64,000 bases of DNA, from contig JAJRSE010000051.1 in the NCBI GenBank assembly GCA_024278955.1, positions 1 through 64,000 of the forward strand, in the 5' to 3' direction. Of this stretch, positions 1 through 64,000 are shown in pieces; position 1 is the stretch's first letter; each line of letters begins with the position of its first letter. The notes below the pieces were generated by a model that saw nothing but the letters and a program-made list of their open reading frames with translations, was not told the DNA's origin and searched no databases. Origin of the DNA: Planctomycetota bacterium (lineage in GTDB: Bacteria > Planctomycetota > Planctomycetia > Pirellulales > Lacipirellulaceae). A program made the translations under genes and the position numbers.

Positions 1-1
1 A

Positions 2-949
2 GACACGGGCGACGGCAATCTGCTCGGCATGACGCGAACGATTTTGAAGCAAAACGGCACTGACACTTGGCTTACCTCGCCGGCAGCCAACGATCCGCTC
101 ATCCCGCTCGACGAGGAGTTTGGCGCGGGCCAGCTGAACGCAGATCGTGCCCTCAAGCAGTTCCGCACGGGCGAGTATGAGGCGGACGGAGCGGATGTCC
201 CTGTCATTGGCTGGGATTATGGGTTTGCAGCAGGCACCAATGGTGAAAATCGTTATGCGATTGGGCAACCGTTACGGCAAGACAGTTATTTGTCCATTAC
301 GCTTACCTGGGATCGAATCGTCGAATTCGACAATGATGCTAATTCAGATGGCAATTATGACATAGGCGATACGTTTGAAACCTATGACTCGACTGGCCTC
401 CTCAACGACCTGGAAGACGTCGTAAAAGACTTGAACATTTTTTTGGTGAAGCGAGGCGATGAGCTTTTCGTCGATCCCATTGTTGCAGGTTCTGACGGCA
501 ACGTGACTTTTACCGGTGGCTATAATCTGGAGCACCTGTTTTTCAAGATCCCCTCAACTGAACAATATGACATCGTGATCGAGTATACAGACAACGGTCT
601 ATTTGGAGGCCCAGGTTCTCAAGACTATGGGCTCGCTTGGTGGGGCGTAACCGATGCGCTGCTCGGCTCAGGCGATTTCAACGGCGATGGGCGTGTCGAT
701 TTCGGCGATTATTCCCAGTGGGCAGGCGATTATGGTGTCAATGCTCACAGCGATGCGGATGGCGATGGCGATACCGATGGGTTTGATTTCCTGCGATGGC
801 AATTCGGGTTTGGGACTGGCGTTACGCCCCTTGTTGCGGCATCGAGTGCCGTGCCCGAGCCGGCTACGGGGTTGCTTTTGATGACGGGGCTAATTTTTGC
901 CGCGCAAGCTGGCCCGAGGCGTCGGCAAGCGGCTGGGTACCACGGCTGA
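2..949 (+). CDS. Partial: C-terminal part of a secreted subtilase-like protein with dockerin-like repeats and PEP-CTERM tail
   Basis: The frame is open from the first bases of the window, so the true start lies upstream and the ATG at 29 is probably internal. GAGQLNADRAL, about 40 residues in, resembles the helix near the end of subtilisin-like (S8) catalytic domains. No catalytic Asp, His or Ser is visible here, so protease function is inference. A beta-rich stretch follows, then a dockerin-like calcium-binding pair (GDFNGDGRVDFGDY and DADGDGDTDGFDF), then VPEPATG, a hydrophobic segment and an Arg cluster, which is the PEP-CTERM sorting signal recognised by exosortase. The product should be exported and processed at the envelope. 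No exosortase gene is in the window. A MITE-like element begins about 40 bp after the stop. Confidence 0.75.
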   Translation, partial: DTGDGNLLGMTRTILKQNGTDTWLTSPAANDPLIPLDEEFGAGQLNADRALKQFRTGEYEADGADVPVIGWDYGFAAGTNGENRYAIGQPLRQDSYLSITLTWDRIVEFDNDANSDGNYDIGDTFETYDSTGLLNDLEDVVKDLNIFLVKRGDELFVDPIVAGSDGNVTFTGGYNLEHLFFKIPSTEQYDIVIEYTDNGLFGGPGSQDYGLAWWGVTDALLGSGDFNGDGRVDFGDYSQWAGDYGVNAHSDADGDGDTDGFDFLRWQFGFGTGVTPLVAASSAVPEPATGLLLMTGLIFAAQAGPRRRQAAGYHG

Positions 950-990
950 ATAAGATCAGACCGCAGCACCCGAACGTCCTTGCAATCTCG

Positions 991-1139
991 GGGCTGTCAG
1001 GAATATTGTGTCAGCTAGCAGGAGAGGAATTGTGAGTCGAGAGTGACTGATTTTCTAGCAACTCGCAACTCACGACTCGCGACCCGTTGCCTGATTTGTT
1101 CGTTTTTTTGCTAGCTGACACAAAAGTCTTTACAGGCCC
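991..1139. mobile_element. MITE-like element with IS256-like terminal inverted repeats
   Basis: The left end GGGCTGTCAGGAATATTGTG continues into TCAGCTAGCA. The right end, read on the other strand, is GGGCCTGTAAAGACTTTTGT continuing into GTCAGCTAGCA. These are about 30-bp inverted repeats with a few mismatches. The element is flanked by CAATCTCG (983-990) and CAATCTCA (1140-1147), a 7/8 match that fits an 8-bp target duplication. The interior is only about 90 bp and contains iterated ACTCGC-type words; there is no transposase. The ends resemble those of IS256/mutator elements from memory, and 8-bp duplications are typical of that family. It is therefore probably a non-autonomous derivative. 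Confidence 0.6.
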
Positions 1140-1167
1140 CAATCTCAGCCTCTTCTGCATGCGTCGC

Positions 1168-1541
1168 CCTCGAACCGGCCAAAAACAACCTTCGCATCGC
1201 TATCCCAAAAATGCGATAATCCCCAGGACAGCAATTTCCGAAAAGACCAACGACAAAAAGTTTTTACGCAGAGCCCGCGGAGGGCCGCAGAGAAAACTTC
1301 CCAACACCACCTCTGCGGTCCTCTCCGAACTCTGCGTTAAAAATCTCCTTGAAGCATCGCCAATAATATTGTCCCAATAAGGAACTCCAAAAGTCCTAAA
1401 TCCACCCCATTTTGTCCCACGCGCCATGCAGCAAACCCTACGATTCTCGATCCAATCAAAGATCCCAAGGGACAAAACCACCGAATTTTGTCCCAAAACA
1501 TGGGACCCCTACCAATGGGACAAAACCCCAATAGAGGGGGG
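1168..1541 (+). repeat. Dispersed repeat A, copy 1
   Basis: About 370 bp that reappear as the reverse complement at roughly 30466-30829. Shared blocks include CTCGAACCGGCCAAAAA, AAAATGCGATAATCCCC, AAAGACCAACGACAAAAAG and GCAAACCCTACGATTCTCGA. Inside lies a long hairpin built on CGCAGAG (1266-1337), followed by several copies of TTTTGTCCC or its complement GGGACAAAA in alternating orientation. No protein is plausibly encoded. The small ORFs of the track here (1087, 1200, 1337, 1426) are shadows. Confidence 0.8.
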
Positions 1542-1818
1542 TCGCAAGAACCCGCAACTCGCAATCCATAACATCGCAGCCCTCCACGCAATCAGGCCAA
1601 ACCCTAAAAAATCGCGTTTCAGCAGACTCGCAAGCTACCTATTTTACCAGAACACCGATTCTACCGCTGGGACGCATTGCCACTCTTAGGTAAGCTCTAC
1701 CCAGTGACGCTAGCTCGGCAAGATTTGCGTTGCCACCGAGCCGATAAATCACTACATTCCCCCACGCTTTCCCATCGCTCTCATATAGGCCAGCAGGCCC
1801 CCACTAGGCAGGATTAAC

Positions 1819-3822
1819 GTGATCTTGGTCAGACGAATAACTTGCTCATTTGCATTTCCTGCGACCTTGCTTTCGGCAGTCGCTCTCGTTCTCTCATGCG
1901 GAACCTCTGCTTGCGCTGTGGTTCCGAGCGACACGCTGATGTCGTCTGGCGCGAGAGGCTTCGCCTCGATCGCCGACATTAGATCATTGCGCCAACACTG
2001 GCAGCAAACTCAAATGGGCCAGCTCGTTCAAGACGAAGCGATGCAGCCCTTTATGAATGACATTAAGAAACAACTTGAGCGCAAAGTCTCTGGCGTCCGC
2101 GATAAACTGGGCGTCGAACTGGCCGACCTACAAGATATCGCTGGCGGTGAAATTGGACTGGGCCTAGTCGAACGAGAGAACGATCGCGCAGCAGTTGTTC
2201 TGACTGTCGACGTGACCGGCCACGAACAGCAACTTGATGATCTGCTGGTAAAAGTACGCAAAGATTTGAGCAAGCGTGGTGCGGTTCGATCGAATGCCGA
2301 GGTCGCCGGCACGGAAATGACAACCTACACAATTCCGTCTGGCAAAGAAGGAGTCGCTGATACCACCGCGGTTTATTTTGTCAAAGACAACCTCCTCTGT
2401 GCTACAGACAGCGCTCTAGAAGCTGCCGAGATGTTACAACGATTTGATGGCCAAGCCGGTGGTCGATTGGTCGACTTAGAAGCTTATCAAAAGACAATGG
2501 GCCGATGCGTAGCCGGCTCCTCAGGACTCGAACCCGAAGTACGCTGGTATCTTGATCCCTTTGGATACACCCGAGCAATCCGCTCGATGGCAACGTCTGG
2601 TAAGAAACGGATCGGCAAAGACTACCTGAAAATCCTTAGCTCCCAAGGCTTTGGAGCAATCAAGGGCATTGGCGGTTTTATCAATTTGGCGGTCGGAGGC
2701 TCGTATGAATTCCTTCACCGCACAGCAATTTACGCCCCTCCCGTCCCTGGCGCAAGAGACAAATACAAGCTTGCCATGCGGATGATGAAGTTCCCGAACG
2801 ACGACAAACTAATCACTCAAAAGTGGGTGCCTCGCAAGCTGGCTAGCTTCCGTACTTTCAACTTCGACTTGGCAAACGCCTTTGAACACTTCGACACCCT
2901 TTTCGACGCAGTCGCCGGCTACGAGGAGGCATTCGACGGGGTTTTAGAAGGCTTGGAACGCGACCCCTATGGTCCCCAAGTCAAAGTGAAGCAAGATTTC
3001 ATCGCCCACTTGGGCCAAAGGGTTATGCTGGTTACCGACTACGAGGTGCCAATTTCTCCCCAGTGCGAGCGGTTCCTGTTTGTGATCGAACTTGCAGGCG
3101 ACGAATCAGAAAAAGCGATCGCGGCAACGGTCGAAAAGTTTATGAAAAGCGATCCCAACGCTTCAAAAACAGAATACCAAGGCAAAACCATTTGGGAAAT
3201 CCAAGAAGCGGACGAAGACATCCCTGATCTTGACATTGCTATCGCCGACCTCGATTTACTCGACCCGATTGATGAAGCCAATTCTTCAGGCAACGACGGA
3301 GGAGCCTTTGGCGCCGACCTCTCGACCTCGGCCGTCTGCGTTACCGAAGGGAACCTTTTCATCGCTTCCCATGCTTCGTACCTAAGAAAAATCTTTGCCC
3401 ATTCAGACAAGGAAGACGAACTTGGCACTGCCGGCGACTACCGCGAAGTCGATGCCGCACTAACTCGGCTGCTCGCTGGTCCAGTTTCTGCCCGAAGCTT
3501 TTTAAGAACCGACGAAGTCTATCGCCCAACCTACGAGCTGCTGCGTCAAGGTAAAATGCCAGAGTCCGAGACCCTACTCGGTCGCGTACTCAATCGGATG
3601 CTAACCGCTCCAGACGACGAAGACGAAGGAATCCTTCGCGAACAGAAAATCGATGGCCGCAAACTTCCCGAATTCGAGATGGTCCGCCGCTACTTTGGCC
3701 CTGCCGGAACAATCGTACGCAGCGACGAAGATGGCTGGTTTATTGTTGGAGCGACACTCAGCAAGATGGCTCCCCAAGCGAACCACCAAAACATCTCAGC
3801 AGGCCGAAGTCGGATCAGGTGA
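1819..3822 (+). CDS. Secreted protein of unknown function, DUF3352-like
   Basis: A 667-residue protein. The GTG start is taken because GGCAGGA lies 6-12 bases upstream and the product then opens with a basic end and a hydrophobic export signal (about residues 8-32). A Cys in VLSC could be a weak lipobox. The body is mixed alpha/beta without a catalytic motif I recognise. It contains a very acidic, Asp-rich segment at about residues 460-490. The overall layout recalls large exported planctomycetal proteins annotated DUF3352, but this is a weak memory-based link. It converges with the next gene, with only 21 bases between the stops. Function unknown; the export call is firmer than any family call. 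Confidence 0.7.
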   Translation: MILVRRITCSFAFPATLLSAVALVLSCGTSACAVVPSDTLMSSGARGFASIADIRSLRQHWQQTQMGQLVQDEAMQPFMNDIKKQLERKVSGVRDKLGVELADLQDIAGGEIGLGLVERENDRAAVVLTVDVTGHEQQLDDLLVKVRKDLSKRGAVRSNAEVAGTEMTTYTIPSGKEGVADTTAVYFVKDNLLCATDSALEAAEMLQRFDGQAGGRLVDLEAYQKTMGRCVAGSSGLEPEVRWYLDPFGYTRAIRSMATSGKKRIGKDYLKILSSQGFGAIKGIGGFINLAVGGSYEFLHRTAIYAPPVPGARDKYKLAMRMMKFPNDDKLITQKWVPRKLASFRTFNFDLANAFEHFDTLFDAVAGYEEAFDGVLEGLERDPYGPQVKVKQDFIAHLGQRVMLVTDYEVPISPQCERFLFVIELAGDESEKAIAATVEKFMKSDPNASKTEYQGKTIWEIQEADEDIPDLDIAIADLDLLDPIDEANSSGNDGGAFGADLSTSAVCVTEGNLFIASHASYLRKIFAHSDKEDELGTAGDYREVDAALTRLLAGPVSARSFLRTDEVYRPTYELLRQGKMPESETLLGRVLNRMLTAPDDEDEGILREQKIDGRKLPEFEMVRRYFGPAGTIVRSDEDGWFIVGATLSKMAPQANHQNISAGRSRIR

Positions 3823-3843
3823 AAAAACGCTAGACGTTAGAAG

Positions 3844-6219
3844 CTAGCGACCAACTTCCAGCTTCGCCCAGAAGGGCCGTTGCCGGTCGCCCCGGGTGCG
3901 AACGTCTTCGAGTAGAACCGTAAGATCCGGCCGCAGCGGCTCATTAGCTCGAGTAACCTTCCTGCCGTTAAGCGTAATCCGAATTGGTTTCTCGAAGTCA
4001 ACAAGATCGGGGCTCAACCAGAACGTGGTTTGCTCGGAAGCGGTTCTCGCAGCAAGTCGATTTGCCTTGAGAACCTTCCCTTCGACCAAAGTAGGCCGCG
4101 CACCGCGTTGGGGCCAATTAGCCGGCTGCACGGTTCCAGGAAACCCCTGCCCTTCCACCCACCAGAAAAAATTATCCCAAGGCCTCATCGTATTGCAAGC
4201 AAACTCCCTGGGGACGTCGCCCCGATGATGCCGCCCCATCCAATCGAATAAATTCAAAATCTCGTCATGAAATGGTTCTTGGCCACGACCGAGAAACTCG
4301 ACGACCGTCGTATCAAACCGTTTCCGCATGTACTGATCGAAAACCTTAGCGTTGCGCGCCATTTTGAGCCCATCAAGCTCGCCTGCCACAAAGTAAAGCG
4401 GCACAAAACCGGCGTTCTCCCAGTAATGGGGAACATACTTTTTTGCGCTGGCAACAAAAGGAATAACTCCTGCCCAAAGGTCAGGATGTGCTTGAGCAAA
4501 ATCCCAGGCCGCGTCACCGCCTACGCCATGCCCCGAAAGAAACACACGATTGGTATCCACACTAAAACGTCGACACGCATCTCGCAGAACCGTCAACACG
4601 GCTTCATGTTCGCGTAAAGAATACTCATAGTGCTTCTGCTGCGGTTTGAGCCAATCTACGGCAATCGTGATGTATCCGTGCCGCATCGCTTGCCCTCGAC
4701 GCGATCGAACAACCTGGGCCCCCTCGCTCTGTTCTTTCTGTTGGACCCCCGCCCAAAAGTTCAACTCCTGCTCAGGCGAGTTATACGCTCCGCAAAGTGC
4801 AACCAACGTCGGGTAATGACGATACGGGTCGTACTCCGGTGGCAATTGGACCGTGTATCGAAAATCGCCACTTTCCGTCTTGCCCGGAGCCCTTAGCTCG
4901 TAAACCCCGTGCCCCTGAGATGCTCCCTCGGGAATTTCCCAAGGTGGCACCATGTGAGCCAAAAGCTGAGCAACCCGCTGAACCGACGCCCCTTCGCGAC
5001 TGCGTACCGCATCGAGCAATTCAATACGTTTATGGGCCAACGGTTCGTTCAAATAGCGGCGTACTTCTTTGCGTACCGTCACTAACGAGACCGCGACCGA
5101 GAGATCTTGTAACGCTCCATCACGTCCTAACATCCAACCAGTAATCGCCAGGGCAGCTTTCTCATCGGCCGAGAGCGACTCGTCGTCGGCTAGTTGCTCA
5201 AGCGAAGCCAACCGATCGATGTTGTTAAAACTTAGGTTGGCACTGATCTCTTTCACAATCATCTGAACCGAGTCACGATGATCGGGATCGCGAATCTTGG
5301 AAACAAACGCAGAAAGCAACTCGGCAATGCGAGTCACGCGAGTCTGCTGGTTCTCGTATTGTTCAAGGGTCTCGCGCACCTGCTGCAATGTTTCACCCGC
5401 GACTTCCTCTGCGGGGAAGTTCGCCAGCAGAACCCCGGCCAGCTCGTGTTGCCCCGCCTCGCGGCGTAGCTGTATTTCTTTTAGGATCCGACGGGCCCCC
5501 ATTTGGCGAAGCTGCGACACCTCGGCTTGCAACTCTTCCATTTCAGGATAACGCTCGATAATACTTTCCAGCTCGCGCCGCGCGTCGCGATAGCGTTCCG
5601 ATTGCAGATAAAAACGAACAATCTGCAGCCAACTCTGCGGGTCGTCTTTCGAGACCGCCTTCGCGAGTATCTTGGCCAAAGTTTCACGCGGTATCGAGCT
5701 GGTCGCCAAGCGTTGGTCCCATACTACCGACTTGCCCATGCTCAGAAGGCCTTCGACTTTCACGTAACGTGGCGTCAACAAAGTAATTCCTTGTACGATT
5801 GCCAACGGGCCCTTGCGAGTTTGCATTTCGTAAATTCGACGACCATACTCGTCGAAAGCGGTAATACCAAGGCTAGGGCCCACGCTGCTCATCGCGTTCC
5901 CCGCTCGAGAAACATTCTGCGGGATCTTGATTCGTGCCATGGCATCAGGAGCTTGGTCGATCACCTCGGCCAAATGCAACTTCGGCACGAAAGTCCGGCG
6001 CAAATCGTCGTTGATCAATAAAATCGGCGTCGCCTTGGGGTCGCTGTCTTCCGAAGCAACCTCGATCACGTTCTCGTCCACGCCCGAAATATAGAGCATC
6101 TTCCCCTGCAAAATTCGACCATCCTTGAGCCGAACTCGCTGCGCAGACGCGGGCAGCGTCATCCATGTCAGCGTGAACAAAAACGCAAACAGGGCGTAAA
6201 GAGAGCGGGAGAATTGCAT
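3844..6219 (-). CDS. Exported alpha/beta-hydrolase-fold protein lacking the nucleophilic Ser
   Basis: The ORF track starts at 6309, but the start at 6219 gives MQFSRSLYALFAF... ending at ASA-Q, a clean signal peptide, so that start is preferred (791 residues). The N-terminal part has a small beta domain (VRLKDGRILQGKMLY) and a helical TPR-like region (about 200-330). From about residue 470 it resembles prolyl-oligopeptidase/LpqC-type esterases: QLPPEYDPYRHYP, then FLSGHGVGGDAAWD where the family has GxSxGG, then GELDG for the acid and PFHDEI for the His. The nucleophile position is Gly, so it is probably a non-catalytic or altered member acting outside the cytoplasm. It is divergent from the HD-domain gene. 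Confidence 0.8.
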   Translation of the reverse strand: MQFSRSLYALFAFLFTLTWMTLPASAQRVRLKDGRILQGKMLYISGVDENVIEVASEDSDPKATPILLINDDLRRTFVPKLHLAEVIDQAPDAMARIKIPQNVSRAGNAMSSVGPSLGITAFDEYGRRIYEMQTRKGPLAIVQGITLLTPRYVKVEGLLSMGKSVVWDQRLATSSIPRETLAKILAKAVSKDDPQSWLQIVRFYLQSERYRDARRELESIIERYPEMEELQAEVSQLRQMGARRILKEIQLRREAGQHELAGVLLANFPAEEVAGETLQQVRETLEQYENQQTRVTRIAELLSAFVSKIRDPDHRDSVQMIVKEISANLSFNNIDRLASLEQLADDESLSADEKAALAITGWMLGRDGALQDLSVAVSLVTVRKEVRRYLNEPLAHKRIELLDAVRSREGASVQRVAQLLAHMVPPWEIPEGASQGHGVYELRAPGKTESGDFRYTVQLPPEYDPYRHYPTLVALCGAYNSPEQELNFWAGVQQKEQSEGAQVVRSRRGQAMRHGYITIAVDWLKPQQKHYEYSLREHEAVLTVLRDACRRFSVDTNRVFLSGHGVGGDAAWDFAQAHPDLWAGVIPFVASAKKYVPHYWENAGFVPLYFVAGELDGLKMARNAKVFDQYMRKRFDTTVVEFLGRGQEPFHDEILNLFDWMGRHHRGDVPREFACNTMRPWDNFFWWVEGQGFPGTVQPANWPQRGARPTLVEGKVLKANRLAARTASEQTTFWLSPDLVDFEKPIRITLNGRKVTRANEPLRPDLTVLLEDVRTRGDRQRPFWAKLEVGR

Positions 6220-6388
6220 CGGTCGTCTGGCCGGAGTGCTGGGATGGTCTACTTCTATTGTGTCGCGCTGAGGCCAAGAGTCAATTTCAGAATTCCTCGC
6301 TCTCTGCATTGCGAGCGAACTATTGACAGCCTACGACGCAAGGAACAAGAATGTGTCATCTCTGCGGTTTGTAACGATTACTCAAGGT

Positions 6389-6414
6389 AAAGTTGAAATC
6401 GCGATTTCAACTTT
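6389..6414. promoter_or_regulatory. Perfect 26-bp palindrome upstream of the HD-domain gene
   Basis: AAAGTTGAAATCG followed directly by its exact complement, with no loop, in the 257-bp divergent spacer between the hydrolase-like gene (start 6219) and the HD gene (start 6477). The symmetry and placement suit a dimeric repressor or activator site serving one or both genes. A short T run follows on the plus strand, so a hairpin role cannot be excluded. The binding protein is unknown. Confidence 0.5.
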
Positions 6415-6476
6415 TTGATGTCACTCAAAATCCGGCGTAGACACTTCTCTTATCTCTCACATCAAACATCCCCACC

Positions 6477-7868
6477 ATGCCAGATTTCCAGCACGAAAGC
6501 CTCTGCCATGACCCGATTCATGGCTATATCCCCTTTATTTCAATCGCCGCCGAAGGGGAAGTCTCTGAGCGAATGCTGTTAGACCACCCTTGGCTCCAGA
6601 GGCTCCGACAGATCCATCAACTTCAAACCGCCTGGTGGGTCTATCCGTCTGCCGAGCATACCCGGTTTCAGCATGTCGTTGGCGCGATGCACATGGCCAG
6701 CCGGGCGATCGACACGCTCTACCCTAGCTTGGCGGACGTCTGCCCCGACCTGCCAAGTCGTGGATACGTCGAATGCTTGGCCCGGCTCGCGGCCTTGCTC
6801 CACGATGTAGGGCATGGCCCCTTTGGCCATTTTTTCGATGCTCATTATCTCAAAGATTACGGGCTGACTCACGAGACACTCGGTTCGCACATTATCCTCC
6901 ACGAACTTGCTCCCATGCTGCAAAAAGTGCGAGCCTGTCCCAATTGCAAAATGGAGGAAGGCGAAACCATTGATCCTCAGCAAATTGCTTGGCTCATTAC
7001 TCGCCCCACCGCCGAAGACACCGCCGACGTGCCCCGTTGGCTGGTCATGCTACGAAGCCTTTTCTGCGGGCTCTACACGGTCGATAACATGGATTTTGTC
7101 CTTCGCGATGCCTACATGTCGGGCTACAGCCAGCGAGCTTACGACCTCGACCGACTCTTGCGGTACAGCTTCTTTAGCGAAAAAGGGTTTACGATTCACG
7201 AACGTGGGATGAACGCCTTGGTTCGGTTCCGCCAAGCGCGAAGCGAATTGTTCCGCTCGGTTTATTTCCACCGTACCGTGCGTTCGATTGACATGACGCT
7301 CAAAGGTCTGTTTCGCGACAGCAAAGACCTGCTCTTCCCCGGTAATCCTTTAGAACATCTCGACGCCTACCAACGTTTTACCGAATGGTCGCTGCTGGTC
7401 GATGTCGCCACTTGGCACGAAAGCGACAACCCGCGGAAACGCGAACTCGCACCTCGCTGGCAGGCGTTGCTCTCGCGAGAAGTCGATTGGGTGATGGCCA
7501 ACGAACGAACTCGCGTCGAACCAGAAACAGCTACGGTACTCCAAAACGAAGCTTTGACTGAGTATGCCCTGCGTGAAGCGCTGCCCGAAGAATTTCGTAA
7601 TATCGAGTTTATTGTTGACCTGCCTCAGCATATCGATCGCCCCGACCCGAAGACTGCTGCCGCAGGGCAAAACTTTCTCTTTCGATCGGCAACCAAGCAA
7701 ATCCGGGCGCTTACCGACCACGAGCTGTACAAGCATCTGCCGCTCAATCAACTGGTCTGTCGTATCTACTTGCCCAAGGATGCCCCACCCGAGCACTCCC
7801 CAGCCGTCGCCAGCGCACTCGACTCGCTGTTGGGCGGAACCAGCGAAGACGATCTGACGAATATGTAG
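6477..7868 (+). CDS. HD-domain phosphohydrolase (COG1078, dNTPase/SAMHD1-like)
   Basis: A 463-residue cytoplasmic protein. The metal-binding HD signature is complete: HTRFQH at 61-66, LLHDVGHGPFGH at 108-118, and a later Asp in VDNMDFVLRDA. DPIHGYI near the N-terminus is typical of the COG1078 group, which includes dNTP triphosphohydrolases and relatives of SAMHD1. The expected reaction is hydrolysis of a phosphorylated nucleotide at a two-metal site; the substrate cannot be read from sequence. Length is normal for the family. A perfect 26-bp palindrome lies 63 bp upstream. The next gene, purB, follows after 156 bp, so a nucleotide-metabolism link is possible but not shown. Confidence 0.88.
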   Translation: MPDFQHESLCHDPIHGYIPFISIAAEGEVSERMLLDHPWLQRLRQIHQLQTAWWVYPSAEHTRFQHVVGAMHMASRAIDTLYPSLADVCPDLPSRGYVECLARLAALLHDVGHGPFGHFFDAHYLKDYGLTHETLGSHIILHELAPMLQKVRACPNCKMEEGETIDPQQIAWLITRPTAEDTADVPRWLVMLRSLFCGLYTVDNMDFVLRDAYMSGYSQRAYDLDRLLRYSFFSEKGFTIHERGMNALVRFRQARSELFRSVYFHRTVRSIDMTLKGLFRDSKDLLFPGNPLEHLDAYQRFTEWSLLVDVATWHESDNPRKRELAPRWQALLSREVDWVMANERTRVEPETATVLQNEALTEYALREALPEEFRNIEFIVDLPQHIDRPDPKTAAAGQNFLFRSATKQIRALTDHELYKHLPLNQLVCRIYLPKDAPPEHSPAVASALDSLLGGTSEDDLTNM

Positions 7869-8024
7869 TGTGGGGGGAGGCGAGGGGTTAGGGGGTGGGA
7901 GGTCAGTCTCGTGAGGGCGACGAACTCTGCCTTGCCTGCCCCTTCCCCATTTCGCTTGCCAAACGAAGCAGCTAAAATAACCCCCCGACCTCTCACCTCC
8001 GACCTCTCACCTCTCCCTAGACAA
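7869..8024. repeat. Word-iterated spacer (GAGGTC type)
   Basis: The spacer opens with G-rich words (GAGGCGAGGGGTTAGGGGG, GGGAGGTCAG) and closes with the complementary words ACCTCTCACCTCCGACCTCT repeated, so the two ends could pair. The upstream part of ORF 7911 runs through it and is not coding. Similar spacers with other words occur elsewhere in the window. Confidence 0.6.
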
Positions 8025-9452
8025 ATGCCCTTCGACCAATACGAAAACCCGCTGATCAGCCGCTATGCTTCTGCCGAGATGAGCCAGTTGTTCAGCCCAC
8101 AGCACAAACACAGCACTTGGCGTCGACTTTGGGTTGCGCTGGCCGAAGCCGAGGCCGAGCTAGGCCTGGCCGTTACACCTAAACAAATTGCACAACTCAA
8201 AGCCCATGTCGACGACATCGACTTCGACGTCGCGGCAAAGTACGAACGCGAACTACGCCATGACGTAATGGCCCATGTCCACGCCTATGGCGACCAATGC
8301 CCCGATGCGAAGCCGATTATTCACCTGGGAGCCACGAGCTGTTTTGTCACCGACAACACCGATCTGATCTTACTGCGAGAAGCCTTGCAACTCGTTTGCG
8401 CAAGACTCGCAAGCGTCATCGATTCGCTTGCTACGTTCGCCAAAAAATATCGCGACTTGCCCACACTCGGGTTTACTCATTTGCAGCCCGCCCAGCCAAC
8501 CACGGTCGGTCGTCGGGCATGTCTTTGGGCGTACGACCTTGCGCTCGATCTTGCAGAGCTCGAACATCGAATAGCAAGCCTACTCGCTCGTAGCACGAAA
8601 GGTACGACCGGCACCCAAGCAAGTTTCCTCCAGCTCTTTGATAACAACCATGACAAAGTTCGCCAACTTGAGCAACTCGTTGCAAAGAAAATGGGGTTCG
8701 AGGCAACCTACGCCGTGACAGGCCAAACGTATTCTCGCAAAATCGACGCCCAAGCTATCGACGCCCTTGCAGGCGTGGCCGCCTCGGCACACAAGGCTGC
8801 CAGCGATCTGCGGATTCTAGCCCATCGTAAAGAAGTCGAGGAACCCTTCGAGAAAAAACAAATTGGCTCGTCGGCCATGGCCTACAAACGCAACCCGATG
8901 CGGTCGGAACGAATCTGCGGGCTTGCCCGTTATGTCATGAGCCTCCAGTCGAGCACTGCGGCAACTGCGGCAAATCAGTGGATGGAACGTACCCTCGACG
9001 ACAGCGCAAACCGACGGCTCGTGATTCCCCAAGCCTTCTTGGCGGTCGACGCAGTGCTAATTCTCTACCAAAACGTGGCCAGCGGGCTGGTCATCTATCC
9101 CGAAGTGATTGCCAGAAGCTTGCGAGAGGAGCTCCCCTTCATGGCCACCGAAAACATTCTCATGGCGGCGGTCGCAGCCGGCGGAGATCGACAAGAACTG
9201 CACGAGTGTATTCGCACGCATAGCCTGGCAGCCGCGGACGAAGTGAAAATGAAGGGCCGAACGAACGATTTGCTTGCACGCCTCTCCGCTGATCCCGCCT
9301 TTGCCGGTGTCGACGTCGAAGCTGCAGTCGACGCTTCGCAGCTCACGGGCCGAAGCGCCGAGCAAGTCGACGAGTTCCTAGCCGAAATCGTCGAGCCAAT
9401 CCGCACCCGCTACGCCGACCGTAAAGTGATTGAATCAGAATTACGAGTCTAA
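8025..9452 (+). CDS. purB: Adenylosuccinate lyase
   Basis: Fumarase/aspartase superfamily enzyme that releases fumarate from SAICAR and from adenylosuccinate in purine synthesis. The start at 8025 ([16 protein letters not shown]) is chosen because this is where family similarity begins. The 38 extra residues of the ORF-track start come from a repetitive spacer. Visible motifs are [12 protein letters not shown], the substrate-binding [12 protein letters not shown], and the lyase signature [11 protein letters not shown] at about residues 280-291 on the flexible catalytic loop. At 475 residues it has the length of the animal/Bacteroidetes-like branch rather than the shorter Bacillus type. purD lies 48 kb away, so purine genes are not clustered here. 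Confidence 0.95.
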
Positions 9453-10091
9453 ACGGCCTCGTTGACTAATCCACTTGGAAAGAAATTTTTGACAGGATAA
9501 ACAGGATTTTCTGGATAAGGGTTTAGAAGAAAGAAAAGACCCTAGATCGGTTGATAGCAAAACATGTTGCGTATGATTTGAAGGGAAAATAAAAAGCAAC
9601 CGTTCACGGGACAAAAAAGAAACACAGAGGCACGGAGAACACCGAGAAAGAAAATAGACTTTCGTTTGGCCCTGTAAGAAATATTGTGTCAGCTATCAGC
9701 ATTCGGTAGAAGTATGTTCACCGTTTTCTGAAAAGGAGAAATGACACATGGATGAAAATTTGCAATCACAAGCCGAGCAGCTAACAGAGGGATTTTCCAG
9801 TTCAGCGACGACGATTGAAAAACTCCGTGTCCTCCGTGCCTCCGTGTTTCAAATCCTTTTAATCCGAGTCGCAAATAGTCAAACTGTTTGAAGAGCGCCC
9901 CGATTTTAACCGACGAACAGAATTCGACCGAATGATCCTGCCCATCCTGTTTTATCCTGTCAAAACAAACCTGCTTTAAGGCAATTGTTCGACAAGGCCG
10001 TCTAAAACCCAGGAATTGCAACCCCTGGGATTTCTGAGCTTGCTCGAAAGATCGCCCATTTCTGTATCGGACAGCCCGTTGGTGCAAACCG
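9453..10091. repeat. Gene-free spacer with nested inverted repeats
   Basis: About 640 bp without a credible gene. The outer arms are TTTTTGACAGGATAAACAGG (from 9486) and ATCCTGTTTTATCCTGTCAA (to about 9963). The inner arms are AAACACAGAGGCACGGAGAA (from 9620) and CTCCGTGCCTCCGTGTTTC (to 9850). The latter belongs to the CACAGAG-type intergenic repeats that recur at 31.5 kb. The 132-aa ORF 9689-10087 runs through these repeats and is not supported. Confidence 0.7.
9668..9699 (+). repeat. Solo copy of the MITE terminal repeat
   Basis: GGCCCTGTAAGAAATATTGT followed by GTCAGCTATCAG matches both ends of the element at 991-1139. I found no inverted partner within the surrounding 500 bp, so this looks like a relic end or a decayed copy. 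Confidence 0.5.
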
Positions 10092-10595
10092 TCAGATCAA
10101 ATCCAACGGCGTTTGACGTCGATGCCGTTTGCGAGAACATTCCGAACAAACGCCGGAAATAATCAGCCGGTGGCCTGTCACCCGAAATTGGTGTTCGCTG
10201 GCGACTGCTTCTCGGAGTTGCTTAAGATCGGTACTTTGAAATTCGATCAGCTTGTCGCAAATGGTGCAGTGCAAATGGTCGTGCTGAGGGTAGCCGTAGT
10301 CGTGCTCGTAAACGGCTCGGCCGCCTAATGTCATCCGCCGCAACAGCCCTGCGTCGACGAGTTCGTTGAGTGTCCGATAGACCGTCGGTCGGCTAACTTT
10401 TGCCCCTTCCGTCTGCCGCGAAAGGTTGAAAATTAGCTCCTCGGCATCAAAATGGTCGTGACGCTCAAAAACATGGTCGACCAAGATGCGTCGCTGCTGC
10501 GTAATTCGCTTGCCCTTGCTTTGCAGAAACTCCGAAAATCGTTCTTGAGGGCTACTCGAAACATGCACAGGCCCGAGAGAAAAACCGCTTGTCAT
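10092..10595 (-). CDS. Fur-family transcriptional regulator
   Basis: A 167-residue metal-responsive repressor. The N-terminal winged helix includes KGKRITQQRRILVDHVF and the recognition region SRPTVYRTLNELVDAGLL. The dimerisation/metal domain has HDHLHCTICDKLIEF and a second CxxC (CSEC), the structural zinc site. Length is slightly above the family norm because of a short N-terminal extension and a basic tail (RKRHRR). Fur, PerR and Zur cannot be told apart by eye; FDAEELIF and the HDHLHC ligands do not decide it. It is transcribed alone; the FlgM-like gene on the same strand ends 296 bp upstream. No convincing Fur box was seen in its promoter. Confidence 0.92.
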   Translation of the reverse strand: MTSGFSLGPVHVSSSPQERFSEFLQSKGKRITQQRRILVDHVFERHDHFDAEELIFNLSRQTEGAKVSRPTVYRTLNELVDAGLLRRMTLGGRAVYEHDYGYPQHDHLHCTICDKLIEFQSTDLKQLREAVASEHQFRVTGHRLIISGVCSECSRKRHRRQTPLDLI

Positions 10596-10749
10596 ATGAT
10601 CACCAGGCCTCCACTCACGAATCGGGAAGTTTCAACAACAGCCGATATCAGCCCTAATTGAGACGACTAAAAACGCTGCGTTCAAACATGAAAACCACCT
10701 AGGAAAGGCAATTCCATGAGAACCAGCACTGCGATTCCATCCTAAGCCA

Positions 10750-10766
10750 TGAGACAGACCGTCTCA
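10750..10766 (-). terminator. Hairpin downstream of the FlgM-like gene
   Basis: TGAGAC, a 5-base spacer, GTCTCA: a perfect 6-bp stem 126 bp beyond the FlgM-like stop and upstream of the Fur gene. There is no T run, so a terminator role is weak; it could equally be an operator for the Fur-family gene. Confidence 0.3.
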
Positions 10767-10891
10767 AGAGGGGCCTAGAAGGCTGAGAGGCGAAGAATCG
10801 CCTGCGATCCAATCGCTTTTCTGCAAATTTTCGGTGCGCAGCGGGAAGATACCGCGAATGGGCTCAAAAAGAGGGAGGCAAAGCGAAGAAA

Positions 10892-11164
10892 TTAGCCCAG
10901 CTCGTTGAGAAGGCCTTCTAAGGCACTATCCAGCTTGTCAGGCGTCTCGTAGGTGCCTGAGGCGATTTCGCTACGGACCCGAGCCACTAGGTCTTCCCGC
11001 ACTCCAGAAACCTCAGCAGCCGAAGCGGCAGCCTCGGCAGCAGGAGAGATATCCACTCGATCAGCGGGGCCAGCCGACGAGGGCCGACTAGCTTTGGGGG
11101 CAGAGTTTGGACCCGTATGGGGGCCTTTAATGCCTTGGGTTTGTGAAGGGCCATGAATCTGCAT
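10892..11164 (-). CDS. flgM: FlgM-like anti-sigma-28 protein
   Basis: The start at 11164 (MQIHGPSQTQG) is preferred over 11230 because GGGGAGAA sits 5 bases upstream of it. The product has 90 residues. The N-terminal half is Pro/Ser-rich and presumably disordered. The C-terminal half (VREDLVARVRSEIASGTY, then TPDKLDSALEGLLNEL) matches the helical sigma-binding part of FlgM, preceded by DRVDISPAA. FlgM holds the flagellar sigma factor inactive until hook completion. No flagellar gene adjoins it, so the gene is isolated here. Planctomycetal FlgM proteins commonly start MQI-GP (family knowledge). Confidence 0.78.
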   Translation of the reverse strand: MQIHGPSQTQGIKGPHTGPNSAPKASRPSSAGPADRVDISPAAEAAASAAEVSGVREDLVARVRSEIASGTYETPDKLDSALEGLLNELG

Positions 11165-11950
11165 GTTGTTCTCCCCGTCGCTAACGGGCCGCTGTTTCTC
11201 GCCAAAGGAGGCCTCGACGAGATCGGCCAAGCGTTTCGGTTTTCTTGGTAGGAAGTAATGGGCTACTTGGTTAATGCGGGTTAGGACTATCTAGTCCAAA
11301 ATCGGTGCTTTTGGCTTTGGCTCTTATCGTGTGTTTCTCTACTTGTTGAATTTCGCCAAAGCAAGCACGTCGTCGTTGTCTCTCTCGGTCCATCTGCCAA
11401 TAGGTGGTGCCATCTTCCTGATGAAACATTTGACCTCGCAATCGCGAGAACATTTATCTCATCGACGACTCTGCTAGCAAACAAACACCGTTTCCTTACA
11501 AAAGCCGGTTGCCCCAGAGGCAACCTCTGTATCAAGTGTGACAGTCATGATCGAAGATTCAAGTAAGTCGGAACAACCAATGATGTCTAAACGCAACGCT
11601 CAACCGACTTTGAACTCGAATTCCAAATTCGCCATCTGTTCCAACGCCCACTTCAACGCCCGTTCCAACGATTGTATGGGCAAAGCCTCTCGCAAGGCTC
11701 GCACCGCTACGTCTGGATACGCACGGTAGGGATGGCCGGTTCGCCAGCGAGTACAAAAACACAAGCTCGTAGGCGACGGATCTCCCGCCCACTGAATCGT
11801 AGAGACCCAGCCAACATGGCGTCAATATCGATCTACGAATCGAGGAAAATGTGTTTGCTAGCATTAAATGCGAAACTTTGGCAGCCAACCGTGGTTTGAT
11901 AGAATAGTCGCATCTCCCCAGGAAAAGCCGTTTTCCCCAGGAAGCTCCTC
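11165..11950. other. Gene-poor spacer
   Basis: About 790 bp with only short ORFs on both strands (11538 +, 11559 -, 11287 -), none with a convincing ribosome-binding site or recognisable product. A stretch at about 11640-11680 iterates CAACGCCC/TTCCAACG words. I see no RNA gene or mobile element. Confidence 0.5.
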
Positions 11951-13015
11951 ATGTACTGTCCTTCCCTCGCTTGCCGTCTGCCCCTGGCTGTCCTGCTTCT
12001 CTGGGCTACTCCGCTCACCGCTTTGAGCATTTCCCCCGACGAAATACAAGATTTATTCGCCTCGCTGGACACCAACCAGGATGGGCAACTTAGTAAGTAC
12101 GATATCGACCCCGACCACGCTCGGCTGTTCGCCCGCCTGCTACGCACCTCCGACCTCGATCGCGATGACCAACTTTCTGCTGCCGAGTTTGCCAGCGGCC
12201 TCCAACCCAGGCGTCTCGATAAACCTCTGCCAGAAAAGCAGGGCAGCAAGCTCCCCGGCGGCAATGCCCTCTTGCTGCTACTCGTCCGCATGGATGCCAA
12301 TAGCGACCTAACTCTACAAGCGGACGAAATCTCCGAGGAGCTTCGTGGTCTCTTCAATCAAATTGAAGCAAAGCTAGGGGGTAAGCAAGACGGAATAATC
12401 ACCCGCCGCGAAATCACTCGGGTGGCCCCGCGGCTAAGCCAAGCAGCACTCCAATTCACCAAAAAAAACAACATGGATGTCGAGCTGGAAATCGCACTCC
12501 TATCCGAAAAAAAATGGGCCTTGGTCCAGCGCATGGACGGGCCCAGTCGCCCAACGGAAATGCTCTCCAGCCCAAAACAAGCTCAAGAGATCTTTAACAA
12601 CCTTGATGCTAACAGCGACGGGCAGATCACCTCTGAAGAAGTACCTCCTCCGTTTGCCGACCGCTTCGAGCAAGTGCTCTTCCGGAGCGATAAGAATCGC
12701 GATGGAAAGCTGAGCAAGAAAGAACTTTTGGCCTTCTCTCGACGCATGGCAGCTTACGAAAAGCAACGACCTCCCCAAGCAGAAATCGATCGTCGGCTTG
12801 AGGGCCTTTTCAAACAGTTCGACCGCAACAACGACCAGCTCCTCAGCCGCAAAGAAGCTCCTGAGAAATTGGCAGCTCGCTTTGATCGCATCGATGCCGA
12901 CTCCAACGGCACGCTCGACCGCCAAGAGCTTTCGCGAGCAGTAGGACTACTTAATCAGATGCGGAAACCCGAAGGCAATCGCCCCAAGAAAAAGCGGTCT
13001 CGCAAGAAACAATAA
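11951..13015 (+). CDS. Exported multi-EF-hand protein
   Basis: A 354-residue protein with a signal peptide (hydrophobic core LPLAVLLLWATPL, cleavage near residue 25). It carries about eight EF-hand-like loops: DTNQDGQLSKYD, DLDRDDQLSAAE, DANSDLTLQADE, a degenerate DGIITRRE, DANSDGQITSEE, DKNRDGKLSKKE, DRNNDQLLSRKE and DADSNGTLDRQE. Most keep the Asp/Asn ligands and the final acidic residue, so calcium binding in the periplasm or outside the cell is likely. The tail is very basic (KKKRSRKKQ). There is no catalytic domain, so it is a binding or structural protein whose partner is unknown. It stands alone between gene-poor spacers. Confidence 0.85.
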   Translation: MYCPSLACRLPLAVLLLWATPLTALSISPDEIQDLFASLDTNQDGQLSKYDIDPDHARLFARLLRTSDLDRDDQLSAAEFASGLQPRRLDKPLPEKQGSKLPGGNALLLLLVRMDANSDLTLQADEISEELRGLFNQIEAKLGGKQDGIITRREITRVAPRLSQAALQFTKKNNMDVELEIALLSEKKWALVQRMDGPSRPTEMLSSPKQAQEIFNNLDANSDGQITSEEVPPPFADRFEQVLFRSDKNRDGKLSKKELLAFSRRMAAYEKQRPPQAEIDRRLEGLFKQFDRNNDQLLSRKEAPEKLAARFDRIDADSNGTLDRQELSRAVGLLNQMRKPEGNRPKKKRSRKKQ

Positions 13016-13234
13016 TTCTCAGAAAAATTCTGTGTTTGCCTCTTTTCTCGCGAACTAGACACGAAATAATTGTCTGTCGATGGTTGCTAATGGGTTCGCA
13101 AATATTTCCGTCGCATTCGTGACGAACTCCGAACCCTACGAACGTGTCTTGCGTAATAGTGATCATTGATGCGACCCTCACCCCGTCTCTTCTTTTCCGT
13201 GGGTCGCGACGGAAGACACGAGGAGGAATCTATC

Positions 13235-13438
13235 ATGGCTGCACCAAAACTTCCCGTCCCGGCGAGTCCGAATTGTGATTTGCCACCCGTGAGCATTGAT
13301 GGCCACGCTTTGTTTGAATTCAGCATGAGACTGAACCGCGCGCTCAAACGATTCGAGCGACGATTCGGCGCAAAAGAGCTTCAGCCGGTTCCCGTTTCAC
13401 GACAAATGTGGAAACAACAGCCGCGAAAGCCTCGCTAG
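13235..13438 (+). CDS. Small basic protein of unknown function
   Basis: A 67-residue ORF. The ATG at 13235 is preceded by AGGAGG at 13221-13226 with ideal spacing, one of the best ribosome-binding sites in the window, so the longer ORF-track start at 13166 is rejected. The product has a Pro-rich N-terminus (APKLPVPASP) and a helical, Arg/Lys-rich C-terminal half (MRLNRALKRFERRFG). There is no signal peptide or known motif. It could be a small nucleic-acid- or ribosome-associated protein, but that is only a guess from its charge. It is followed by a repetitive spacer. Confidence 0.6.
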   Translation: MAAPKLPVPASPNCDLPPVSIDGHALFEFSMRLNRALKRFERRFGAKELQPVPVSRQMWKQQPRKPR

Positions 13439-13631
13439 GATTTGGCTTTCGCCCCATTCAGACCCCAGGGGCAACCGAGCCCAGAGGTCGCGTTGGCCTC
13501 TGGGTCTTGGCCTCTGGGTCTGGGGCTCTGGGTCTGGGGCTCTGGTTGTCGGGGGCAACGCCTGACGGTTATCATACGGCAAGAGATTCGTTCAACTATG
13601 CTCTTAACCGCGTGACACCGGAAGCGTTCCT
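13439..13631. repeat. Word-iterated spacer (CTCTGGGTCTGG type)
   Basis: Between 13483 and 13545 the words GGCCTCTGGGTCT and GGGGCTCTGGGTCT repeat in tandem with small changes. It has no coding potential in a sensible frame and sits just upstream of ispH. Confidence 0.6.
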
Positions 13632-14558
13632 ATGCAAGTCTTACTAGCCAGCCCCCGCGGCTTCTGCGCGGGCGTCAATATGGCGATCGAAGCTTTGGAA
13701 CTGGCCCTTCGGTCGTTGCCAACGCCGATCTACGTCTATCACGAAATTGTTCACAACAAACACGTCGTCCACCATTTTCGCGATCAGGGGGTTATCTTTG
13801 TTGAAGAGTTGTCCGAAGTACCCAAGGGTTCGACTCTGCTGTTCTCCGCCCATGGCGTCTCGCCAGAAATTCGCCAGCTGGCTTCCGAGCGTAATCTTCG
13901 CGCCATCGACGCCACCTGCCCGCTCGTGACCAAAGTACACCTCGAAGCTATCAAATACGCGAACCAAGGGTTTACCATCTTTCTGATCGGCCACGAAGGC
14001 CATGACGAAGTGATCGGCACCATGGGCGAAGCACCCGAAGCAATCGTCCTGGTCGAAACGCCCGAAGACGTCGACCGGCTTGAGGTTGCCGCCGAAGATC
14101 AGGTCGCATACCTAACGCAAACCACGCTTAGCGTCGACGACGCCAACCGCATTATCGAGCGGCTAAAAAAGCGATTCCCCAAGATCACTTCTCCCCCGAA
14201 AGACGACATCTGCTACGCAACTCAAAACCGCCAAGAAGCCGTTGCCGTTTTGGCCGACGAGGCCGACCTCACCCTAGTGCTTGGCAGCCAAAATAGCTCG
14301 AACAGCCAGCGTCTCGCAGAACTCTCGCGCGAAAGTGGTGTGCCCGCCCATCTGATCGATGGCCCGCAAGATATCAACCCGGAATGGTTCAAAAACGTGA
14401 ACACCGTTTTAGTAACTGCCGGAGCAAGTGCCCCGCAGGTGGTTGTCGAAGAAGTGCTCGACCTATTGCGTTCCGACTACAACGCAACCATCGTGCCCCG
14501 CTCGCTACGCGAAGAAAACGTGTCGTTCCCGTTGCCGCGAGAACTGCGATCGGGATAG
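13632..14558 (+). CDS. ispH: 4-hydroxy-3-methylbut-2-enyl diphosphate reductase (IspH/LytB)
   Basis: Last enzyme of the MEP isoprenoid pathway, an iron-sulfur reductase that makes IPP and DMAPP from HMBPP. The three cluster-binding cysteines are in place: Cys12 in PRGFCAGV, Cys96 in DATCPLV and Cys194 in DICYATQNRQ. Substrate-contact motifs YHEIVHNK, SAHGVSP, GHEGHDE, GSQNSSNS and TAGASAP are all present. At 308 residues it has normal full length. The ATG at 13632 places the first Cys exactly where the family has it. No other MEP gene is in the window; it is a single-gene unit ahead of the small TA-like cassette. Confidence 0.97.
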   Translation: MQVLLASPRGFCAGVNMAIEALELALRSLPTPIYVYHEIVHNKHVVHHFRDQGVIFVEELSEVPKGSTLLFSAHGVSPEIRQLASERNLRAIDATCPLVTKVHLEAIKYANQGFTIFLIGHEGHDEVIGTMGEAPEAIVLVETPEDVDRLEVAAEDQVAYLTQTTLSVDDANRIIERLKKRFPKITSPPKDDICYATQNRQEAVAVLADEADLTLVLGSQNSSNSQRLAELSRESGVPAHLIDGPQDINPEWFKNVNTVLVTAGASAPQVVVEEVLDLLRSDYNATIVPRSLREENVSFPLPRELRSG

Positions 14559-14589
14559 ATGATTAAATCGCTCAAGCTTTTGTCTGTGG

Positions 14590-14603
14590 TATAATGGTAT
14601 AAT
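14590..14603 (+). promoter_or_regulatory. Two near-contiguous TATAAT -10 boxes
   Basis: TATAAT at 14590-14595 and again at 14598-14603, 18-31 bp upstream of the ATG at 14621. No good -35 element is visible at the standard distance. The position suits the promoter of the two-gene cassette that follows. Confidence 0.4.
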
Positions 14604-14620
14604 ATAGAGCAGTAATCCAA

Positions 14621-14854
14621 ATGCCAGATCATCAGAACAAACACATCCGAGCAGCAATTAACTATGCGATCGATAATGCTTGGACATATCGTAAAGCCAG
14701 TTCTCGTGCCCACATTTGGGGAAGGTTGTTTTGCCCACTTAACGCCAGAGAAGGTTGTATCGTGGCGGTATACTCCACTCCCCGAAACCCACAAGACCAC
14801 GCCAGAGCAATACGACGTAAGGCTAACCGCTGCACACATACCCCCATTGCCTAA
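14621..14854 (+). CDS. Small conserved protein, putative toxin of a two-gene cassette
   Basis: A 77-residue protein: N-terminal helix (IRAAINYAIDNAWTYRK), then SRAHIWGRLFCP, then STPRNPQDHARAIRRKANRC. The arrangement of an aromatic helix, a (G/R)H-xWG strand and STPRNP-HAR-IRR recalls a widespread family of small orphan proteins encoded next to a protein like the following one (memory-based). The size and the His in the second strand are HicA-like in layout, but the HicA sequence motif is not present. Two TATAAT boxes lie just upstream. It ends 20 bp before the partner gene. Function is unproven; toxin is inference from size and pairing. Confidence 0.65.
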   Translation: MPDHQNKHIRAAINYAIDNAWTYRKASSRAHIWGRLFCPLNAREGCIVAVYSTPRNPQDHARAIRRKANRCTHTPIA

Positions 14855-14874
14855 TCTGCTTTTAGGATGAAGAC

Positions 14875-15129
14875 ATGACTAAGTACGAATTTAGCTTAAT
14901 CCTTGAAGGGTCTCTGGAACTCACCGAAGAAACAGCCAACAAGCTTTTCGCTTCAGGTTGCGACGATGGCTCTCCTAGCACATGCGATGGAATCTTTTCC
15001 ATCGATTTCCATCGCAAAGCAACTTCACTGGAAGAAGCAATTCGTTCGGCTATTGCAAACGTAGAATCAGCAGGCTACGAAGTGCAACGAGCAGAAATCG
15101 AAGCTAAGGACGTGCCTCAGACCGCGTAA
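14875..15129 (+). CDS. Small conserved protein, putative antitoxin partner
   Basis: An 84-residue acidic protein with AGGA 7 bases upstream of the ATG. It starts with a beta strand (KYEFSLILEGSLEL), then ETANKLFASGCDD, IFSIDFHRKA and SLEEAIRSAIANVESAGYEV. The GCDD motif and the helix with regular EAI-SAI-V spacing are typical of a small family that, as I recall, sits beside the preceding gene's family and sometimes carries an extra C-terminal HTH; that HTH is absent here. The acidic partner encoded second, 20 bp downstream, is the toxin-then-antitoxin order known from HicAB. Function inferred only. It converges with the oligopeptidase gene. Confidence 0.65.
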   Translation: MTKYEFSLILEGSLELTEETANKLFASGCDDGSPSTCDGIFSIDFHRKATSLEEAIRSAIANVESAGYEVQRAEIEAKDVPQTA

Positions 15130-15170
15130 GAGCATGAAAAATTGCTGATTAAATCGAGGAAAACTATTGG

Positions 15171-17315
15171 TCACTCTTCCTCCATCCCCAAGCTCTTCCA
15201 CAAAAATGCCCAGCGGTCGGCCGCTAAGTCGATCAGCTTGGTAATGGGCGTCCCTGCTCCATGGCCAGCTCGCTTTTCGATGCGCAAAATCACCGGAGAC
15301 GTCCCTGACTGGGCGTGTTGCAGCGCTGCTCCGAACTTAAAACTGTGCATCGGCACCACGCGGTCGTCGGTGTCGGCTGTGGTCACCATCGTGGCCGGGT
15401 AGTGAACTCCCGGGCGGACATTATGGTACGGCGAATAAGCCAGTAGGGCTTTGAACTCTTCGCGATCGTCGGTTGTGCCATACTCATCTCGCCAGAAGTG
15501 CCCCGCAGTAAACTGGTTGTAACGAAGCATGTCCATCACCCCGACCGCGGGCAAGCAAGCTCCGAACAGCTCGGGTCGCTGAGTCATCACGGCTCCGACT
15601 AATAGCCCGCCGTTGCTGCCGCCCATGATTGCCAACTTATTACTAGACGTATAATTTTCTTCGATCAGCCACTCCGCCGCAGCAATAAAATCATCAAACA
15701 CGTTTTGCTTGTTCAGCTTTTTGCCCGCTTCGTGCCAAGCTTCGCCATACTCGCCGCCCCCGCGTAAGTTGGGCACCGCCAACACGCCGCCCATTTCCAT
15801 CCAGGTCGCGTAGGTGACCGAAAACCTGGGCAAAATCGAAATATTGAAGCCACCATAGGCGTAAAGCAACGTCGGACGCTTGCCATCGAGCTTCAGATCG
15901 CGAAGGTGCGAAACAATAATTGGCACGCGCGTACCATCTTTACTTTTGAAAAATGCTTGACGTACCACAAACTTTTCAGAATCGAATTTAATCTGCGGCG
16001 TCCGAATCTTTGCGCTCTTGCCTGTCCTCAAATCGTAGCGATAAATCGAGGTCGGAGTCGTGTAGCTGGTAAACGCGTAAAAAGTCTCGGTATCGTCTTC
16101 TCGCCCTCCAAATCCATGGGCCGCCCCAACTCCAGGTAGCTCCAGTTCGTTTTGCAACTCGCCATCCGAGCTGAAAACTCGAACTTGAGAAACAACATCC
16201 TTCAAATAGCTCGCCACCAGTTTGCCATCGAGAAGGCTGACCCCTTCCAGGGTCGCATCGCTAGCGGGAATCACCTCCTTCAGATGCTCTCGCCCAGGTT
16301 TTTCAGCATCCATCGCTACTACGCGTTTAGTCGGTGCGTCCAAGTCGGTTAGAAACAAAAGTTGCTTGCCAAGGTTGCCGATCAGCGAAAACTCGTTTTC
16401 AAAGTCCTCCACCAGCGGCGTCCACTCGCCATCAAGTGGCGCTGCCACGGGGCGTAGCAGCACTTGATTCTGTGGATCGGTGCTACGGCTAATCGACATC
16501 ACCAAGTACTGGTTGTCCTCCGTCCGCTGGATCCAAAAACTCCACTTAGGGTGCTCCGGTCGGCGGTAAACCAACTGGTCCTTTTCTTGCAAATCGCCCA
16601 ATTGGTGGAAGTAGCACCTCGGGTTGATCGTGAGCGACTGAAACTTCTGCCCCTCTTCTGGTTCAGGATAGCGTGTGTAAAAGAACCCCGTGCTCTCGGC
16701 ATTCCAAACGATGTTTCCCCAGCGAGTCCAAAGCAACTGATCGGCCAACCGCTCTCCCGTGTCGATATCAAGCACATGAATTGTCGACCAATCTGAACCC
16801 GATTCTTTGCGAGAATACGCCAAACGCTTCCCATCGTCGCTGATGGCAGTCGCCCCCATTGCGATCGTCCCCTCCTCTGACCAAGTGTTCGGATCGATCA
16901 GCACACGGCCCTCGCCGTCAAAACTATCCGCAACATAAAATACGGCCTGGTTCTGGAGCCCATCGTTCTTGTAGTAAAAATAACGGCCTGCAAGCTGATG
17001 TGGCACCGAATAGCGTTCGTAGTTCCAGAGCTCTGTTAAACGCAGACGAATTGCCTCGCGCTGCTCGATCCCATCAAGGTACGATCGCGTCACTTGATTT
17101 TGCGAATCAATCCAGTCAGCTACTTCCTTTGAAGTTCGAGCGTCGTCTTCTAGCCAACGGTACGGGTCGGCGACCTCAACGCCATGGTAAGTATCAATCT
17201 GATCGACACGTCGCGTTTCTGGATACTGCAATGGAGACTCCTTGGCAGAACTTGGTACCGAAGCTAACAGCGAAGCGACTAACATGATCATCGCAATAAG
17301 GTTTCGTTGAAACAC
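15171..17315 (-). CDS. Prolyl oligopeptidase family serine peptidase (S9A), exported
   Basis: A 714-residue protein with a GTG start preceded by AAGGAG and a signal peptide ending near SSA-K. The N-terminal seven-blade propeller region (DPYRWLEDD to about residue 420) is followed by the alpha/beta-hydrolase domain. The catalytic triad is intact: Ser in MGGSNGGLLVGA, Asp in TADTDDRVVP and His in KRAGHGAG. It should cleave short peptides after Pro, outside the cytoplasm given the signal. Length fits S9A enzymes. It ends close to the convergent small-gene cassette; a REP-like hairpin separates it from the upstream radical-SAM gene, so it is probably transcribed on its own. Confidence 0.95.
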   Translation of the reverse strand: MFQRNLIAMIMLVASLLASVPSSAKESPLQYPETRRVDQIDTYHGVEVADPYRWLEDDARTSKEVADWIDSQNQVTRSYLDGIEQREAIRLRLTELWNYERYSVPHQLAGRYFYYKNDGLQNQAVFYVADSFDGEGRVLIDPNTWSEEGTIAMGATAISDDGKRLAYSRKESGSDWSTIHVLDIDTGERLADQLLWTRWGNIVWNAESTGFFYTRYPEPEEGQKFQSLTINPRCYFHQLGDLQEKDQLVYRRPEHPKWSFWIQRTEDNQYLVMSISRSTDPQNQVLLRPVAAPLDGEWTPLVEDFENEFSLIGNLGKQLLFLTDLDAPTKRVVAMDAEKPGREHLKEVIPASDATLEGVSLLDGKLVASYLKDVVSQVRVFSSDGELQNELELPGVGAAHGFGGREDDTETFYAFTSYTTPTSIYRYDLRTGKSAKIRTPQIKFDSEKFVVRQAFFKSKDGTRVPIIVSHLRDLKLDGKRPTLLYAYGGFNISILPRFSVTYATWMEMGGVLAVPNLRGGGEYGEAWHEAGKKLNKQNVFDDFIAAAEWLIEENYTSSNKLAIMGGSNGGLLVGAVMTQRPELFGACLPAVGVMDMLRYNQFTAGHFWRDEYGTTDDREEFKALLAYSPYHNVRPGVHYPATMVTTADTDDRVVPMHSFKFGAALQHAQSGTSPVILRIEKRAGHGAGTPITKLIDLAADRWAFLWKSLGMEEE

Positions 17316-17352
17316 TGGAACTCCTTTTTAGACAAACGGTCGCCGCGCGTAG

Positions 17353-17380
17353 GCCGGAACAAGCGAAGCGAAGTTCCGGC
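17353..17380 (-). terminator. REP-like hairpin between radical-SAM and peptidase genes
   Basis: GCCGGAAC, a 12-base spacer AAGCGAAGCGAA, GTTCCGGC: a perfect 8-bp stem 22 bp past the radical-SAM stop. TAGGCCGGAACAAGCG...TTCCGGCA is a layout seen in REP-type intergenic repeats of many bacteria (memory). It could end the upstream transcript or protect its 3' end. Confidence 0.5.
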
Positions 17381-17401
17381 ATTTGAAATCTCGACCTAAA
17401 A

Positions 17402-18304
17402 CTACTTATCGCCGCGTACCGCACTCGAAGCGTTCGAGCAAATCGCTCCGTACTGAAAACAAGTGTAGCAAGCCCCATGCTTCAAATGGTAGGGCTGCGA
17501 CGCTTCGGCCAAAGAACTTCCTAGGTTCGCGTCGGGCGATTCTAAAAGAATCGGACAAACGTACACACCCCGATCGGTAACCACCCGCGAATGTTCGCAC
17601 ACCAGCTGGCTCGCGTCAAAGCCTTTCATCATCCGCCGAGTTACCCGCTCGCTTTCGCGATAGGCCTGGGTCCGCTCCGATTCGGCTCCCATCTGAAGCG
17701 GCGGCAGGATTTTTAGTCGAGGTCGCTCGTAGCCCGCCTGCCCAAGCATGTCGACAAACTTTCCCACGACTTGTTGCTCTTCCGCATCAGCCCAAGTGCG
17801 GGTGGCGGTGATGATTGGCAAAAAGCCATGTTCTACGAGCTTCTTCAACCCCTCAACCGCCCGCTTAAAGGTGCCTTCCCCGCGGATCGGGTCGTTGGTT
17901 TTAGGCGAAAATCCGTCGATCGACACGCGAAACTCTAAAGAATAGAGGCTCGCCTGCTCTGCCTTGCGAAGCTCTGTCAGCCACGCTTCTTTCAGAACCG
18001 TGCCGTTGGTAAGCACTGTCGCCGGACCGTAACGCAACGTCTCGACGAGTATCGCGACCATCTCGCGATTAAGAAACGGCTCGCCCCCGGTGAAATAGTA
18101 TTCCTTCACTCCCATCGCGACCGACTCAACAAGCCGTCGCTTGACTTCTTCGAGCGACAAATACCCAAAGGAATCGTTTTTCGGGCTACAACTAATAAAA
18201 CAGTGATGGCAAGTTAAGTTGCAGAGCGTCCCCGAGACTTGGAACCAAAGGTGATCTAGATGGGTTAGCTCAACTACGGGCAAAAGTTCTTCGGTGGCCT
18301 TCAT
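17402..18304 (-). CDS. Radical SAM protein with SPASM-like C-terminal cysteines
   Basis: A 300-residue iron-sulfur enzyme. The radical-SAM cluster motif is CNLTCHHC (CX3CX2C, about residues 28-35), followed by FTGGEPFLN and the SAM-contact VLTNGT and RVSIDG motifs. The C-terminal part has further cysteines (CEHSR, YVCPI, ACYTCFQYGAIC) that could bind an auxiliary cluster, as in SPASM-type enzymes. Its ATG overlaps the stop of the flavoprotein gene by 4 bases (ATGA), so the two are translationally coupled. No obvious peptide precursor gene adjoins them, so a RiPP role is not supported. The substrate is unknown. Confidence 0.85.
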   Translation of the reverse strand: MKATEELLPVVELTHLDHLWFQVSGTLCNLTCHHCFISCSPKNDSFGYLSLEEVKRRLVESVAMGVKEYYFTGGEPFLNREMVAILVETLRYGPATVLTNGTVLKEAWLTELRKAEQASLYSLEFRVSIDGFSPKTNDPIRGEGTFKRAVEGLKKLVEHGFLPIITATRTWADAEEQQVVGKFVDMLGQAGYERPRLKILPPLQMGAESERTQAYRESERVTRRMMKGFDASQLVCEHSRVVTDRGVYVCPILLESPDANLGSSLAEASQPYHLKHGACYTCFQYGAICSNASSAVRGDK

Positions 18305-19572
18305 GCTTCGACCTTTGGCATCGTGGCGTAAAGGTCGAGATCTTCTCGCTCGCCAACGATCGTAAACAAATCTCGAATCTGCTGAAAACCTATCGACAAC
18401 AAAAATTGCGAACCTCGACCGTAACTTTTACTGCCCAGAATGTAAAAATTCGGTTCGGGGTTCAACAAACTTTCTGGGCCGCACGGCGTCTGGTCAAGGC
18501 AATCGGCCGTCGCGTTCGGCGTCTTCTGAGCCAACAACTGCGCCGCCAGCTTCATCGGACCGCCGCTTGCATAACACTCGTGGACTTGAAGCTCTTCGTA
18601 GATCTGATTATCAGGCCGATAGCCTACGTTCGCAACAACACGGTCGAACGTGTAAGTTCCCGTGTGCTGCCCCTCGAACTCGACCTCAAAATCGTCACTT
18701 GCTTCACGATATCGCACGGCGGTAACACTCGTCTCGGCGAAATGCGTAACCGAGCCACTCTTCTCTTCCGCCAAGGTATTGGCCGCCTTTGCCAGTTGAT
18801 CTCGGCTCGACAAGCGGTCTCCCTCGATACGACCAATAGGAGCACGATCGCCCGGCTGGCGTGTTACCCAAGTGACTTGGGTCGACGACTCGCCAGAGAG
18901 ACGGCTTAGCTGAGTGGCGACTGTCGCAGCCGAATAACCGGCCCCAACAATCAACGTGTGTCGGCCCTCGTACGCATCTCGCTCACTTCCCAGTACGTCT
19001 GGGATGCCATACTCAATATGCCCAGCGGCAGACCTTTCTCCTAATGCCGGAGTCCCCCCCTGCCCTAACCATTTGTGGTTGCCATAGGTTCCCGTGCAAT
19101 CGATCACAACATCTGCCTCAAAAACTTGCTCGTCTCCATCAGCATTTAGGCAAAGAAGATGAAACGGCGATTCGCCTCGCCGCGGGTCCTCAACGCCCTC
19201 ATGTTTAAGCCATCGCTGACGGCCAATCGAAAGCACCTGGGTACCAAATTTCAGCGTACCTGCCAGTAGATCGGTCTTAGACAACGGTTGTAAATAGCGC
19301 CGGACGTAGGCCTCGCCCGTAAGCAACTCCTCCGAGACAGGCATATCCCAGTTTGCGTCATGCGCCTGAATCGCGGCAACGCCAAGCGGCGTCGCATTCA
19401 TCGAAAAAGGAGTAAATAGCTGAACGTGCCCCCACTCGATCACATTGGCCGCCACCGACCCTGCACGATCTAAAATTTCGACCGAAAAGCCGAGGTACCG
19501 CGCATAGAGCGCCGTCTCAAGACCTATCGGCCCAGCCCCTAAGACTATAATACGAGCAGAAGTTTCAGGCAT
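18301..19572 (-). CDS. FAD-dependent oxidoreductase paired with radical SAM protein
   Basis: A 423-residue flavoprotein with two Rossmann signatures: VLGAGPIGLETALYAR at the N-terminus for FAD, with the acidic end of strand 2 (EILDRAG), and LIVGAGYSAATVA at about residue 215 for NAD(P). VVIDCTGTYGN and RVVANVGYRPDN are the ATG- and GD-like strands of the pyridine-nucleotide disulfide/flavin monooxygenase fold. LFTPFSMNATPLGV near residue 55 is unlike thioredoxin reductase, and no redox CxxC is visible. It overlaps the radical-SAM gene by 4 bases, so the pair probably acts in one pathway, modifying an unknown small molecule or protein. Confidence 0.85.
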   Translation of the reverse strand: MPETSARIIVLGAGPIGLETALYARYLGFSVEILDRAGSVAANVIEWGHVQLFTPFSMNATPLGVAAIQAHDANWDMPVSEELLTGEAYVRRYLQPLSKTDLLAGTLKFGTQVLSIGRQRWLKHEGVEDPRRGESPFHLLCLNADGDEQVFEADVVIDCTGTYGNHKWLGQGGTPALGERSAAGHIEYGIPDVLGSERDAYEGRHTLIVGAGYSAATVATQLSRLSGESSTQVTWVTRQPGDRAPIGRIEGDRLSSRDQLAKAANTLAEEKSGSVTHFAETSVTAVRYREASDDFEVEFEGQHTGTYTFDRVVANVGYRPDNQIYEELQVHECYASGGPMKLAAQLLAQKTPNATADCLDQTPCGPESLLNPEPNFYILGSKSYGRGSQFLLSIGFQQIRDLFTIVGEREDLDLYATMPKVEA

Positions 19573-19627
19573 AAATTCGTTAGGTGAAGCCGCTTCGCGG
19601 CAGGAATTGAAGCTGATCGGATAAGGG

Positions 19628-21097
19628 TCAAGGCGAGAACAGTTGGTTCACTTCCCCCAGATCAAATCGCTCGGGGTCAAACTCGCCGCCATACCACTCG
19701 CTCAGTTCTTCATGCCGCTCGTCCTCGGGATCAGCCATCGCTTCCAGGAACTCCGCGTAGCCCCAGATACCGCCGATATCCTCCGGCGGGCAGGCGCGAG
19801 CACCAGCCGTGCAGGCCGGATAACAATCCTCGGCTTGAAGTTCAAGCGTCTTTTCAATCTTGATCGTGTGCCGCCAGTCGTCGCCAAAATCGTACCCGTA
19901 GAGCAGCTTTTTATGACCCGCCTCGACGAGTTCACTGAGAAACACTTCATCTTCTTTACGGGCTTGTTGATCGAAATCGCCGAATTCTTCCATCTCTGCC
20001 GCAGTAAAACGCTCGTCTCCGGCGCTGAATTCATGCAAGTGACAGCTATGCCATCCCATCGCCGATTGAATAAGTCCGTGGAGCACGTCAAGCGTGCAGT
20101 CGGGCACTCGTAAACGCCGCCAGATAGGTGGTTTGCTGCCGTTAAGTGTCACCTTGATTTGATAAGCCGCTTTGGTTGCCTGGCTTTTCGATTGACGTTT
20201 CGAGTTGGACGATTGGACTCGCTCGTGAACCACGGCGTACGGACTTTCTGTCTTGTCTCGATCGGCAGGAATGTAGGGAATCAGTCCCTGCCCGAAGGCC
20301 GCTTCTTGCGCTTCGCGTGGTGCCGAGCGGATGTCCATGATAAAACCGTTGATCTCAAGCATCCACACCAACGGGTTCTCGTCCAGAAGACTAGGCAGCG
20401 TAAAACCAGGATCAAGCTGCATGATGTCCAATCCTTCGCGAATCGTCTTGGACTTGCTAAGCATCGTCCCGGTAGAGATGCCAAACCACTCCGCAATCTC
20501 CTCCGAGCGCAAATGCGGTTCGGTCTTCGGGTCGCCAAGAAAGTTCACCCAGCCAACGGTATAAACGATGCCGCTAGCCCAACTGATGCGTTTACCGCGT
20601 TTGACCGGCGAACCGTGTTGGCAAAGGCCAATCGCTACGTCGCGGCAGAGTTGCTGGTACTCTACGTCGAGCAACTCATTGCAGAACTCATCGGTCAACG
20701 CAACCAGTTCCAAGTAGATCTTTCGGAACTCCGCAGGAACCTCTTCTGAGCCACAGATCATCGGAACATCGTCTGGCGTTTGAGAGGAGTTTTGAGAAAC
20801 AGCCTGCGGCTGGTCGGTGTACGTTTCCAACAACCGTTCGATCTTGCGCAATATCTTATCAAGCTTCTTTTCGTATCGAGCATCCTCCGTATGATTGGCA
20901 TCGAACGACAAGTTTCCGTGAAGATCTTCCAACTCATCGAGTGTGTAGAGGACCGGTTTGCTGGAGGGCGTTTCCCGAATGCGATCCTGATGCTGTGGGT
21001 CCATCACATACTGGCAATCGAGCACGACTGTACGTTCGGCAGCGGTCAGCTTCAAATCCACTGGCTCATCTGAGGCGATCACATTTTGGCGAGTCAT
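19628..21097 (-). CDS. DUF6398 - plasmid pRiA4b ORF3-like fusion protein
   Basis: A 489-residue cytoplasmic protein with a GGAG ribosome-binding site. The middle part (about 125-200: YLELVALTDEFCNELLD, then ASGIVYTVGWVNFLGD) matches my recollection of DUF6398, and the following SEEIAEWFGISTGTMLSKS looks like a helix-turn-helix. The C-terminal part (about 320-480: YQIKVTLNGSKPPIWRRL, LHGLIQSAMGW, HLHEFSAGDERF, LLYGYDFGDDWRHTI, GGIWGYAEFLEA) is the PRiA4_ORF3/IS1096 passenger TnpR-like domain. These domains occur on plasmids and transposons, but no transposase is nearby. Molecular function unknown. Confidence 0.85.
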   Translation of the reverse strand: MTRQNVIASDEPVDLKLTAAERTVVLDCQYVMDPQHQDRIRETPSSKPVLYTLDELEDLHGNLSFDANHTEDARYEKKLDKILRKIERLLETYTDQPQAVSQNSSQTPDDVPMICGSEEVPAEFRKIYLELVALTDEFCNELLDVEYQQLCRDVAIGLCQHGSPVKRGKRISWASGIVYTVGWVNFLGDPKTEPHLRSEEIAEWFGISTGTMLSKSKTIREGLDIMQLDPGFTLPSLLDENPLVWMLEINGFIMDIRSAPREAQEAAFGQGLIPYIPADRDKTESPYAVVHERVQSSNSKRQSKSQATKAAYQIKVTLNGSKPPIWRRLRVPDCTLDVLHGLIQSAMGWHSCHLHEFSAGDERFTAAEMEEFGDFDQQARKEDEVFLSELVEAGHKKLLYGYDFGDDWRHTIKIEKTLELQAEDCYPACTAGARACPPEDIGGIWGYAEFLEAMADPEDERHEELSEWYGGEFDPERFDLGEVNQLFSP

Positions 21098-21363
21098 ACG
21101 GAGGTCTCCTTACCGAAAGAGGTTTGAAAAAGTCACTGGGCAGCCTCATTATTACCGATCTCCGATCTGCTGAAAAGTTCTTCATCAACTCATTTCAGGA
21201 CTTTTATTTCTCCGTAACATTCCGGCAAAATGCGGTAAGAAACAGTGGAGTACGTTCCAAAGAAGGTTCTTCGTTTTCGCGATTTCTTGCGTGTTTCGCG
21301 GGCACTTTTGTTAGCGTTTTCACTTTGAGGTCGTAGCTGAGTCGCGAATTTCTTGGCCCTGAC

Positions 21364-22182
21364 TCAACTGCTCGCGCTACGATAGCTAAGGAGTGCCTTT
21401 CTGAAAACCCAACGACTCCCCAGCAGCGAAAGAATCGTGGCCAACACGGCAAAGCCGGCTAGAAAGACCTGCTCTGAACCCAACTGCCTAGCCAACAGTC
21501 GCGCCGGAACATTAATCACTACGAGAATCGGGATCACAAACGTAAACAACTGACGCAAGGGCGTTCCCCAGGTGCCCTCATAAATTTCCATCGGGTAGCG
21601 AGAAAAGTTGGTGATATAAAACCAAAAGTCGTAAAGCGATTGGTTGCGGCCCAACCAAATACTCGTCGCAGCAAGGGTTATCATCACGCTGTACAAAATA
21701 AACACGCCCAAGAGGACATACACCGGGTAAAGCACAAAATGCCAAACCGAGAGCTCAAACCCCTCGATCTTTGGCACCGCGTACCCCAACAGCAACAGGG
21801 CAACAAAAAAGTTACCAAGCGAAGCCCAGTTCACCCGCTGTAACGACACCAAAAACTGAGTATCTATTGGCTTCAACAGCGCGTAGTCGAGCCCACCGGT
21901 TCGCACCAACTCGCTCAGTTCCTGAGCATTCGGCATAAAAAACGCCTGAACTAGGCTATTCACAAACATCGTCGTCGAAATAAAAACAAAGAACTCGTAC
22001 TTGTCCCAGTCTGCAATGCTCGGCGTAAACCGATACACGAGCGTGTAGAACCCAAGGTTCATAATCATCCACGACACCGACGAAACGGCTTCGATCAAGA
22101 AGTTCGCACGAAACGTCATATCACGGATCAAACTATTCCGCGCAAAAGTCAGAAACACACCAAGATAGGAAGGATGATTCAT
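21364..22182 (-). CDS. ABC-2 type transporter permease (COG3694-like)
   Basis: A 272-residue inner-membrane protein with about six hydrophobic segments. FLTFARNSLIRDMTFRANF at the start, then ELSELVRTGGLDYALLKP and the C-terminal YRSASS, are characteristic of the COG3694 (former DUF990) permeases. These always occur with a COG4587 permease and a COG4586 ATPase; the two partners are the next genes upstream. The 8-bp gap to the second permease indicates one operon. The substrate of this exporter class is not established. Confidence 0.88.
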   Translation of the reverse strand: MNHPSYLGVFLTFARNSLIRDMTFRANFLIEAVSSVSWMIMNLGFYTLVYRFTPSIADWDKYEFFVFISTTMFVNSLVQAFFMPNAQELSELVRTGGLDYALLKPIDTQFLVSLQRVNWASLGNFFVALLLLGYAVPKIEGFELSVWHFVLYPVYVLLGVFILYSVMITLAATSIWLGRNQSLYDFWFYITNFSRYPMEIYEGTWGTPLRQLFTFVIPILVVINVPARLLARQLGSEQVFLAGFAVLATILSLLGSRWVFRKALLSYRSASS

Positions 22183-22190
22183 CGGCCCCG

Positions 22191-23006
22191 CTATCCTCCA
22201 AATCCACTGTAACGATTAAACCCTGCACGCATCAAATAGCGGCACGAGACGATAAAAAACAAGACCCAGCCGGCTTGAATCATGAGGCCTTGGACCAAAG
22301 CATCGCCCTCGATCTTGCCAAGAAAAACCGCCGCCGGGAAATAGGCTAAAAATTTGAAAGGAAGAAAGTCGACCACTCCTTTCCAAAAATCAGGAAGCAT
22401 ATCTAGCGGAAACATGTGGCCCGAGAAAAAGAACGTGAATAGCATATAAACGAATAACAACGAGGTGACTTCCAGAAACCAAAAAGCAATCATCCCCATT
22501 GAGGCTTCTAAGAAGAACCCCAACATGAAAGCAAGCACTAAAGACAACAGGAATGCCGCAAAAACCTCGGGGGCTGGCCAGCCAGGAAAGTAGCTACGGC
22601 AAATGTAGTACACCAGTGCAAACGGCCCTGCCGCAACAAGGTAATAAACCAGCTTGTGAGCAATTCGCGAAAGCAGCAGGTAGCTCATCAAATCGATGGG
22701 CTGGATAAGAAACTTCTTGATCTCGCCATCCCGCACTTGCCGCGCAATGCCAGAAGCCAAGCCGGGCATGCTCGAAAAAGCTCGAGTCAGCATCGTGAGC
22801 AGGTAATACGCAATAATATCCTCGAGAGAATAACCCGCGATCGATACCGAACCGGCCGAAGCGAAAACCGCCGTCCAAAGAAAAATCTGGGTTACGATCG
22901 GAAGAAATCGCATCAGCGTCCCCAACGCAAAATCGCCGCGGTAGACGAGCCGCTCCTCAAGACAAATCTTGAGTATGATCCACCAGGTTTGAGCTCGGGC
23001 GTACAT
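22191..23006 (-). CDS. ABC-2 type transporter permease (COG4587-like)
   Basis: A 271-residue inner-membrane protein with about six transmembrane segments, homologous in layout to the previous permease: CLEERLVYRGDFALGTLMRF, SIAGYSLEDIIAYYLLTML, GEIKKFLIQPIDLMSYLLL and GHMFPLDMLPDFWKGVVDF. The partly shared motifs (QPID here, KPID there) suggest a heterodimeric channel from an old duplication. It starts 25 bp after the stop of the ATPase gene and is presumably co-transcribed with it. Confidence 0.88.
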   Translation of the reverse strand: MYARAQTWWIILKICLEERLVYRGDFALGTLMRFLPIVTQIFLWTAVFASAGSVSIAGYSLEDIIAYYLLTMLTRAFSSMPGLASGIARQVRDGEIKKFLIQPIDLMSYLLLSRIAHKLVYYLVAAGPFALVYYICRSYFPGWPAPEVFAAFLLSLVLAFMLGFFLEASMGMIAFWFLEVTSLLFVYMLFTFFFSGHMFPLDMLPDFWKGVVDFLPFKFLAYFPAAVFLGKIEGDALVQGLMIQAGWVLFFIVSCRYLMRAGFNRYSGFGG

Positions 23007-23031
23007 AAGAATGTTGATTAGGGGCTGTCGA

Positions 23032-24051
23032 CTAAGGAATGGGAACCTGAGACGCTTTTTCTTCGGCCTGCTGTTTGGCCGTTAACTTAAACATGTCGGC
23101 GATCACCTCTTCGAGCGGCGGGTCTTCGACGCTAATATCCTCGATCGAATAGCTAGACAACACCGAAGACAGCACCTCGGCAATGCTACTACGCTCCACG
23201 CGTATCTTCGCCTTGGGGGCGACAACCTCAAGCACCTCGCCATAACGGGCCAAGTCGCTCGGCATCCGCTCATCCGCAAATTGTAGCGAAAGCACTTTGT
23301 GTCCACTAAAACGATCGACAATGTCATCTAAGGAACCATCGTGGACGATCTCGCCTTGCGCAATGATCACCACTCGCTGGCATAATGCTGCCACATCCTT
23401 CATGTAATGACTTGTCAGCAAAATCGTAATCTTGCGTTCCTCTTGGTAATGTTTGAGGAATTTTTGAATATTGTGCTGGGCAATCACATCGAGCCCAATG
23501 GTCGGCTCGTCGAGAAACAACACCTCAGGCGAGTGCAGTAGTGCCGCGGTCAACTCCATCTTCATCCGCTCGCCTAGCGAAAGTTCTCGCACAGGCCGAC
23601 CGAGCGCGTGCCTCACGTCCAACAAATCGACAAGCTCGTCGCGGGTGCGAATAAACTCCGCTGGGTCGATTCGATAAATTTTCTGATGCAGCCGAAAAGA
23701 CTCTTGAGCCGGCAAATCCCACCAAAGCTGATTTTTCTGGCCCATCACCAGCGCAAAACGACGCCGATACTCATTTTCGCGTTTCCAAGGCACATGCCCC
23801 AACACATGGGCTTCGCCGTCGGTCGGAGTAATCACTCCGGAAAGCAATTTCAGGGTTGTTGTCTTCCCAGCACCATTGGGGCCAAGAAACGCGACAAACT
23901 CCCCTTGATCGACATCAAGGTCGATCCCCTTCACAGCATCTACATCGCGATACTCGCGGTTGAATAACCCTGTGAGCGAAGCCCAGAGTCCCTCATTCTT
24001 TTGATAAACGCGGTACGACTTCTGCAGCCCGCGAACTTTGATGGCATTCAT
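23032..24051 (-). CDS. ABC transporter ATP-binding protein (COG4586-like)
   Basis: A 339-residue ATPase: Walker [10 protein letters not shown] at about 58-66, Q-loop in [13 protein letters not shown], signature [11 protein letters not shown], Walker [13 protein letters not shown], and switch His in LLTSHYMKD. The LSLGERMK variant and the QLWWDLP segment are hallmarks of the COG4586 subfamily, which powers paired COG4587/COG3694 permeases. A C-terminal domain of about 90 residues follows, as in drug/polysaccharide exporters of the NatA type. It is the first gene of the three-gene operon and is divergent from the rhomboid-like gene. Confidence 0.93.
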
Positions 24052-24185
24052 AGATCAACGATTATAGCGGACTCGGGGAGAGTGGACAGAGGCAGCACAA
24101 GAGCGACCAGAGCATCAAATCCCCTCGTCTCGAACTTCTTATCTGACCAACCCTCCCTTGAACATTTGGCTAAAAAAGGGTACTC

Positions 24186-25037
24186 ATGCTAGGCATGTCT
24201 TACTTACAAAAAATCGAACGAAAAATGGGCCACTGGGCCATTCCCAACCTTACGGTTTTCATCATCGCCGGCCAGGTGCTGCTGTATTTCATGATCACCA
24301 TGCGCCCTGAGCAAGGATTCGGCGAAAATCCCTTGTCCAAAGTCATTCTCCTGCCCAGCGCCGTCATCAAGGGTGAGGTTTGGAGGCTTATCACTTTTGT
24401 GTTTGTCCCGCCCCCTTCGCGGTCGCTATTCATTATTTTCTACTGGATGCTCATGTATCTGTTTGGAACCTCTCTCGAGCAACATTGGGGAGCTGCTCGC
24501 TACAACCTCTATCTGCTAATCGGATACTTGGCCAGCATCGCTGCCGTGTTTATCGCTTGGGGCTTCGGCTCGAACCTTGCCGCGGAAAACAGCTTTCTTC
24601 TTGGCACACTTTTTTTTGCATACGCTCGCATGAACCCGAATTTCGTGATTCACCTTTTTTTCGTTCTGCCGATTCAAATTAAGTGGCTAGCGCTGCTTTA
24701 CTGGATTAGTTACGCTTATAGTTTTCTTACCGGCACGGGCATGGCCCGTATGCTGGTTGTCGCTTCGATTCTTAATTACCTTTTGTTTTTTGGCCGCGAC
24801 CACTGGCGTGAATTCAAAAGCGGCAATCGCCGGCGATCTCACCAAGCGAGTGCCAAAGCGGTCCAAAAGCAGCTGCTACATCAATGCCTCGCCTGCGATC
24901 TCAACAGCGACAATGCCCCGAAAACGCTGTTCCGCTACTGTTCAAAATGCGATGGGCAATGCTGCTATTGCCCCGAGCATATCCAAAATCACGAACACGT
25001 CACTGCCGACGATTCCAGCTTGACGAGCAAAACCTAA
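24186..25037 (+). CDS. Rhomboid-like membrane protein lacking the catalytic Ser, with zinc-ribbon tail
   Basis: A 283-residue protein. AAAAGGG lies 5 bases before the ATG at 24186. About six transmembrane segments follow the rhomboid pattern: amphipathic start, FIIAGQVLLYFMI, GEVWRLITFVFVPP (family WR motif), FYWMLMYLFGTSLEQHWG, YNLYLLIGYL. Where active rhomboids have GxSG the protein has ENSFLLGTLFF, so the serine peptidase site is not recognisable. After the membrane part comes a Cys/His-rich tail (CLACD, YCSKCDGQCCYCPEHI) likely to bind zinc. It is probably a pseudo-protease that binds or sorts membrane partners. It converges with waaA, 5 bp apart. Confidence 0.8.
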   Translation: MLGMSYLQKIERKMGHWAIPNLTVFIIAGQVLLYFMITMRPEQGFGENPLSKVILLPSAVIKGEVWRLITFVFVPPPSRSLFIIFYWMLMYLFGTSLEQHWGAARYNLYLLIGYLASIAAVFIAWGFGSNLAAENSFLLGTLFFAYARMNPNFVIHLFFVLPIQIKWLALLYWISYAYSFLTGTGMARMLVVASILNYLLFFGRDHWREFKSGNRRRSHQASAKAVQKQLLHQCLACDLNSDNAPKTLFRYCSKCDGQCCYCPEHIQNHEHVTADDSSLTSKT

Positions 25038-25042
25038 ACCGC

Positions 25043-26401
25043 CTACGCAGCGTGGCGCGTATTCGCTACTCCCGTTTTCAAATCCATAAGCGATACAAGC
25101 AACTCAACCGTCCGCTCGGTCGCGCCCTGCTGGCTAAGAACCAAGTCGCGTGCTCGGCGGCCAAGCTGCTGGGCCGATTTCGGATTCTCTAAAGCTTCTC
25201 GTACAAACCTTAGCAACTCGCTCCGATCTCGAACCACCTCGACCCCGTTAGCGGCTTGCAACTGGGCGACGATGTCGCGAAAGTTCCACGTGTTTGGTCC
25301 AAAACAAGTCGCGACCCCATAGGCGGCCGGTTCTAGCATGTTCTGTCCACCGCGTGAGCCAAACGTGCCACCTACGAAGCCAATCGTAGCGGCACCCCAC
25401 CAGGCGCCAAGTTCGCCGATGGTGTCGACGAGCAATACTCGGGGGCTCCGGCGATGTGTTGCCTCGCGGCTGTTGGTGTTTTCACTGCTCCTCTCCGAAG
25501 TTAATTCACTACGACGTTGCCAGTTGACTCCCGAAGCATCTAGTAACCGTGCCACCTCTTCAAATCGTTGGGGATGCCGGGGGACGAGCACCAATCGCAG
25601 CCGCGTATACTTCTCGGCTAAAGTTTGAAATGTTTCCAGCGAGTAAGCCTCCTCAGGTTCTTGCGTACTACCTGCTAAGAAGACAATCGCCTCGTCTTCA
25701 AACCCGGCCAAACGGCTCAACTCATGCGTCTTGGCATTCCCCCGGTCTGTCTGAGCACCATCAAACTTCAACGAACCTGTTGTTACAACTCGTGCTGGCT
25801 CTGCTCCACACCGACAAAACCGCTCGGCGATCTCTTCGTTTTGGGCAGCAATCAAATCGAGCTGTCGTAGCACGGGCCCGACAAGCCGCTTTAATCGGTG
25901 ATAGCCACGAAAACTCTTATCGCTCATTCGTCCATTCACAATCGCCACACTTACGCCCGACTGCTTGGCAGCCTGGATGAGGTTGGGCCAAAGCTCCAAC
26001 TCCGCAAGCACTAGCAAATTTGGTCGCACACGCCGCATCGCGGTGTGAACTGCCCAACTCAAATCGAGCGGGCAGTAAAAAACGGTGTGATTGGCATACT
26101 TGCGACATGCCAAGTCGTAACCCGCCTTGGTGGTTGTCGAAATAACCAGCTCAACTTCTGGGCTGCGGCGCCCGAACTCCGAAAGAGTCGTCTCCAATAA
26201 ATTCACTTCGCCAACACTTACGGCATGCAACCAAACACATGGCCGGCTTCCTGCTCGCCGGGGTACAAACCCTAGCAGCTTCTCGCCAAAGCCTTCACGG
26301 TACTTCCCATGCTTCAGCGCTGACCAAACAATCCACGGCGACGCAATCAGCATCAGAGTCAAATAGACTCCGTTCAGCAGCCATGCTTTCAAAATAGACA
26401 C
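25043..26401 (-). CDS. waaA: 3-deoxy-D-manno-octulosonic acid transferase
   Basis: A GT30-type enzyme that adds Kdo to lipid A precursor at the cytoplasmic face of the inner membrane. N-terminal membrane anchor (LLNGVYLTLMLIASPWIVW), then WLHAVSVGEVNL (the family's conserved HxxSxGE), ISTTTKAGYDLA, LAELELWPNLI, the Pro-His of LVPRHPQRFEEV, and FVGGTFGSRGGQNMLEPAAYG. The GTG start has AGGA 7 bases upstream. At 452 residues it is slightly longer than E. coli WaaA because of a Ser/Arg-rich insert at about 315. It lies 31 bp downstream of secA on the same strand and is probably co-transcribed. It implies LPS in this organism. Confidence 0.93.
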   Translation of the reverse strand: MSILKAWLLNGVYLTLMLIASPWIVWSALKHGKYREGFGEKLLGFVPRRAGSRPCVWLHAVSVGEVNLLETTLSEFGRRSPEVELVISTTTKAGYDLACRKYANHTVFYCPLDLSWAVHTAMRRVRPNLLVLAELELWPNLIQAAKQSGVSVAIVNGRMSDKSFRGYHRLKRLVGPVLRQLDLIAAQNEEIAERFCRCGAEPARVVTTGSLKFDGAQTDRGNAKTHELSRLAGFEDEAIVFLAGSTQEPEEAYSLETFQTLAEKYTRLRLVLVPRHPQRFEEVARLLDASGVNWQRRSELTSERSSENTNSREATHRRSPRVLLVDTIGELGAWWGAATIGFVGGTFGSRGGQNMLEPAAYGVATCFGPNTWNFRDIVAQLQAANGVEVVRDRSELLRFVREALENPKSAQQLGRRARDLVLSQQGATERTVELLVSLMDLKTGVANTRHAA

Positions 26402-26432
26402 TCGGGAATCCTTTCCCTCTTGGCCCGTGGAC

Positions 26433-29400
26433 TTACGACCCAGGCTTCATATGACAATTTTTATACTTTTTACCACTGCCGCAAGGGCAAGGTTGGTTGC
26501 GGCCGACTTTTTCTTGGCGGTTCCGAATTGGTTCTATCTTCTGTTTGGTGTCCGTTCCCTCGATCGCCGATTGCTGCTCTTGGGCGATGTCCGACGTGCT
26601 GGGGGCTTCTTCGTGAATCGCAGCCGATTCTTGCCAAGTGCTGCTAACAAAATTTTCGTCGAGCTGTTCCATCTTGAATATGAGATCGGTCACCAAGTTG
26701 GCAACCGAAGCCCACATCGTCTCGAACATCTTCATGCCTTCGCGTTTGTACTCAACCTTCGGGTCGATCTGTGCATAACCACGCAGGCCAACGCTTGAAC
26801 GCAAATGGTCCATTGCGAGTAGATGCTCTTTCCAAGCCTGATCGAGAATCTGAAGCAACAAGGCCCGTTCCATCCGCCGCATCTCAGGTCGGTAGCGATC
26901 TTCGACGATCTGGATTACTCTTTGGAGAGCCTCTTTGTGATCGAGCTTGGCGAGTTCTTCGCTTGAGAGTTCACACTGACAAGAGTCTTGCAGCCAAGTA
27001 CTCAAGTCATCGAGTTTCCCGTTGTTGCCGGTTGCTTGGCCGAGCGTGACGCTGGTTCCCGACTCGGCGAATAGAGCATCGACACGCTGCCGCGCTTCAG
27101 CGGCTACTTCGTTGGCCCGCAGGTTGTTCTTGCGGCTGTACTCTATCAACAATTGACGAACTTCTTCGCGTTGTTTGTTACGCAAATCGTCGAGCGAAAG
27201 CTCCACGTCAAAACGGTGCTTCGCCCACTCGACAAGCTCTTCGCGTTGAAAGCCTTGGCGGTTACCGCTCTGATCGCGAGAAGCAAAGCGGTAAAGCCCT
27301 GCTAGAACGGGATACTCCGACTCGCGGTCGTCGTACGACTGGCGAGCACGCTGATGGGCCAGCTCGATGAACTCGGGCTTCTCCAAAGCCGACATTTCGT
27401 CTGGGGTCAATTCGATGCCAAACTTATCGTGAAGCCAGGCGCAAGCCGTCTTCACCCCGAATTGAGGATCCAACAACTGCTCGCAGCTTGACAAATTGAT
27501 CTTTCCAATCGCCTCGTTGGCGTCGTGAATGAAAGTTTCGGCCAAATGTTCGCGGCCAATTTTTTTCAGTTCACGGTCGCGGTAATTGGTGCCCCAACGC
27601 ACGGCCGACCATTTCGCCAAAGCGGTCCAGTTCCATTCGGTCTCTTCTTCGTCCTCAGGCAAATTCTCTTCGATCGCATCGAGAACCTGCGACTCTGCGC
27701 GTCGGTAGGCCTCGTCGCGAGCCAAACGCTCGGCATCGGTAAGCGCCACGTTGCGAAAGTCGCGTGTCTCGAGTTGTACGTTAAGCAACCCACTCGCAAC
27801 CGCGGCATAAGAATCGGTGCCGTATTCCGAGTCGAGAAACATATGCATATGCTCGTCGATCTGGTCGCTGATCATTTCCATAACCAGGTCGCGGCAGTTC
27901 GTGCCATCGAGGATTCGCTGGCGATAGCCGTACACACGCTTGCGTTGTTCGTCCATCACTTCGTCGTATTCGAGCAGGTTCTTGCGAATATCGAAGTTGC
28001 GTTCTTCTACCTTCTTCTGAGCCCCTTCGACACGACGAGTCACGAGCTTGCTTTCAATGGCCTCGCCCTCTTGCATGCCCAAGCGTGTTAGGACATTCTT
28101 CACCCACTCGCCAGCAAAAATGCGCATCAAGTCGTCTTCCAGCGAAAGGAAGAAGCGACTCTCTCCAGGATCGCCCTGCCGACCGCAGCGACCTCGTAAC
28201 TGCAAATCGATACGACGCGATTCGTGGCGTTCGGTGCCGATGATATGCAGGCCGCCAATTTTCTTGACCTCTTCGCCCTGCTCCTGCATTTTCTCTCGGC
28301 GATCGATCTGAGCAATCAGCTGCTCCCATTCGTCGTGGGGCACGTCCAAACGAGACTCGTACTTATCTTGTAACTGCGCCCAAGCCATCGTCTCGGGGTT
28401 TCCGCCCAGGACAATATCGGTACCACGGCCCGCCATGTTCGTTGCGATCGTTACGGCTCCGAGTCGCCCTGCCTGGGCGACGATCTCTGCTTCGCGTTTG
28501 TGCTGCTTGGCGTTGAGAATCTCGTGCGTTATTCCACGTTTGCCGAGCAAACTGGCCAACCGCTCGCTCTTTTCGATCGAAACGGTACCGACCAAAATCG
28601 GTCGCCCCGGCTGCTGGACGTGTACCACTTTCTCGCGAGAAATCGACTCTTTTTTTCGCTCCTCGACCAAGTCCAGCGTAATGGAATTGTCGTCCTCGGC
28701 TACTATTTCGCCAACATACTCGGTACCGTTCTTAAGCCTGACGGTCGTGTAGCGATTGAGCCGTTCGATTTCGTCGGCAATCGCAATATACTTCTCACGC
28801 TCGGTCCGGTAGATCACGTCGGGATGTTCGAGGCGTTTCATCTCGCGGTTGGTTGGCACCCCGATGACGTCCAGCTCGTAGATTTTCCAAAACTCTCCCG
28901 CCTCGGTGAGGGCGGTACCGGTCATTCCCGAGATTTTTTTATAGAGTTTGAAGAAGTTCTGTAAGGTAATCGTAGCAAGGGTTTGATTCTCTTCCTTGAT
29001 TTGTACGCCTTCTTTGGCCTCGACCGCTTGGTGCAAGCCATCGCTCCATTGGCGGCCCTCCATCAGCCGACCCGTAAACTCGTCGACGATGATTACCTGC
29101 CCTTGTTGCACGACATAATTGACGTCGAGTTTGTAAAGGTGGTGGGCTTTGAGCGAATTGTCGATCAGGTGCGGCCACTGCATATTGCCAGCCGTATAAA
29201 AGCTTTCGACCCCGGCAAGCCGCTCGGCCTCGCGCACGCCTTCGTCGGTCAGATGGGCGGAATGCTCTTTTTCTTTGACCTCGAAGTGCGAATTGGGCTT
29301 CAATTGCCGAGCAATTTTGTCGGCCTTCTGGTACTTGGTGATGTCGTCGCGTGCCGGGCCCGAGATGATGAGCGGCGTACGCGCTTCGTCGATGAGGATA

Positions 29401-30125
29401 TTGTCGACTTCGTCGACAATCGCAAAGTGCAGGTTGCCCTGGGCTTGTTGCTGAAACTTGGGATATCGATCATCGCCCCTCGCCGCTTGCTTCATGTTGT
29501 CGCGAAGGTAGTCGAAACCGAACTCATTATTTGTGCCGTAGGTGATATCGCAGGCGTAAGCTTCCTGGCGTTCGCCGGGTTCCATGCCCGACCAAATTGC
29601 GTCGACCTTGAGGCCCAGGCCTCGGTAAATTGGCGCCATCCACTCCATATCGCGGCGCGCGAGATAATCGTTCACGGTGATGATGTGAACGCCTTTGCCT
29701 GAAATCGCATTAAGATACGCGGGCATGGTGGCGACCAAGGTTTTTCCTTCGCCGGTCACCATCTCGGCGATGTTTCCCTCGTGGAGGATCATGCCACCGA
29801 CGAGCTGGACATCGTAGTGGCGCATCTTGATGAAGCGGCGTCCTGCTTCGCGGCAGAGGGCAAACGCTTCGACCAACAAATCGTCGACCGTTTCGCCGGC
29901 TTCCAAGCGTTGTCTGAGTTCTTCGGTCATTTCGGGGAGCTGATCGTCGCGAAGTTCTTGATACTTCGCTTCCAGCGCATTGATGGCGTCGACCTTTGGC
30001 TGCAAGCGTTTCAAGAAACGTACGTTGGCCGAGCCAAAGAGCGCAGTAATCCCGCGTTCAAAACGATTGAGAATGCCGTTGCCGAAACCGCCAACGATCT
30101 CCCAGATTCTTTCCAATACTTCCAT
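26433..30125 (-). CDS. secA: Preprotein translocase ATPase SecA, long form
   Basis: A motor of the Sec export pathway. The ORF track begins at 30635, but the first 170 codons run through dispersed repeat A; the start at 30125 (MEVLERIWEIVGGFG) gives a typical SecA N-terminus and 1230 residues. Motifs: Walker A TGEGKT (124-129), VNDYLARRD, DEVDNILIDEART, TGRLMEGRQWSDGLHQ, GMTGTA, TNMAGRGTDIVLGG and RRIDLQLRGRCGRQGDPG. The tail ends in a SEC-C zinc motif (PCPCGSGKKYKNCH). It is about 330 residues longer than E. coli SecA, including an insert in the second nucleotide-binding region (VRLKNGTEYVGEIVAEDD) and an extended helical scaffold. Clustered with waaA. Confidence 0.96.
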   Translation of the reverse strand: MEVLERIWEIVGGFGNGILNRFERGITALFGSANVRFLKRLQPKVDAINALEAKYQELRDDQLPEMTEELRQRLEAGETVDDLLVEAFALCREAGRRFIKMRHYDVQLVGGMILHEGNIAEMVTGEGKTLVATMPAYLNAISGKGVHIITVNDYLARRDMEWMAPIYRGLGLKVDAIWSGMEPGERQEAYACDITYGTNNEFGFDYLRDNMKQAARGDDRYPKFQQQAQGNLHFAIVDEVDNILIDEARTPLIISGPARDDITKYQKADKIARQLKPNSHFEVKEKEHSAHLTDEGVREAERLAGVESFYTAGNMQWPHLIDNSLKAHHLYKLDVNYVVQQGQVIIVDEFTGRLMEGRQWSDGLHQAVEAKEGVQIKEENQTLATITLQNFFKLYKKISGMTGTALTEAGEFWKIYELDVIGVPTNREMKRLEHPDVIYRTEREKYIAIADEIERLNRYTTVRLKNGTEYVGEIVAEDDNSITLDLVEERKKESISREKVVHVQQPGRPILVGTVSIEKSERLASLLGKRGITHEILNAKQHKREAEIVAQAGRLGAVTIATNMAGRGTDIVLGGNPETMAWAQLQDKYESRLDVPHDEWEQLIAQIDRREKMQEQGEEVKKIGGLHIIGTERHESRRIDLQLRGRCGRQGDPGESRFFLSLEDDLMRIFAGEWVKNVLTRLGMQEGEAIESKLVTRRVEGAQKKVEERNFDIRKNLLEYDEVMDEQRKRVYGYRQRILDGTNCRDLVMEMISDQIDEHMHMFLDSEYGTDSYAAVASGLLNVQLETRDFRNVALTDAERLARDEAYRRAESQVLDAIEENLPEDEEETEWNWTALAKWSAVRWGTNYRDRELKKIGREHLAETFIHDANEAIGKINLSSCEQLLDPQFGVKTACAWLHDKFGIELTPDEMSALEKPEFIELAHQRARQSYDDRESEYPVLAGLYRFASRDQSGNRQGFQREELVEWAKHRFDVELSLDDLRNKQREEVRQLLIEYSRKNNLRANEVAAEARQRVDALFAESGTSVTLGQATGNNGKLDDLSTWLQDSCQCELSSEELAKLDHKEALQRVIQIVEDRYRPEMRRMERALLLQILDQAWKEHLLAMDHLRSSVGLRGYAQIDPKVEYKREGMKMFETMWASVANLVTDLIFKMEQLDENFVSSTWQESAAIHEEAPSTSDIAQEQQSAIEGTDTKQKIEPIRNRQEKVGRNQPCPCGSGKKYKNCHMKPGS

Positions 30126-30285
30126 TACTTGCTCAACTTGGTTCGGTGGAGAGTTGCGCGGAAATACTGTGGCCAGTATCTTGAGAGCCACCGAAGCGAT
30201 CGGCGAAGGGCCGCTCGGGAGCTTGCGCACCCCAGCTGGCTTCAAGAAACGGGGCAACAGACCGCTATCTTTGCGCAACATAATT

Positions 30286-30304
30286 GCAATAAAAATTTTA
30301 TTGC
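30286..30304. promoter_or_regulatory. 19-bp AT-rich palindrome upstream of secA
   Basis: GCAATAAAA, a central A, TTTTATTGC: perfect arms 161-179 bp upstream of the secA start at 30125. Its AT richness stands out from the GC-rich surroundings, consistent with a promoter or operator region for secA. No -35/-10 pair can be assigned confidently. Confidence 0.35.
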
Positions 30305-30465
30305 GATTTGGCCGAGAGGTCAAGATAGGTTGAGTCTGACGGGATCGACGTAAGTCTTTTATTTGAGGCCACTTACCGCCGAAAGCGGGAGACTGGGAGA
30401 GGATCGATAGCAGGGCCAAAGGGCTGTCTGAGCGGGTATCTTCGGACCTAGGCGTGCTATCCTCC

Positions 30466-30829
30466 CCCCCGAATGGGGTTTTGTCCTCTTGGTAGGGGTC
30501 CCATGTTTTGGGACTTAATTCGGTGGTTTTGTCCCTTGGGATTTTCGATCGGTTCGAGAATCGTAGGGTTTGCTGCATGATGCGGGGGACAAAATGGGGT
30601 GAATTTAGGACTTTTGGTGCTTTCTCTTGGGACAAAATTATTTGGGGATTCGGTTTGAAACGCAGAGTGCGCGGAGGACCGCAGAGATTGGTATTGGGAA
30701 ATCTCTCTGCGGCCCTCCGCGCACTCTGCGTTAAAACTTTTTGTCGTTGGTCTTTTCAGAAATTGTTGCCACGGGGATTATCGCATTTTGGGGAGGGGAA
30801 TGCGAAGGTTTTTTTTGGCCGGTTCGAGG
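30466..30829 (-). repeat. Dispersed repeat A, copy 2 (inverted relative to copy 1)
   Basis: Reverse complement of 1168-1541 over about 360 bp, with many substitutions. This copy has the better hairpin: CGCAGAGTGCGCGGAGG (30661 on) pairs with CCTCCGCGCACTCTGCG (to 30731), giving an arm of about 27 bp. TTTTGTCC/GGGACAAAA words lie on the secA-proximal side. The repeat abuts and overlaps the false N-terminal extension of secA. Confidence 0.8.
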
Positions 30830-30949
30830 ATCTCAACCGGCGGATTGTTCGTGACGAGACGGTCGGCAGCGGCAACCTGCGGCATTTTTATTACAACCAG
30901 CAGTGTCAGGTGTCTACAATACCTCAACGACCCGGCAACCGAAGCAGAG

Positions 30950-31060
30950 CTTGAAGAAAAAACGGTGCGTTCGGATTGCGAGTTCATGTTGAACCAGCAA
31001 GAATACCCCACCTGGGTAGAACGCACCTTTCTGGGCGGCACTCACGCACCCTACCGCCTA
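30950..31060 (+). repeat. Direct repeat E, copy 1
   Basis: About 110 bp beginning CTTGAAGAAAAAACGGTGCG and containing GTTCGGATTGCGAGTTCATG and GGGCGGCACTCACGCACC. A second, diverged copy is at 31622-31733 in the same orientation, so the two bracket the DUF6188-like gene. This copy also contains an internal dyad, GGTGCGTTC / GAACGCACC, that could fold into a hairpin. Confidence 0.75.
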
Positions 31061-31123
31061 AAAAGGCTTATCTATGGACCTGTCATCCGTTTCCTGTTTG
31101 TCCCCGTTTTCTGTTGCTGTGAA

Positions 31124-31480
31124 ATGAATAAACTACCTTTAGATTTTGATGGCAAGTTCTTTGTAGGCAAGACTCTGGAATACGTTTCATTTGCGGAGTA
31201 CTCGGTATATTTTTCGTTCGAGAAAAAAATAACGGTTACGGTTGAGTCTTCTTTGCAGCATCTATTTCAACTCAGTGGAGAAGAAGAAAAACAGTCTATT
31301 CCATTAACCGAATCTAGTTTAATGCAATTAGTCGGCCATGCTGTAACCAAGGTGTTGGCAGGTGCCGATGGAACGCTCGTACTCGAATTCGACAATGGAC
31401 ACTTGCTAAGAGTTTTTGATGATCTCCCAAACTATGAGTCCTACTCAATACAACATGGAGATATCGAGATCTTCGTCTAG
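31124..31480 (+). CDS. DUF6188-like small protein
   Basis: The ORF track starts at 30788, but its first 112 codons cross two repeats. The ATG at 31124 (MNKLPLDFDGKFFVG) yields a compact 118-residue protein. Beta-rich pattern: YSVYFSFEKKITVTVES, MQLVGHAVTKVLAGADGTLVLEFDNGHLLRVFDD, YESYSI. The central V-x8-GTLVLEFDNG-LRV stretch recalls DUF6188, whose role is unknown; in other genomes such proteins occur as immunity-like or accessory genes (weak memory). It has lower GC content than its neighbours, lies between 110-bp direct repeats, and its stop codon is part of a long hairpin, all hints of an acquired cassette. Confidence 0.6.
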   Translation: MNKLPLDFDGKFFVGKTLEYVSFAEYSVYFSFEKKITVTVESSLQHLFQLSGEEEKQSIPLTESSLMQLVGHAVTKVLAGADGTLVLEFDNGHLLRVFDDLPNYESYSIQHGDIEIFV

Positions 31481-31605
31481 AGCAGTTCCTTTAATTGTGT
31501 AGCCACAGAGTTCACAGAGAACACCGAGAGAAGGTGGTTCACTTCCGTATTTTCTCTGAGACCTCGGTGTGCTCTGTGGCTATGTTTTTTAAGGAAGTGC
31601 TCTAG
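31477..31605 (+). terminator. Long hairpin at the end of the DUF6188-like gene (CACAGAG-type repeat)
   Basis: Outer arms CTAGAGCAGTTCCTTTAA and TTAAGGAAGTGCTCTAG, inner arms GTAGCCACAGAG and CTCTGTGGCTAT plus ACACCGAG / CTCGGTGT. The stop codon TAG is inside the left arm. The CACAGAG core is shared with the spacer at 9.6 kb. It likely stops transcription of the small gene, and may be a mobile or REP-type repeat. Confidence 0.65.
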
Positions 31606-31621
31606 TAAGTAGGGCGTGTGG

Positions 31622-31733
31622 CTTTTGAAAAAAACGGTGCGTTCGGATTGTGAGTTCATGTTAAACTAGCAAGAATACCCCATCTGAGTAGAACTCGCCT
31701 TTTTGGGCGGCACTCACGCACCTTGCAGCCTTC
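31622..31733 (+). repeat. Direct repeat E, copy 2
   Basis: Begins CTTTTGAAAAAAACGGTGCG and continues with GTTCGGATTGTGAGTTCATG and GGGCGGCACTCACGCACC. It is a diverged copy of 30950-31060 in the same orientation, about 670 bp away. The internal dyad of copy 1 is partly lost here (GAACTCGCC). The 64-aa ORF 31661-31855 crosses it and is not supported. Confidence 0.75.
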
Positions 31734-31858
31734 TGGGGACCTCTCAGCAGGACCAAATTAGCGTGCGAAAGAGTTGGGGCGAGAGAGAAACAGGAGCAAG
31801 CGTAATCGATTGGCGTAGATTTCGTGGCCAATTGCGAGGGGGGGGCAGGATTCAAACT

Positions 31859-32191
31859 TCAGGATGCTGGGCTTCCTAGCTCTTCGCGGATTTTCTTTAA
31901 CGCGTCTTCCGCGAGAACTCGGACGTTGGGCTCTTTATCTTCAAGCAGCTTTTCTAATGCGGGAATGGCCATCTCGGCTTTAGCGCCCATCTTCGCTAAG
32001 TTTTTCACGGCGAGGCCTCTTACCCGGTAGTCGCCTGAACTCAGCAGCTTGATCTGAGGCTCGGGAAACAACCAAGGCGTTTTTTCGGGGGTTGGCTCAA
32101 CGGTGGGCACCGAACTTTTGCCACATCCGATCGTGAGCAGGAGCATCAGTGCTCCTAAGGAAAAACTCAAGAAAAATTTTGATGAGTCCAT
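31859..32191 (-). CDS. Small lipoprotein with HEAT-like repeat
   Basis: A 110-residue protein. The N-terminal hydrophobic segment ends in LTIGCG, a good lipobox, so the mature protein should be lipid-anchored through Cys. A short Pro-rich linker (VPTVEPTPEKTP) leads to two helical repeats of HEAT/PBS type: RVRGLAVKNLAKMG followed by AIPALEKLLEDKEPNVRVLAEDALKKI. Such repeats usually serve protein-protein contact. It lies upstream of nothing obvious; the prepilin gene is on the same strand 124 bp before it, so co-expression is possible. Confidence 0.75.
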   Translation of the reverse strand: MDSSKFFLSFSLGALMLLLTIGCGKSSVPTVEPTPEKTPWLFPEPQIKLLSSGDYRVRGLAVKNLAKMGAKAEMAIPALEKLLEDKEPNVRVLAEDALKKIREELGSPAS

Positions 32192-32315
32192 CGTATGTCA
32201 ATTCCTTTTTTTGTAACGCTTCCGCTAAATGGAGAAGAGTGGCACGCGGCTTGAAAAGACTCCCCAGCAACCTACACAAAAAACATTCGCAACCTCAAAC
32301 GGAACTTGCCATGAC

Positions 32316-33422
32316 TCATGGCAGTGAAACCACTTCGTCGCCGCTGATGGTAGATAAAGCGCGGTAGCTAACCATCTCGATCGAGTCATTCAGGAAATGA
32401 ACCGATCCGTCTGCATAGGCAAAATGGCAACCGCCCGGGTGATCGCTGCGGAAATTGGGCACCGCATCGTCGCTTAACCCCGTAGCGCTTCCAGGACATC
32501 CGGGCGTGAACTGGTCGTAAAAAGTCCCTGTGTCGACAAACATATCGGTCACAGGATATTTGTTCATTGGATCGACGGTGCAGCCATAAGGCCCCGTCAG
32601 AACCAGCCCCGCAGAGAGGAATTGCAAAGAACTTGGCTGGGCGATAATCCACCCCATCCAAGCCGAAGGAATTTCGCCCGTTTGGTCTACCTGGAGATCC
32701 GCCTCAGTACAACCGGCTCCGTGGCAAACAAGCCAGTGAGACGATCCGCTTGCCTCTCCTATAGCAAAGGTGTTGCTCGACCCATCGGTGATTCGCCTGA
32801 GGCCAACCCCCCAATTGAAGTCAAACACACCTCGCAGGGAAGAATTCATATCTCCGGGCCCCTTTTTCCCACCGCCAAAAGGAGAAAGGATGCACATTCC
32901 GTCGGAGGCACCCTTCGACAACGTGTAATCGGTTGTACCGTAGACATGGTTGTTTATGATGCCGGAAAGAGGCTCATGAGTATACGGATTGTCCTCGGAA
33001 GTCGAGGGACAGTTGAAGGCCGCAATCGAAGTAGCCGAGACTTCAGCCGACTGTTTGTGCCATTTTTTGTCCGGGTCGTAGAGATTTTTTACATTCTGCT
33101 GTTCCAAGTAAGGCAACAGCTCTGGCAGGGCTCCGGAAAAAACATCGCCATAGCTCACCGCATCGGTCCCAACAGGAAACTTGCCGCGTGCACTGTGATA
33201 GTTTTGCATCGCGAGACCTATCTGTCTCATGTTGTTCATGCACTGACTTCGCCGCGCTGCTTCGCGAGCTGCTTGTATCGCAGGCAACAACAAGGCAACC
33301 AACACTCCGATGATCGCAATGACCACGAGTAACTCAACAAGTGTAAAGCCAGCTGTTAAAGATCGCACCCTAGTGAAAAAAGCTTGCGAGGATTTACGTT
33401 CAACTGATCGAAAACTGAACAT
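32316..33422 (-). CDS. DUF1559 prepilin-like protein with HX9DG box
   Basis: A 368-residue protein of the large planctomycetal DUF1559 family. The type IV prepilin-like leader is clear: basic start, then AGFTLVELLVVIAIIGVLVALLLP with the G/F cleavage site and Glu at position 5. AIQAAREAARRSQCMNNM and QIGLAMQNYHSARGKFP follow, which is the family core. The C-terminus carries HPGGCHFAYADGSVHFL, the HX9DG signature. These proteins are thought to be pseudopilins or surface proteins processed by a prepilin peptidase; individual roles are unknown. Cys pairs in the middle may form disulfides. It is monocistronic or followed by the HEAT lipoprotein. Confidence 0.95.
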   Translation of the reverse strand: MFSFRSVERKSSQAFFTRVRSLTAGFTLVELLVVIAIIGVLVALLLPAIQAAREAARRSQCMNNMRQIGLAMQNYHSARGKFPVGTDAVSYGDVFSGALPELLPYLEQQNVKNLYDPDKKWHKQSAEVSATSIAAFNCPSTSEDNPYTHEPLSGIINNHVYGTTDYTLSKGASDGMCILSPFGGGKKGPGDMNSSLRGVFDFNWGVGLRRITDGSSNTFAIGEASGSSHWLVCHGAGCTEADLQVDQTGEIPSAWMGWIIAQPSSLQFLSAGLVLTGPYGCTVDPMNKYPVTDMFVDTGTFYDQFTPGCPGSATGLSDDAVPNFRSDHPGGCHFAYADGSVHFLNDSIEMVSYRALSTISGDEVVSLP

Positions 33423-33929
33423 GCGCAGACTCCTGACGTACAGGAAAGAGAAAAGAAAACGATTTCCGGATCATATCTGAAATAGCTGCTTGGTGTCAAA
33501 AAATCGTTCCGCAACGACGGGAAATTCCAACAAAAAACAAGTCGGCCTGAGCAGGCTGGCGACTAGGTGTTTTCCCGGACTCCAAACGGCTTGCCCTTGC
33601 CAGGGCGGAACCCTGGTGCTTTGCCATTGCTAGAATCGAGAGGAGGGGGAGTGCCGGCTGGCTGGGCAGCCTACAGCATAACAACTTCTGTCGGCCAGCA
33701 GCCCAATTCGTAAGAGTGAGTAAAGCCTTGGAACCAAGAGTTGGCTGTTCACTCGATTGCCCCGTACCTATTGCGGTGTGTGAGCCGCATTTTACTTGAT
33801 TAAGCCGGTTCTACCTGTTATACCGAGGGAGCAGGTTGTGCACTCAGGCATCGCCGGTTGGGGGTACTTCTTTTTTTGCGAAGCCGTTCATCGCTTTCAT
33901 TTCTCTTTTTCTCACGGGAGTCGAACTCA
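33423..33929. other. Spacer between divergent prepilin and PEP-CTERM genes
   Basis: About 500 bp with no supported gene. A small hairpin CCAGGG-CGGAA-CCCTGG lies at 33600-33616. GGGAG at 33916-33920 is the ribosome-binding site of the PEP-CTERM gene. Otherwise I see nothing distinctive; promoters for both flanking genes must lie here. Confidence 0.5.
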
Positions 33930-35159
33930 ATGAAACACATTGCACTAATGGGGTTTTTGGCTGCAACGTTTTTAGTCGGTAGCACAGCCCAGGCGATTGA
34001 TATTATTTGGGATGGTGGTGATGGCAACTGGGAGAGTGCCAACTGGAACACAGGGCAAACTGCGTTGGAGGTATTAGGAACCGTCCGCGGATTGAATGTT
34101 GGAAACGGAGAGCTCGGCACCGATGTTTTTATCAATGGCGGTAATGTTAACTTTGACGCTGAAGTTAATGATGACTTTCGCTGGCAAGACAATCCTAACT
34201 CGGGTTCAGGTACGCTGAACCTTTCGGGAGGAGCCACGCTAACGATAGACACTGCCCCTCCAGGCGACGCCGATGGTCACTGGTCTCAGTTTAATACGAA
34301 AGCCCTTAACATCGACAACGCAACATTCCGTCGAACATTCACCCCAACCGCACCTGGTGAGGTTGGAACCGTACTATCGGGTGGAGTGTTCTCGTTCGCG
34401 GGTGTTGCTGCCAACGATGGCATTGATACTGAAATCAACCTAACAAACGGCGGGAGAATCGAAAACGACGGAATCCTTGCCTTTGGCTGGTACCAGAATA
34501 GCTATGCCAACATCCGAGTAGCCATGACGATTAACGATGGGGATCTTGACCTCACCGGTGGCAGTAACTTCGATTTTCTCGGTGGTGCTGCAGGCGGCGC
34601 GGGAAACCCAGACCTGCTTATCCACCGCGGCTGGGATAACATCAACAACGCGCCTGCCGCGGAGGACTATTCGATTAACTTCACAGGTCCTGGGTCGATT
34701 ACTGTCGATAGCTCCGGTATTCTCATCGTCGATAAAATTGGAGCTGGAGGCTTCGATTACGATTTTAGTACTATCACGACTCTCGTAACCTACGAGGATC
34801 TGTGGGACGAGGGGATTCTTCAAGCCAACGGCCTAAGTGGTGTCGACGGAGCTGCTTTTGCCAGCAACTTCTCTGTCGTTGGCAGCTCGGGTTCTGACGA
34901 CTACATCCTGACTTCGCTGCTATCCCCCGCGGGCCCTGATGGCGACTTTGATGGCGATGGAGATGTCGACGGGAATGACTTCCTGACTTGGCAGCGAGAC
35001 GACGCGACGGTTCCTGGCCTGGCCAACTGGGAGTCTGATTACGGAACACCTGCTCCGCTGAGTGGCTTGGCGGCGGCGAGTGTTCCTGAGCCTGCTTCGG
35101 GAGTATTGCTGATGTTTGGTCTGTCGGCCATGCTGCTTCGTCGCAAGGCTACCGCCTAA
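33930..35159 (+). CDS. Secreted PEP-CTERM protein with dockerin-like calcium repeat
   Basis: The ATG at 33930 is chosen: GGGAG 9 bases upstream and a signal peptide (MKHIALMGFLAATFLVGSTA) right after it; the 33858 start is spurious. The product has 409 residues. The mature region is Gly/Asn-rich and beta-helical in character (WDGGDGNWESANWN, LNLSGGATLTID), like autotransporter-type repeat proteins. It then has a dockerin-like pair (GDFDGDGDVDGNDFLTWQR) and a VPEPASG-hydrophobic-RRK tail, the PEP-CTERM exosortase signal. It is presumably displayed on or released from the cell surface. It resembles the partial protein at the window start in its C-terminal architecture. Confidence 0.9.
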   Translation: MKHIALMGFLAATFLVGSTAQAIDIIWDGGDGNWESANWNTGQTALEVLGTVRGLNVGNGELGTDVFINGGNVNFDAEVNDDFRWQDNPNSGSGTLNLSGGATLTIDTAPPGDADGHWSQFNTKALNIDNATFRRTFTPTAPGEVGTVLSGGVFSFAGVAANDGIDTEINLTNGGRIENDGILAFGWYQNSYANIRVAMTINDGDLDLTGGSNFDFLGGAAGGAGNPDLLIHRGWDNINNAPAAEDYSINFTGPGSITVDSSGILIVDKIGAGGFDYDFSTITTLVTYEDLWDEGILQANGLSGVDGAAFASNFSVVGSSGSDDYILTSLLSPAGPDGDFDGDGDVDGNDFLTWQRDDATVPGLANWESDYGTPAPLSGLAAASVPEPASGVLLMFGLSAMLLRRKATA

Positions 35160-35186
35160 CTGCTAGGCAATTTCACAACATCGCTT

Positions 35187-35243
35187 TTGGGGCGGTTCTA
35201 TCCAACACGTTTTTGTGAAACGTGGGGAATGGTTCCGCCCCAA
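35187..35243. terminator. Strong hairpin after the PEP-CTERM gene
   Basis: Outer arms TTGGGGCGG and CCGCCCCAA (9/9), inner arms CACGTTT and AAACGTG (7/7) with TTGTG as loop, 28 bp past the stop at 35159. The structure is nearly symmetrical, so it may end transcription from both sides, including the small minus-strand gene at 35379. Confidence 0.65.
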
Positions 35244-35378
35244 TTGCATTGGTGCGTTTGTCTTTGTGGTCACCCGACGTGTGAGCGTCGGGGGTGAGTT
35301 TCGAACGGGACATCCCTCGGCTCACGCGCGGGTTATGATGGGATCGAATTCTGGCTACAGAGACACTGGCACAATCGG

Positions 35379-35555
35379 CTATTTCGACGAGCCTCGGTAG
35401 CGCTGCAACGTGTGGCCTACGTAAAAAATGGCGACGGAGACCAGGAGGAACTGGAGCATTTGGCCGACCGAGATACGGTTGTTCATTTGGGCAACCATCG
35501 CCAGGGGAGCGAGACCCATTCCCAACAGCTGTAAAAATCGCGATAATGTGTGCAT
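35379..35555 (-). CDS. Small membrane protein of unknown function
   Basis: A 58-residue protein. The ORF-track start at 35564 uses TTG; the ATG at 35555 (MHTLSRFLQLLGMG) is preferred. Two hydrophobic segments (LQLLGMGLAPLAMVA and MLQFLLVSVAIFYVG) flank a short NNRISVGQ turn, and the end is basic (LQRYRGSSK). I recall similar very short membrane proteins in other planctomycetes, which is the main reason to accept it. It is divergent from the DUF983 gene. No function can be assigned. Confidence 0.55.
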   Translation of the reverse strand: MHTLSRFLQLLGMGLAPLAMVAQMNNRISVGQMLQFLLVSVAIFYVGHTLQRYRGSSK

Positions 35556-35671
35556 GCCGTGCAACGTAGCTTGTAAGCGACCTGCAAACTAGACACCTCG
35601 AAGCTGTTTTTTGAATTATTTTCTCGTCCTCAGTCCCCTTCTGCAGCTGCCAAAGTCTGGCGCCGATCTTC

Positions 35672-36109
35672 ATGGAAACTTCGATTACTACGCCTACTCA
35701 CGAAACCCATTCGGAAAGTCTCTGGACCTTAGTGCTCCGCGCGACGAAACTGCGCTGCCCGGCCTGCGGTAAAGGCAAGCTGTTTTGTGGCTTGCTGACG
35801 ATGAATGACCCTTGCCAGGAGTGCGGCCGTAAGTACGAACGAGAGCCTGGCTATCTGCTTGGTTCGATTTACGTCAATTACGGAGTGACGGCCCTGCTGG
35901 TTTTGATTATGTACTTCGGCATGTTCCTTGGTACGGACTTGACTGGAAAGCAGATACTGGGGGTCACAGCAACTTTTTCGCTGCTGTTTCCTCTCTGGTT
36001 CTTTCGATTTGCAAGAGCCTACTGGGTGGCCATGGACGAGAAGTTCGACCCTTGGCCCAACGAGGCCGAGGCTCGCGAGATGGCTGCTGAAATCACGAAG
36101 ACAAAATGA
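35672..36109 (+). CDS. DUF983 family membrane protein
   Basis: A 145-residue protein. An N-terminal zinc-ribbon-like region with two CxxC pairs (RCPACGKGKLFCG and PCQECGRKYERE) precedes two transmembrane segments (GVTALLVLIMYFGMFLG and LGVTATFSLLFPLWFFRFA). DUF983 genes are often found beside cytochrome oxidase genes, and here it converges with the end of the large oxidase operon, only 40 bp away. That fits a role in oxidase biogenesis, but the biochemical function is not known. The ATG start follows a short spacer without a strong ribosome-binding site. Confidence 0.85.
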   Translation: METSITTPTHETHSESLWTLVLRATKLRCPACGKGKLFCGLLTMNDPCQECGRKYEREPGYLLGSIYVNYGVTALLVLIMYFGMFLGTDLTGKQILGVTATFSLLFPLWFFRFARAYWVAMDEKFDPWPNEAEAREMAAEITKTK

Positions 36110-36148
36110 TTGGCCGTAAAGGGCGCGAGGGTTCGCAGGGAGATACGT

Positions 36149-36487
36149 TTAGACGTTTTCTTTGCGATTGCCAGGTTCGTTTGTCCTGTTTTGGTCGGTT
36201 TTCGCCTGCTGTTCGCGAGCACGGCGAATCGAATAATATGCCGCCCCGCCGAAGGTGCCGATGATTACGAACGGCATCGCCATCATGAAAAGGATGCTAT
36301 AGAAGTAGCCGCGGGCCATTGCCTGAGAGCTGGCGTCGGCACCGGCTAGGCCGTCCTTGCAGGTTGGGCATGCCATGGCGGTGGTCGCGGCAGCCAGCAC
36401 TGCTACGAGCACTAGTAGGGTGATTGCATGGCGTGAAAAAATCGCGCCGCGGGCACGGGCCAACATCGATTGTTTACGGTGATTCAT
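36149..36487 (-). CDS. Small membrane protein with periplasmic CxxC, end of the respiratory operon
   Basis: A 112-residue protein with TAGGAGAG 8 bases before the ATG. A first hydrophobic segment (AITLLVLVAVLAAATTAMA) could be a signal peptide or anchor and is followed at once by CPTCKDG, then a second transmembrane segment (FYSILFMMAMPFVIIGTFGGAAYYSI) and a charged cytoplasmic tail. The CxxC at the outer membrane face, next to SCO and DUF420, suggests a copper- or thiol-handling part in assembly of the CuA site; this is inference from place and motif. It is the last gene of the block. Confidence 0.7.
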   Translation of the reverse strand: MNHRKQSMLARARGAIFSRHAITLLVLVAVLAAATTAMACPTCKDGLAGADASSQAMARGYFYSILFMMAMPFVIIGTFGGAAYYSIRRAREQQAKTDQNRTNEPGNRKENV

Positions 36488-36515
36488 AGGTAAGCTCTCC
36501 TACGGTAATTGTAGG

Positions 36516-37028
36516 TTAGTTTGCGACAGGCGGCCAGAGGTGATACAGCATCACATAGACGAGGACCCCTGTCACCGAGACATAGAGCCAAATCGGAAAC
36601 GTCCAGCGGGCTAGCTTTCGGTGTCTGGCTAGGAATCGTAGGCGAACCTCCATCGGCAGCTTGCTGGCGCCACGAACTCCGAGCCCCATCAGGGCGAAAG
36701 CAATGGTCGTGACTGTCAAAAATGGAACGGTTGCGGCAAGCAACACATGAGTTGCAAGCAGCGTCCAGTAGACGTATTTTACGCTGCCGGGATGCGTAAA
36801 TTTCACGCTCCCTTCCATCCAATGGTAGGCCAGATAGCTAATCAAAAACAAACAAGAGACGAAAAACGCCGCCAGCATTACGCGTGCGTGGGCCTTCGGA
36901 CGAGGGCGTCGGCTTTTGATTAGCCGATACCCGATTAGCAGCAGCACCGTGGCAAGCGTGTTGAGCGCCGCGTTCAGATGAACTAGCGGGTGAGCAACAA
37001 AAGCAAGGAGAACGAGAGGGAATTCCAT
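36516..37028 (-). CDS. DUF420 family membrane protein
   Basis: A 170-residue protein. The start at 37028 (MEFPLVLLAFVAHPLVHLN) is preferred to 37115 because it lies one base after the SCO stop, as expected for coupled genes. Five hydrophobic segments: LNALNTLATVLLLIGY-type start, FFVSCLFLISYLAYHW, VYWTLLATHVLLAATVPF, TIAFALMGLG and FPIWLYVSVTGVLVYVML. Conserved His residues (HPLVHLN, YHWMEG, LATHVLLA, ARHRKLARWTFP) fit DUF420/CtaM, a factor needed for haem-copper oxidase maturation in Gram-positive bacteria. Its neighbours (SCO, oxidase genes) support that role. Confidence 0.85.
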   Translation of the reverse strand: MEFPLVLLAFVAHPLVHLNAALNTLATVLLLIGYRLIKSRRPRPKAHARVMLAAFFVSCLFLISYLAYHWMEGSVKFTHPGSVKYVYWTLLATHVLLAATVPFLTVTTIAFALMGLGVRGASKLPMEVRLRFLARHRKLARWTFPIWLYVSVTGVLVYVMLYHLWPPVAN

Positions 37029-37029
37029 A

Positions 37030-37689
37030 TTATGCCGCGGGTTGCTCCTCCGTTTGCGCCTTGGTCGCTTCGGTCGAAGCGGCCGGAGTCGTTTCTTCTG
37101 CCAAACATTCGACAAGCAGCTCGCGTAGTTTCTCTGCTTGGCTGATGCGTGAGGCGTCGTACATGCCGCGGATTTTTCCGGACTTGCCTATGACGACTGC
37201 CATCTCGTTATGTCCCTTCCAGGTGACTGGCTGTTTCATGACCTCGACGCCGACTCGTTTGACGTAGGCGAAATCGGCTCGGCAGAATAACCACCGTTTG
37301 GAATCGGCCTGAAAGCGGTCGGCATATTTTTGTAGTTCTGGCAGCGTGTCGGTATCGGGGTCGACCGTGATGCTGACCCAGGTGACGTCTTTAAGTTCTT
37401 CTAGGCTGTTGAGATATTTGATGCTCGAATTCAGGCGTTCGCAGTTCCCGGGGCAAGTGGCAAAGAAGAAGGTCGTGACCCAGACCTTGCCGAGCATTTC
37501 GCTCGACCGGAAGGGAAGCCCGCTTCGCTCGGTGAGCTCGAACTCGTCGAGCGGAGGGCCTTTGAACTCGATGCCGCCGACGGCTTGGGCCTTTTGAAAT
37601 TGCTCGACCTGATACCACTTCCAGCCGCCGTAACTGGCAGCCAAGACGACCATGAGCGAGAGCCAATAGGGGAGTGTTGAATTGTTCAT
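37030..37689 (-). CDS. SCO1/SenC-type copper chaperone
   Basis: The start at 37689 has AGGAGA 6 bases upstream; 219 residues. An N-terminal membrane anchor (LPYWLSLMVVLAASYGGW) is followed by a thioredoxin-fold domain. The copper ligands are visible: CPGNC in FFATCPGNCERLN and the distal His in WKGHNEMAVVIG, with the DPDTDTLPELQKYA segment typical of SCO. It delivers copper to, or reduces, the CuA centre of oxidase subunit II on the outer face of the membrane. The C-terminus is a low-complexity Ala/Thr/Glu tail. The start codon overlaps the ABC permease stop by 4 bases. Confidence 0.93.
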   Translation of the reverse strand: MNNSTLPYWLSLMVVLAASYGGWKWYQVEQFQKAQAVGGIEFKGPPLDEFELTERSGLPFRSSEMLGKVWVTTFFFATCPGNCERLNSSIKYLNSLEELKDVTWVSITVDPDTDTLPELQKYADRFQADSKRWLFCRADFAYVKRVGVEVMKQPVTWKGHNEMAVVIGKSGKIRGMYDASRISQAEKLRELLVECLAEETTPAASTEATKAQTEEQPAA

Positions 37690-38498
37690 AGCAAATCTCC
37701 TGTCGTACGAGTGGCGGCAATGCGCCAAGCCAATACGAACATTATCACAGCAAACCCGATTGTTACTAGCCAGCAGGTGGCAAGGCCAGGCATGGCCTCG
37801 GCGGCAACGGTTGGCACTTCAAACCGTAGAAGGTGCCTTAGGCCAGCGACGCCGTAGGTTAATGGGTTGAATCGAGAAAATAGCGTAAGCCAACTTCCCG
37901 CCTCGTCCGGGAAGAGTGAACCGGAAAGCAGCCACATCGGAAACAGGAAAACGCTCATAATTGCATGAAATCCTTGAGTCGATTCCATTCGCCAAGCGAT
38001 GAAGAAGCCCAAAGAGGTCAATGCGACGGCGATGACTGCCATGAGCGAAACTGCAAGCAAAATATCGAACGGCGAACTTACGATATCGAGCGTGAAGCAG
38101 CCCAGAACCAGAAAAACCAGGGCTTGCAGCATCGCGATTGCCGAGCCGCCGACGATTTTTCCGAGTACCATCGCCCAACGTGGAGCCGGAGCCACGAGGA
38201 CCGATTGTAAAAAACCTTCGCTACGGTCTTCGATAATCGAAATGGTCGCAAAGATGGCGGTGAACAGAAGAATCATGGCCAAGGTGCCAGGGAAAAAGAA
38301 CTCGGGGCCCAGCCCCTTCCCTCGAAAACCCATGCTAAACAAACCCCAGAACATGATCGGCTGGAGCATCGCCCCAACGACGCGGTTGCGCTGCCGAAAA
38401 AAACGAACGAGTTCTCGCTGTGCAAGGGTCAAAACCACAGGCCCCCAGGGAACCGCGGCAAGCGAGCCATTCGTCATTCTACTTTCGTCATTCTGCAT
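37686..38498 (-). CDS. ABC-2 type permease in the oxidase operon
   Basis: A 270-residue inner-membrane protein with about six transmembrane segments and the ABC-2 signature region (FATISIIEDRSEGFLQSVLVAPAPRWAMVLGKIVGG; WLLSGSLFPDEAGSW; NPLTYGVAGLRHLL). The first codons (MQNDESRMTNG) come from iterated AATGACGAA words, so the ATG at 38477 is a possible alternative start. It overlaps the ATPase gene by 11 bp and the SCO gene by 4 bp. Its place between subunit IV and SCO suggests a job in oxidase or copper-site assembly, but the substrate is unknown. Confidence 0.88.
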   Translation of the reverse strand: MQNDESRMTNGSLAAVPWGPVVLTLAQRELVRFFRQRNRVVGAMLQPIMFWGLFSMGFRGKGLGPEFFFPGTLAMILLFTAIFATISIIEDRSEGFLQSVLVAPAPRWAMVLGKIVGGSAIAMLQALVFLVLGCFTLDIVSSPFDILLAVSLMAVIAVALTSLGFFIAWRMESTQGFHAIMSVFLFPMWLLSGSLFPDEAGSWLTLFSRFNPLTYGVAGLRHLLRFEVPTVAAEAMPGLATCWLVTIGFAVIMFVLAWRIAATRTTGDLL

Positions 38499-39477
38499 TC
38501 ATATACCTATGCCCGGTGCAGTCGATGAAGACGTCTTCTAGTGTCGGCTTGCCAAGGGTGATGGTCTGGATTTCGTTGGGAAACGCTTCGACCAGCCGGC
38601 TAATCCACTGGTGGCCTTCGGTTTGCTCTAGTCGTACCGTGCCGTCTAGCTCGGTTGCCTCGCAATCGAACCGAGTACGAATCGCCTGAGCCAACTCGGC
38701 CGGCTGTTCGGTACGGATATTGATGGAATCGCCGCCGACCGAAGCCTGCAAAGCAGTCGGCGTATCAAGAGCGACCAGCTGTCCTTGGTGCATAATCGCA
38801 ATCCGATCGGCGCGCTCGGCCTCTTCGAGCAAGTGTGTGGTTAAAAGAATCGTGACGCCCTGATCTTCTTTGACTCGCCGCAAGTATTGCCAAAGATCGG
38901 CCCTCGCGCCAGGGTCGAGCCCTGTGCTCGGCTCATCCATCAACAACAACTGAGGGCGATGTAACATTCCTTTGGCCAGTTCGACGCGTCGACGCATTCC
39001 ACCGGAGAGCGTCTCGACCAGGTCGGCAGCTCGCTCGACGATTCCTAACGCTTCGAGCATCTCTTGGGTACGCTCGCTCAATTCGGCGCCCGACATTCCA
39101 TAGAGCCGGCCTTGGTGGGTCAGGTTCTCGGCAACGGTCAGTTTCTTGTCGAGACTTGGAGCTTGAAACACGACCCCTAGCTTGCTTCGGATTGCAGTTG
39201 TCTCGCGTTGCAGGCAATGGCCCAAGATGGAAACGTTGCCACTTTCGAGCGGAATTAAAGTCGACAAGACGCGAAAAAGGGTCGTCTTGCCGCTGCCGTT
39301 GGGTCCGAGAAAGACAAAGATCTCTCCCGAGCGCACGTCGAGCGATAGATTATCAACGGCTTTCCGCTCGCCATAGTTGTGAGAAACTTTGGAAACAACG
39401 ATTGCGAGATCATCGGGCACGGGCCGTCCAGACATGTGAGGAAAAACGGGGGCAAGCTCACATGCTTCCTTGGCCAT
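38488..39477 (-). CDS. ABC transporter ATP-binding protein in the oxidase operon
   Basis: A 329-residue ATPase of the NatA/DrrA type: Walker A GPNGSGKTT, Q-loop VVFQAPSLD, signature LSGGMRRRVELAKG, Walker B LLLMDEPSTGLD and switch His in LLTTHLLEEAE. A C-terminal domain (about 245-325) ends with TLEDVFIDCTGHRY, a common end of this class. The start at 39477 gives a 14-residue lead; Met15 (MSGRPVPDD) is an alternative. It forms a two-gene transporter with the overlapping permease. Confidence 0.92.
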   Translation of the reverse strand: MAKEACELAPVFPHMSGRPVPDDLAIVVSKVSHNYGERKAVDNLSLDVRSGEIFVFLGPNGSGKTTLFRVLSTLIPLESGNVSILGHCLQRETTAIRSKLGVVFQAPSLDKKLTVAENLTHQGRLYGMSGAELSERTQEMLEALGIVERAADLVETLSGGMRRRVELAKGMLHRPQLLLMDEPSTGLDPGARADLWQYLRRVKEDQGVTILLTTHLLEEAERADRIAIMHQGQLVALDTPTALQASVGGDSINIRTEQPAELAQAIRTRFDCEATELDGTVRLEQTEGHQWISRLVEAFPNEIQTITLGKPTLEDVFIDCTGHRYMNAE

Positions 39478-39524
39478 GAGCCGTCTGCGAATCTCAAGAC
39501 TTTGCAGACGAGATCGTAAGATCG

Positions 39525-39998
39525 TTAAGTGGAGGGATGCTCGGATTCGTGTTCTGCCTCGTGCGAATGCTCAGAGTGTTCGTCCTCGGATTCGTGCGAG
39601 TGGTCGGCCTGCTCCTCGGCCTGAACTTCTGCTGCATAAATCATCCGATCTTGCGATGCATGACGCATACGCAATCCGATGTCTGGCACAAGAACAATCA
39701 TCAAGAAAATCGACATCAGACTTGCGGGAATGGTCAGCATCCATTTCCAATTGGTTTCCCACTTCAAGTGCATGAAAAACGTAATCACGAGCATCGCCTT
39801 CGAGCAGGAGACCGCCATCATGAACGTACGGCTAACGCCGACCGACACGCGATCTCTCCAAAAATCGAAGTACGTTAGAAACGACAAGGAGGTAAGGATA
39901 CACAGGGCAAAAAAAACCGTGAGGTAGAGTCCCGTGCTACCGTGGCCAGGGTGGTCGTCGTGAGCAGTTTCGGCTGACATAGTTACTTCGCTCGCCAT
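39525..39998 (-). CDS. Cytochrome c oxidase subunit IV-type protein with His-rich ends
   Basis: The ORF-track start at 40046 is TTG; the ATG at 39998 or 39980 is more likely, giving about 150 residues. Three transmembrane segments (YLTVFFALCILTSLSFLTYF, MMAVSCSKAMLVITFFMHLKWE, MLTIPASLMSIFLMIVLVP) match the COX4_pro/subunit IV pattern, including FFMHLKWE. Before them is DDHPGHG, and after them a long acidic tail rich in His (HSHESEDEHSEHSH and further). It follows subunit III by 87 bp in the operon. Subunit IV is a small accessory part of caa3-type oxidases; the tail could bind metal. Confidence 0.85.
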   Translation of the reverse strand: MASEVTMSAETAHDDHPGHGSTGLYLTVFFALCILTSLSFLTYFDFWRDRVSVGVSRTFMMAVSCSKAMLVITFFMHLKWETNWKWMLTIPASLMSIFLMIVLVPDIGLRMRHASQDRMIYAAEVQAEEQADHSHESEDEHSEHSHEAEHESEHPST

Positions 39999-40085
39999 GG
40001 CGAGCGCCTCGTTGGCTGCAATCTTAAAAGGTAAAGGTTCCGGCAATTTTTTGGAACGCGGTTATCCCAGGTCGCTTTGGCTTCG

Positions 40086-41096
40086 CTAAAACAAGTAAAG
40101 TAGTGGGAACAGGAAGATCCATACGAGATCGACAAAGTGCCAATAAAGGCCTACGTTTTCGATCAAGCCTGCGTTGCTGGTCCCTAGCGTTTTGGTCAGC
40201 ATGATCGCGAAAGCAATCAGCCCAATGATCACATGCAAAGCATGAAAACCGGTGAGCAAGAAATAGGTGCTCACCCACATGTTGCCACCTGGAATCATGA
40301 TCGGCAGTTTGAGCCACGGATACAGATCATTGAGTCCCTGGACATGGCCGGTCGCGGCGGGGGTGCTGGTACTTGCGAGGTGGAAATTTGAGCTGAGAGC
40401 TGCCGCATGAGTCGACCTTTTGTGCTGGTCGTGGACACTTGCTCGCGGGTAAATCGCATCGGCCATTTCCAGGAGCAAAATCCGCCCTGCCGGCGATGCC
40501 GGATCTTCACGAATCGCCTTCTCTGCCGGAACGACGTAGTCGAGCGAAATACTGTCGACCAGTGTCAACTGTTCGTTCTGAGCTTCTGTGCGATCGGTCG
40601 TATTCTCTAACTCGGCCTTCAAAACAGCCAGTCGCTTCCGGACTGCCTGGGAGTAGTAGACATCGGCTTTTTCGTAGATTTGGCTATGCGGGTACTGTGG
40701 GTAAAGGCTGTGGGAAAATTTCGCTTTGTACTCGTACATTTTGATGCCGAGAAAGACGACTCCGAGCAGGGTGGTGAGTATCATCCAGCTTTTCGCCAGC
40801 GAGGCATTATTTTTTTTCGCCGCTTCAAGGGCTAAAACGATCGTTACGCTCGAACAAATTAGCACGAAGGTATTCGTCGCACCCCAAATCTCGGCCAAAT
40901 GCACATCATGGGTGCTCGGCCAACTGATGGCTCCAAACCTTAGGACAAGGTATGTGCCGAACAAAGCGGCAAAGAACATGATTTCGGTTGACAGGAACAG
41001 CCACATAAATGTCTTGCCGTTGGAAATCGGCAGCGCAGGCTGGTAGTCGAAATTCGGACCATGGCTAGGGCCGTCGTCTTTAGGGTTATCGCTCAT
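40086..41096 (-). CDS. coxC: Cytochrome c oxidase subunit III with large hydrophilic insert
   Basis: A 336-residue protein, against about 200 for a typical caa3-type subunit III. The conserved parts are present: [20 protein letters not shown] at the start, [20 protein letters not shown], then [15 protein letters not shown] and [20 protein letters not shown] at the end. Between the third and fourth membrane segments sits an insert of about 140 residues (128-268) that is helical, charged and partly Tyr/Gln-rich ([16 protein letters not shown]). The His/Glu motifs of the core are intact, so it should still assemble with subunit I. It is encoded 70 bp after haem O synthase. Confidence 0.92.
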
Positions 41097-41166
41097 AATT
41101 CTTTTATCTACTCTGAATTCTTCTATCTTGGGAAACTCTTAATTCAGCTACAGGGGTTTCTCTCCG

Positions 41167-42072
41167 TCACATCGTGACGATTAACAACATGACCATCCAT
41201 GCCGGTAGGTACAACAGCGTACCTCGAAGCAACAAGCGGGCTGAGGCTTCGTCTCGCATGAGTGCAAAACGGACCGACAGCGCAAACTGAACCACTCCGA
41301 GGGAAAAGGTCCAAACCAAAAAAACCAAGGGGCTTCCGCCGGTTGGCAATACGGCAGGAATTAGACTTACCGGAATTAACACGAGCGCCGTAACAACCGC
41401 TAGCGCACCGCTACGAATGCCTGAAGGATCGACCACCGAAAGCATGCGATGGCCTGCCGCCTCATAATCGCGACGGTATAACCATGCGATGGCCATAAAG
41501 TGTGGGAACTGCCACAAGAACAAGACGGTAGCTAGCGCGTAGGCGGTTAAAGTCAGCGGCTGTCCGGTAGCTGTCCAACCCATTAGCAAGGGGATCGTAC
41601 CTGAGACAGCGCCGACGGTTGTGTTGAGCGGAGTTCGTGTTTTTAGCGGAGTATAAATCAGGGCGTAAACTACCCAGCTCGCTAAACCGAGTGCCGCCGT
41701 CAACAGATTGACTTGCAAAGCGAGCCAACCTAGGCCGAGTACCAAACTCACTCCCGAGAGCAGCAAGGCCTCGAAGCTCGTCACGCGGCCAGTTGGCAAG
41801 GGGCGATCGGCAGTTCGCGGCATAAGCGAGTCGTTCTCGCGTTCCCACCAGCTATTGGCAATACTGGCACTCGCGGCCACTAGTGCGGTACCGAACAAGG
41901 CATGCAGCACGACTGTAAAATTCAGCGAATGAGGCGCCGCAATACATGCCGCCACTCCGGCGACAATTAGCTCGAGCACGACGATTCGAGGCTTGGTCAT
42001 CTCAAAGTAATCGGCAAGTCGTGCTGTCAGGACACTCGCTCGCTGCTCCGTATTTAAGATCGAGCTACTCAT
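41167..42072 (-). CDS. ctaB: Protohaem IX farnesyltransferase (haem O synthase)
   Basis: A 301-residue UbiA-superfamily membrane enzyme that farnesylates haem B to haem O for the oxidase. About nine hydrophobic segments. The prenyl-binding motif is seen as NSWWERENDSLMPRTADRPL, with Glu in place of the first Asp of the usual N-x3-D motif; the second conserved segment is YTPLKTRTPLNTTVGAVSG, followed by FLWQFPHFMAIAWLYRRDYEAAG. The ATG overlaps the ctaA stop by 4 bases, so haem A and haem O synthases are translated together. Confidence 0.94.
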   Translation of the reverse strand: MSSSILNTEQRASVLTARLADYFEMTKPRIVVLELIVAGVAACIAAPHSLNFTVVLHALFGTALVAASASIANSWWERENDSLMPRTADRPLPTGRVTSFEALLLSGVSLVLGLGWLALQVNLLTAALGLASWVVYALIYTPLKTRTPLNTTVGAVSGTIPLLMGWTATGQPLTLTAYALATVLFLWQFPHFMAIAWLYRRDYEAAGHRMLSVVDPSGIRSGALAVVTALVLIPVSLIPAVLPTGGSPLVFLVWTFSLGVVQFALSVRFALMRDEASARLLLRGTLLYLPAWMVMLLIVTM

Positions 42073-43085
42073 AGCAGGACCTCCACTAGTCGCGTCGAGG
42101 TGGGCAAATTCGAGAGACTGCGAGCAGAAAACCCCGTCTGTCGGGCGATTCGCAGCGCGATGGCTAGCGAGATCACTAAAATCAGCGACCCGACCGCCAC
42201 ATGGCTCGTGATAATCGATGCCTGAAAGAAGTCTGCCTCGCGGTTAAGGAATTGTAGTTCGCCTATCCACGCCATCGCCCAGGCAGGCATACCGTACTTC
42301 ACCAACCATGTGCTCATGCCGAGCAATAATTGGATTCCCACCAAGCCGAGCAAGATCAACCCGCCCGCAACCTGAAGCTGGCTACGTAAACAACGAGCGG
42401 CTAGCAGAAGCACGTGAGCAACAATCATCAGGGCGAGGAAAAGGTGGAAGTAGACGGCGATTTGAAAAAGGACCGGTGAAATGGTGCTCAGCATATGAGG
42501 ACTGTGGCGGACAATTGCTCCTACGACCAACTGGGCGTATGCCAAGCAGGTGCAAACCACTGCCAGGCGAAGTACTTTTTTTCCGGAAGGGGAACTTGCC
42601 GCCTTGGGAACACTCTCCCACCATTGCGAAGTAAAGACGACCATCGCTATGCCCATCGCAAAAAACAGAGGACCGGTGCAACCATGCACAAGTGCCAGGG
42701 TGCGTTGATCAAACATCACTCGCATTCCGCCCAGTACGCCTTGCAGGATGACTCCTGCTAAAATGGCAAGGCTAAACATCCGCACCCAGCGACGCGATTC
42801 GCCCAGCCAAGTCAAAACGACAAGCAAGATCGACAACAAGCCTGCGGCCATGCCGAGTAGGCGATGGCCGTGTTCGACAAACTTATCGCCGGTAGAGCTG
42901 AGCCATGGGTAAAAGGGCATCCAATAGCCGTCGGAGGTAATCCAATCGCGAAATGCCATTCCCGCGTCTGTGGTGGTGACCAAACCGCCGACCCAAATCA
43001 ACGGAAACGTCGCGCAGACCAAAAGCCAAGCACATCGATGTGCCCACTTGCTTCGGCGTTGCGTGTTGTTTGGGTCAGAGTTCAT
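42069..43085 (-). CDS. ctaA: Haem A synthase (COX15/CtaA)
   Basis: A 338-residue membrane enzyme that oxidises haem O to haem A. About eight transmembrane segments in two similar halves. Conserved features: WVGGLVTTTDAGMAFRDW, then KFVEHGHRLLGMAAGLL with the first His pair, ALVHGCTGPLFFAMG, QLVVGAIVRH, and a second-half His in ITSHVAVGSLILV. It lacks the N-terminal Cys pair of Bacillus CtaA, so it is closer to the COX15-like type. It is placed between subunit I and ctaB in the operon, which fits haem A supply to this oxidase. Confidence 0.92.
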   Translation of the reverse strand: MNSDPNNTQRRSKWAHRCAWLLVCATFPLIWVGGLVTTTDAGMAFRDWITSDGYWMPFYPWLSSTGDKFVEHGHRLLGMAAGLLSILLVVLTWLGESRRWVRMFSLAILAGVILQGVLGGMRVMFDQRTLALVHGCTGPLFFAMGIAMVVFTSQWWESVPKAASSPSGKKVLRLAVVCTCLAYAQLVVGAIVRHSPHMLSTISPVLFQIAVYFHLFLALMIVAHVLLLAARCLRSQLQVAGGLILLGLVGIQLLLGMSTWLVKYGMPAWAMAWIGELQFLNREADFFQASIITSHVAVGSLILVISLAIALRIARQTGFSARSLSNLPTSTRLVEVLL

Positions 43086-43180
43086 TGGTTTCAGGGTTTA
43101 CTGATTTCGGAGTTTATTGATTCAAGGGGGATGCGGGTTAAGGTTTTTTATGCAATCCCTAACGGCCACGGTTCCGTTGG

Positions 43181-44956
43181 TCATTTCGCCTCGGGAGGCG
43201 GCTGGTTTTGTGGGTAAAAGTCTTCTTCTACTTCTGGCGAACCATACTCGTAGGGTCCACGATAAATGATTGGCTGGAAGTCAAAATTGCCGTGTCCTGG
43301 AGGGCTCGGGGCTTGCCATTCTAGGCCATTGGATCGCCAAGGATTTCGGCCCGAACGGGGTCCAAAGAACATGCTTCCGAAAAAGTTGATCACGAAGATT
43401 ATTTGAAGGCCAACCAGTATGAAGGCGGCATAGCTAATAAACTGGTTCATCGGCAACAAGTTTCGGAAGGTTTCGTAATGGTAAGGGTCGGCCAATCGAC
43501 GCGGGAAACCCTGCATGCCTAAGATGTGCATCGGATAGAAGACCAAATTCATCAAGAGGAAGGTAAGGACAAAATGTACCTTCCCCCAGGAGTCGTTCAT
43601 CATCCGGCCAAACATTTTGGGGTACCAAAAGTAGATCGCTCCGAAGACGGCCATCGCTGTACCGGCGAACAACACATAGTGGAAATGTGCCACGATGAAG
43701 TAGGTATCATGAATAAAGATATCGACCGGAGTCGCGGCCATGAAAATGCCGCTCAGCCCGCCTATGATAAACATCGAGATAAACGAGATGGCAAATAGCA
43801 TGGGGGTTGTGTACTGAATGTGTCCACCCCAGAGCGTGCCAAGCCAGTTGAATGTTTTGATCGCACTGGGGAGCGCGATCATCATGGTCGAAACCATGAA
43901 GGTCATCCCTAGCATCGGATTCATGCCCGAGACAAACATATGGTGACCCCAAACGATAAAGCCAAGGCCTGCGATTCCCGAGATCGAGTAGACCATGGGT
44001 TTGTAGCCAAAGAGGGGCTTTCGCGAAAAGCAGCTGAGGATATCTGAGACCATGCCCATCGCAGGCAAAATCATGATGTAAACGGCCGGGTGACTATAAA
44101 ACCAGAACAGATGCTGCCAAAGTAGGGGCTGCCCACCTCCCGAGGCCATCGCCGAGTTGTTGGCCATCGCCCCTTCTGCCAAGAAGAAGCCCGTGCCCAA
44201 GAGACGATCGCTAACTTGCATGAAGCCCGCCGCAGTAAGCACGGGCAAGGCAAACGCTTGTAGGATGGCTGTGATAAACATTGCCCAGATGGTCATCGGC
44301 AGACGAAACATTGTCATGCCGGGGGCGCGCATCTGGATGATGGTCGTCATGTAGTTAATCGAGCCCATCATCGACGCGATTCCGACAAAGGTCACGCCAA
44401 GTAGCCATAGATTCTGCCCGTTGAGACTCCCCGGCGCGGCCTCCGCGATCACCGAAAGCGGAGGGTAGGAGGTCCAGCCGCCTTGGGCAGCACCGCCTTC
44501 CACAAAAAAGCTGGCTCCGATGAGTGCGAACGCAGGCCACATGAACCAGTAGCTAAGCATGTTGAGAACGGGCACCGCCATATCGTCGGCCCCAATCATC
44601 AGGGGGATTAAAAAGTTGCCGAACGCACCGGCAAGAACCGGGATGATCACAAAGAAGATCATCACCGTGGCATGCATGGTGACGAGCATGGTGTAGTTTT
44701 CGGGAGCAATTTGGCCGCCTTCCGCCGCCCCAAGCAGATCTCCGAGAATCGGCATGGGCCTCCAAGGAAACGCCAGTTGCCAACGAATGCCCAGCGCAAG
44801 CATGCCGCCAACGAAGAACCAAATCAGCGTACTAAACAAAAATTGCAGGCCGATTACCTTGTGGTCCAACGAAAAAACGTAGGTACTCAAGAATCCACCG
44901 GAATGCCCATGATCGGCATGGGCGTCGGAATGTGGGTCAGCAGTCACGGTACTCAT
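43181..44956 (-). CDS. coxA: Cytochrome c oxidase subunit I, A2-type haem-copper oxidase
   Basis: The start at 44956 (MSTVTADPHSDAHADHG) removes a 19-residue upstream extension; 591 residues. Twelve or more transmembrane segments. The low-spin haem His is in TMHATVMIFF, the CuB/Tyr motif reads WFYSHPAVYIMILP, WGHHMFVSGMNP holds the CuB His pair, and VAHFHYVLF the haem a3 and haem a ligands. YSHPAVY instead of GHPEVY is the hallmark of A2-type oxidases, where Tyr-Ser replace the D-channel Glu. Proton-pumping terminal oxidase of the inner membrane. The N-terminus is His-rich. Preceded by subunit II. Confidence 0.96.
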   Translation of the reverse strand: MSTVTADPHSDAHADHGHSGGFLSTYVFSLDHKVIGLQFLFSTLIWFFVGGMLALGIRWQLAFPWRPMPILGDLLGAAEGGQIAPENYTMLVTMHATVMIFFVIIPVLAGAFGNFLIPLMIGADDMAVPVLNMLSYWFMWPAFALIGASFFVEGGAAQGGWTSYPPLSVIAEAAPGSLNGQNLWLLGVTFVGIASMMGSINYMTTIIQMRAPGMTMFRLPMTIWAMFITAILQAFALPVLTAAGFMQVSDRLLGTGFFLAEGAMANNSAMASGGGQPLLWQHLFWFYSHPAVYIMILPAMGMVSDILSCFSRKPLFGYKPMVYSISGIAGLGFIVWGHHMFVSGMNPMLGMTFMVSTMMIALPSAIKTFNWLGTLWGGHIQYTTPMLFAISFISMFIIGGLSGIFMAATPVDIFIHDTYFIVAHFHYVLFAGTAMAVFGAIYFWYPKMFGRMMNDSWGKVHFVLTFLLMNLVFYPMHILGMQGFPRRLADPYHYETFRNLLPMNQFISYAAFILVGLQIIFVINFFGSMFFGPRSGRNPWRSNGLEWQAPSPPGHGNFDFQPIIYRGPYEYGSPEVEEDFYPQNQPPPEAK

Positions 44957-45030
44957 AAATATCTCACTTTTTTCAAACAACCAACGATGGAACCGGAAAC
45001 ACTCCGTTATCACGCATCATCTGTTGTTCA

Positions 45031-45816
45031 TCATTCATCAGTGTCTAAGGTATCGTCTTGCACGACGCGCATCGTATTCTCATCGAGTCGCATTTCTTCT
45101 AATTTCGCTTCGTATTCGTCGGCCGAAAGGAAGAAGACTCGGCCCTTCATTTTGTAATGTCCCCAGCCGCAAAGCTCGGCACAGACGATGTCGTACCCGC
45201 CCTTTTCTGTTGCCTTAAACCAGATGCTCTGATCCATTCCCGGAACGATGTCCTGCTTGAGGCGTAGATTGGGAAGGAAAAAGCTGTGCAACACATCGGC
45301 ACTGGTAATTTTCAAAAGCACTTCTTCGTCGACAGGCAAATAGAGTTTGCCATCGGTGCGGACGAAGTCGTCTGCGGTGTACAGTTCGCCATCGGGCCCT
45401 GGGTAGCGGAAGTCCCAATTGAACTGTCGTCCGGTCACTTCGACCAAGGGGCGAATATCTGGCGGCTGCATTTTGGCAGTTGCCCAGGCTTCCATTTGGT
45501 AAATGGCGATAAACAACATTGTGATTGCGGGGATAATGGTCCACACAATCTCCAGGACATGGCTGCCGTGGGAATACTTTACCGGTTGATCGTTGGAGCC
45601 CTGCTCGTACTTCCAGGAAAAGTAAAATAAAACTAACTGCGTGACCACAAAGACTGCGCCCGACAGGTACAGAATGAACATGAACAAGCTGTCGATCACG
45701 TGTCCATGCTCAGAGACATCGCGCGGCAAGCCCATATTGAAATAGGGCGCTACAATAAAAGTCGCGACCCCACCAATAGGGACTAACAGGAACAGGACAC
45801 TCCAGTAGCGATTCAC
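45031..45816 (-). CDS. coxB: Cytochrome c oxidase subunit II (CuA)
   Basis: A 261-residue protein with a GTG start. Two N-terminal transmembrane segments (VLFLLVPIGGVATFIVA and LFMFILYLSGAVFVVTQLVLF), then an outer cupredoxin domain. VTGRQFNWDFRYPG is the electron-entry aromatic patch, SADVLHSFFLPNLRLKQDIVPG carries the first CuA His, and CAELCGWGHYKMKG the CxxxCxxxHxxM ligands. There is no fused cytochrome c domain, unlike classical caa3 subunit II; the electron donor must be one of the separate multihaem cytochromes encoded upstream. Signal for export is the first membrane segment. Confidence 0.96.
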   Translation of the reverse strand: MNRYWSVLFLLVPIGGVATFIVAPYFNMGLPRDVSEHGHVIDSLFMFILYLSGAVFVVTQLVLFYFSWKYEQGSNDQPVKYSHGSHVLEIVWTIIPAITMLFIAIYQMEAWATAKMQPPDIRPLVEVTGRQFNWDFRYPGPDGELYTADDFVRTDGKLYLPVDEEVLLKITSADVLHSFFLPNLRLKQDIVPGMDQSIWFKATEKGGYDIVCAELCGWGHYKMKGRVFFLSADEYEAKLEEMRLDENTMRVVQDDTLDTDE

Positions 45817-45896
45817 TTCAATACTCCAACTGATAATGACGAAATCCGAATGACGAGTGGCGAAAACATTGCTTCGCCGTTTGTCCGTCTCATGTC

Positions 45897-47231
45897 CTAA
45901 TTCACAATACCTTCGGTGTTTGCAGGCAAAGCCTTCAAAGGCCTGCTTGGCGACTCGTACGGCAACGACAATACGTAGTCAACAATGTTCCAAATTTCTG
46001 CTTCGCTAATGGTTCCCTTCCCACCTGGCGCCGCGGACCCTGTCGCTGGCATCGGGGTGCCTGGGATACCTGCGGAGATTCGCCAGAAGATGTCAAGGCG
46101 TCGACGCCCGCCGCGGTAGATTCCTTGGCGTAGATTTCGAGGAATCGCGTTGCGTAGCGGGTAAATCATGGCCGCCACTTCGTCGCGGCTGGCAGCAAAC
46201 TCTTGACTATCTTCGGTCGGCTCGCCCTTGTGGCTTTCGGCGACATCAGACAAAAACTTCTTGTGTGCCTTGCTCCAGTTATCGAAATCGTCTTGCTGGC
46301 CATCGCCGAGGGCGGTGGGGCCATGGCATTTAATACAGTTGGCACGTGTGCCGTAGAACAGCTCGCGACCTTTGTCTACCGAGGCAGCGATTTCTTCATC
46401 GCTTCGCTCTTCGGCTGGAATTTGATCTTCCTCAGGCAGGATGATTTTTTCTGAAGCAGCGTCCCAACCTTCGACAATCTCAGCCAGCAAGTCGGCCACG
46501 ACTTCCTGTTGCTCAGCGTCTTCGGCCGGGTTAAACGGGATGCGTCTCAGCACGGGTTCTCCGTCACCGTCTAACAGGGGCTCTCCGTCCTCATCTTCGG
46601 CCTCTTCCTCTCCAAGTTCGTCAAAAACAAAGTTGGTTAGCGCCGTTTCCATCTGGCCGCGAATGCTCAAGTATTTCACATACTCGACCAACGACTCAAC
46701 TTCCGAGGAAGGCAACAACGAGAAAGACGGCATTGCGGTACCAGGGACACCATTGACCAGCACACGGTGAAGATCTTCGTCGGTTGGACGATCGGCGTTG
46801 TAGGTCGACTTGAATTTGTAAACCCCAGGACGGTAATCACGTGGATAAGGATTCAAAAACCGAGCTGTTGGCCCGCGACCGTCGCCCGTGATTCCATGGC
46901 AATGAACGCAATGCTTGCGATACAGTCCGTGGTTGTATCCCTTTTCGTCGCTCCAAGCCGAGCCGGCTGCCATCTGTAGTTGGATTGCATTGAGCCCTGT
47001 CTCGGGCAAAGCAAAGGGCTCGTCTGGGGTACCAAACAGCGCGCCGAGTACGTCGGCAATCTCTTGCTGATACTCTTGGGCAGTGGGGGTTTCTTCGGAC
47101 ACCATCTTCACCATGTCGAGCCGAAACTCCGGCGGTCCCGACGAGCTACAACCGACGGTTACCAGCGGCGCGACGAGGCACGCGAGAAGATAGAAGCTAT
47201 TAAGTTTTTGTTTCATCGTATTTTGGTTCAT
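45897..47231 (-). CDS. Dihaem cytochrome c lipoprotein
   Basis: The start at 47231 (MNQNTMKQKLNSFYLL) is chosen because a signal peptide with lipobox VTVGCSS follows; 444 residues. Two CxxCH sites, CVHCHG (Cys108) and CIKCHG (Cys299), each in a class I cytochrome c-like domain with candidate Met ligands in GTAMPSFSLL and GTPMPATGS. Between the domains lies an acidic linker (GEEEAEDEDGEPLLDGDGEP). Its place directly ahead of subunit II makes it the likely membrane-attached electron donor to CuA, standing in for the missing fused haem domain; this is inference. Confidence 0.9.
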   Translation of the reverse strand: MNQNTMKQKLNSFYLLACLVAPLVTVGCSSSGPPEFRLDMVKMVSEETPTAQEYQQEIADVLGALFGTPDEPFALPETGLNAIQLQMAAGSAWSDEKGYNHGLYRKHCVHCHGITGDGRGPTARFLNPYPRDYRPGVYKFKSTYNADRPTDEDLHRVLVNGVPGTAMPSFSLLPSSEVESLVEYVKYLSIRGQMETALTNFVFDELGEEEAEDEDGEPLLDGDGEPVLRRIPFNPAEDAEQQEVVADLLAEIVEGWDAASEKIILPEEDQIPAEERSDEEIAASVDKGRELFYGTRANCIKCHGPTALGDGQQDDFDNWSKAHKKFLSDVAESHKGEPTEDSQEFAASRDEVAAMIYPLRNAIPRNLRQGIYRGGRRRLDIFWRISAGIPGTPMPATGSAAPGGKGTISEAEIWNIVDYVLSLPYESPSRPLKALPANTEGIVN

Positions 47232-47325
47232 CGTACGACCAGCAATGTCTTTTTTAGGAATTTCAAAGCGATTGAGCAGGATACGGTTTCTGATTTTTCT
47301 TGGCCGGTATTTTACTGAGCTCGAC

Positions 47326-48270
47326 CTAGCCACGGAATGCGTTGGTGGGCACGGTCAGCTCAAACTCTTTCACTTCATCTTCTGCCAGATTTATCTTGAA
47401 GCGGCCTTTTTTCGACCACTTCATCTCTTTACCAGCCTCAGTATTTAACACTAGTGCTCCCTTTGGTCCAGTACCACTCTCGTGCCAAACCTGCACTTCT
47501 AAAATTTCTCCGGCTGGCACATTAGCAATTTCAAACGATCCGTCTGGAGCTGTTATTGCGTAATAGCCATTGGCTCGCGGCAAAAGGTACGAAGCCATCC
47601 AAGGGTGGATACTACAAACCGCAAGCACAGGCATGGCTTCTTCTTTTTGCGGCGTGTAGTCGACCGACTCGTTCGCAGGAATGGTTTGATTGAAACTGTT
47701 GTTCCCCGAGATGTTTGTATTGTGCCCTACAGGGTCGCTGTTTTTTAGCTCAACCGTCTGCCCGATTGTCATCGGAAGTACATGGGTAAGAAAAACACAG
47801 GCTTTTTGGTCAAACAAAACTTTTTCGGTACTAGGCTGTGCCGATTCGTGTACTCGTGAGACCTTGCGAATGTAGATCGCTACGTTTGCAATTCCCTTGT
47901 TGCCAGAATCGACGAGCAGGGTTTCCTGCAAAGGAGGCTTTCCCCCGTCGGTGCAGGTCGCCTGATCTTTATTGACGTTGTAGGGTTGCATTGCCGGCGG
48001 CTCGCCATCGTAGACGAATCGCCCTTTGATGGTTGCCCAGCCCGTGGCCGTAGCAACAGCCGACTCGCTGGAACCTTCTTCAGCAGCACCTGTCGCACTG
48101 GCTTCGCCGGCAAATACGCTGCGAATTTTTGCCACCGACGTAGCGCTCGCAACCGGGCCTAACTCCTCGCCACGCTGGCAACCTATGGTTACGACCAGGG
48201 CAGCAAGCAGGGTTGCCTGAAAAAGGTGGCTGTAAGGCTGGATTTTTTTCGTCACGCTTTTGTCAAACAT
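47326..48270 (-). CDS. Lipoprotein with cupredoxin-like domain (copy 1)
   Basis: A 314-residue protein with lipobox VVTIGCQ. After an Ala/Ser/Glu linker comes a domain beginning TIKGRFVYDGEPP, then CVFLTHVLPMTIGQTVELKNSDPVGHNTNISG and CSIHPWMASYLL. His in HNTN with Cys-x2-His-x2-Met (CSIHPWM) gives the H-C-H-M ligand set of type 1 copper sites. The last part (GSFEIANVPAGEILEVQVWHE) is like carboxypeptidase-regulatory beta domains. It is probably a periplasmic copper/electron-transfer protein acting between the bc complex and the oxidase. It is a paralogue of the next gene upstream. Confidence 0.85.
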   Translation of the reverse strand: MFDKSVTKKIQPYSHLFQATLLAALVVTIGCQRGEELGPVASATSVAKIRSVFAGEASATGAAEEGSSESAVATATGWATIKGRFVYDGEPPAMQPYNVNKDQATCTDGGKPPLQETLLVDSGNKGIANVAIYIRKVSRVHESAQPSTEKVLFDQKACVFLTHVLPMTIGQTVELKNSDPVGHNTNISGNNSFNQTIPANESVDYTPQKEEAMPVLAVCSIHPWMASYLLPRANGYYAITAPDGSFEIANVPAGEILEVQVWHESGTGPKGALVLNTEAGKEMKWSKKGRFKINLAEDEVKEFELTVPTNAFRG

Positions 48271-48349
48271 AGTTTTAAGCTTGTGTTGTAGTAGGGTTCC
48301 AACTCGGCATTTCCGGTATTGCCACCAGGCAAGGGGTCGCAGGAAGAGC

Positions 48350-49162
48350 TTACTTTCCCAAGACCGAGGGGCTGACCTTGATGTCGCCCAGGTCGAGGGT
48401 GTCTCCGGCCGGGATCGTTAGTTTTGCGCGGCCTTTTCTGCTCGTTTTCCCGCCACTAAAAGTCATGTTCTTCATATTGCCTTTGGATTCGTGCCAGAAG
48501 ATGAATTCATGCTTCCCCGCCGGGAGGTTGGCAATCTCAAAACTTCCGTCAGCCGCAGTGACGGTCATGTAAGGATTGTCGCGTATCAGCACATAAGCCT
48601 TCATCCAAGGGTGGATATTGCAAGCGGCTGGCGAAGGGTACGATTCTCGCTTTTCAAAAGTCTTGGCGAGGGGCGAATCGTTGGGAATAATCTGGTTAAA
48701 ACCAGGATTCTTTGTCGGAGTTAGGTTCGTATTGTGTGCCACCGGATCGGAGTTGCTAATCTCGAGCGACTGCCCGACTCTTAGCACCAAAGCATGAGGC
48801 TCAAAGCGGCATCCTTTGTTGTCGAGCAACACGGGTTCTGTATCAACCTTTTCTAGGTCAGGGTGAATCTCAACGGTCTTGCTGCTTTTGAGATAGAGGT
48901 ACACAAACACGTTCGCTAGCGCTCCCTCTTCGCCAACGATAATGGCTTCATCCATCAGATTGTGCTTACCACAAAACTCGGGGTCTTTGTTGGCGTTCAC
49001 TGCCGCGGCTTCGCCTAGGTCGCCCTCGACAACAAACCGGCCTTTGAGGGTTCCCCAGTCGGCAGCGTTTGCCGCGGAGAACAGCATCGCGACGATCGCC
49101 CATGCCGCGCAAAATTTTGCCGTTGCTTGAACACTTTGTGTTGTCAATTTAGGAATGCTCAT
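48350..49162 (-). CDS. Exported cupredoxin-like protein (copy 2)
   Basis: A 270-residue protein with a conventional signal peptide (AWAIVAMLFSAANAA) rather than a lipobox. The core matches copy 1: LKGRFVVEGDLG, VLRVGQSLEISNSDPVAHNTNLTP and ACNIHPWMKAYVLIRD, then GSFEIANLPAGKHEFIFWHE. The putative copper ligands (His in HNTN, Cys-x2-His-x2-Met) are conserved. Two extra Cys (FCGKHN and KGCRFEPH) may form a disulfide. With one anchored and one soluble copy, the pair may act as docked and mobile carriers, or one may feed copper for assembly; sequence alone does not decide. Confidence 0.85.
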   Translation of the reverse strand: MSIPKLTTQSVQATAKFCAAWAIVAMLFSAANAADWGTLKGRFVVEGDLGEAAAVNANKDPEFCGKHNLMDEAIIVGEEGALANVFVYLYLKSSKTVEIHPDLEKVDTEPVLLDNKGCRFEPHALVLRVGQSLEISNSDPVAHNTNLTPTKNPGFNQIIPNDSPLAKTFEKRESYPSPAACNIHPWMKAYVLIRDNPYMTVTAADGSFEIANLPAGKHEFIFWHESKGNMKNMTFSGGKTSRKGRAKLTIPAGDTLDLGDIKVSPSVLGK

Positions 49163-49219
49163 TTTCTTTCCCTTTCACTTAACCAGTAAGGCTTGCTTTT
49201 TCACTTCGTTTATTGTTTT

Positions 49220-52200
49220 TCAGTTCGTTTCATTGTTGGTCGAAGCATCTGATGCTTCTTCCGCAGGCTCGGCGTCGTCCTCGTTTGAGGCACTAGCCGC
49301 TACTGTGGCTTCGACGAGCGAACTGATCGACGTCTGCCGCTTGGTGTAGACGTCGAAATTCATCAACAGATCGACTAGTCCGTCAAGCTGCTCAACACTC
49401 GTTCCGTGGAACAAGTCCTGAGAAATCCCAGCTTCAAACGGAATGTTAACCGGCATTCCCGTGTAAGGCAAAATCCTCTTTGGATTTGCAACCCACTCGC
49501 GGAGGTATTCTGGCCGGAGCCTGCGATAAACCTCAGCCAAATTCGGGCCAAAAGTTACCGGATCGCCTTGCGGCTGAAAGTCGCCTACCGCGTGACATTT
49601 CACGCAGTAGTTGTTATTCACGACGATGCCTATCGCATCGGAGAGTCGTTCTGGCTGATCGGCTTCTAGGCTTGCAAGGTAGCTGGCCCTTTGTCGTGTC
49701 TTGTACTGGTAAGGATACTCGGCGCCGGAAATTGCGGCAAAATAGTCGACCAGCTTGGCTGCATCCTCGCTCGACATGTGGAAATTAGGCATCCGCATGA
49801 TGACTGCCGGGCGGATCTCGGTTGGATCCATCAAGAAATCGTGCAGCCAGTCGGTCTGCACCTTCTTGCCTTCGTCCATCAACGGCGGAGGCAACCAAGA
49901 CCAAGCTTCGGAGCCTTTGACCTGTGGATTGGTTTCCTTTGCTTTGGCAATTGCTCGCGGATACAAGTAGCGAGCCAGAGTTCCCCCCCAGGCTGGGTGG
50001 GCGGTGCCATCTGCTGGACCGTAGCCCTCGGGATTGGCTGGAATCATCAAATCTTGGATTCCACGTAGCCAAGGATTCCCCTCAACCAAACCGTTATTCC
50101 AAAGCGTGAACAGGTAGTAGGGTTCCGACTCGTCGTCGTCGGGTTCGATAGGCAAACCGTCTTCGTCAACGCGTTGGGCAAGGCCCGTTTCTTCACTCAG
50201 CACAGGCATGCCATGCAGAGTGGCGAGCATCTGGCCACGGGAATTCTTTTTCAACGAATCGGTGACGGCTTTGTCCGAGAAGTGCTTGGCTAGGAAGGGG
50301 AAGTCGACTACTTCTGACTGGGTATCAAAAGTACCTTCCTCAAAAGCAAATTTCCATTGCTCCATGCTGAGCGTGTGGCAACCTGCACAGTTGAACTTCT
50401 CGAGCACCTGACGACCTTCGACAATTGCTTCCTGGCGAGGATCTGGGTGGTAGATGAGTTTGTCGGTAGGCGGCTCATTCACAAGGCCCAAGACAAACGT
50501 AATGATCGCTTCTCGTTGGTCGTCGGTCAGAGGGAACTTCGGCATCCGCAGACGCTCGTTGTATCCCTTGTTCTTCATCGTCTTGTAGTCAAAGCTACGT
50601 GGCATACGAAGTTTTTGCCAGATAAACCCATCGCGACCGTGACTATTGAGCGACTGAATGAAGTAGCTCGTATCAGGATCGAAATTGGCCGGGTCGAGGT
50701 GGCCGTGCCCAGCATGCTCGTCATGTCCGTCGTGGGAAGCATGTTGGTCGTGGGAAGCAGTGTCCGGGTTGCCGGGACCTTCGAGGAACTTATGGATGTT
50801 CTCGAACGCCAGCTTCGACGTTTCTTTGCGTCCCCATTCGGCGAGTGTTGTGCCAATGGGCTTGGCCCCTTCAAAGCCAGGGATATCGTGGCAGCCGAAG
50901 CAACCATGCTTGCTGATCGAGCGTCGGGCAACGTACTCTTGAAGTTTGGCGACGTGATTCTCTTCGGTCATGCCCAGCAAGATTTTCTCGTCCGATTTCA
51001 ACCTCGGTTCCATGTGGTCAGGGAAACCCTTTTGGATGAATTCCTTGGCTCTTGCAGAAGGAATCGCATCGCTAGTGATCCACTCTTGGGCTAAGTCTTC
51101 CAAGGCAGATTGTTCGGCTTCTGACCAATTTTGATCGACTGCTGCGGGTTTCCAATCGCTTGCTCCGCCCATGAGGTACGCAGCAATGTCTGCCGCCGGA
51201 TCGGTGATCTTGCCGGTTGGCTTGCCTGCCGAGTCTGTCTCGGCAAGGGGATCAAGAAACAGGTCGGGCATCTTGGTACGTGTATGGTAACGCTGTGGTT
51301 GTTTGATCCAGGAGTAGAGCCAGAGGGCGCCTTTTTCTGATCCAAGCTTTGCGCCTAGACGCGACAAGTCGGGACCTTGATCGGCAGCTACGCTCTCAAA
51401 GCTCTCGTGCGAGTGGCAGGCTAGGCAGCCACGCGATTCAAACAACCACTGGCCGCGTTCTGCCGAAGGGGCTTCGGTTACTTCCGCGGGTGGAGTGAGG
51501 TACTGGAAATCGTTGCTATTGGCCAGCAGGAACTCTGTCATCGCACGAATTTCGACAGGCTCGTAGCGTTCTGACTCTGCGAGTTCGTCCGCATCTTCTG
51601 GATCTTGGAGATGCTCGTGCAACCCAAAGAACTGAGGCATCCGGGTAGAAGGTCGGAAATCTGAAGGCTGCGAGATCCACGCATGGAGCCAATCGAAATC
51701 AACTTTAGAACTCAAGTAACGCAGGCTCGGACCGGCTTTTCGGTACTGCCCCGGGGCATCGACGTCTTTCAAGCCGTCGGCAAGTTTGTGCGTTGCGGCG
51801 GTAAGCGTTGCCTCGCCGTTTGACTTCTGGGTGCTGTCCTTTTTGAGGGCCACCATGAGCTGACGACGTGCCGCCGAATTATCGGGAGACGAAACTAGAG
51901 ACGATGCCCAAGCTTGCTGCTCTTCGGTTAGACCCTTGTCTAGTAAAATTTGCGAGGCGACTTCGCTCCAATTCGGCTCAAGACGTACGTCGGGGCCAAT
52001 GCGTCGGTCAGGTCCGTCGAAGCCGTTTACTTCGTGACAGCCAAAGCATCCAAACTTCTCGACCAGCGACCACCCCTCGACCAGTTTTGGAGCCGGAGGA
52101 TCGGGGAAACGCTCGCTTGCCACCAGCGAACCTTTGTCGTGGTGACACTTCAAGCAATTGCTCTCAACAAAACGGCTAGGCTTCATCGGGAAAATCCAAT

Positions 52201-53767
52201 GATGGTTGTCGAACCAACCTAACTCTTCGGACCACTTTTGTTGCTGCTTTGAATTGTTTGGCGTATGTGACGTCCATGGGAAAGACGTACCGCTTCCTTG
52301 ACCATCGTGACAGACGGTGCAGCCCATCTCTTTTTCAACGTGCGGACTCGAATCGGTTAGGTACAGATCGAGCCGCGGGTGGGAAGTAAACGGATGGTCT
52401 AGCCCTCGCCGAATCGTCAAGCTGAGTGGCTCTCCCCAGACGGCGGATTTCAACAAGTAGTTCGTCACGACCGCAGGTTCGTGGGCAGGCTGGTCTCCGG
52501 CTAGCTCAATGACATCGCCTGCTTCGAGTCCGGCCTTCGAGGCAAGGCTCTCTGGCAAAACATAGAGCACGGTCACGTCGAAATAGTTGACGATACCCTG
52601 GTCGGCTAATTTCAAACCATAGACATCGCGTACCGCATCTCCTGGCGATATTTCCGGGGCAAGCTCAGGTGGTTCCTCGGGAGTAGCTAGCGAGATAAGC
52701 CGCTCTCGTTCGCTTTCTGGCAAGGTGGGATAAGCCGGATCGCTCGCCGTGCCTGACGCTGTTTGAGAAATTGCTTGGTGGCAGGACTTGCAGCGATCGA
52801 ATCGTGCAACCTGCGAGAAGTTGTAGTTGATCGTCAACTCAGGCAGCCAAATCTGATTGATACGTACGTTGCCATCGTAAAGTGCATCAAGAACCGGCAA
52901 GCGAGTAATCCACTCCCCAAGGTTCGAGGTATTCTTCGCAACTTGTTCTTCGAGTCGAGTCAACTCGGTGGTCATGGCGCCACGCCGTTTTTCCAACTTG
53001 ACTTGCTCGGCGGCAACTTGCTTCACAATTTTTTCTAAACGCGAACGGTAAGTCTGAGCGAGGACGATCTTTTCGGTGAGCGCAGCGGTCGAGGTTGTGT
53101 AATCATCAATCCGTGATTGCACTTCGTTGCGAATCGCGGCACTGGCGCCCTCTCCAACACGCAAACCAAGCTCGCTGACGGCAGCGGTCCGGTCGGCAGC
53201 TACCGATTTGCGTTGGGCTACGACATTTTTCTCTAGTCGCACCGCGTCAACAACGAACTCCTGTAGCTCGCCGAAGAGACGACTTCGAGCAGCAAGGGCC
53301 TTTTCGTCTGCAAGCCGCGAAGCCTTTGCAAGCTCCGCATTCTCTTCGTCGCCAGTCTTCTCGAGCGATTGATAGGCTTCGTTTGCTGCCGCGGCTGTCT
53401 CGTCAAGCTTGGTTACTGCCGCCTCCAGCGCATCAAAACTGGCGGTTGTGCCATGGCGTTCGGCATCGGCAGTGGCAAGCGACTGGAACTCTTCGATCAA
53501 CTCGGGAGCAACGGGCTGTGCCTCGGCGCGGCGAATCTGATCATCAAAGGCATCCATCTTGCTTGCAAACTGGAACGCCAAAGAGTCGTGTTGCGACTGC
53601 GTCATCCAGGCTTCTTTTTTGCGATCGGTCAATTGCCATCGCTTCCACTCGCGATTATGGTCCTTCGCCAGGAGCCAGAGTGTAGCAATCGTCATCACAA
53701 GCGCAGAGCAGGCAAAGACGACATGCATCACCTTTTGGTTACGCCAAGTTTGTTCGGTTGCGGGCAT
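49220..53767 (-). CDS. Giant octahaem cytochrome c with coiled coil and PDZ-like domain
   Basis: A 1515-residue membrane-anchored protein. Order: one transmembrane helix (about 14-34), a long Ala/Glu-rich coiled coil (about 60-290), the first haem site CKSCH (Cys326), a PDZ-like domain (about 395-465; ESLASKAGLEAGDVIELAG), then CTVCH (483), CLKCH (538), CFGCH (574), CLACH (781), CFGCH (956), CAGCH (1127) and CVKCH (1388), and an acidic low-complexity tail. A His-rich stretch lies at about 1000. It is encoded directly after the cytochrome b halves, where cytochrome c1 would be expected, so it probably takes electrons from the Rieske protein and passes them toward the oxidase. Confidence 0.93.
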   Translation of the reverse strand: MPATEQTWRNQKVMHVVFACSALVMTIATLWLLAKDHNREWKRWQLTDRKKEAWMTQSQHDSLAFQFASKMDAFDDQIRRAEAQPVAPELIEEFQSLATADAERHGTTASFDALEAAVTKLDETAAAANEAYQSLEKTGDEENAELAKASRLADEKALAARSRLFGELQEFVVDAVRLEKNVVAQRKSVAADRTAAVSELGLRVGEGASAAIRNEVQSRIDDYTTSTAALTEKIVLAQTYRSRLEKIVKQVAAEQVKLEKRRGAMTTELTRLEEQVAKNTSNLGEWITRLPVLDALYDGNVRINQIWLPELTINYNFSQVARFDRCKSCHQAISQTASGTASDPAYPTLPESERERLISLATPEEPPELAPEISPGDAVRDVYGLKLADQGIVNYFDVTVLYVLPESLASKAGLEAGDVIELAGDQPAHEPAVVTNYLLKSAVWGEPLSLTIRRGLDHPFTSHPRLDLYLTDSSPHVEKEMGCTVCHDGQGSGTSFPWTSHTPNNSKQQQKWSEELGWFDNHHWIFPMKPSRFVESNCLKCHHDKGSLVASERFPDPPAPKLVEGWSLVEKFGCFGCHEVNGFDGPDRRIGPDVRLEPNWSEVASQILLDKGLTEEQQAWASSLVSSPDNSAARRQLMVALKKDSTQKSNGEATLTAATHKLADGLKDVDAPGQYRKAGPSLRYLSSKVDFDWLHAWISQPSDFRPSTRMPQFFGLHEHLQDPEDADELAESERYEPVEIRAMTEFLLANSNDFQYLTPPAEVTEAPSAERGQWLFESRGCLACHSHESFESVAADQGPDLSRLGAKLGSEKGALWLYSWIKQPQRYHTRTKMPDLFLDPLAETDSAGKPTGKITDPAADIAAYLMGGASDWKPAAVDQNWSEAEQSALEDLAQEWITSDAIPSARAKEFIQKGFPDHMEPRLKSDEKILLGMTEENHVAKLQEYVARRSISKHGCFGCHDIPGFEGAKPIGTTLAEWGRKETSKLAFENIHKFLEGPGNPDTASHDQHASHDGHDEHAGHGHLDPANFDPDTSYFIQSLNSHGRDGFIWQKLRMPRSFDYKTMKNKGYNERLRMPKFPLTDDQREAIITFVLGLVNEPPTDKLIYHPDPRQEAIVEGRQVLEKFNCAGCHTLSMEQWKFAFEEGTFDTQSEVVDFPFLAKHFSDKAVTDSLKKNSRGQMLATLHGMPVLSEETGLAQRVDEDGLPIEPDDDESEPYYLFTLWNNGLVEGNPWLRGIQDLMIPANPEGYGPADGTAHPAWGGTLARYLYPRAIAKAKETNPQVKGSEAWSWLPPPLMDEGKKVQTDWLHDFLMDPTEIRPAVIMRMPNFHMSSEDAAKLVDYFAAISGAEYPYQYKTRQRASYLASLEADQPERLSDAIGIVVNNNYCVKCHAVGDFQPQGDPVTFGPNLAEVYRRLRPEYLREWVANPKRILPYTGMPVNIPFEAGISQDLFHGTSVEQLDGLVDLLMNFDVYTKRQTSISSLVEATVAASASNEDDAEPAEEASDASTNNETN

Positions 53768-53854
53768 TTTTGAGTCGTTGGTAGTTAGTATTTAGTCGTC
53801 AGGCAGAGAGTCAATTACTAACGACTAACTACTTAATGCCTAACGCCCTCTTTA
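53768..53854. repeat. Word-iterated spacer (GACTAACTAC type)
   Basis: GGTAGTTAGTATTTAGTCG is followed 20 bases later by the complementary CTAACGACTAACTACTTAA. It lies within the operon between the octahaem cytochrome and the cytochrome b C-terminal half, so it would be transcribed and could fold. Confidence 0.5.
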
Positions 53855-55231
53855 CTAAAAGTTCAAAAAGTATTCAGGAATAGTAATCAGGTACTTCAGG
53901 TTAAAGACCCAGCGAAGCACCATTTTGATCGGCAGCGAGGCCATGAACAGCAGCAGGTTGGTCATCACCATAAAGCGGACGAAACCCATTCGCTGGTAGA
54001 AACTGCGGAACACGGTCAGCGCCATAATCGGCGGCAAGACAATGAAATAGCCCAGCACCAAGACGATGCCTAGCCACTCGCGGTAAATGATGTAGCCAAT
54101 CTGTGTCAAGGTACTACTCCCGGCTGCAGCTACCGGCGGGCTCATGCCCAGCAGGTCTTTCCACCAGAGATCCGAGAGATAGACATTGATTAAGGCTTCG
54201 ACTTTATGCGCATCCCAATGTTCGTAGGGGCCAAAAAAGTTCCAGTTCGGGCCGCGCAACAGGGTGCCAAGCACAATCAGTGTGATCCACATTTCCAGAA
54301 AGCCAAACTGAAAAACCGTATAGCTAAATGGTCGTTCCTTGATCGTGTAGTAGCCGTTGCCCTTCTTGTTGAAGTCTAAGTAGGGGATTGCCATCAAGCC
54401 GGCGACAATCATGCTTGGAAGCACCACGCCCGCCATCCACGGATCGTAATAGACGAGCATCTCTTGGAGACCCAAGAAGTACCAAGGGGCTTTGGAGGGG
54501 TTCGGGGTCTTTGCCTGATTGGCAGCCTCTTCGAGCGGTGCCGGCAAGGCAATTGCCCAAAAGATGAGGAATGCCATCAGCGCGATCATGCAGATCAACT
54601 CGATGTAAACCAAGTCGGGCCAGACCAGCACTTTTTCGTCGTCCAGCTTCTCCAGCGGAGGCTCGCCACGGGCGATACGATCGTCGTTTTCAACTGCTCG
54701 AGCGGTGCCTAGCCAAGTGAAGAAGGCTAGCAGAAATACGAGCATCACAATGGGCACATTGTCTGGCTTGGCAACGATTTCATAAAAATCGCTGTCGGTC
54801 ATCGAGAGGCCTAAAAACAGCCACATCAGATTCCAGATGGTCCAGGCAACCACTGGCTTCACGAAGAAACTTCGGAAAAGGTATAGCAACACCAACATCG
54901 CTGTGGTGCCCAAGCTGTAGACAACCGGACCAGTGCCTTGGTTGATTGCGTCTCGCAGCCCCTCAGGCAACGCGAGCATCGACACCCAACCACTTCCGGC
55001 AATAGCGCCGAGGATCGCAAACATGGTCGCTAGCAAAAGCCAACCTGCTGAGTTGGTAATAGCGACCTTACCGAGACCAGGCACAGGCAAGCTGAACCAA
55101 GTTTTTAGCTGTCCCGATCGCCACAAATAGAGGGCGGCCAAGCCATTCATCAGCGCCAGCGCAAGGTAGTAGGGCCCCAAAAAGGAGGCAACCATGCTAA
55201 AAAATTGGCCGTCTGTCAGTCCGTGGGTCAT
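53855..55231 (-). CDS. Cytochrome b C-terminal half (subunit IV-like), extended
   Basis: A 458-residue membrane protein with roughly ten hydrophobic segments. The quinol-site region reads NPSKAPWYFLGLQEMLVYYDPWMAG, the counterpart of the PEWY loop with Ala-Pro replacing Pro-Glu, as in some menaquinol-type complexes. FNKKGNGYYTIKERPF and the following helices match cytochrome b C-terminal domains. An N-terminal part of about 210 residues with several extra helices has no equivalent in cyanobacterial subunit IV (about 160 residues). It is encoded separately from the haem-binding half, as in b6f-type complexes. It lies 108 bp after that gene. Confidence 0.88.
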   Translation of the reverse strand: MTHGLTDGQFFSMVASFLGPYYLALALMNGLAALYLWRSGQLKTWFSLPVPGLGKVAITNSAGWLLLATMFAILGAIAGSGWVSMLALPEGLRDAINQGTGPVVYSLGTTAMLVLLYLFRSFFVKPVVAWTIWNLMWLFLGLSMTDSDFYEIVAKPDNVPIVMLVFLLAFFTWLGTARAVENDDRIARGEPPLEKLDDEKVLVWPDLVYIELICMIALMAFLIFWAIALPAPLEEAANQAKTPNPSKAPWYFLGLQEMLVYYDPWMAGVVLPSMIVAGLMAIPYLDFNKKGNGYYTIKERPFSYTVFQFGFLEMWITLIVLGTLLRGPNWNFFGPYEHWDAHKVEALINVYLSDLWWKDLLGMSPPVAAAGSSTLTQIGYIIYREWLGIVLVLGYFIVLPPIMALTVFRSFYQRMGFVRFMVMTNLLLFMASLPIKMVLRWVFNLKYLITIPEYFLNF

Positions 55232-55339
55232 AGGAGAGAGATCAGGGGTCAGGGGTCGGAGATCAGGGGATAGGATTTCAGTGGCAAAGTAGCCAGGGAA
55301 AGTCTGATCCCTGACCTCTAGGCACTGGCCTCTCCTTCA
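55232..55339. repeat. Word-iterated spacer (GGTCAGGGGTC type)
   Basis: GATCAGGGGTCAGGGGTCGG and GAGATCAGGGG at one end, complementary CTGATCCCTGACCTCT at the other. It is located inside the operon between the two cytochrome b halves. Confidence 0.5.
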
Positions 55340-56116
55340 CTACAGCGGTCCGCTGATGCCGCCGTCCTTTCTTACCCGCCAAAAGTGGATCGCTAACAAT
55401 AGCGCCACTCCTAACGGAATTGCGATGCAATGCAAAATATAAAATCGATTCAATGTCTCTTCACCTACCTCGCGCGCACCTAAGAGCGCAAAGCGGGCAT
55501 CCGAGGCGTTGGTAATCATGTCGACGCCGCCAAGAGTCAGCAGCTGCTGACCTGGGCCTTCATGGCCAATCACGGGAGTGGCGCGAGCCATATTTGAACC
55601 CACGGTAATTGCCCAAACGGCCAATTGATCCCATGGTAACAAGTAGCCGGTAAACGAAAGCAGCAAGGTCAGCAGAAGCAAAAACACTCCCACGACCCAG
55701 TTGAATTCTCGTGGCGGCTTGTAGCTACCGGTAAGAAACACGCGGTACATATGCAGCCAGACGGTGATTACCATCGCATGGGCACCCCAGCGGTGGATCT
55801 CGCGCAGTATTCCTAAGGAATGGACGTCTCGGAGCATCTGAATATCGGTATAGGCCCATTCAACCGTTGGTCGATAGTAAAACATCAACAGCACGCCGGT
55901 TACGGTTTCAACCAAAAACAGAAAAAAGGTAACCCCACCCATGCACCAAGTGTAGGAAAGGGCAATGCCTTGCTTCTTGACCGAGACCGGATGCAGATGC
56001 AAGAAAAAGTTGGTCAACACGACCACAATACGATTACGGCGATCGACCGGCATAGGATGACGGAAGATACTTTTCCAAATCTGTGATTCGCGGATTATGT
56101 CGCCTAAGCCTGGCAT
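55340..56116 (-). CDS. Cytochrome b N-terminal half (b6-like)
   Basis: A 258-residue membrane protein carrying the two b haems. Four core helices with the bis-His pairs: [26 protein letters not shown] holds the first His of each pair, and [26 protein letters not shown] the second. The Qo-site region [20 protein letters not shown] is well conserved. An amphipathic N-terminal stretch ([17 protein letters not shown]) precedes helix A, as in menaquinol bc complexes of Gram-positive bacteria. It receives electrons from quinol together with the Rieske protein encoded 63 bp upstream. Confidence 0.94.
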
Positions 56117-56179
56117 AGTTTTTCTGACTTCTAATTACGGTTGGTTTTCTGTTCGGCCAACGTCTCTAAACTGGATTTT

Positions 56180-57199
56180 CTAAACGGGGATAAAGCAAGA
56201 CGGGTTGTCCCACTCGCCCTTTTCTTCAAAGAACAACTGATTTTTGTCGATCTCGATCTGCCCATCTTCGGCGACGCGAATGGCGTAGCGTTCTAGCGGG
56301 CGAGGTGCAGGACCTTCGAAATTGACTCCATCCTTGTAAAAGCCACTGCCATGGCAGGGGCACTTGAATTTCTGTTCTGCTTCGAGCCAGTTGGGGGTAC
56401 ATCCTAAATGAGTACAGACCGATCTTAAAGCGTAAATTTGCTGCTGACCGTTGTACTCGCCATTGGAAATCCAAACCGCAAACTGGGCCTTGTACTTCGT
56501 GTTGACCTGCCCTGGAGGAAACTCGTCAGGCAAACCAACTTTGAATTTACTTGGCGGTTCGCGAAGCACGTTCGGGAACATAAACTTCACGGTGGCTACC
56601 GTCCAAAGGAGTAGCGCCGCACCTAGGAAAGTAAAACCCTCGGCAAGGAACCCACGCCGAGTTTCTTCGCCTGCTCCCTTCTTGCTTGAGTTTTTAGGAG
56701 CTGGCGGAGCAATTGCGTAAGCAGGCTTCTGGGGCATCGGTGGCACAACGATTTTCGGCTTTTCCTTCTTAGGATTTGCCTTCTCTTTCGCTGCGGCTTC
56801 GGCCTTGCTCATCGGCCCAGCCTTCGAGGGCTTGCGGGCAGCAGCGAGAATGCTTGCCGTATCGCGAGGCTCGGCCGGCTTGCTGGGAGTAGCCGCCTTG
56901 GCTGCGGCAGGTTTCTTCGCCGCGGGCTTTTTCTCGGCTGCCTTTTTCGGAGCGGCCTTCTCGGCACCCGACTTTTCTCCTCGGGCCATCGCCAACATTT
57001 CAGCGACGCTTGGTCGCCCCGCTTCGCCAGGCTTGGGAACCGACTTCGAAGGCGCAGAACCCTGAGACACCTTGGCAGGTGCTTCTGCTTCGCTCGAATC
57101 GGTTTTGTTCGGTTGGTCGTCTGCCTCACCACCACCGCTATCAGCCTTACGGGCTGCGGCGATCATCTCGGCGACAGACATTTTTTTCTTATCGGCCAT
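56180..57199 (-). CDS. Rieske iron-sulfur protein with long repetitive N-terminal extension
   Basis: The start at 57199 (MADKKKMSVAEMIAAARK) is preferred to 57220; 339 residues, twice the usual length. The 2Fe-2S motifs are complete: CTHLGC (262-267) and CPCHGSGF (280-287), with ligands Cys262, His264, Cys280 and His283 and the disulfide pair Cys267/Cys282. A transmembrane helix (184-206) follows RRGFLAEG, a possible Tat-type signal. The first 180 residues are Ala/Lys/Pro-rich and should be cytoplasmic; a short motif recurs there three times (SVAEMIAAARK, SVAEMLAMARG, TASILAAARK). First gene of the respiratory operon; a CRP-like site lies about 200 bp upstream. Confidence 0.94.
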   Translation of the reverse strand: MADKKKMSVAEMIAAARKADSGGGEADDQPNKTDSSEAEAPAKVSQGSAPSKSVPKPGEAGRPSVAEMLAMARGEKSGAEKAAPKKAAEKKPAAKKPAAAKAATPSKPAEPRDTASILAAARKPSKAGPMSKAEAAAKEKANPKKEKPKIVVPPMPQKPAYAIAPPAPKNSSKKGAGEETRRGFLAEGFTFLGAALLLWTVATVKFMFPNVLREPPSKFKVGLPDEFPPGQVNTKYKAQFAVWISNGEYNGQQQIYALRSVCTHLGCTPNWLEAEQKFKCPCHGSGFYKDGVNFEGPAPRPLERYAIRVAEDGQIEIDKNQLFFEEKGEWDNPSCFIPV

Positions 57200-57769
57200 G
57201 TCGGCTTTTCCACTCCGCAAGCGCCGGCTCCTAGAACAGGAAGCTAGCGAAACTCACGCCCACAGGATGCTGCGATAACCATATGTCGCAATCCTGACTA
57301 CCAGGTAAAAAACAGTCTGCTAGGCCACGCAACTTACGATGCAAGGCGTTTGCTAGAACTGACTTCCAACGCCACGTTGGCTTTGCTATCAAATTCTTCA
57401 TTAGTTTGTGACAATTTTCACAAACTATCTAGCACAGGTTTAAGGATAACGCCTCTAATTGTCAACCGCCCTTTCTCTCAGATCGCCAACTCCTGCCCCT
57501 CCAGAAGGAGTTTTGCCAATTTCATTGTCCCTCCAATCGAAATATTCGTCCTCGGCCTCGAATTCCAAAAAGTCCAACTGGAAAAAGTCCAACTGGGTGG
57601 CATCTCTCTGGCAATACTTTCAACCCGCCCCTGGCCGGAGCCTTCCTCAGCGACAACAAACCTCGTAAAATCGCGAATTCGCGCCCAAGTGCTTGCTCAA
57701 GGCGAACGAATCAAGGTAGTCCAACCGCTCAATTCCTGGCTGGATCGCCATCGCAAACGGAGATTTTTA
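57200..57769. other. Divergent regulatory spacer between the respiratory operon and purD
   Basis: About 570 bp with no supported gene. The 140-codon upstream extension of ORF 57350 lacks family similarity, and the real purD start has its own ribosome-binding site. It contains the CRP/FNR-type dyad at 57402-57427. Nothing else distinctive was seen apart from a direct repeat of AAAAAGTCCAACTGG-like words at 57568-57598. Confidence 0.6.
57402..57427. promoter_or_regulatory. Perfect CRP/FNR-type dyad
   Basis: TAGTTTGTGA, six bases CAATTT, TCACAAACTA: ten-base perfect arms containing TGTGA-N6-TCACA, the core of the CRP site consensus. It lies 203 bp upstream of the Rieske start and 343 bp upstream of purD, in the spacer that must hold the promoter of the respiratory operon. 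A CRP/FNR-family regulator responding to cAMP or redox state is the natural candidate (inference). Confidence 0.65.
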
Positions 57770-59056
57770 ATGAAGGTACTGGTTATAGGCAGTGGTGGAC
57801 GTGAACATGCGCTGGCCTGGAAGATTGGGCAGAGTAGCCGCGTCGACCGAATTTTTGTCGCCCCCGGCAACGCGGGCACCGCCTCTGAGCAGGACGCTTC
57901 GCTAGAAAATGTCGACATCGCGGATAACGACATCCCACGACTCCTCGAATTTGCCAAGCAAAACGAGATTGGCCTAGTCGTTGTAGGCCCCGAAGCTCCG
58001 CTAGCTGCCGGAGCGGTAGACGCATTCTCGGAATCTGGCATTCGAGCCTTCGGCCCAAGCGCGCGGGCTGCTGAGCTCGAGGCCAGCAAAATCTTTTGCA
58101 AAAACCTGCTTCGACACGCCGACATTGCCTCCGCCGAGTTCCATACCTTTCGAGACGCTGCGGGCGCCGAGCTGTTTCTGACCTCGCGAGACGACGTGCC
58201 GGTTGTGGTCAAGGCCGACGGACTCGCCGCCGGCAAGGGAGTAATCGTCTGCGACAACCGCGAGGAAGCCCTTGCAGCGGTCGACCGAATCGCTGGGTCA
58301 AAAGAATTCGGTGATGCCGGAAATCAGCTGATCATCGAAGAACGCCTGGTGGGGCAAGAAGCCAGCGTTCTCGCAATCACCGATGGTCGCACCATATTGA
58401 CCATGCCCGCCGCCCAAGACCACAAGCCGGCCCTTGATGGTGACCGGGGCCCTAATACTGGCGGCATGGGGGCCTATAGCCCGACGCCGATCGTCACCCA
58501 GGAGATTATGAATCTGGTCGAGGAAAGGATTCTGGTTCCTACGGTTCACCAGATGAAGCGGTCTCGACGTCCTTTCCGCGGCATCCTCTACGCCGGGCTG
58601 ATGATCACGAAGCACGGAGTCAAGGTTCTTGAATACAACGTCCGCTTTGGCGATCCCGAATGTCAACCGCTGATGATGCGATTGCAAAGCGATCTGGTCG
58701 ACGTACTCGAAGCGACCATTGATGGTCGCCTCGACGAAGTCGAACCGATGCAATGGGACCCTCGACCTTCCGTCTGTGTTGTGATGGCCAGTGAAGGTTA
58801 TCCCGGCTCGTACGAAAAAGGACGTCCTATCCGCGGATTGAAGGAAGCGGCCCTGGTTCCCGGTGTCAAAGTTTTTCACGCCGGCACCGCGATCCAAGAA
58901 GGCCAAACGGTCAACAACGGCGGTCGTGTTCTTGGCGTCACCGCCCTTGGCGACACGATCTCGGCAGCCAAATTGCAGGCGTACACTGCGGTCAAATGTA
59001 TTCGCTGGGAAGGCGCCTGGTGCCGTAAGGACATCTCGGATAAAGCACTACGTTAG
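57770..59056 (+). CDS. purD: Phosphoribosylamine-glycine ligase
   Basis: An ATP-grasp enzyme that makes glycinamide ribonucleotide in purine synthesis. The ATG at 57770 follows GGAG at 7 bases and opens MKVLVIGSGGREHALAWKI, the invariant N-terminal loop; the ORF-track start 420 bp upstream is rejected. Further motifs: VGPEAPLAAG, KADGLAAGKGVIV for ATP binding, PAAQDHKPALDGDRGPNTGGMGAYSP, and EYNVRFGDPECQPLM for metal and substrate binding. At 428 residues it has standard length and is not fused to purM or purN. The 3' end runs straight into a repetitive spacer. Confidence 0.96.
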   Translation: MKVLVIGSGGREHALAWKIGQSSRVDRIFVAPGNAGTASEQDASLENVDIADNDIPRLLEFAKQNEIGLVVVGPEAPLAAGAVDAFSESGIRAFGPSARAAELEASKIFCKNLLRHADIASAEFHTFRDAAGAELFLTSRDDVPVVVKADGLAAGKGVIVCDNREEALAAVDRIAGSKEFGDAGNQLIIEERLVGQEASVLAITDGRTILTMPAAQDHKPALDGDRGPNTGGMGAYSPTPIVTQEIMNLVEERILVPTVHQMKRSRRPFRGILYAGLMITKHGVKVLEYNVRFGDPECQPLMMRLQSDLVDVLEATIDGRLDEVEPMQWDPRPSVCVVMASEGYPGSYEKGRPIRGLKEAALVPGVKVFHAGTAIQEGQTVNNGGRVLGVTALGDTISAAKLQAYTAVKCIRWEGAWCRKDISDKALR

Positions 59057-59243
59057 GGGATGTAAGATGTGGGATGTTTGATTGTTGATGTGGGAGAGAA
59101 GCTTGCCCGCAAAGCCCTCACATCAACAATCAACAATCAACAATCAAACATCCCACATCAACAATCAAACATCCCACATCCCACATCCCACATCAAACAT
59201 CCCACATCTCATATTCCCCGTTATTTCGACCTATACTTGCGCT
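59057..59243. repeat. Word-iterated spacer (CATCCCACATCAA type)
   Basis: After the purD stop, GATGTGGGATGTTTGATTGT runs on one side. After an intervening AAGCTTGCCCGC stretch, the complementary words ACATCAACAATCAA and ACATCCCACATC repeat about ten times up to 59210. The arms can pair. The same words appear at 6456-6475 and 63551-63619. Confidence 0.75.
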
Positions 59244-60035
59244 ATGTCTAGCCCAACCGCGCAATCCGCAAAACCGGTCCCAACGGAACCGCGACATGCC
59301 TGGCCGATGCGGCTTTGGCTGGCGATGCCCGACTGGGTATTTCGCCTAGCAGGTGCGTCTTTCTTTTTTTCGTACGTTGTTTTGCGGGCCGAAAAATACT
59401 GGCTTCACGGTTTTTGGCAGCAGGGGCCTTTCTACAATTTCGCCAACGGCGATTCGGTTCACATGCCTTGGGTGCCGCTGCTGATTGATCTCACCTTTGT
59501 GCTGATCGCCCTCAGTTTTTGTTTTCGATTGCCACCGCGCCGGCGGACGGACAACGGTTGGATCGTCTCTTACACGTTGCTAACAGCCTATGCTCCGCTG
59601 CTCCCGCTTTGGCTTTTGCCGCTGCTCGGACTTGTGAGCGAGGACACCCAAAACGCTTACGGCCAGTTTTTGTATCGAAATCCTCTTACCTGGAACGAAG
59701 TGGCGATTGGGGCGACCTTGCTGACGATAGGCAATGCGATCGTCCTCTGGGGATACGCGGCCCTGAACCGCAGCTTTAGCATTATCCCCGAACCTCGACG
59801 ACTGAAAACCACAGGCCCCTACCGGTTTGTTCGCCATCCGGTTTACTTCGGCCAGTTTTTCTCGCTGGCTGGGTTTTGGCTTTTTTTCGCACAACTTCAT
59901 GTGGTTTGGATCGTTTTCTACTGCGTCTGTGTTGCGATGCAGCTCTATCGATCGAAGCTCGAAGATCGAATCCTCGCCGACGCATTCGGCGACGAGTGCC
60001 GAGAATGGCAAAAACGAACTTTCTGGTTTGTTTAA
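59244..60035 (+). CDS. Isoprenylcysteine carboxyl methyltransferase-like membrane protein
   Basis: The start at 59244 (MSSPTAQSAKPVPTEP) avoids the repeat-derived N-terminus of the ORF track; 263 residues. About six transmembrane segments. The C-terminal part has TTGPYRFVRHPVYFGQFFSLAGFWLFF and YRSKLEDRILADAFGDECREW, the RHP-Y-G and E-E motifs of the ICMT/PEMT family, which bind SAM at the membrane surface. The substrate may be a lipid or small thiol; true isoprenylcysteine substrates are not expected in bacteria. No operon partner is evident, and the next gene begins 149 bp later. Confidence 0.82.
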   Translation: MSSPTAQSAKPVPTEPRHAWPMRLWLAMPDWVFRLAGASFFFSYVVLRAEKYWLHGFWQQGPFYNFANGDSVHMPWVPLLIDLTFVLIALSFCFRLPPRRRTDNGWIVSYTLLTAYAPLLPLWLLPLLGLVSEDTQNAYGQFLYRNPLTWNEVAIGATLLTIGNAIVLWGYAALNRSFSIIPEPRRLKTTGPYRFVRHPVYFGQFFSLAGFWLFFAQLHVVWIVFYCVCVAMQLYRSKLEDRILADAFGDECREWQKRTFWFV

Positions 60036-60146
60036 TTCAAACTGTAGCGAACCCTTTCCCCCAATAGCCTGACCGCCACGCGGTCTGCGAAGCGTCCCGG
60101 AGGCAGGTGCGACTCTGGCTGTTGTGGGCTTTCTGCGATCTCAGCA

Positions 60147-60162
60147 CCTAGCGTTCGCTAGG
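60147..60162. promoter_or_regulatory. Short inverted repeat upstream of the FtsX-type permease gene
   Basis: CCTAGCG-TT-CGCTAGG, seven-base perfect arms, 23 bp before the start codon at 60185. It could be an operator or could occlude translation as a hairpin. A TTGACA sequence follows at 60169-60174, without a matching -10. Confidence 0.3.
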
Positions 60163-60184
60163 AATAGTTTGACATAATGGGGGC

Positions 60185-63100
60185 ATGTCGCCCCTTCAAC
60201 TCATATTCGCCAGCCTGTGGCACTATCGACGCATCCACCTTTCGGTCGCAGCAGGTGTGGCCGTGGCAACGGCAGTGATCACCGGTGCCTTGCTCGTGGG
60301 CAACTCCGTGCGTGGTAGCCTCCGCGACTTGGCTCTGGAACGACTAGGCCGCATCGACAGCGTACTGCTCGCCGAACAACCTTTTCGAGAAAACCTTGCC
60401 GACGAACTTGAGCTTGGCGAACCATTCCAAAAAGTCTCGCCGCTGCTGATGGCCTCGGGCAGCTTGTCCTCGGCAGGACGCCATGCAACGCAACTTGCGG
60501 TCTTCGGTTACGAACACTCGTTCTGGCAATTCGACACCGCGCCCCCCCCTGCCCCACTTGCAGGAAACCAATGTGCCATCACTCAGGCAATCGCCGACGA
60601 GCTTGGCGTTTCGCTTGGCGACCAGGTGTTGCTCCGCCTGCCGCTGCCAAGCAGCGTGCCGGCCGACAGTACGCTTGGCGAAAAGACCGATTCGACTACG
60701 TCCCAGCGTCTCAAAGTTACTGCCATCCTCCCGAGCCAAGGCTTAGCCCGCTTTAGCCTTCGTCCGAGCCAGCAGCTGCCGCGGAACGTCTTTGTTCCTC
60801 TGGCGACCTTGCAAAAAACGCTTCAGTTGAAGGGCCGGGTAAATTTGCTGGCGATTGGTGGCCCTGCTGCTGAAACAGCGGTCGCCGAAGAGGCGTTTGA
60901 GACTTTGCGGAAAAGCCTTTCGCCCGAGCTTGAAGATTTTGGTGTCATAGTCGACGAACCTGCGGGGTTCGACTACCTGCGTGTTACGGCCCAACGATTG
61001 GTCCTGCCGGCGGCGTTGGTCGAAGCCGTTTCGACCGCCTTTCCCGACGCCCAGGTTCAACCGGCAATCACTTATTTGGCTAACACGATTTCGCTAGGCG
61101 ATCGCAAGATTCCTTACTCGACCGTCACGGGTATCGATTCCCTCGCCAAGATCGGGCCTCTTACCGACGACCGCGGCAATCCGATTATTTTGGCCGACGA
61201 CGAAGTGGTGCTGAACGACTGGGCGGCCAACGACCTGGAGGCTCAGCTGGGCGATCTGATTACGATTACCTACTACGAACCCGAAACTACCCACGGCAAT
61301 CTGAAAGAAGCCCGTCCGCTTGAGCTGCGGTTGCGCGCGATCGTCCCGCTGTCGAGCGCCGATCAAAAAAGTACGCTCGCCGCTGACCCGCATCTTACGC
61401 CCGATCTCCCTGGCGTCACCGACCAAAGCTCAATCGGCGATTGGGATTTGCCTTTTGAATTGGTCGAAAAAGTTCGTGCGGTCGACGAAGATTACTGGGA
61501 CCAATATTCGACCACCCCAAAAGCATTTATTTCGCATCGCCTCGCGGCACGTCTCTGGCAAACTCGTTGGGGTACCGACAGCGTCCTTCGTATTCCTTCC
61601 GCGACTGGCGTAACCGCAGACAACCTACGCCGGCAAGTTCGCCCCAGCCCGGCCGATATGGGCATGACGTTGCTGCCCGTCAAACGACAAGGCCTGCGTG
61701 CCGCACGCGGGACGACGGCCTTCGAGGGCCTGTTTCTTGGGTTCAGCTTTTTTCTTATGGCCTCGGCAGTGATGCTTATCGCGTTGCTCGTTAAGCTTGG
61801 CATTGAATCTCGATGTTCCGAAATAGGACTGCTTTCGGCTGTGGGTTGGAATGTCGGCAAGCTCCGGCGACTGCTCCTCGGCGAAGCGGCAATCGTTGTG
61901 CTGTTGGGCACCCTTCTGGGCGTTGCTGGTGGCGTGGGCTATGCCCGACTGATGATTCATGGGCTGACGACTTGGTGGGTCGCGGCAACGGTCACGCCAT
62001 TTCTTTCGCTTCATCTCTCCAATTCGAGCCTCGGGTTGGGCGCAACAATCGGCATGATGGTTGCCCTGGGCACGGTTTGGTGGGCTCTTCGCAAACTCAT
62101 CCAACTCCCCACCCGGCAGCTTCTGAGCGGCGACACCACCGACCTCTCTGAGCTTCAAATCACCTCCCGGCGCCAACGTCGCTGGCTGCCTGCCGCACTC
62201 GTTTTATCCGCGTTGGCGATTGGCCTCTTGGCGATCACTCTTCAAGGCGAAGCCCAAGCGGGCGCCTTTTTTGGTAGCGGGGCGCTGGTCCTCGCCGGCC
62301 TACTCGTCGGACTTCGCCAAAAGCTCCGGCAGATCGCCACGACACCTCCCTCGCATCTTACGCTTGCAGGGCTCGCATCTCGCAATGCTCGGCGGAACCC
62401 GAGTCGCACCCTGCTCTCGGTTGGGCTCGCCGCAATGGCAAGCTTTCTGATTGTTGCCCTGAGCGCCTTTCGACTGGCCCCTTCCGAACAAGGCACCGGC
62501 GGCTTCGGGCTGATCGCCACCTGCGACCAGTCGCTGCATCTCGACCTTGGCTCGTCCGCGGGACGCGACTCGCTTGGTTTTAGCGACCGCGAAAACGACC
62601 TCCTCAGCAGTCTCTCGGTTTTTGGTTTTCGCATCCACGAGGGCGAGGACGCCAGTTGCCTGAATCTCTACCAAACTTCGCAACCGCGACTGATTGGCAT
62701 TCCTCAATCGTTTTACGGACAAAGCAAGTTTGGCTGGGCGGGAACCTCTAGCGAAGTACCTGAATCCGGCGATCCTTGGCAGCTTCTCGAACTTTCGCTT
62801 GGCGCGGACGAAAACAACCGACCAATCGTTCCGGTCGTGCTCGACAAAAATACCGCGGCTTACAGTCTGCATCTCGCAGGCGTTGGTGCTCAGTTCACGA
62901 TTCAAGACGCGGCAAATCAACCTATCACTCTCCAAATCGTGGGGCTCCTTTCTGGCAGCGTACTGCAAGGCAACGCGATGATTGGCGAATCTCAGCTGCT
63001 GCGACTCTTCCCCGAAACGTCGGGCCAACGGTTGTTCCTTCTGCAAACTACGAAGAGCAAGCTTTCCGAAGACGAGCTTTCTGCCCTCCTAGAGTCGCAA

Positions 63101-63550
63101 CTCGAAGATTACGGCTTCGATGCGGTTCTCACCACAAAACGCCTGGCCGGTTTCCTCGCAGTGCAGAACACGTATCTCTCGACGTTTCAATCGCTCGGAG
63201 CATTCGGTTTGCTGCTTGGCACCTTGGGGCTGGCCGTGGCTCAGCTGCGAAGCGTCTTGGAACGGCGCAGCGAATTGGCCTTGTTACGTAGCGTTGGGTT
63301 CCGCCGAAGCCGGCTAGCCCAGATGGTGATTAGTGAAAATATCGTCCTCCTTCTGGGCGGGCTTGGTATCGGCTGCGCTGCGGCGTTGGTCGCGGTACTG
63401 CCGCACTGGATTCTACAATCGGCCGAACCCCCTTGGGGAACTCTTGCCGTGCTTCTGCTGATAATCGCGGCAACCGGATTGGCCGCAGGCTGGCTAGCCG
63501 TCCGCAGGACCCTCCGCGCCCCTCTTCTTTCGGCCCTACGAGGCGACTAA
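60185..63550 (+). CDS. Large FtsX/MacB-like ABC transporter permease
   Basis: A 1121-residue membrane protein. An N-terminal transmembrane helix (IHLSVAAGVAVATAVITGALLVG) is followed by a large outer domain (about 40-510). A membrane block at about 515-650 (FLGFSFFLMASAVMLIALLVKLG, CSEIGLLSAVGWNVGKLRRLLLGEA) is the FtsX domain. A second outer domain and a final FtsX block (LRSVLERRSELALLRSVGFRRSRLAQMVI) complete a duplicated layout like LolC/YtrF-type large permeases. The cytoplasmic coupling helices keep the E-LLRSVGF pattern. These permeases work with a LolD/MacB-type ATPase, which is not encoded next to it in this window. Confidence 0.9.
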   Translation: MSPLQLIFASLWHYRRIHLSVAAGVAVATAVITGALLVGNSVRGSLRDLALERLGRIDSVLLAEQPFRENLADELELGEPFQKVSPLLMASGSLSSAGRHATQLAVFGYEHSFWQFDTAPPPAPLAGNQCAITQAIADELGVSLGDQVLLRLPLPSSVPADSTLGEKTDSTTSQRLKVTAILPSQGLARFSLRPSQQLPRNVFVPLATLQKTLQLKGRVNLLAIGGPAAETAVAEEAFETLRKSLSPELEDFGVIVDEPAGFDYLRVTAQRLVLPAALVEAVSTAFPDAQVQPAITYLANTISLGDRKIPYSTVTGIDSLAKIGPLTDDRGNPIILADDEVVLNDWAANDLEAQLGDLITITYYEPETTHGNLKEARPLELRLRAIVPLSSADQKSTLAADPHLTPDLPGVTDQSSIGDWDLPFELVEKVRAVDEDYWDQYSTTPKAFISHRLAARLWQTRWGTDSVLRIPSATGVTADNLRRQVRPSPADMGMTLLPVKRQGLRAARGTTAFEGLFLGFSFFLMASAVMLIALLVKLGIESRCSEIGLLSAVGWNVGKLRRLLLGEAAIVVLLGTLLGVAGGVGYARLMIHGLTTWWVAATVTPFLSLHLSNSSLGLGATIGMMVALGTVWWALRKLIQLPTRQLLSGDTTDLSELQITSRRQRRWLPAALVLSALAIGLLAITLQGEAQAGAFFGSGALVLAGLLVGLRQKLRQIATTPPSHLTLAGLASRNARRNPSRTLLSVGLAAMASFLIVALSAFRLAPSEQGTGGFGLIATCDQSLHLDLGSSAGRDSLGFSDRENDLLSSLSVFGFRIHEGEDASCLNLYQTSQPRLIGIPQSFYGQSKFGWAGTSSEVPESGDPWQLLELSLGADENNRPIVPVVLDKNTAAYSLHLAGVGAQFTIQDAANQPITLQIVGLLSGSVLQGNAMIGESQLLRLFPETSGQRLFLLQTTKSKLSEDELSALLESQLEDYGFDAVLTTKRLAGFLAVQNTYLSTFQSLGAFGLLLGTLGLAVAQLRSVLERRSELALLRSVGFRRSRLAQMVISENIVLLLGGLGIGCAAALVAVLPHWILQSAEPPWGTLAVLLLIIAATGLAAGWLAVRRTLRAPLLSALRGD

Positions 63551-63619
63551 GAGGGATGTTTGATGTAGGATGTTCGATTGCTGATCTGAATCTCCCGCGT
63601 ATCCAACATCCAACATCTC
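63551..63619. repeat. Word-iterated spacer (GATGTTTGATGTAGGATG type)
   Basis: GGATGTTTGATGTAGGATGT on one side and the complementary ATCCAACATCCAACATCTCA on the other, ending directly at the next ATG. It uses the same words as the spacer after purD. Confidence 0.6.
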
Positions 63620-64000
63620 ATGCGTAACCTCCTGCTGATCATCCTTTCGTTCGCCATCACAATCCTCGCTTGGGGTATTTATGGCCCGGTGCTGCATTGG
63701 GGGCAACACGAGATGTCGACCATTGGCCGTTTTGCCAGAATGCGTCCGTTTGTTTGTGTCGGCATGGCTTATTTTGCCATTGGCGTGGTGGTTCCTGCGA
63801 TTGTGCTGGTACTCAAAGGCGAATCGGGCCAATGGACGATGAAAGGAATCGTCTACAGCTTGGCTGGCGGAGCGCTCGGGGCGGTTGGCGCGTTGGGCAT
63901 CATCATGGCGTTCACTTTCGGTGGCAAACCGATGTTTGTTATGCCGTTGGTTTTTGGTGGGGCGCCGGTCGTGAATTCGTTTCTCACAATCACGATGGCC
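63620..64000 (+). CDS. Partial: multi-pass membrane protein, N-terminal part
   Basis: An open frame from the ATG at 63620 to the end of the window (127 codons), absent from the ORF track because it is truncated. It starts MRNLLLIILSFAITILAWG and has three to four hydrophobic segments, including VCVGMAYFAIGVVVPAIVLVL and VYSLAGGALGAVGALGIIMAF. The pattern, with small residues in helix centres and GKPMFVMPLVFGG, recalls EamA-type sugar/metabolite transporters, but the fragment is too short to be sure. It may be co-transcribed with the FtsX-type permease 69 bp upstream. Confidence 0.65.
   Translation, partial: MRNLLLIILSFAITILAWGIYGPVLHWGQHEMSTIGRFARMRPFVCVGMAYFAIGVVVPAIVLVLKGESGQWTMKGIVYSLAGGALGAVGALGIIMAFTFGGKPMFVMPLVFGGAPVVNSFLTITMA

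Follow-up and report, generated by a model that had tools for sequence, protein, structure and literature searches.

What is an eight-haem cytochrome c doing in the operon position where cytochrome c1 is expected, and why does it carry, besides its haems, a long helical domain and a PDZ domain? The question is raised by a gene within a 64,000-nucleotide stretch of a Planctomycetota bacterium genome (assembly GCA_024278955.1, contig JAJRSE010000051.1, positions 1 to 64,000; referred to here as the window). The gene (49220..53767) is intact and consists of a single ATG-initiated frame running from 53767 to 49220 on the minus strand, as do all features of the window described below. The original prediction of one polypeptide of 1,515 residues had given no strand, and its coordinates were correct. 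All eight of the CxxCH sites it had listed are present (aa 326, 483, 538, 574, 781, 956, 1127, and 1388), far above the number expected from composition-shuffled sequences (mean, 0.006; maximum, 1). The proposed membrane anchor was also recovered as one hydrophobic, N-terminal, uncleaved segment at aa 16 to 34 (53666..53722), which is the only transmembrane segment of the protein. Pfam searches returned matches to cytochrome c, CBB3, FixO-like, and cytochrome c7 profiles.

The haem ligands were examined in an alignment of 33 proteins spanning the phylum and ranging from 938 to 1,745 aa. All eight CxxCH motifs were kept in every one of them, collinear with those of the anammox relatives, and the only other residues of their kinds that were invariant throughout were exactly three His (463, 476, and 501) and five Met (710, 833, 1075, 1326, and 1438). 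In chain order, the three His lie around haems 1 to 3, and the five Met come after haems 4 to 8. As three His and five Met add up to the number of haems, we predict bis-His ligation for three of the haems and His/Met ligation for the other five. The former would comprise haem 1 (CKSCH, aa 326 to 330; 52778..52792) and a segment with the three His and haem motifs 2 (aa 483) and 3 (aa 538 to 542) (52142..52381); the latter, recognized by Pfam and by conservation, would form five cytochrome c units with haems at aa 574, 781, 956, 1127, and 1388 (49452..52048). A relationship to the HAO/OTR-type octahaem cytochromes was considered and rejected, given that no such family appeared among the Pfam, NCBIfam, and PDB matches and that an invariant Met accompanies five of the eight haems. 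"Octahaem" thus denotes here a predicted tri-haem bis-His module followed by five His/Met units. A Foldseek search with the C-terminal 1,051 residues gave no whole-length match and only weak matches to SoxX cytochromes.

The octahaem gene is the fourth of a compact 13-gene operon on a single strand, with intergenic gaps of −8 to 108 bp. Its setting within a Rieske/cytochrome b operon, with aa3 oxidase genes downstream, agrees with the earlier assignment to the cytochrome c1 slot. It is preceded by genes for a Rieske protein (56180..57220; probable start ATG at 57199), a cytochrome b6-type subunit (55340..56116) with an invariant Cys58 at the haem cn position and the likewise invariant haem ligands His 108, 122, 229, and 244, and an enlarged subunit IV-type protein of 458 aa (53855..55231), the Rieske and subunit IV-type proteins being assigned by profile and conservation. 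It is followed by genes for two cupredoxin-like proteins (48350..49162 and 47326..48270), a dihaem cytochrome c supported by profile and operon conservation (45897..47333), coxB with intact CuA ligands and no haem c (45031..45816), coxA (43181..45013), and a tail of ctaA, ctaB, coxC, and coxD (39525..43085), the coxA and tail genes being assigned by operon conservation. The whole 13-gene order was found in about 20 Pirellulales loci, and contigs too short to hold it match over the part that they cover.

Several of the neighbors have features of their own. The Rieske protein has an N-terminal extension (56650 to 57200) of ~185 Ala/Lys/Pro-rich residues before its anchor, expected on the cytoplasmic side, in which an (S/T/D)xxxx(L/I)AxAR-type motif occurs three times (compare SVAEM(L/I)AxAR-type repeats). 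One to five copies occur in the Rieske proteins of Pirellulales and its sister order, and the motif was absent from the other phylum members checked, bar one doubtful match; a search of the genome for a second copy of the extension found none. The subunit IV-type protein has about nine hydrophobic segments in a simple scan, compared to three helices in b6f, and its 458 aa compare with 277 aa in the anammox operon. Neither cupredoxin-like protein had a copper-family match in a Pfam search, and both have invariant residues (H143 and C181-x2-H184-x2-M187 in the first, H183 and C219-x2-H222-x2-M225 in the second) in what we take to be the amicyanin spacing. Both are possible electron carriers to CuA.

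A scan of GTDB contigs identified 48 loci, of which the informatively named ones are planctomycetes, mostly Pirellulales. The survey proposed with the original prediction, asking whether the octahaem-PDZ architecture recurs beside cytochrome b, was borne out across Pirellulales, and about 85 of the 118 sampled Pirellulales genomes contain the octahaem protein (best E value of <1e-20), the remaining genomes having only weak PDZ-type matches. Several Pirellulales genomes lacking the protein also lack a PF13631 cytochrome b and contain an NrfD protein. Replacement by alternative complex III in a strict sense is nevertheless not clean, as NrfD is also encoded in the window's genome (G000:C36:81553-82527) and in those of several other carriers. 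Two further cytochrome b genes are found in the window's genome (G000:C91:68198-68695 and G000:C124:116566-117069). Together with the NrfD gene, they point to parallel quinol-oxidizing complexes and a branched respiratory chain, in which the octahaem complex would be one of several branches. In one further locus (L097, 8238-13268), the octahaem and Rieske genes are adjacent, and no cytochrome b was detected within the 20-kb stretch.

Between the anchor and haem 1, the protein is largely helical. A conserved signature, R39-x-W41-x3-Q45, follows the anchor, and an AlphaFold2 model of aa 1 to 640 places helices at aa 5 to 37 (the anchor), 40 to 82, 88 to 104, 112 to 137, 144 to 205, 210 to 251, and 253 to 279, with pLDDT values mostly above 90 across the helical region (aa 40 to 279; 52931..53650). 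The coiled coil claimed earlier stands insofar as a long helical domain of ~240 residues is present; a significant heptad period of ~3.5 residues was found in the helices at aa 112 to 137 and 210 to 251 only. Hence, "helical domain with partial coiled-coil character" is the safer wording. A long segment between R39-x-W41/Q45 and D324-R325, just before haem 1, was seen in 31 of the 33 phylum-wide proteins; the two short ones are both from one Pirellulales family (f3). The helical domain is mostly lost from these two (L081, 7723-11733; L082, 1552-4959), which keep all eight haems and can be regarded as natural deletions; L082 lacks the PDZ domain as well.

The PDZ domain (aa ~375 to 455; 52403..52645) is inserted between haems 1 and 2. 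The HMM search suggested as a check was below the Pfam cut-off for the window protein by itself (PDZ_6, E = 0.0012, aa 400 to 453). When the haem 1-haem 2 region was aligned for 43 proteins, the window protein included, matches at an E value of <0.01 were obtained in 42 for PDZ_6, 38 for PDZ_2, and 28 for PDZ, with the PDZ_6 matches of all 42 falling at the same place. A profile of the region matched the PDZ domains of DegP, DegQ, RseP, and HtrA2 in the PDB (best E = 1.9e-13). The AlphaFold2 model has a pLDDT of ~86 to 94 across aa 371 to 450, and a Foldseek search with the predicted domain retrieved solved PDZ domains with a probability of 1.00 and a target TM score of ~0.75 to 0.79, at an E value of only 3e-3. 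What had been called PDZ-like is, by the family-wide profiles and the predicted structure, a true PDZ fold.

In a tree built from the haem part, the PDZ-containing proteins formed one group that includes a single PDZ-lacking member (L082), and two changes suffice to account for the presence and absence of the domain, compared to a mean of 11 after shuffling; the two f3 rows are long-branched, so that their exact place in the tree is unsure. The other f3 protein, L081, has the domain (PDZ_6, E = 9.8e-10) despite its short helical segment, and among the sampled octahaem proteins of Pirellulales that cover the region, only one lacks it. The domain was thus apparently gained once within Pirellulales and lost at least once. 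It is absent from five operons of the sister order with the same Rieske-b-octahaem-oxidase order, and therefore, it needs an explanation specific to Pirellulales. The helical domain, in contrast, is also present in anammox and other operons of the phylum where the flanking 12 to 20 kb yielded no oxidase genes, and its explanation accordingly belongs within the Rieske/cytochrome b complex.

Considering gene integrity, homology, haem-ligand conservation, the operon, the PDZ fold, and its single gain, we think it probable that the octahaem protein is a subunit replacing cytochrome f or c1 and acting as a wire from quinol to oxidase, with the helices serving as a clamp and the PDZ domain in docking or assembly. 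In the electron path that we infer, quinol would be oxidized at the Qo site, and the Rieske center would hand electrons to the octahaem subunit, tethered to the membrane by its N-terminal anchor. Electrons would then pass from the tri-haem bis-His module near the membrane to the five tandem His/Met units and onward to CuA of the aa3 oxidase, carried by the dihaem cytochrome encoded in the same operon, by the two amicyanin-like copper proteins, or by both. By analogy with Kustd1485 of Kuenenia stuttgartiensis, the ~240-residue helical domain may wrap or clamp the Rieske/cytochrome b dimer on the positive side. The PDZ domain, on the same side, would most likely bind a protein C-terminus or loop, thereby docking or assembling a putative partner. 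Docking or assembly is the default role for a PDZ domain, and the nearly invariant YG-hydrophobic loop that precedes the first strand of the domain is consistent with a carboxylate-binding loop having been retained.

A serious rival to the docking reading, which we nevertheless regard as doubtful, is that the domain has lost ligand binding and is a structural filler packed on the helical domain or on the module formed by haems 1 to 3. Residues within the domain are less conserved than the haem modules, several Pirellulaceae have long extra insertions inside it, and one f3 species does without it. However, both the YG loop and an AGL..GDVI core are nearly invariant in the 43-protein alignment, and the retention of the domain in almost all sampled Pirellulales proteins argues in the same direction. 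To a similarly doubtful degree, the domain may be a handle for assembly or quality control that, in the manner of the DegP and RseP PDZ domains, recognizes exposed C-termini on subunits not yet assembled or brings in a periplasmic protease. Its closest sequence relatives in the PDB are the PDZ domains of DegP, DegQ, and site-2 proteases, and its site beside haems 1 to 3 would suit the sensing of haem loading or of Rieske docking; yet bacterial PDZ domains are mostly protease borne, so that DegP-type similarity is expected regardless, and a protease domain is absent from both the protein and the operon.

Returning to the docking reading, we propose only tentatively that the PDZ domain in the haem chain provides a specific site for docking the Rieske C-terminus, the tail of subunit IV, or an external redox partner. 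The Rieske C-terminus (...SCFIPV) looks like a hydrophobic PDZ ligand, as do its counterparts in nearly all species with the PDZ domain. However, Rieske tails are equally hydrophobic in species without PDZ, leaving this candidate unsupported, and no ligand was singled out among the operon C-termini. If such a site exists, docking would be coupled to electron transfer at haems 1 to 3, and PDZ domains would have a role in a respiratory enzyme, beyond proteolysis and magnetosomes.

In the original prediction, the helices and the PDZ domain were a scaffold holding together a supercomplex of the Rieske/cytochrome b complex and the aa3 oxidase, a reading that we now consider unlikely. Oxidase genes do come after the octahaem gene in nearly all Pirellulales loci where the flank allows, and a bridge to the oxidase could be formed by the five His/Met units. 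However, neither of the two modules follows the distribution of the oxidase, as the helical domain is kept where no oxidase genes were detected nearby and the PDZ domain is missing from the five sister-order operons that include the oxidase, which weakens the scaffold reading; the two modules simply provide no evidence for an oxidase supercomplex. Finally, the fusion of two genes by a frameshift or an assembly error can be ruled out, since the same architecture occurs in one frame across independent genomes and MAGs, with full-length, single-frame relatives in the 48 GTDB contigs, barring contig-end cuts and one relative (L069) split into two frames.

These results bear on the respiration of aerobic planctomycetes, which is poorly described. 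The octahaem type of Rieske/cytochrome b complex, previously modelled in anammox bacteria, occurs widely across the phylum; in Pirellulales and its sister order, one operon encodes this complex, copper proteins, and an aa3 oxidase, and in one order a protein-docking domain has been added to the likely electron path. Further, the presence and absence of the PDZ and helical domains provide a natural comparison for testing module function.

Among known systems, the closest is Kustd1480-1485 of Kuenenia stuttgartiensis, a Rieske/cytochrome b complex with the octahaem subunit Kustd1485, whose helical domain was modelled as wrapping or clamping the Rieske/cytochrome b dimer (PMC12954380). Common to both are a b6-type cytochrome b, a separate subunit IV, a Rieske protein, and an octahaem subunit replacing cytochrome f, with a membrane anchor and long helices. 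The anammox form differs in its length (~950 aa), in having no PDZ domain, and in an operon that contains an NAD(P) oxidoreductase in place of the copper proteins, dihaem cytochrome c, and aa3 oxidase. Hydrazine synthase alpha was found in four sampled genomes with matches of the 950-aa class (G088, G248, G206, and G345). The protein from the first of these (L088, 948 aa) has all eight haems, the three His, the five Met, and the anchor signature found here, and its operon encodes a Rieske protein, b6, a small ORF, an NAD(P) oxidoreductase with Fe-S domains, subunit IV, and the octahaem protein, which in gene content and order agrees with the Kustd1480-1485 type. The oxidoreductase is absent from the window operon. 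As we take it to be a feature of the anammox complex rather than one defining the family, we assign the window protein to the Kustd1485-type cytochrome family and claim no anammox complex type; it is encoded with a Rieske protein, a b6-type cytochrome b, and subunit IV, and its anchor and helices precede haem 1.

Cytochromes c1 and f, which are mono-haem proteins with a C-terminal anchor, share the operon slot and presumably the role of Rieske acceptor. In contrast, the octahaem protein has eight haems and an N-terminal anchor, and the family searches found no c1 or f profile match in it. Alternative complex III (ActABCDEF) is likewise a multihaem enzyme that oxidizes quinol and can supply aa3 oxidases with electrons; its membrane subunits are of the NrfD type, and it lacks both a Rieske protein and cytochrome b, whereas the octahaem operon encodes both of the latter and the NrfD protein is encoded elsewhere in the genome.

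With regard to PDZ domains in respiratory complexes, no relevant paper was found in a literature search that covered sources outside subscription access, and none of the searched papers describes the octahaem-PDZ architecture. The one clear precedent for a fusion of PDZ and c-type haem among the searched papers is provided by the magnetosome proteins MamP and MamE, which combine PDZ and magnetochrome c-haem domains, MamP dimerizing via its PDZ domains (PMC3971196). Here, too, PDZ and c-type haem are on one membrane-attached polypeptide, but magnetochrome is a separate small fold with a role in iron oxidation and biomineralization rather than in quinol oxidation, and the likeness is one without demonstrated homology. 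The octahaem-plus-helices architecture is thus already known from anammox bacteria, and what is new relative to the anammox form is the PDZ domain, the greater chain length, and an aerobic operon that includes copper proteins and an oxidase.
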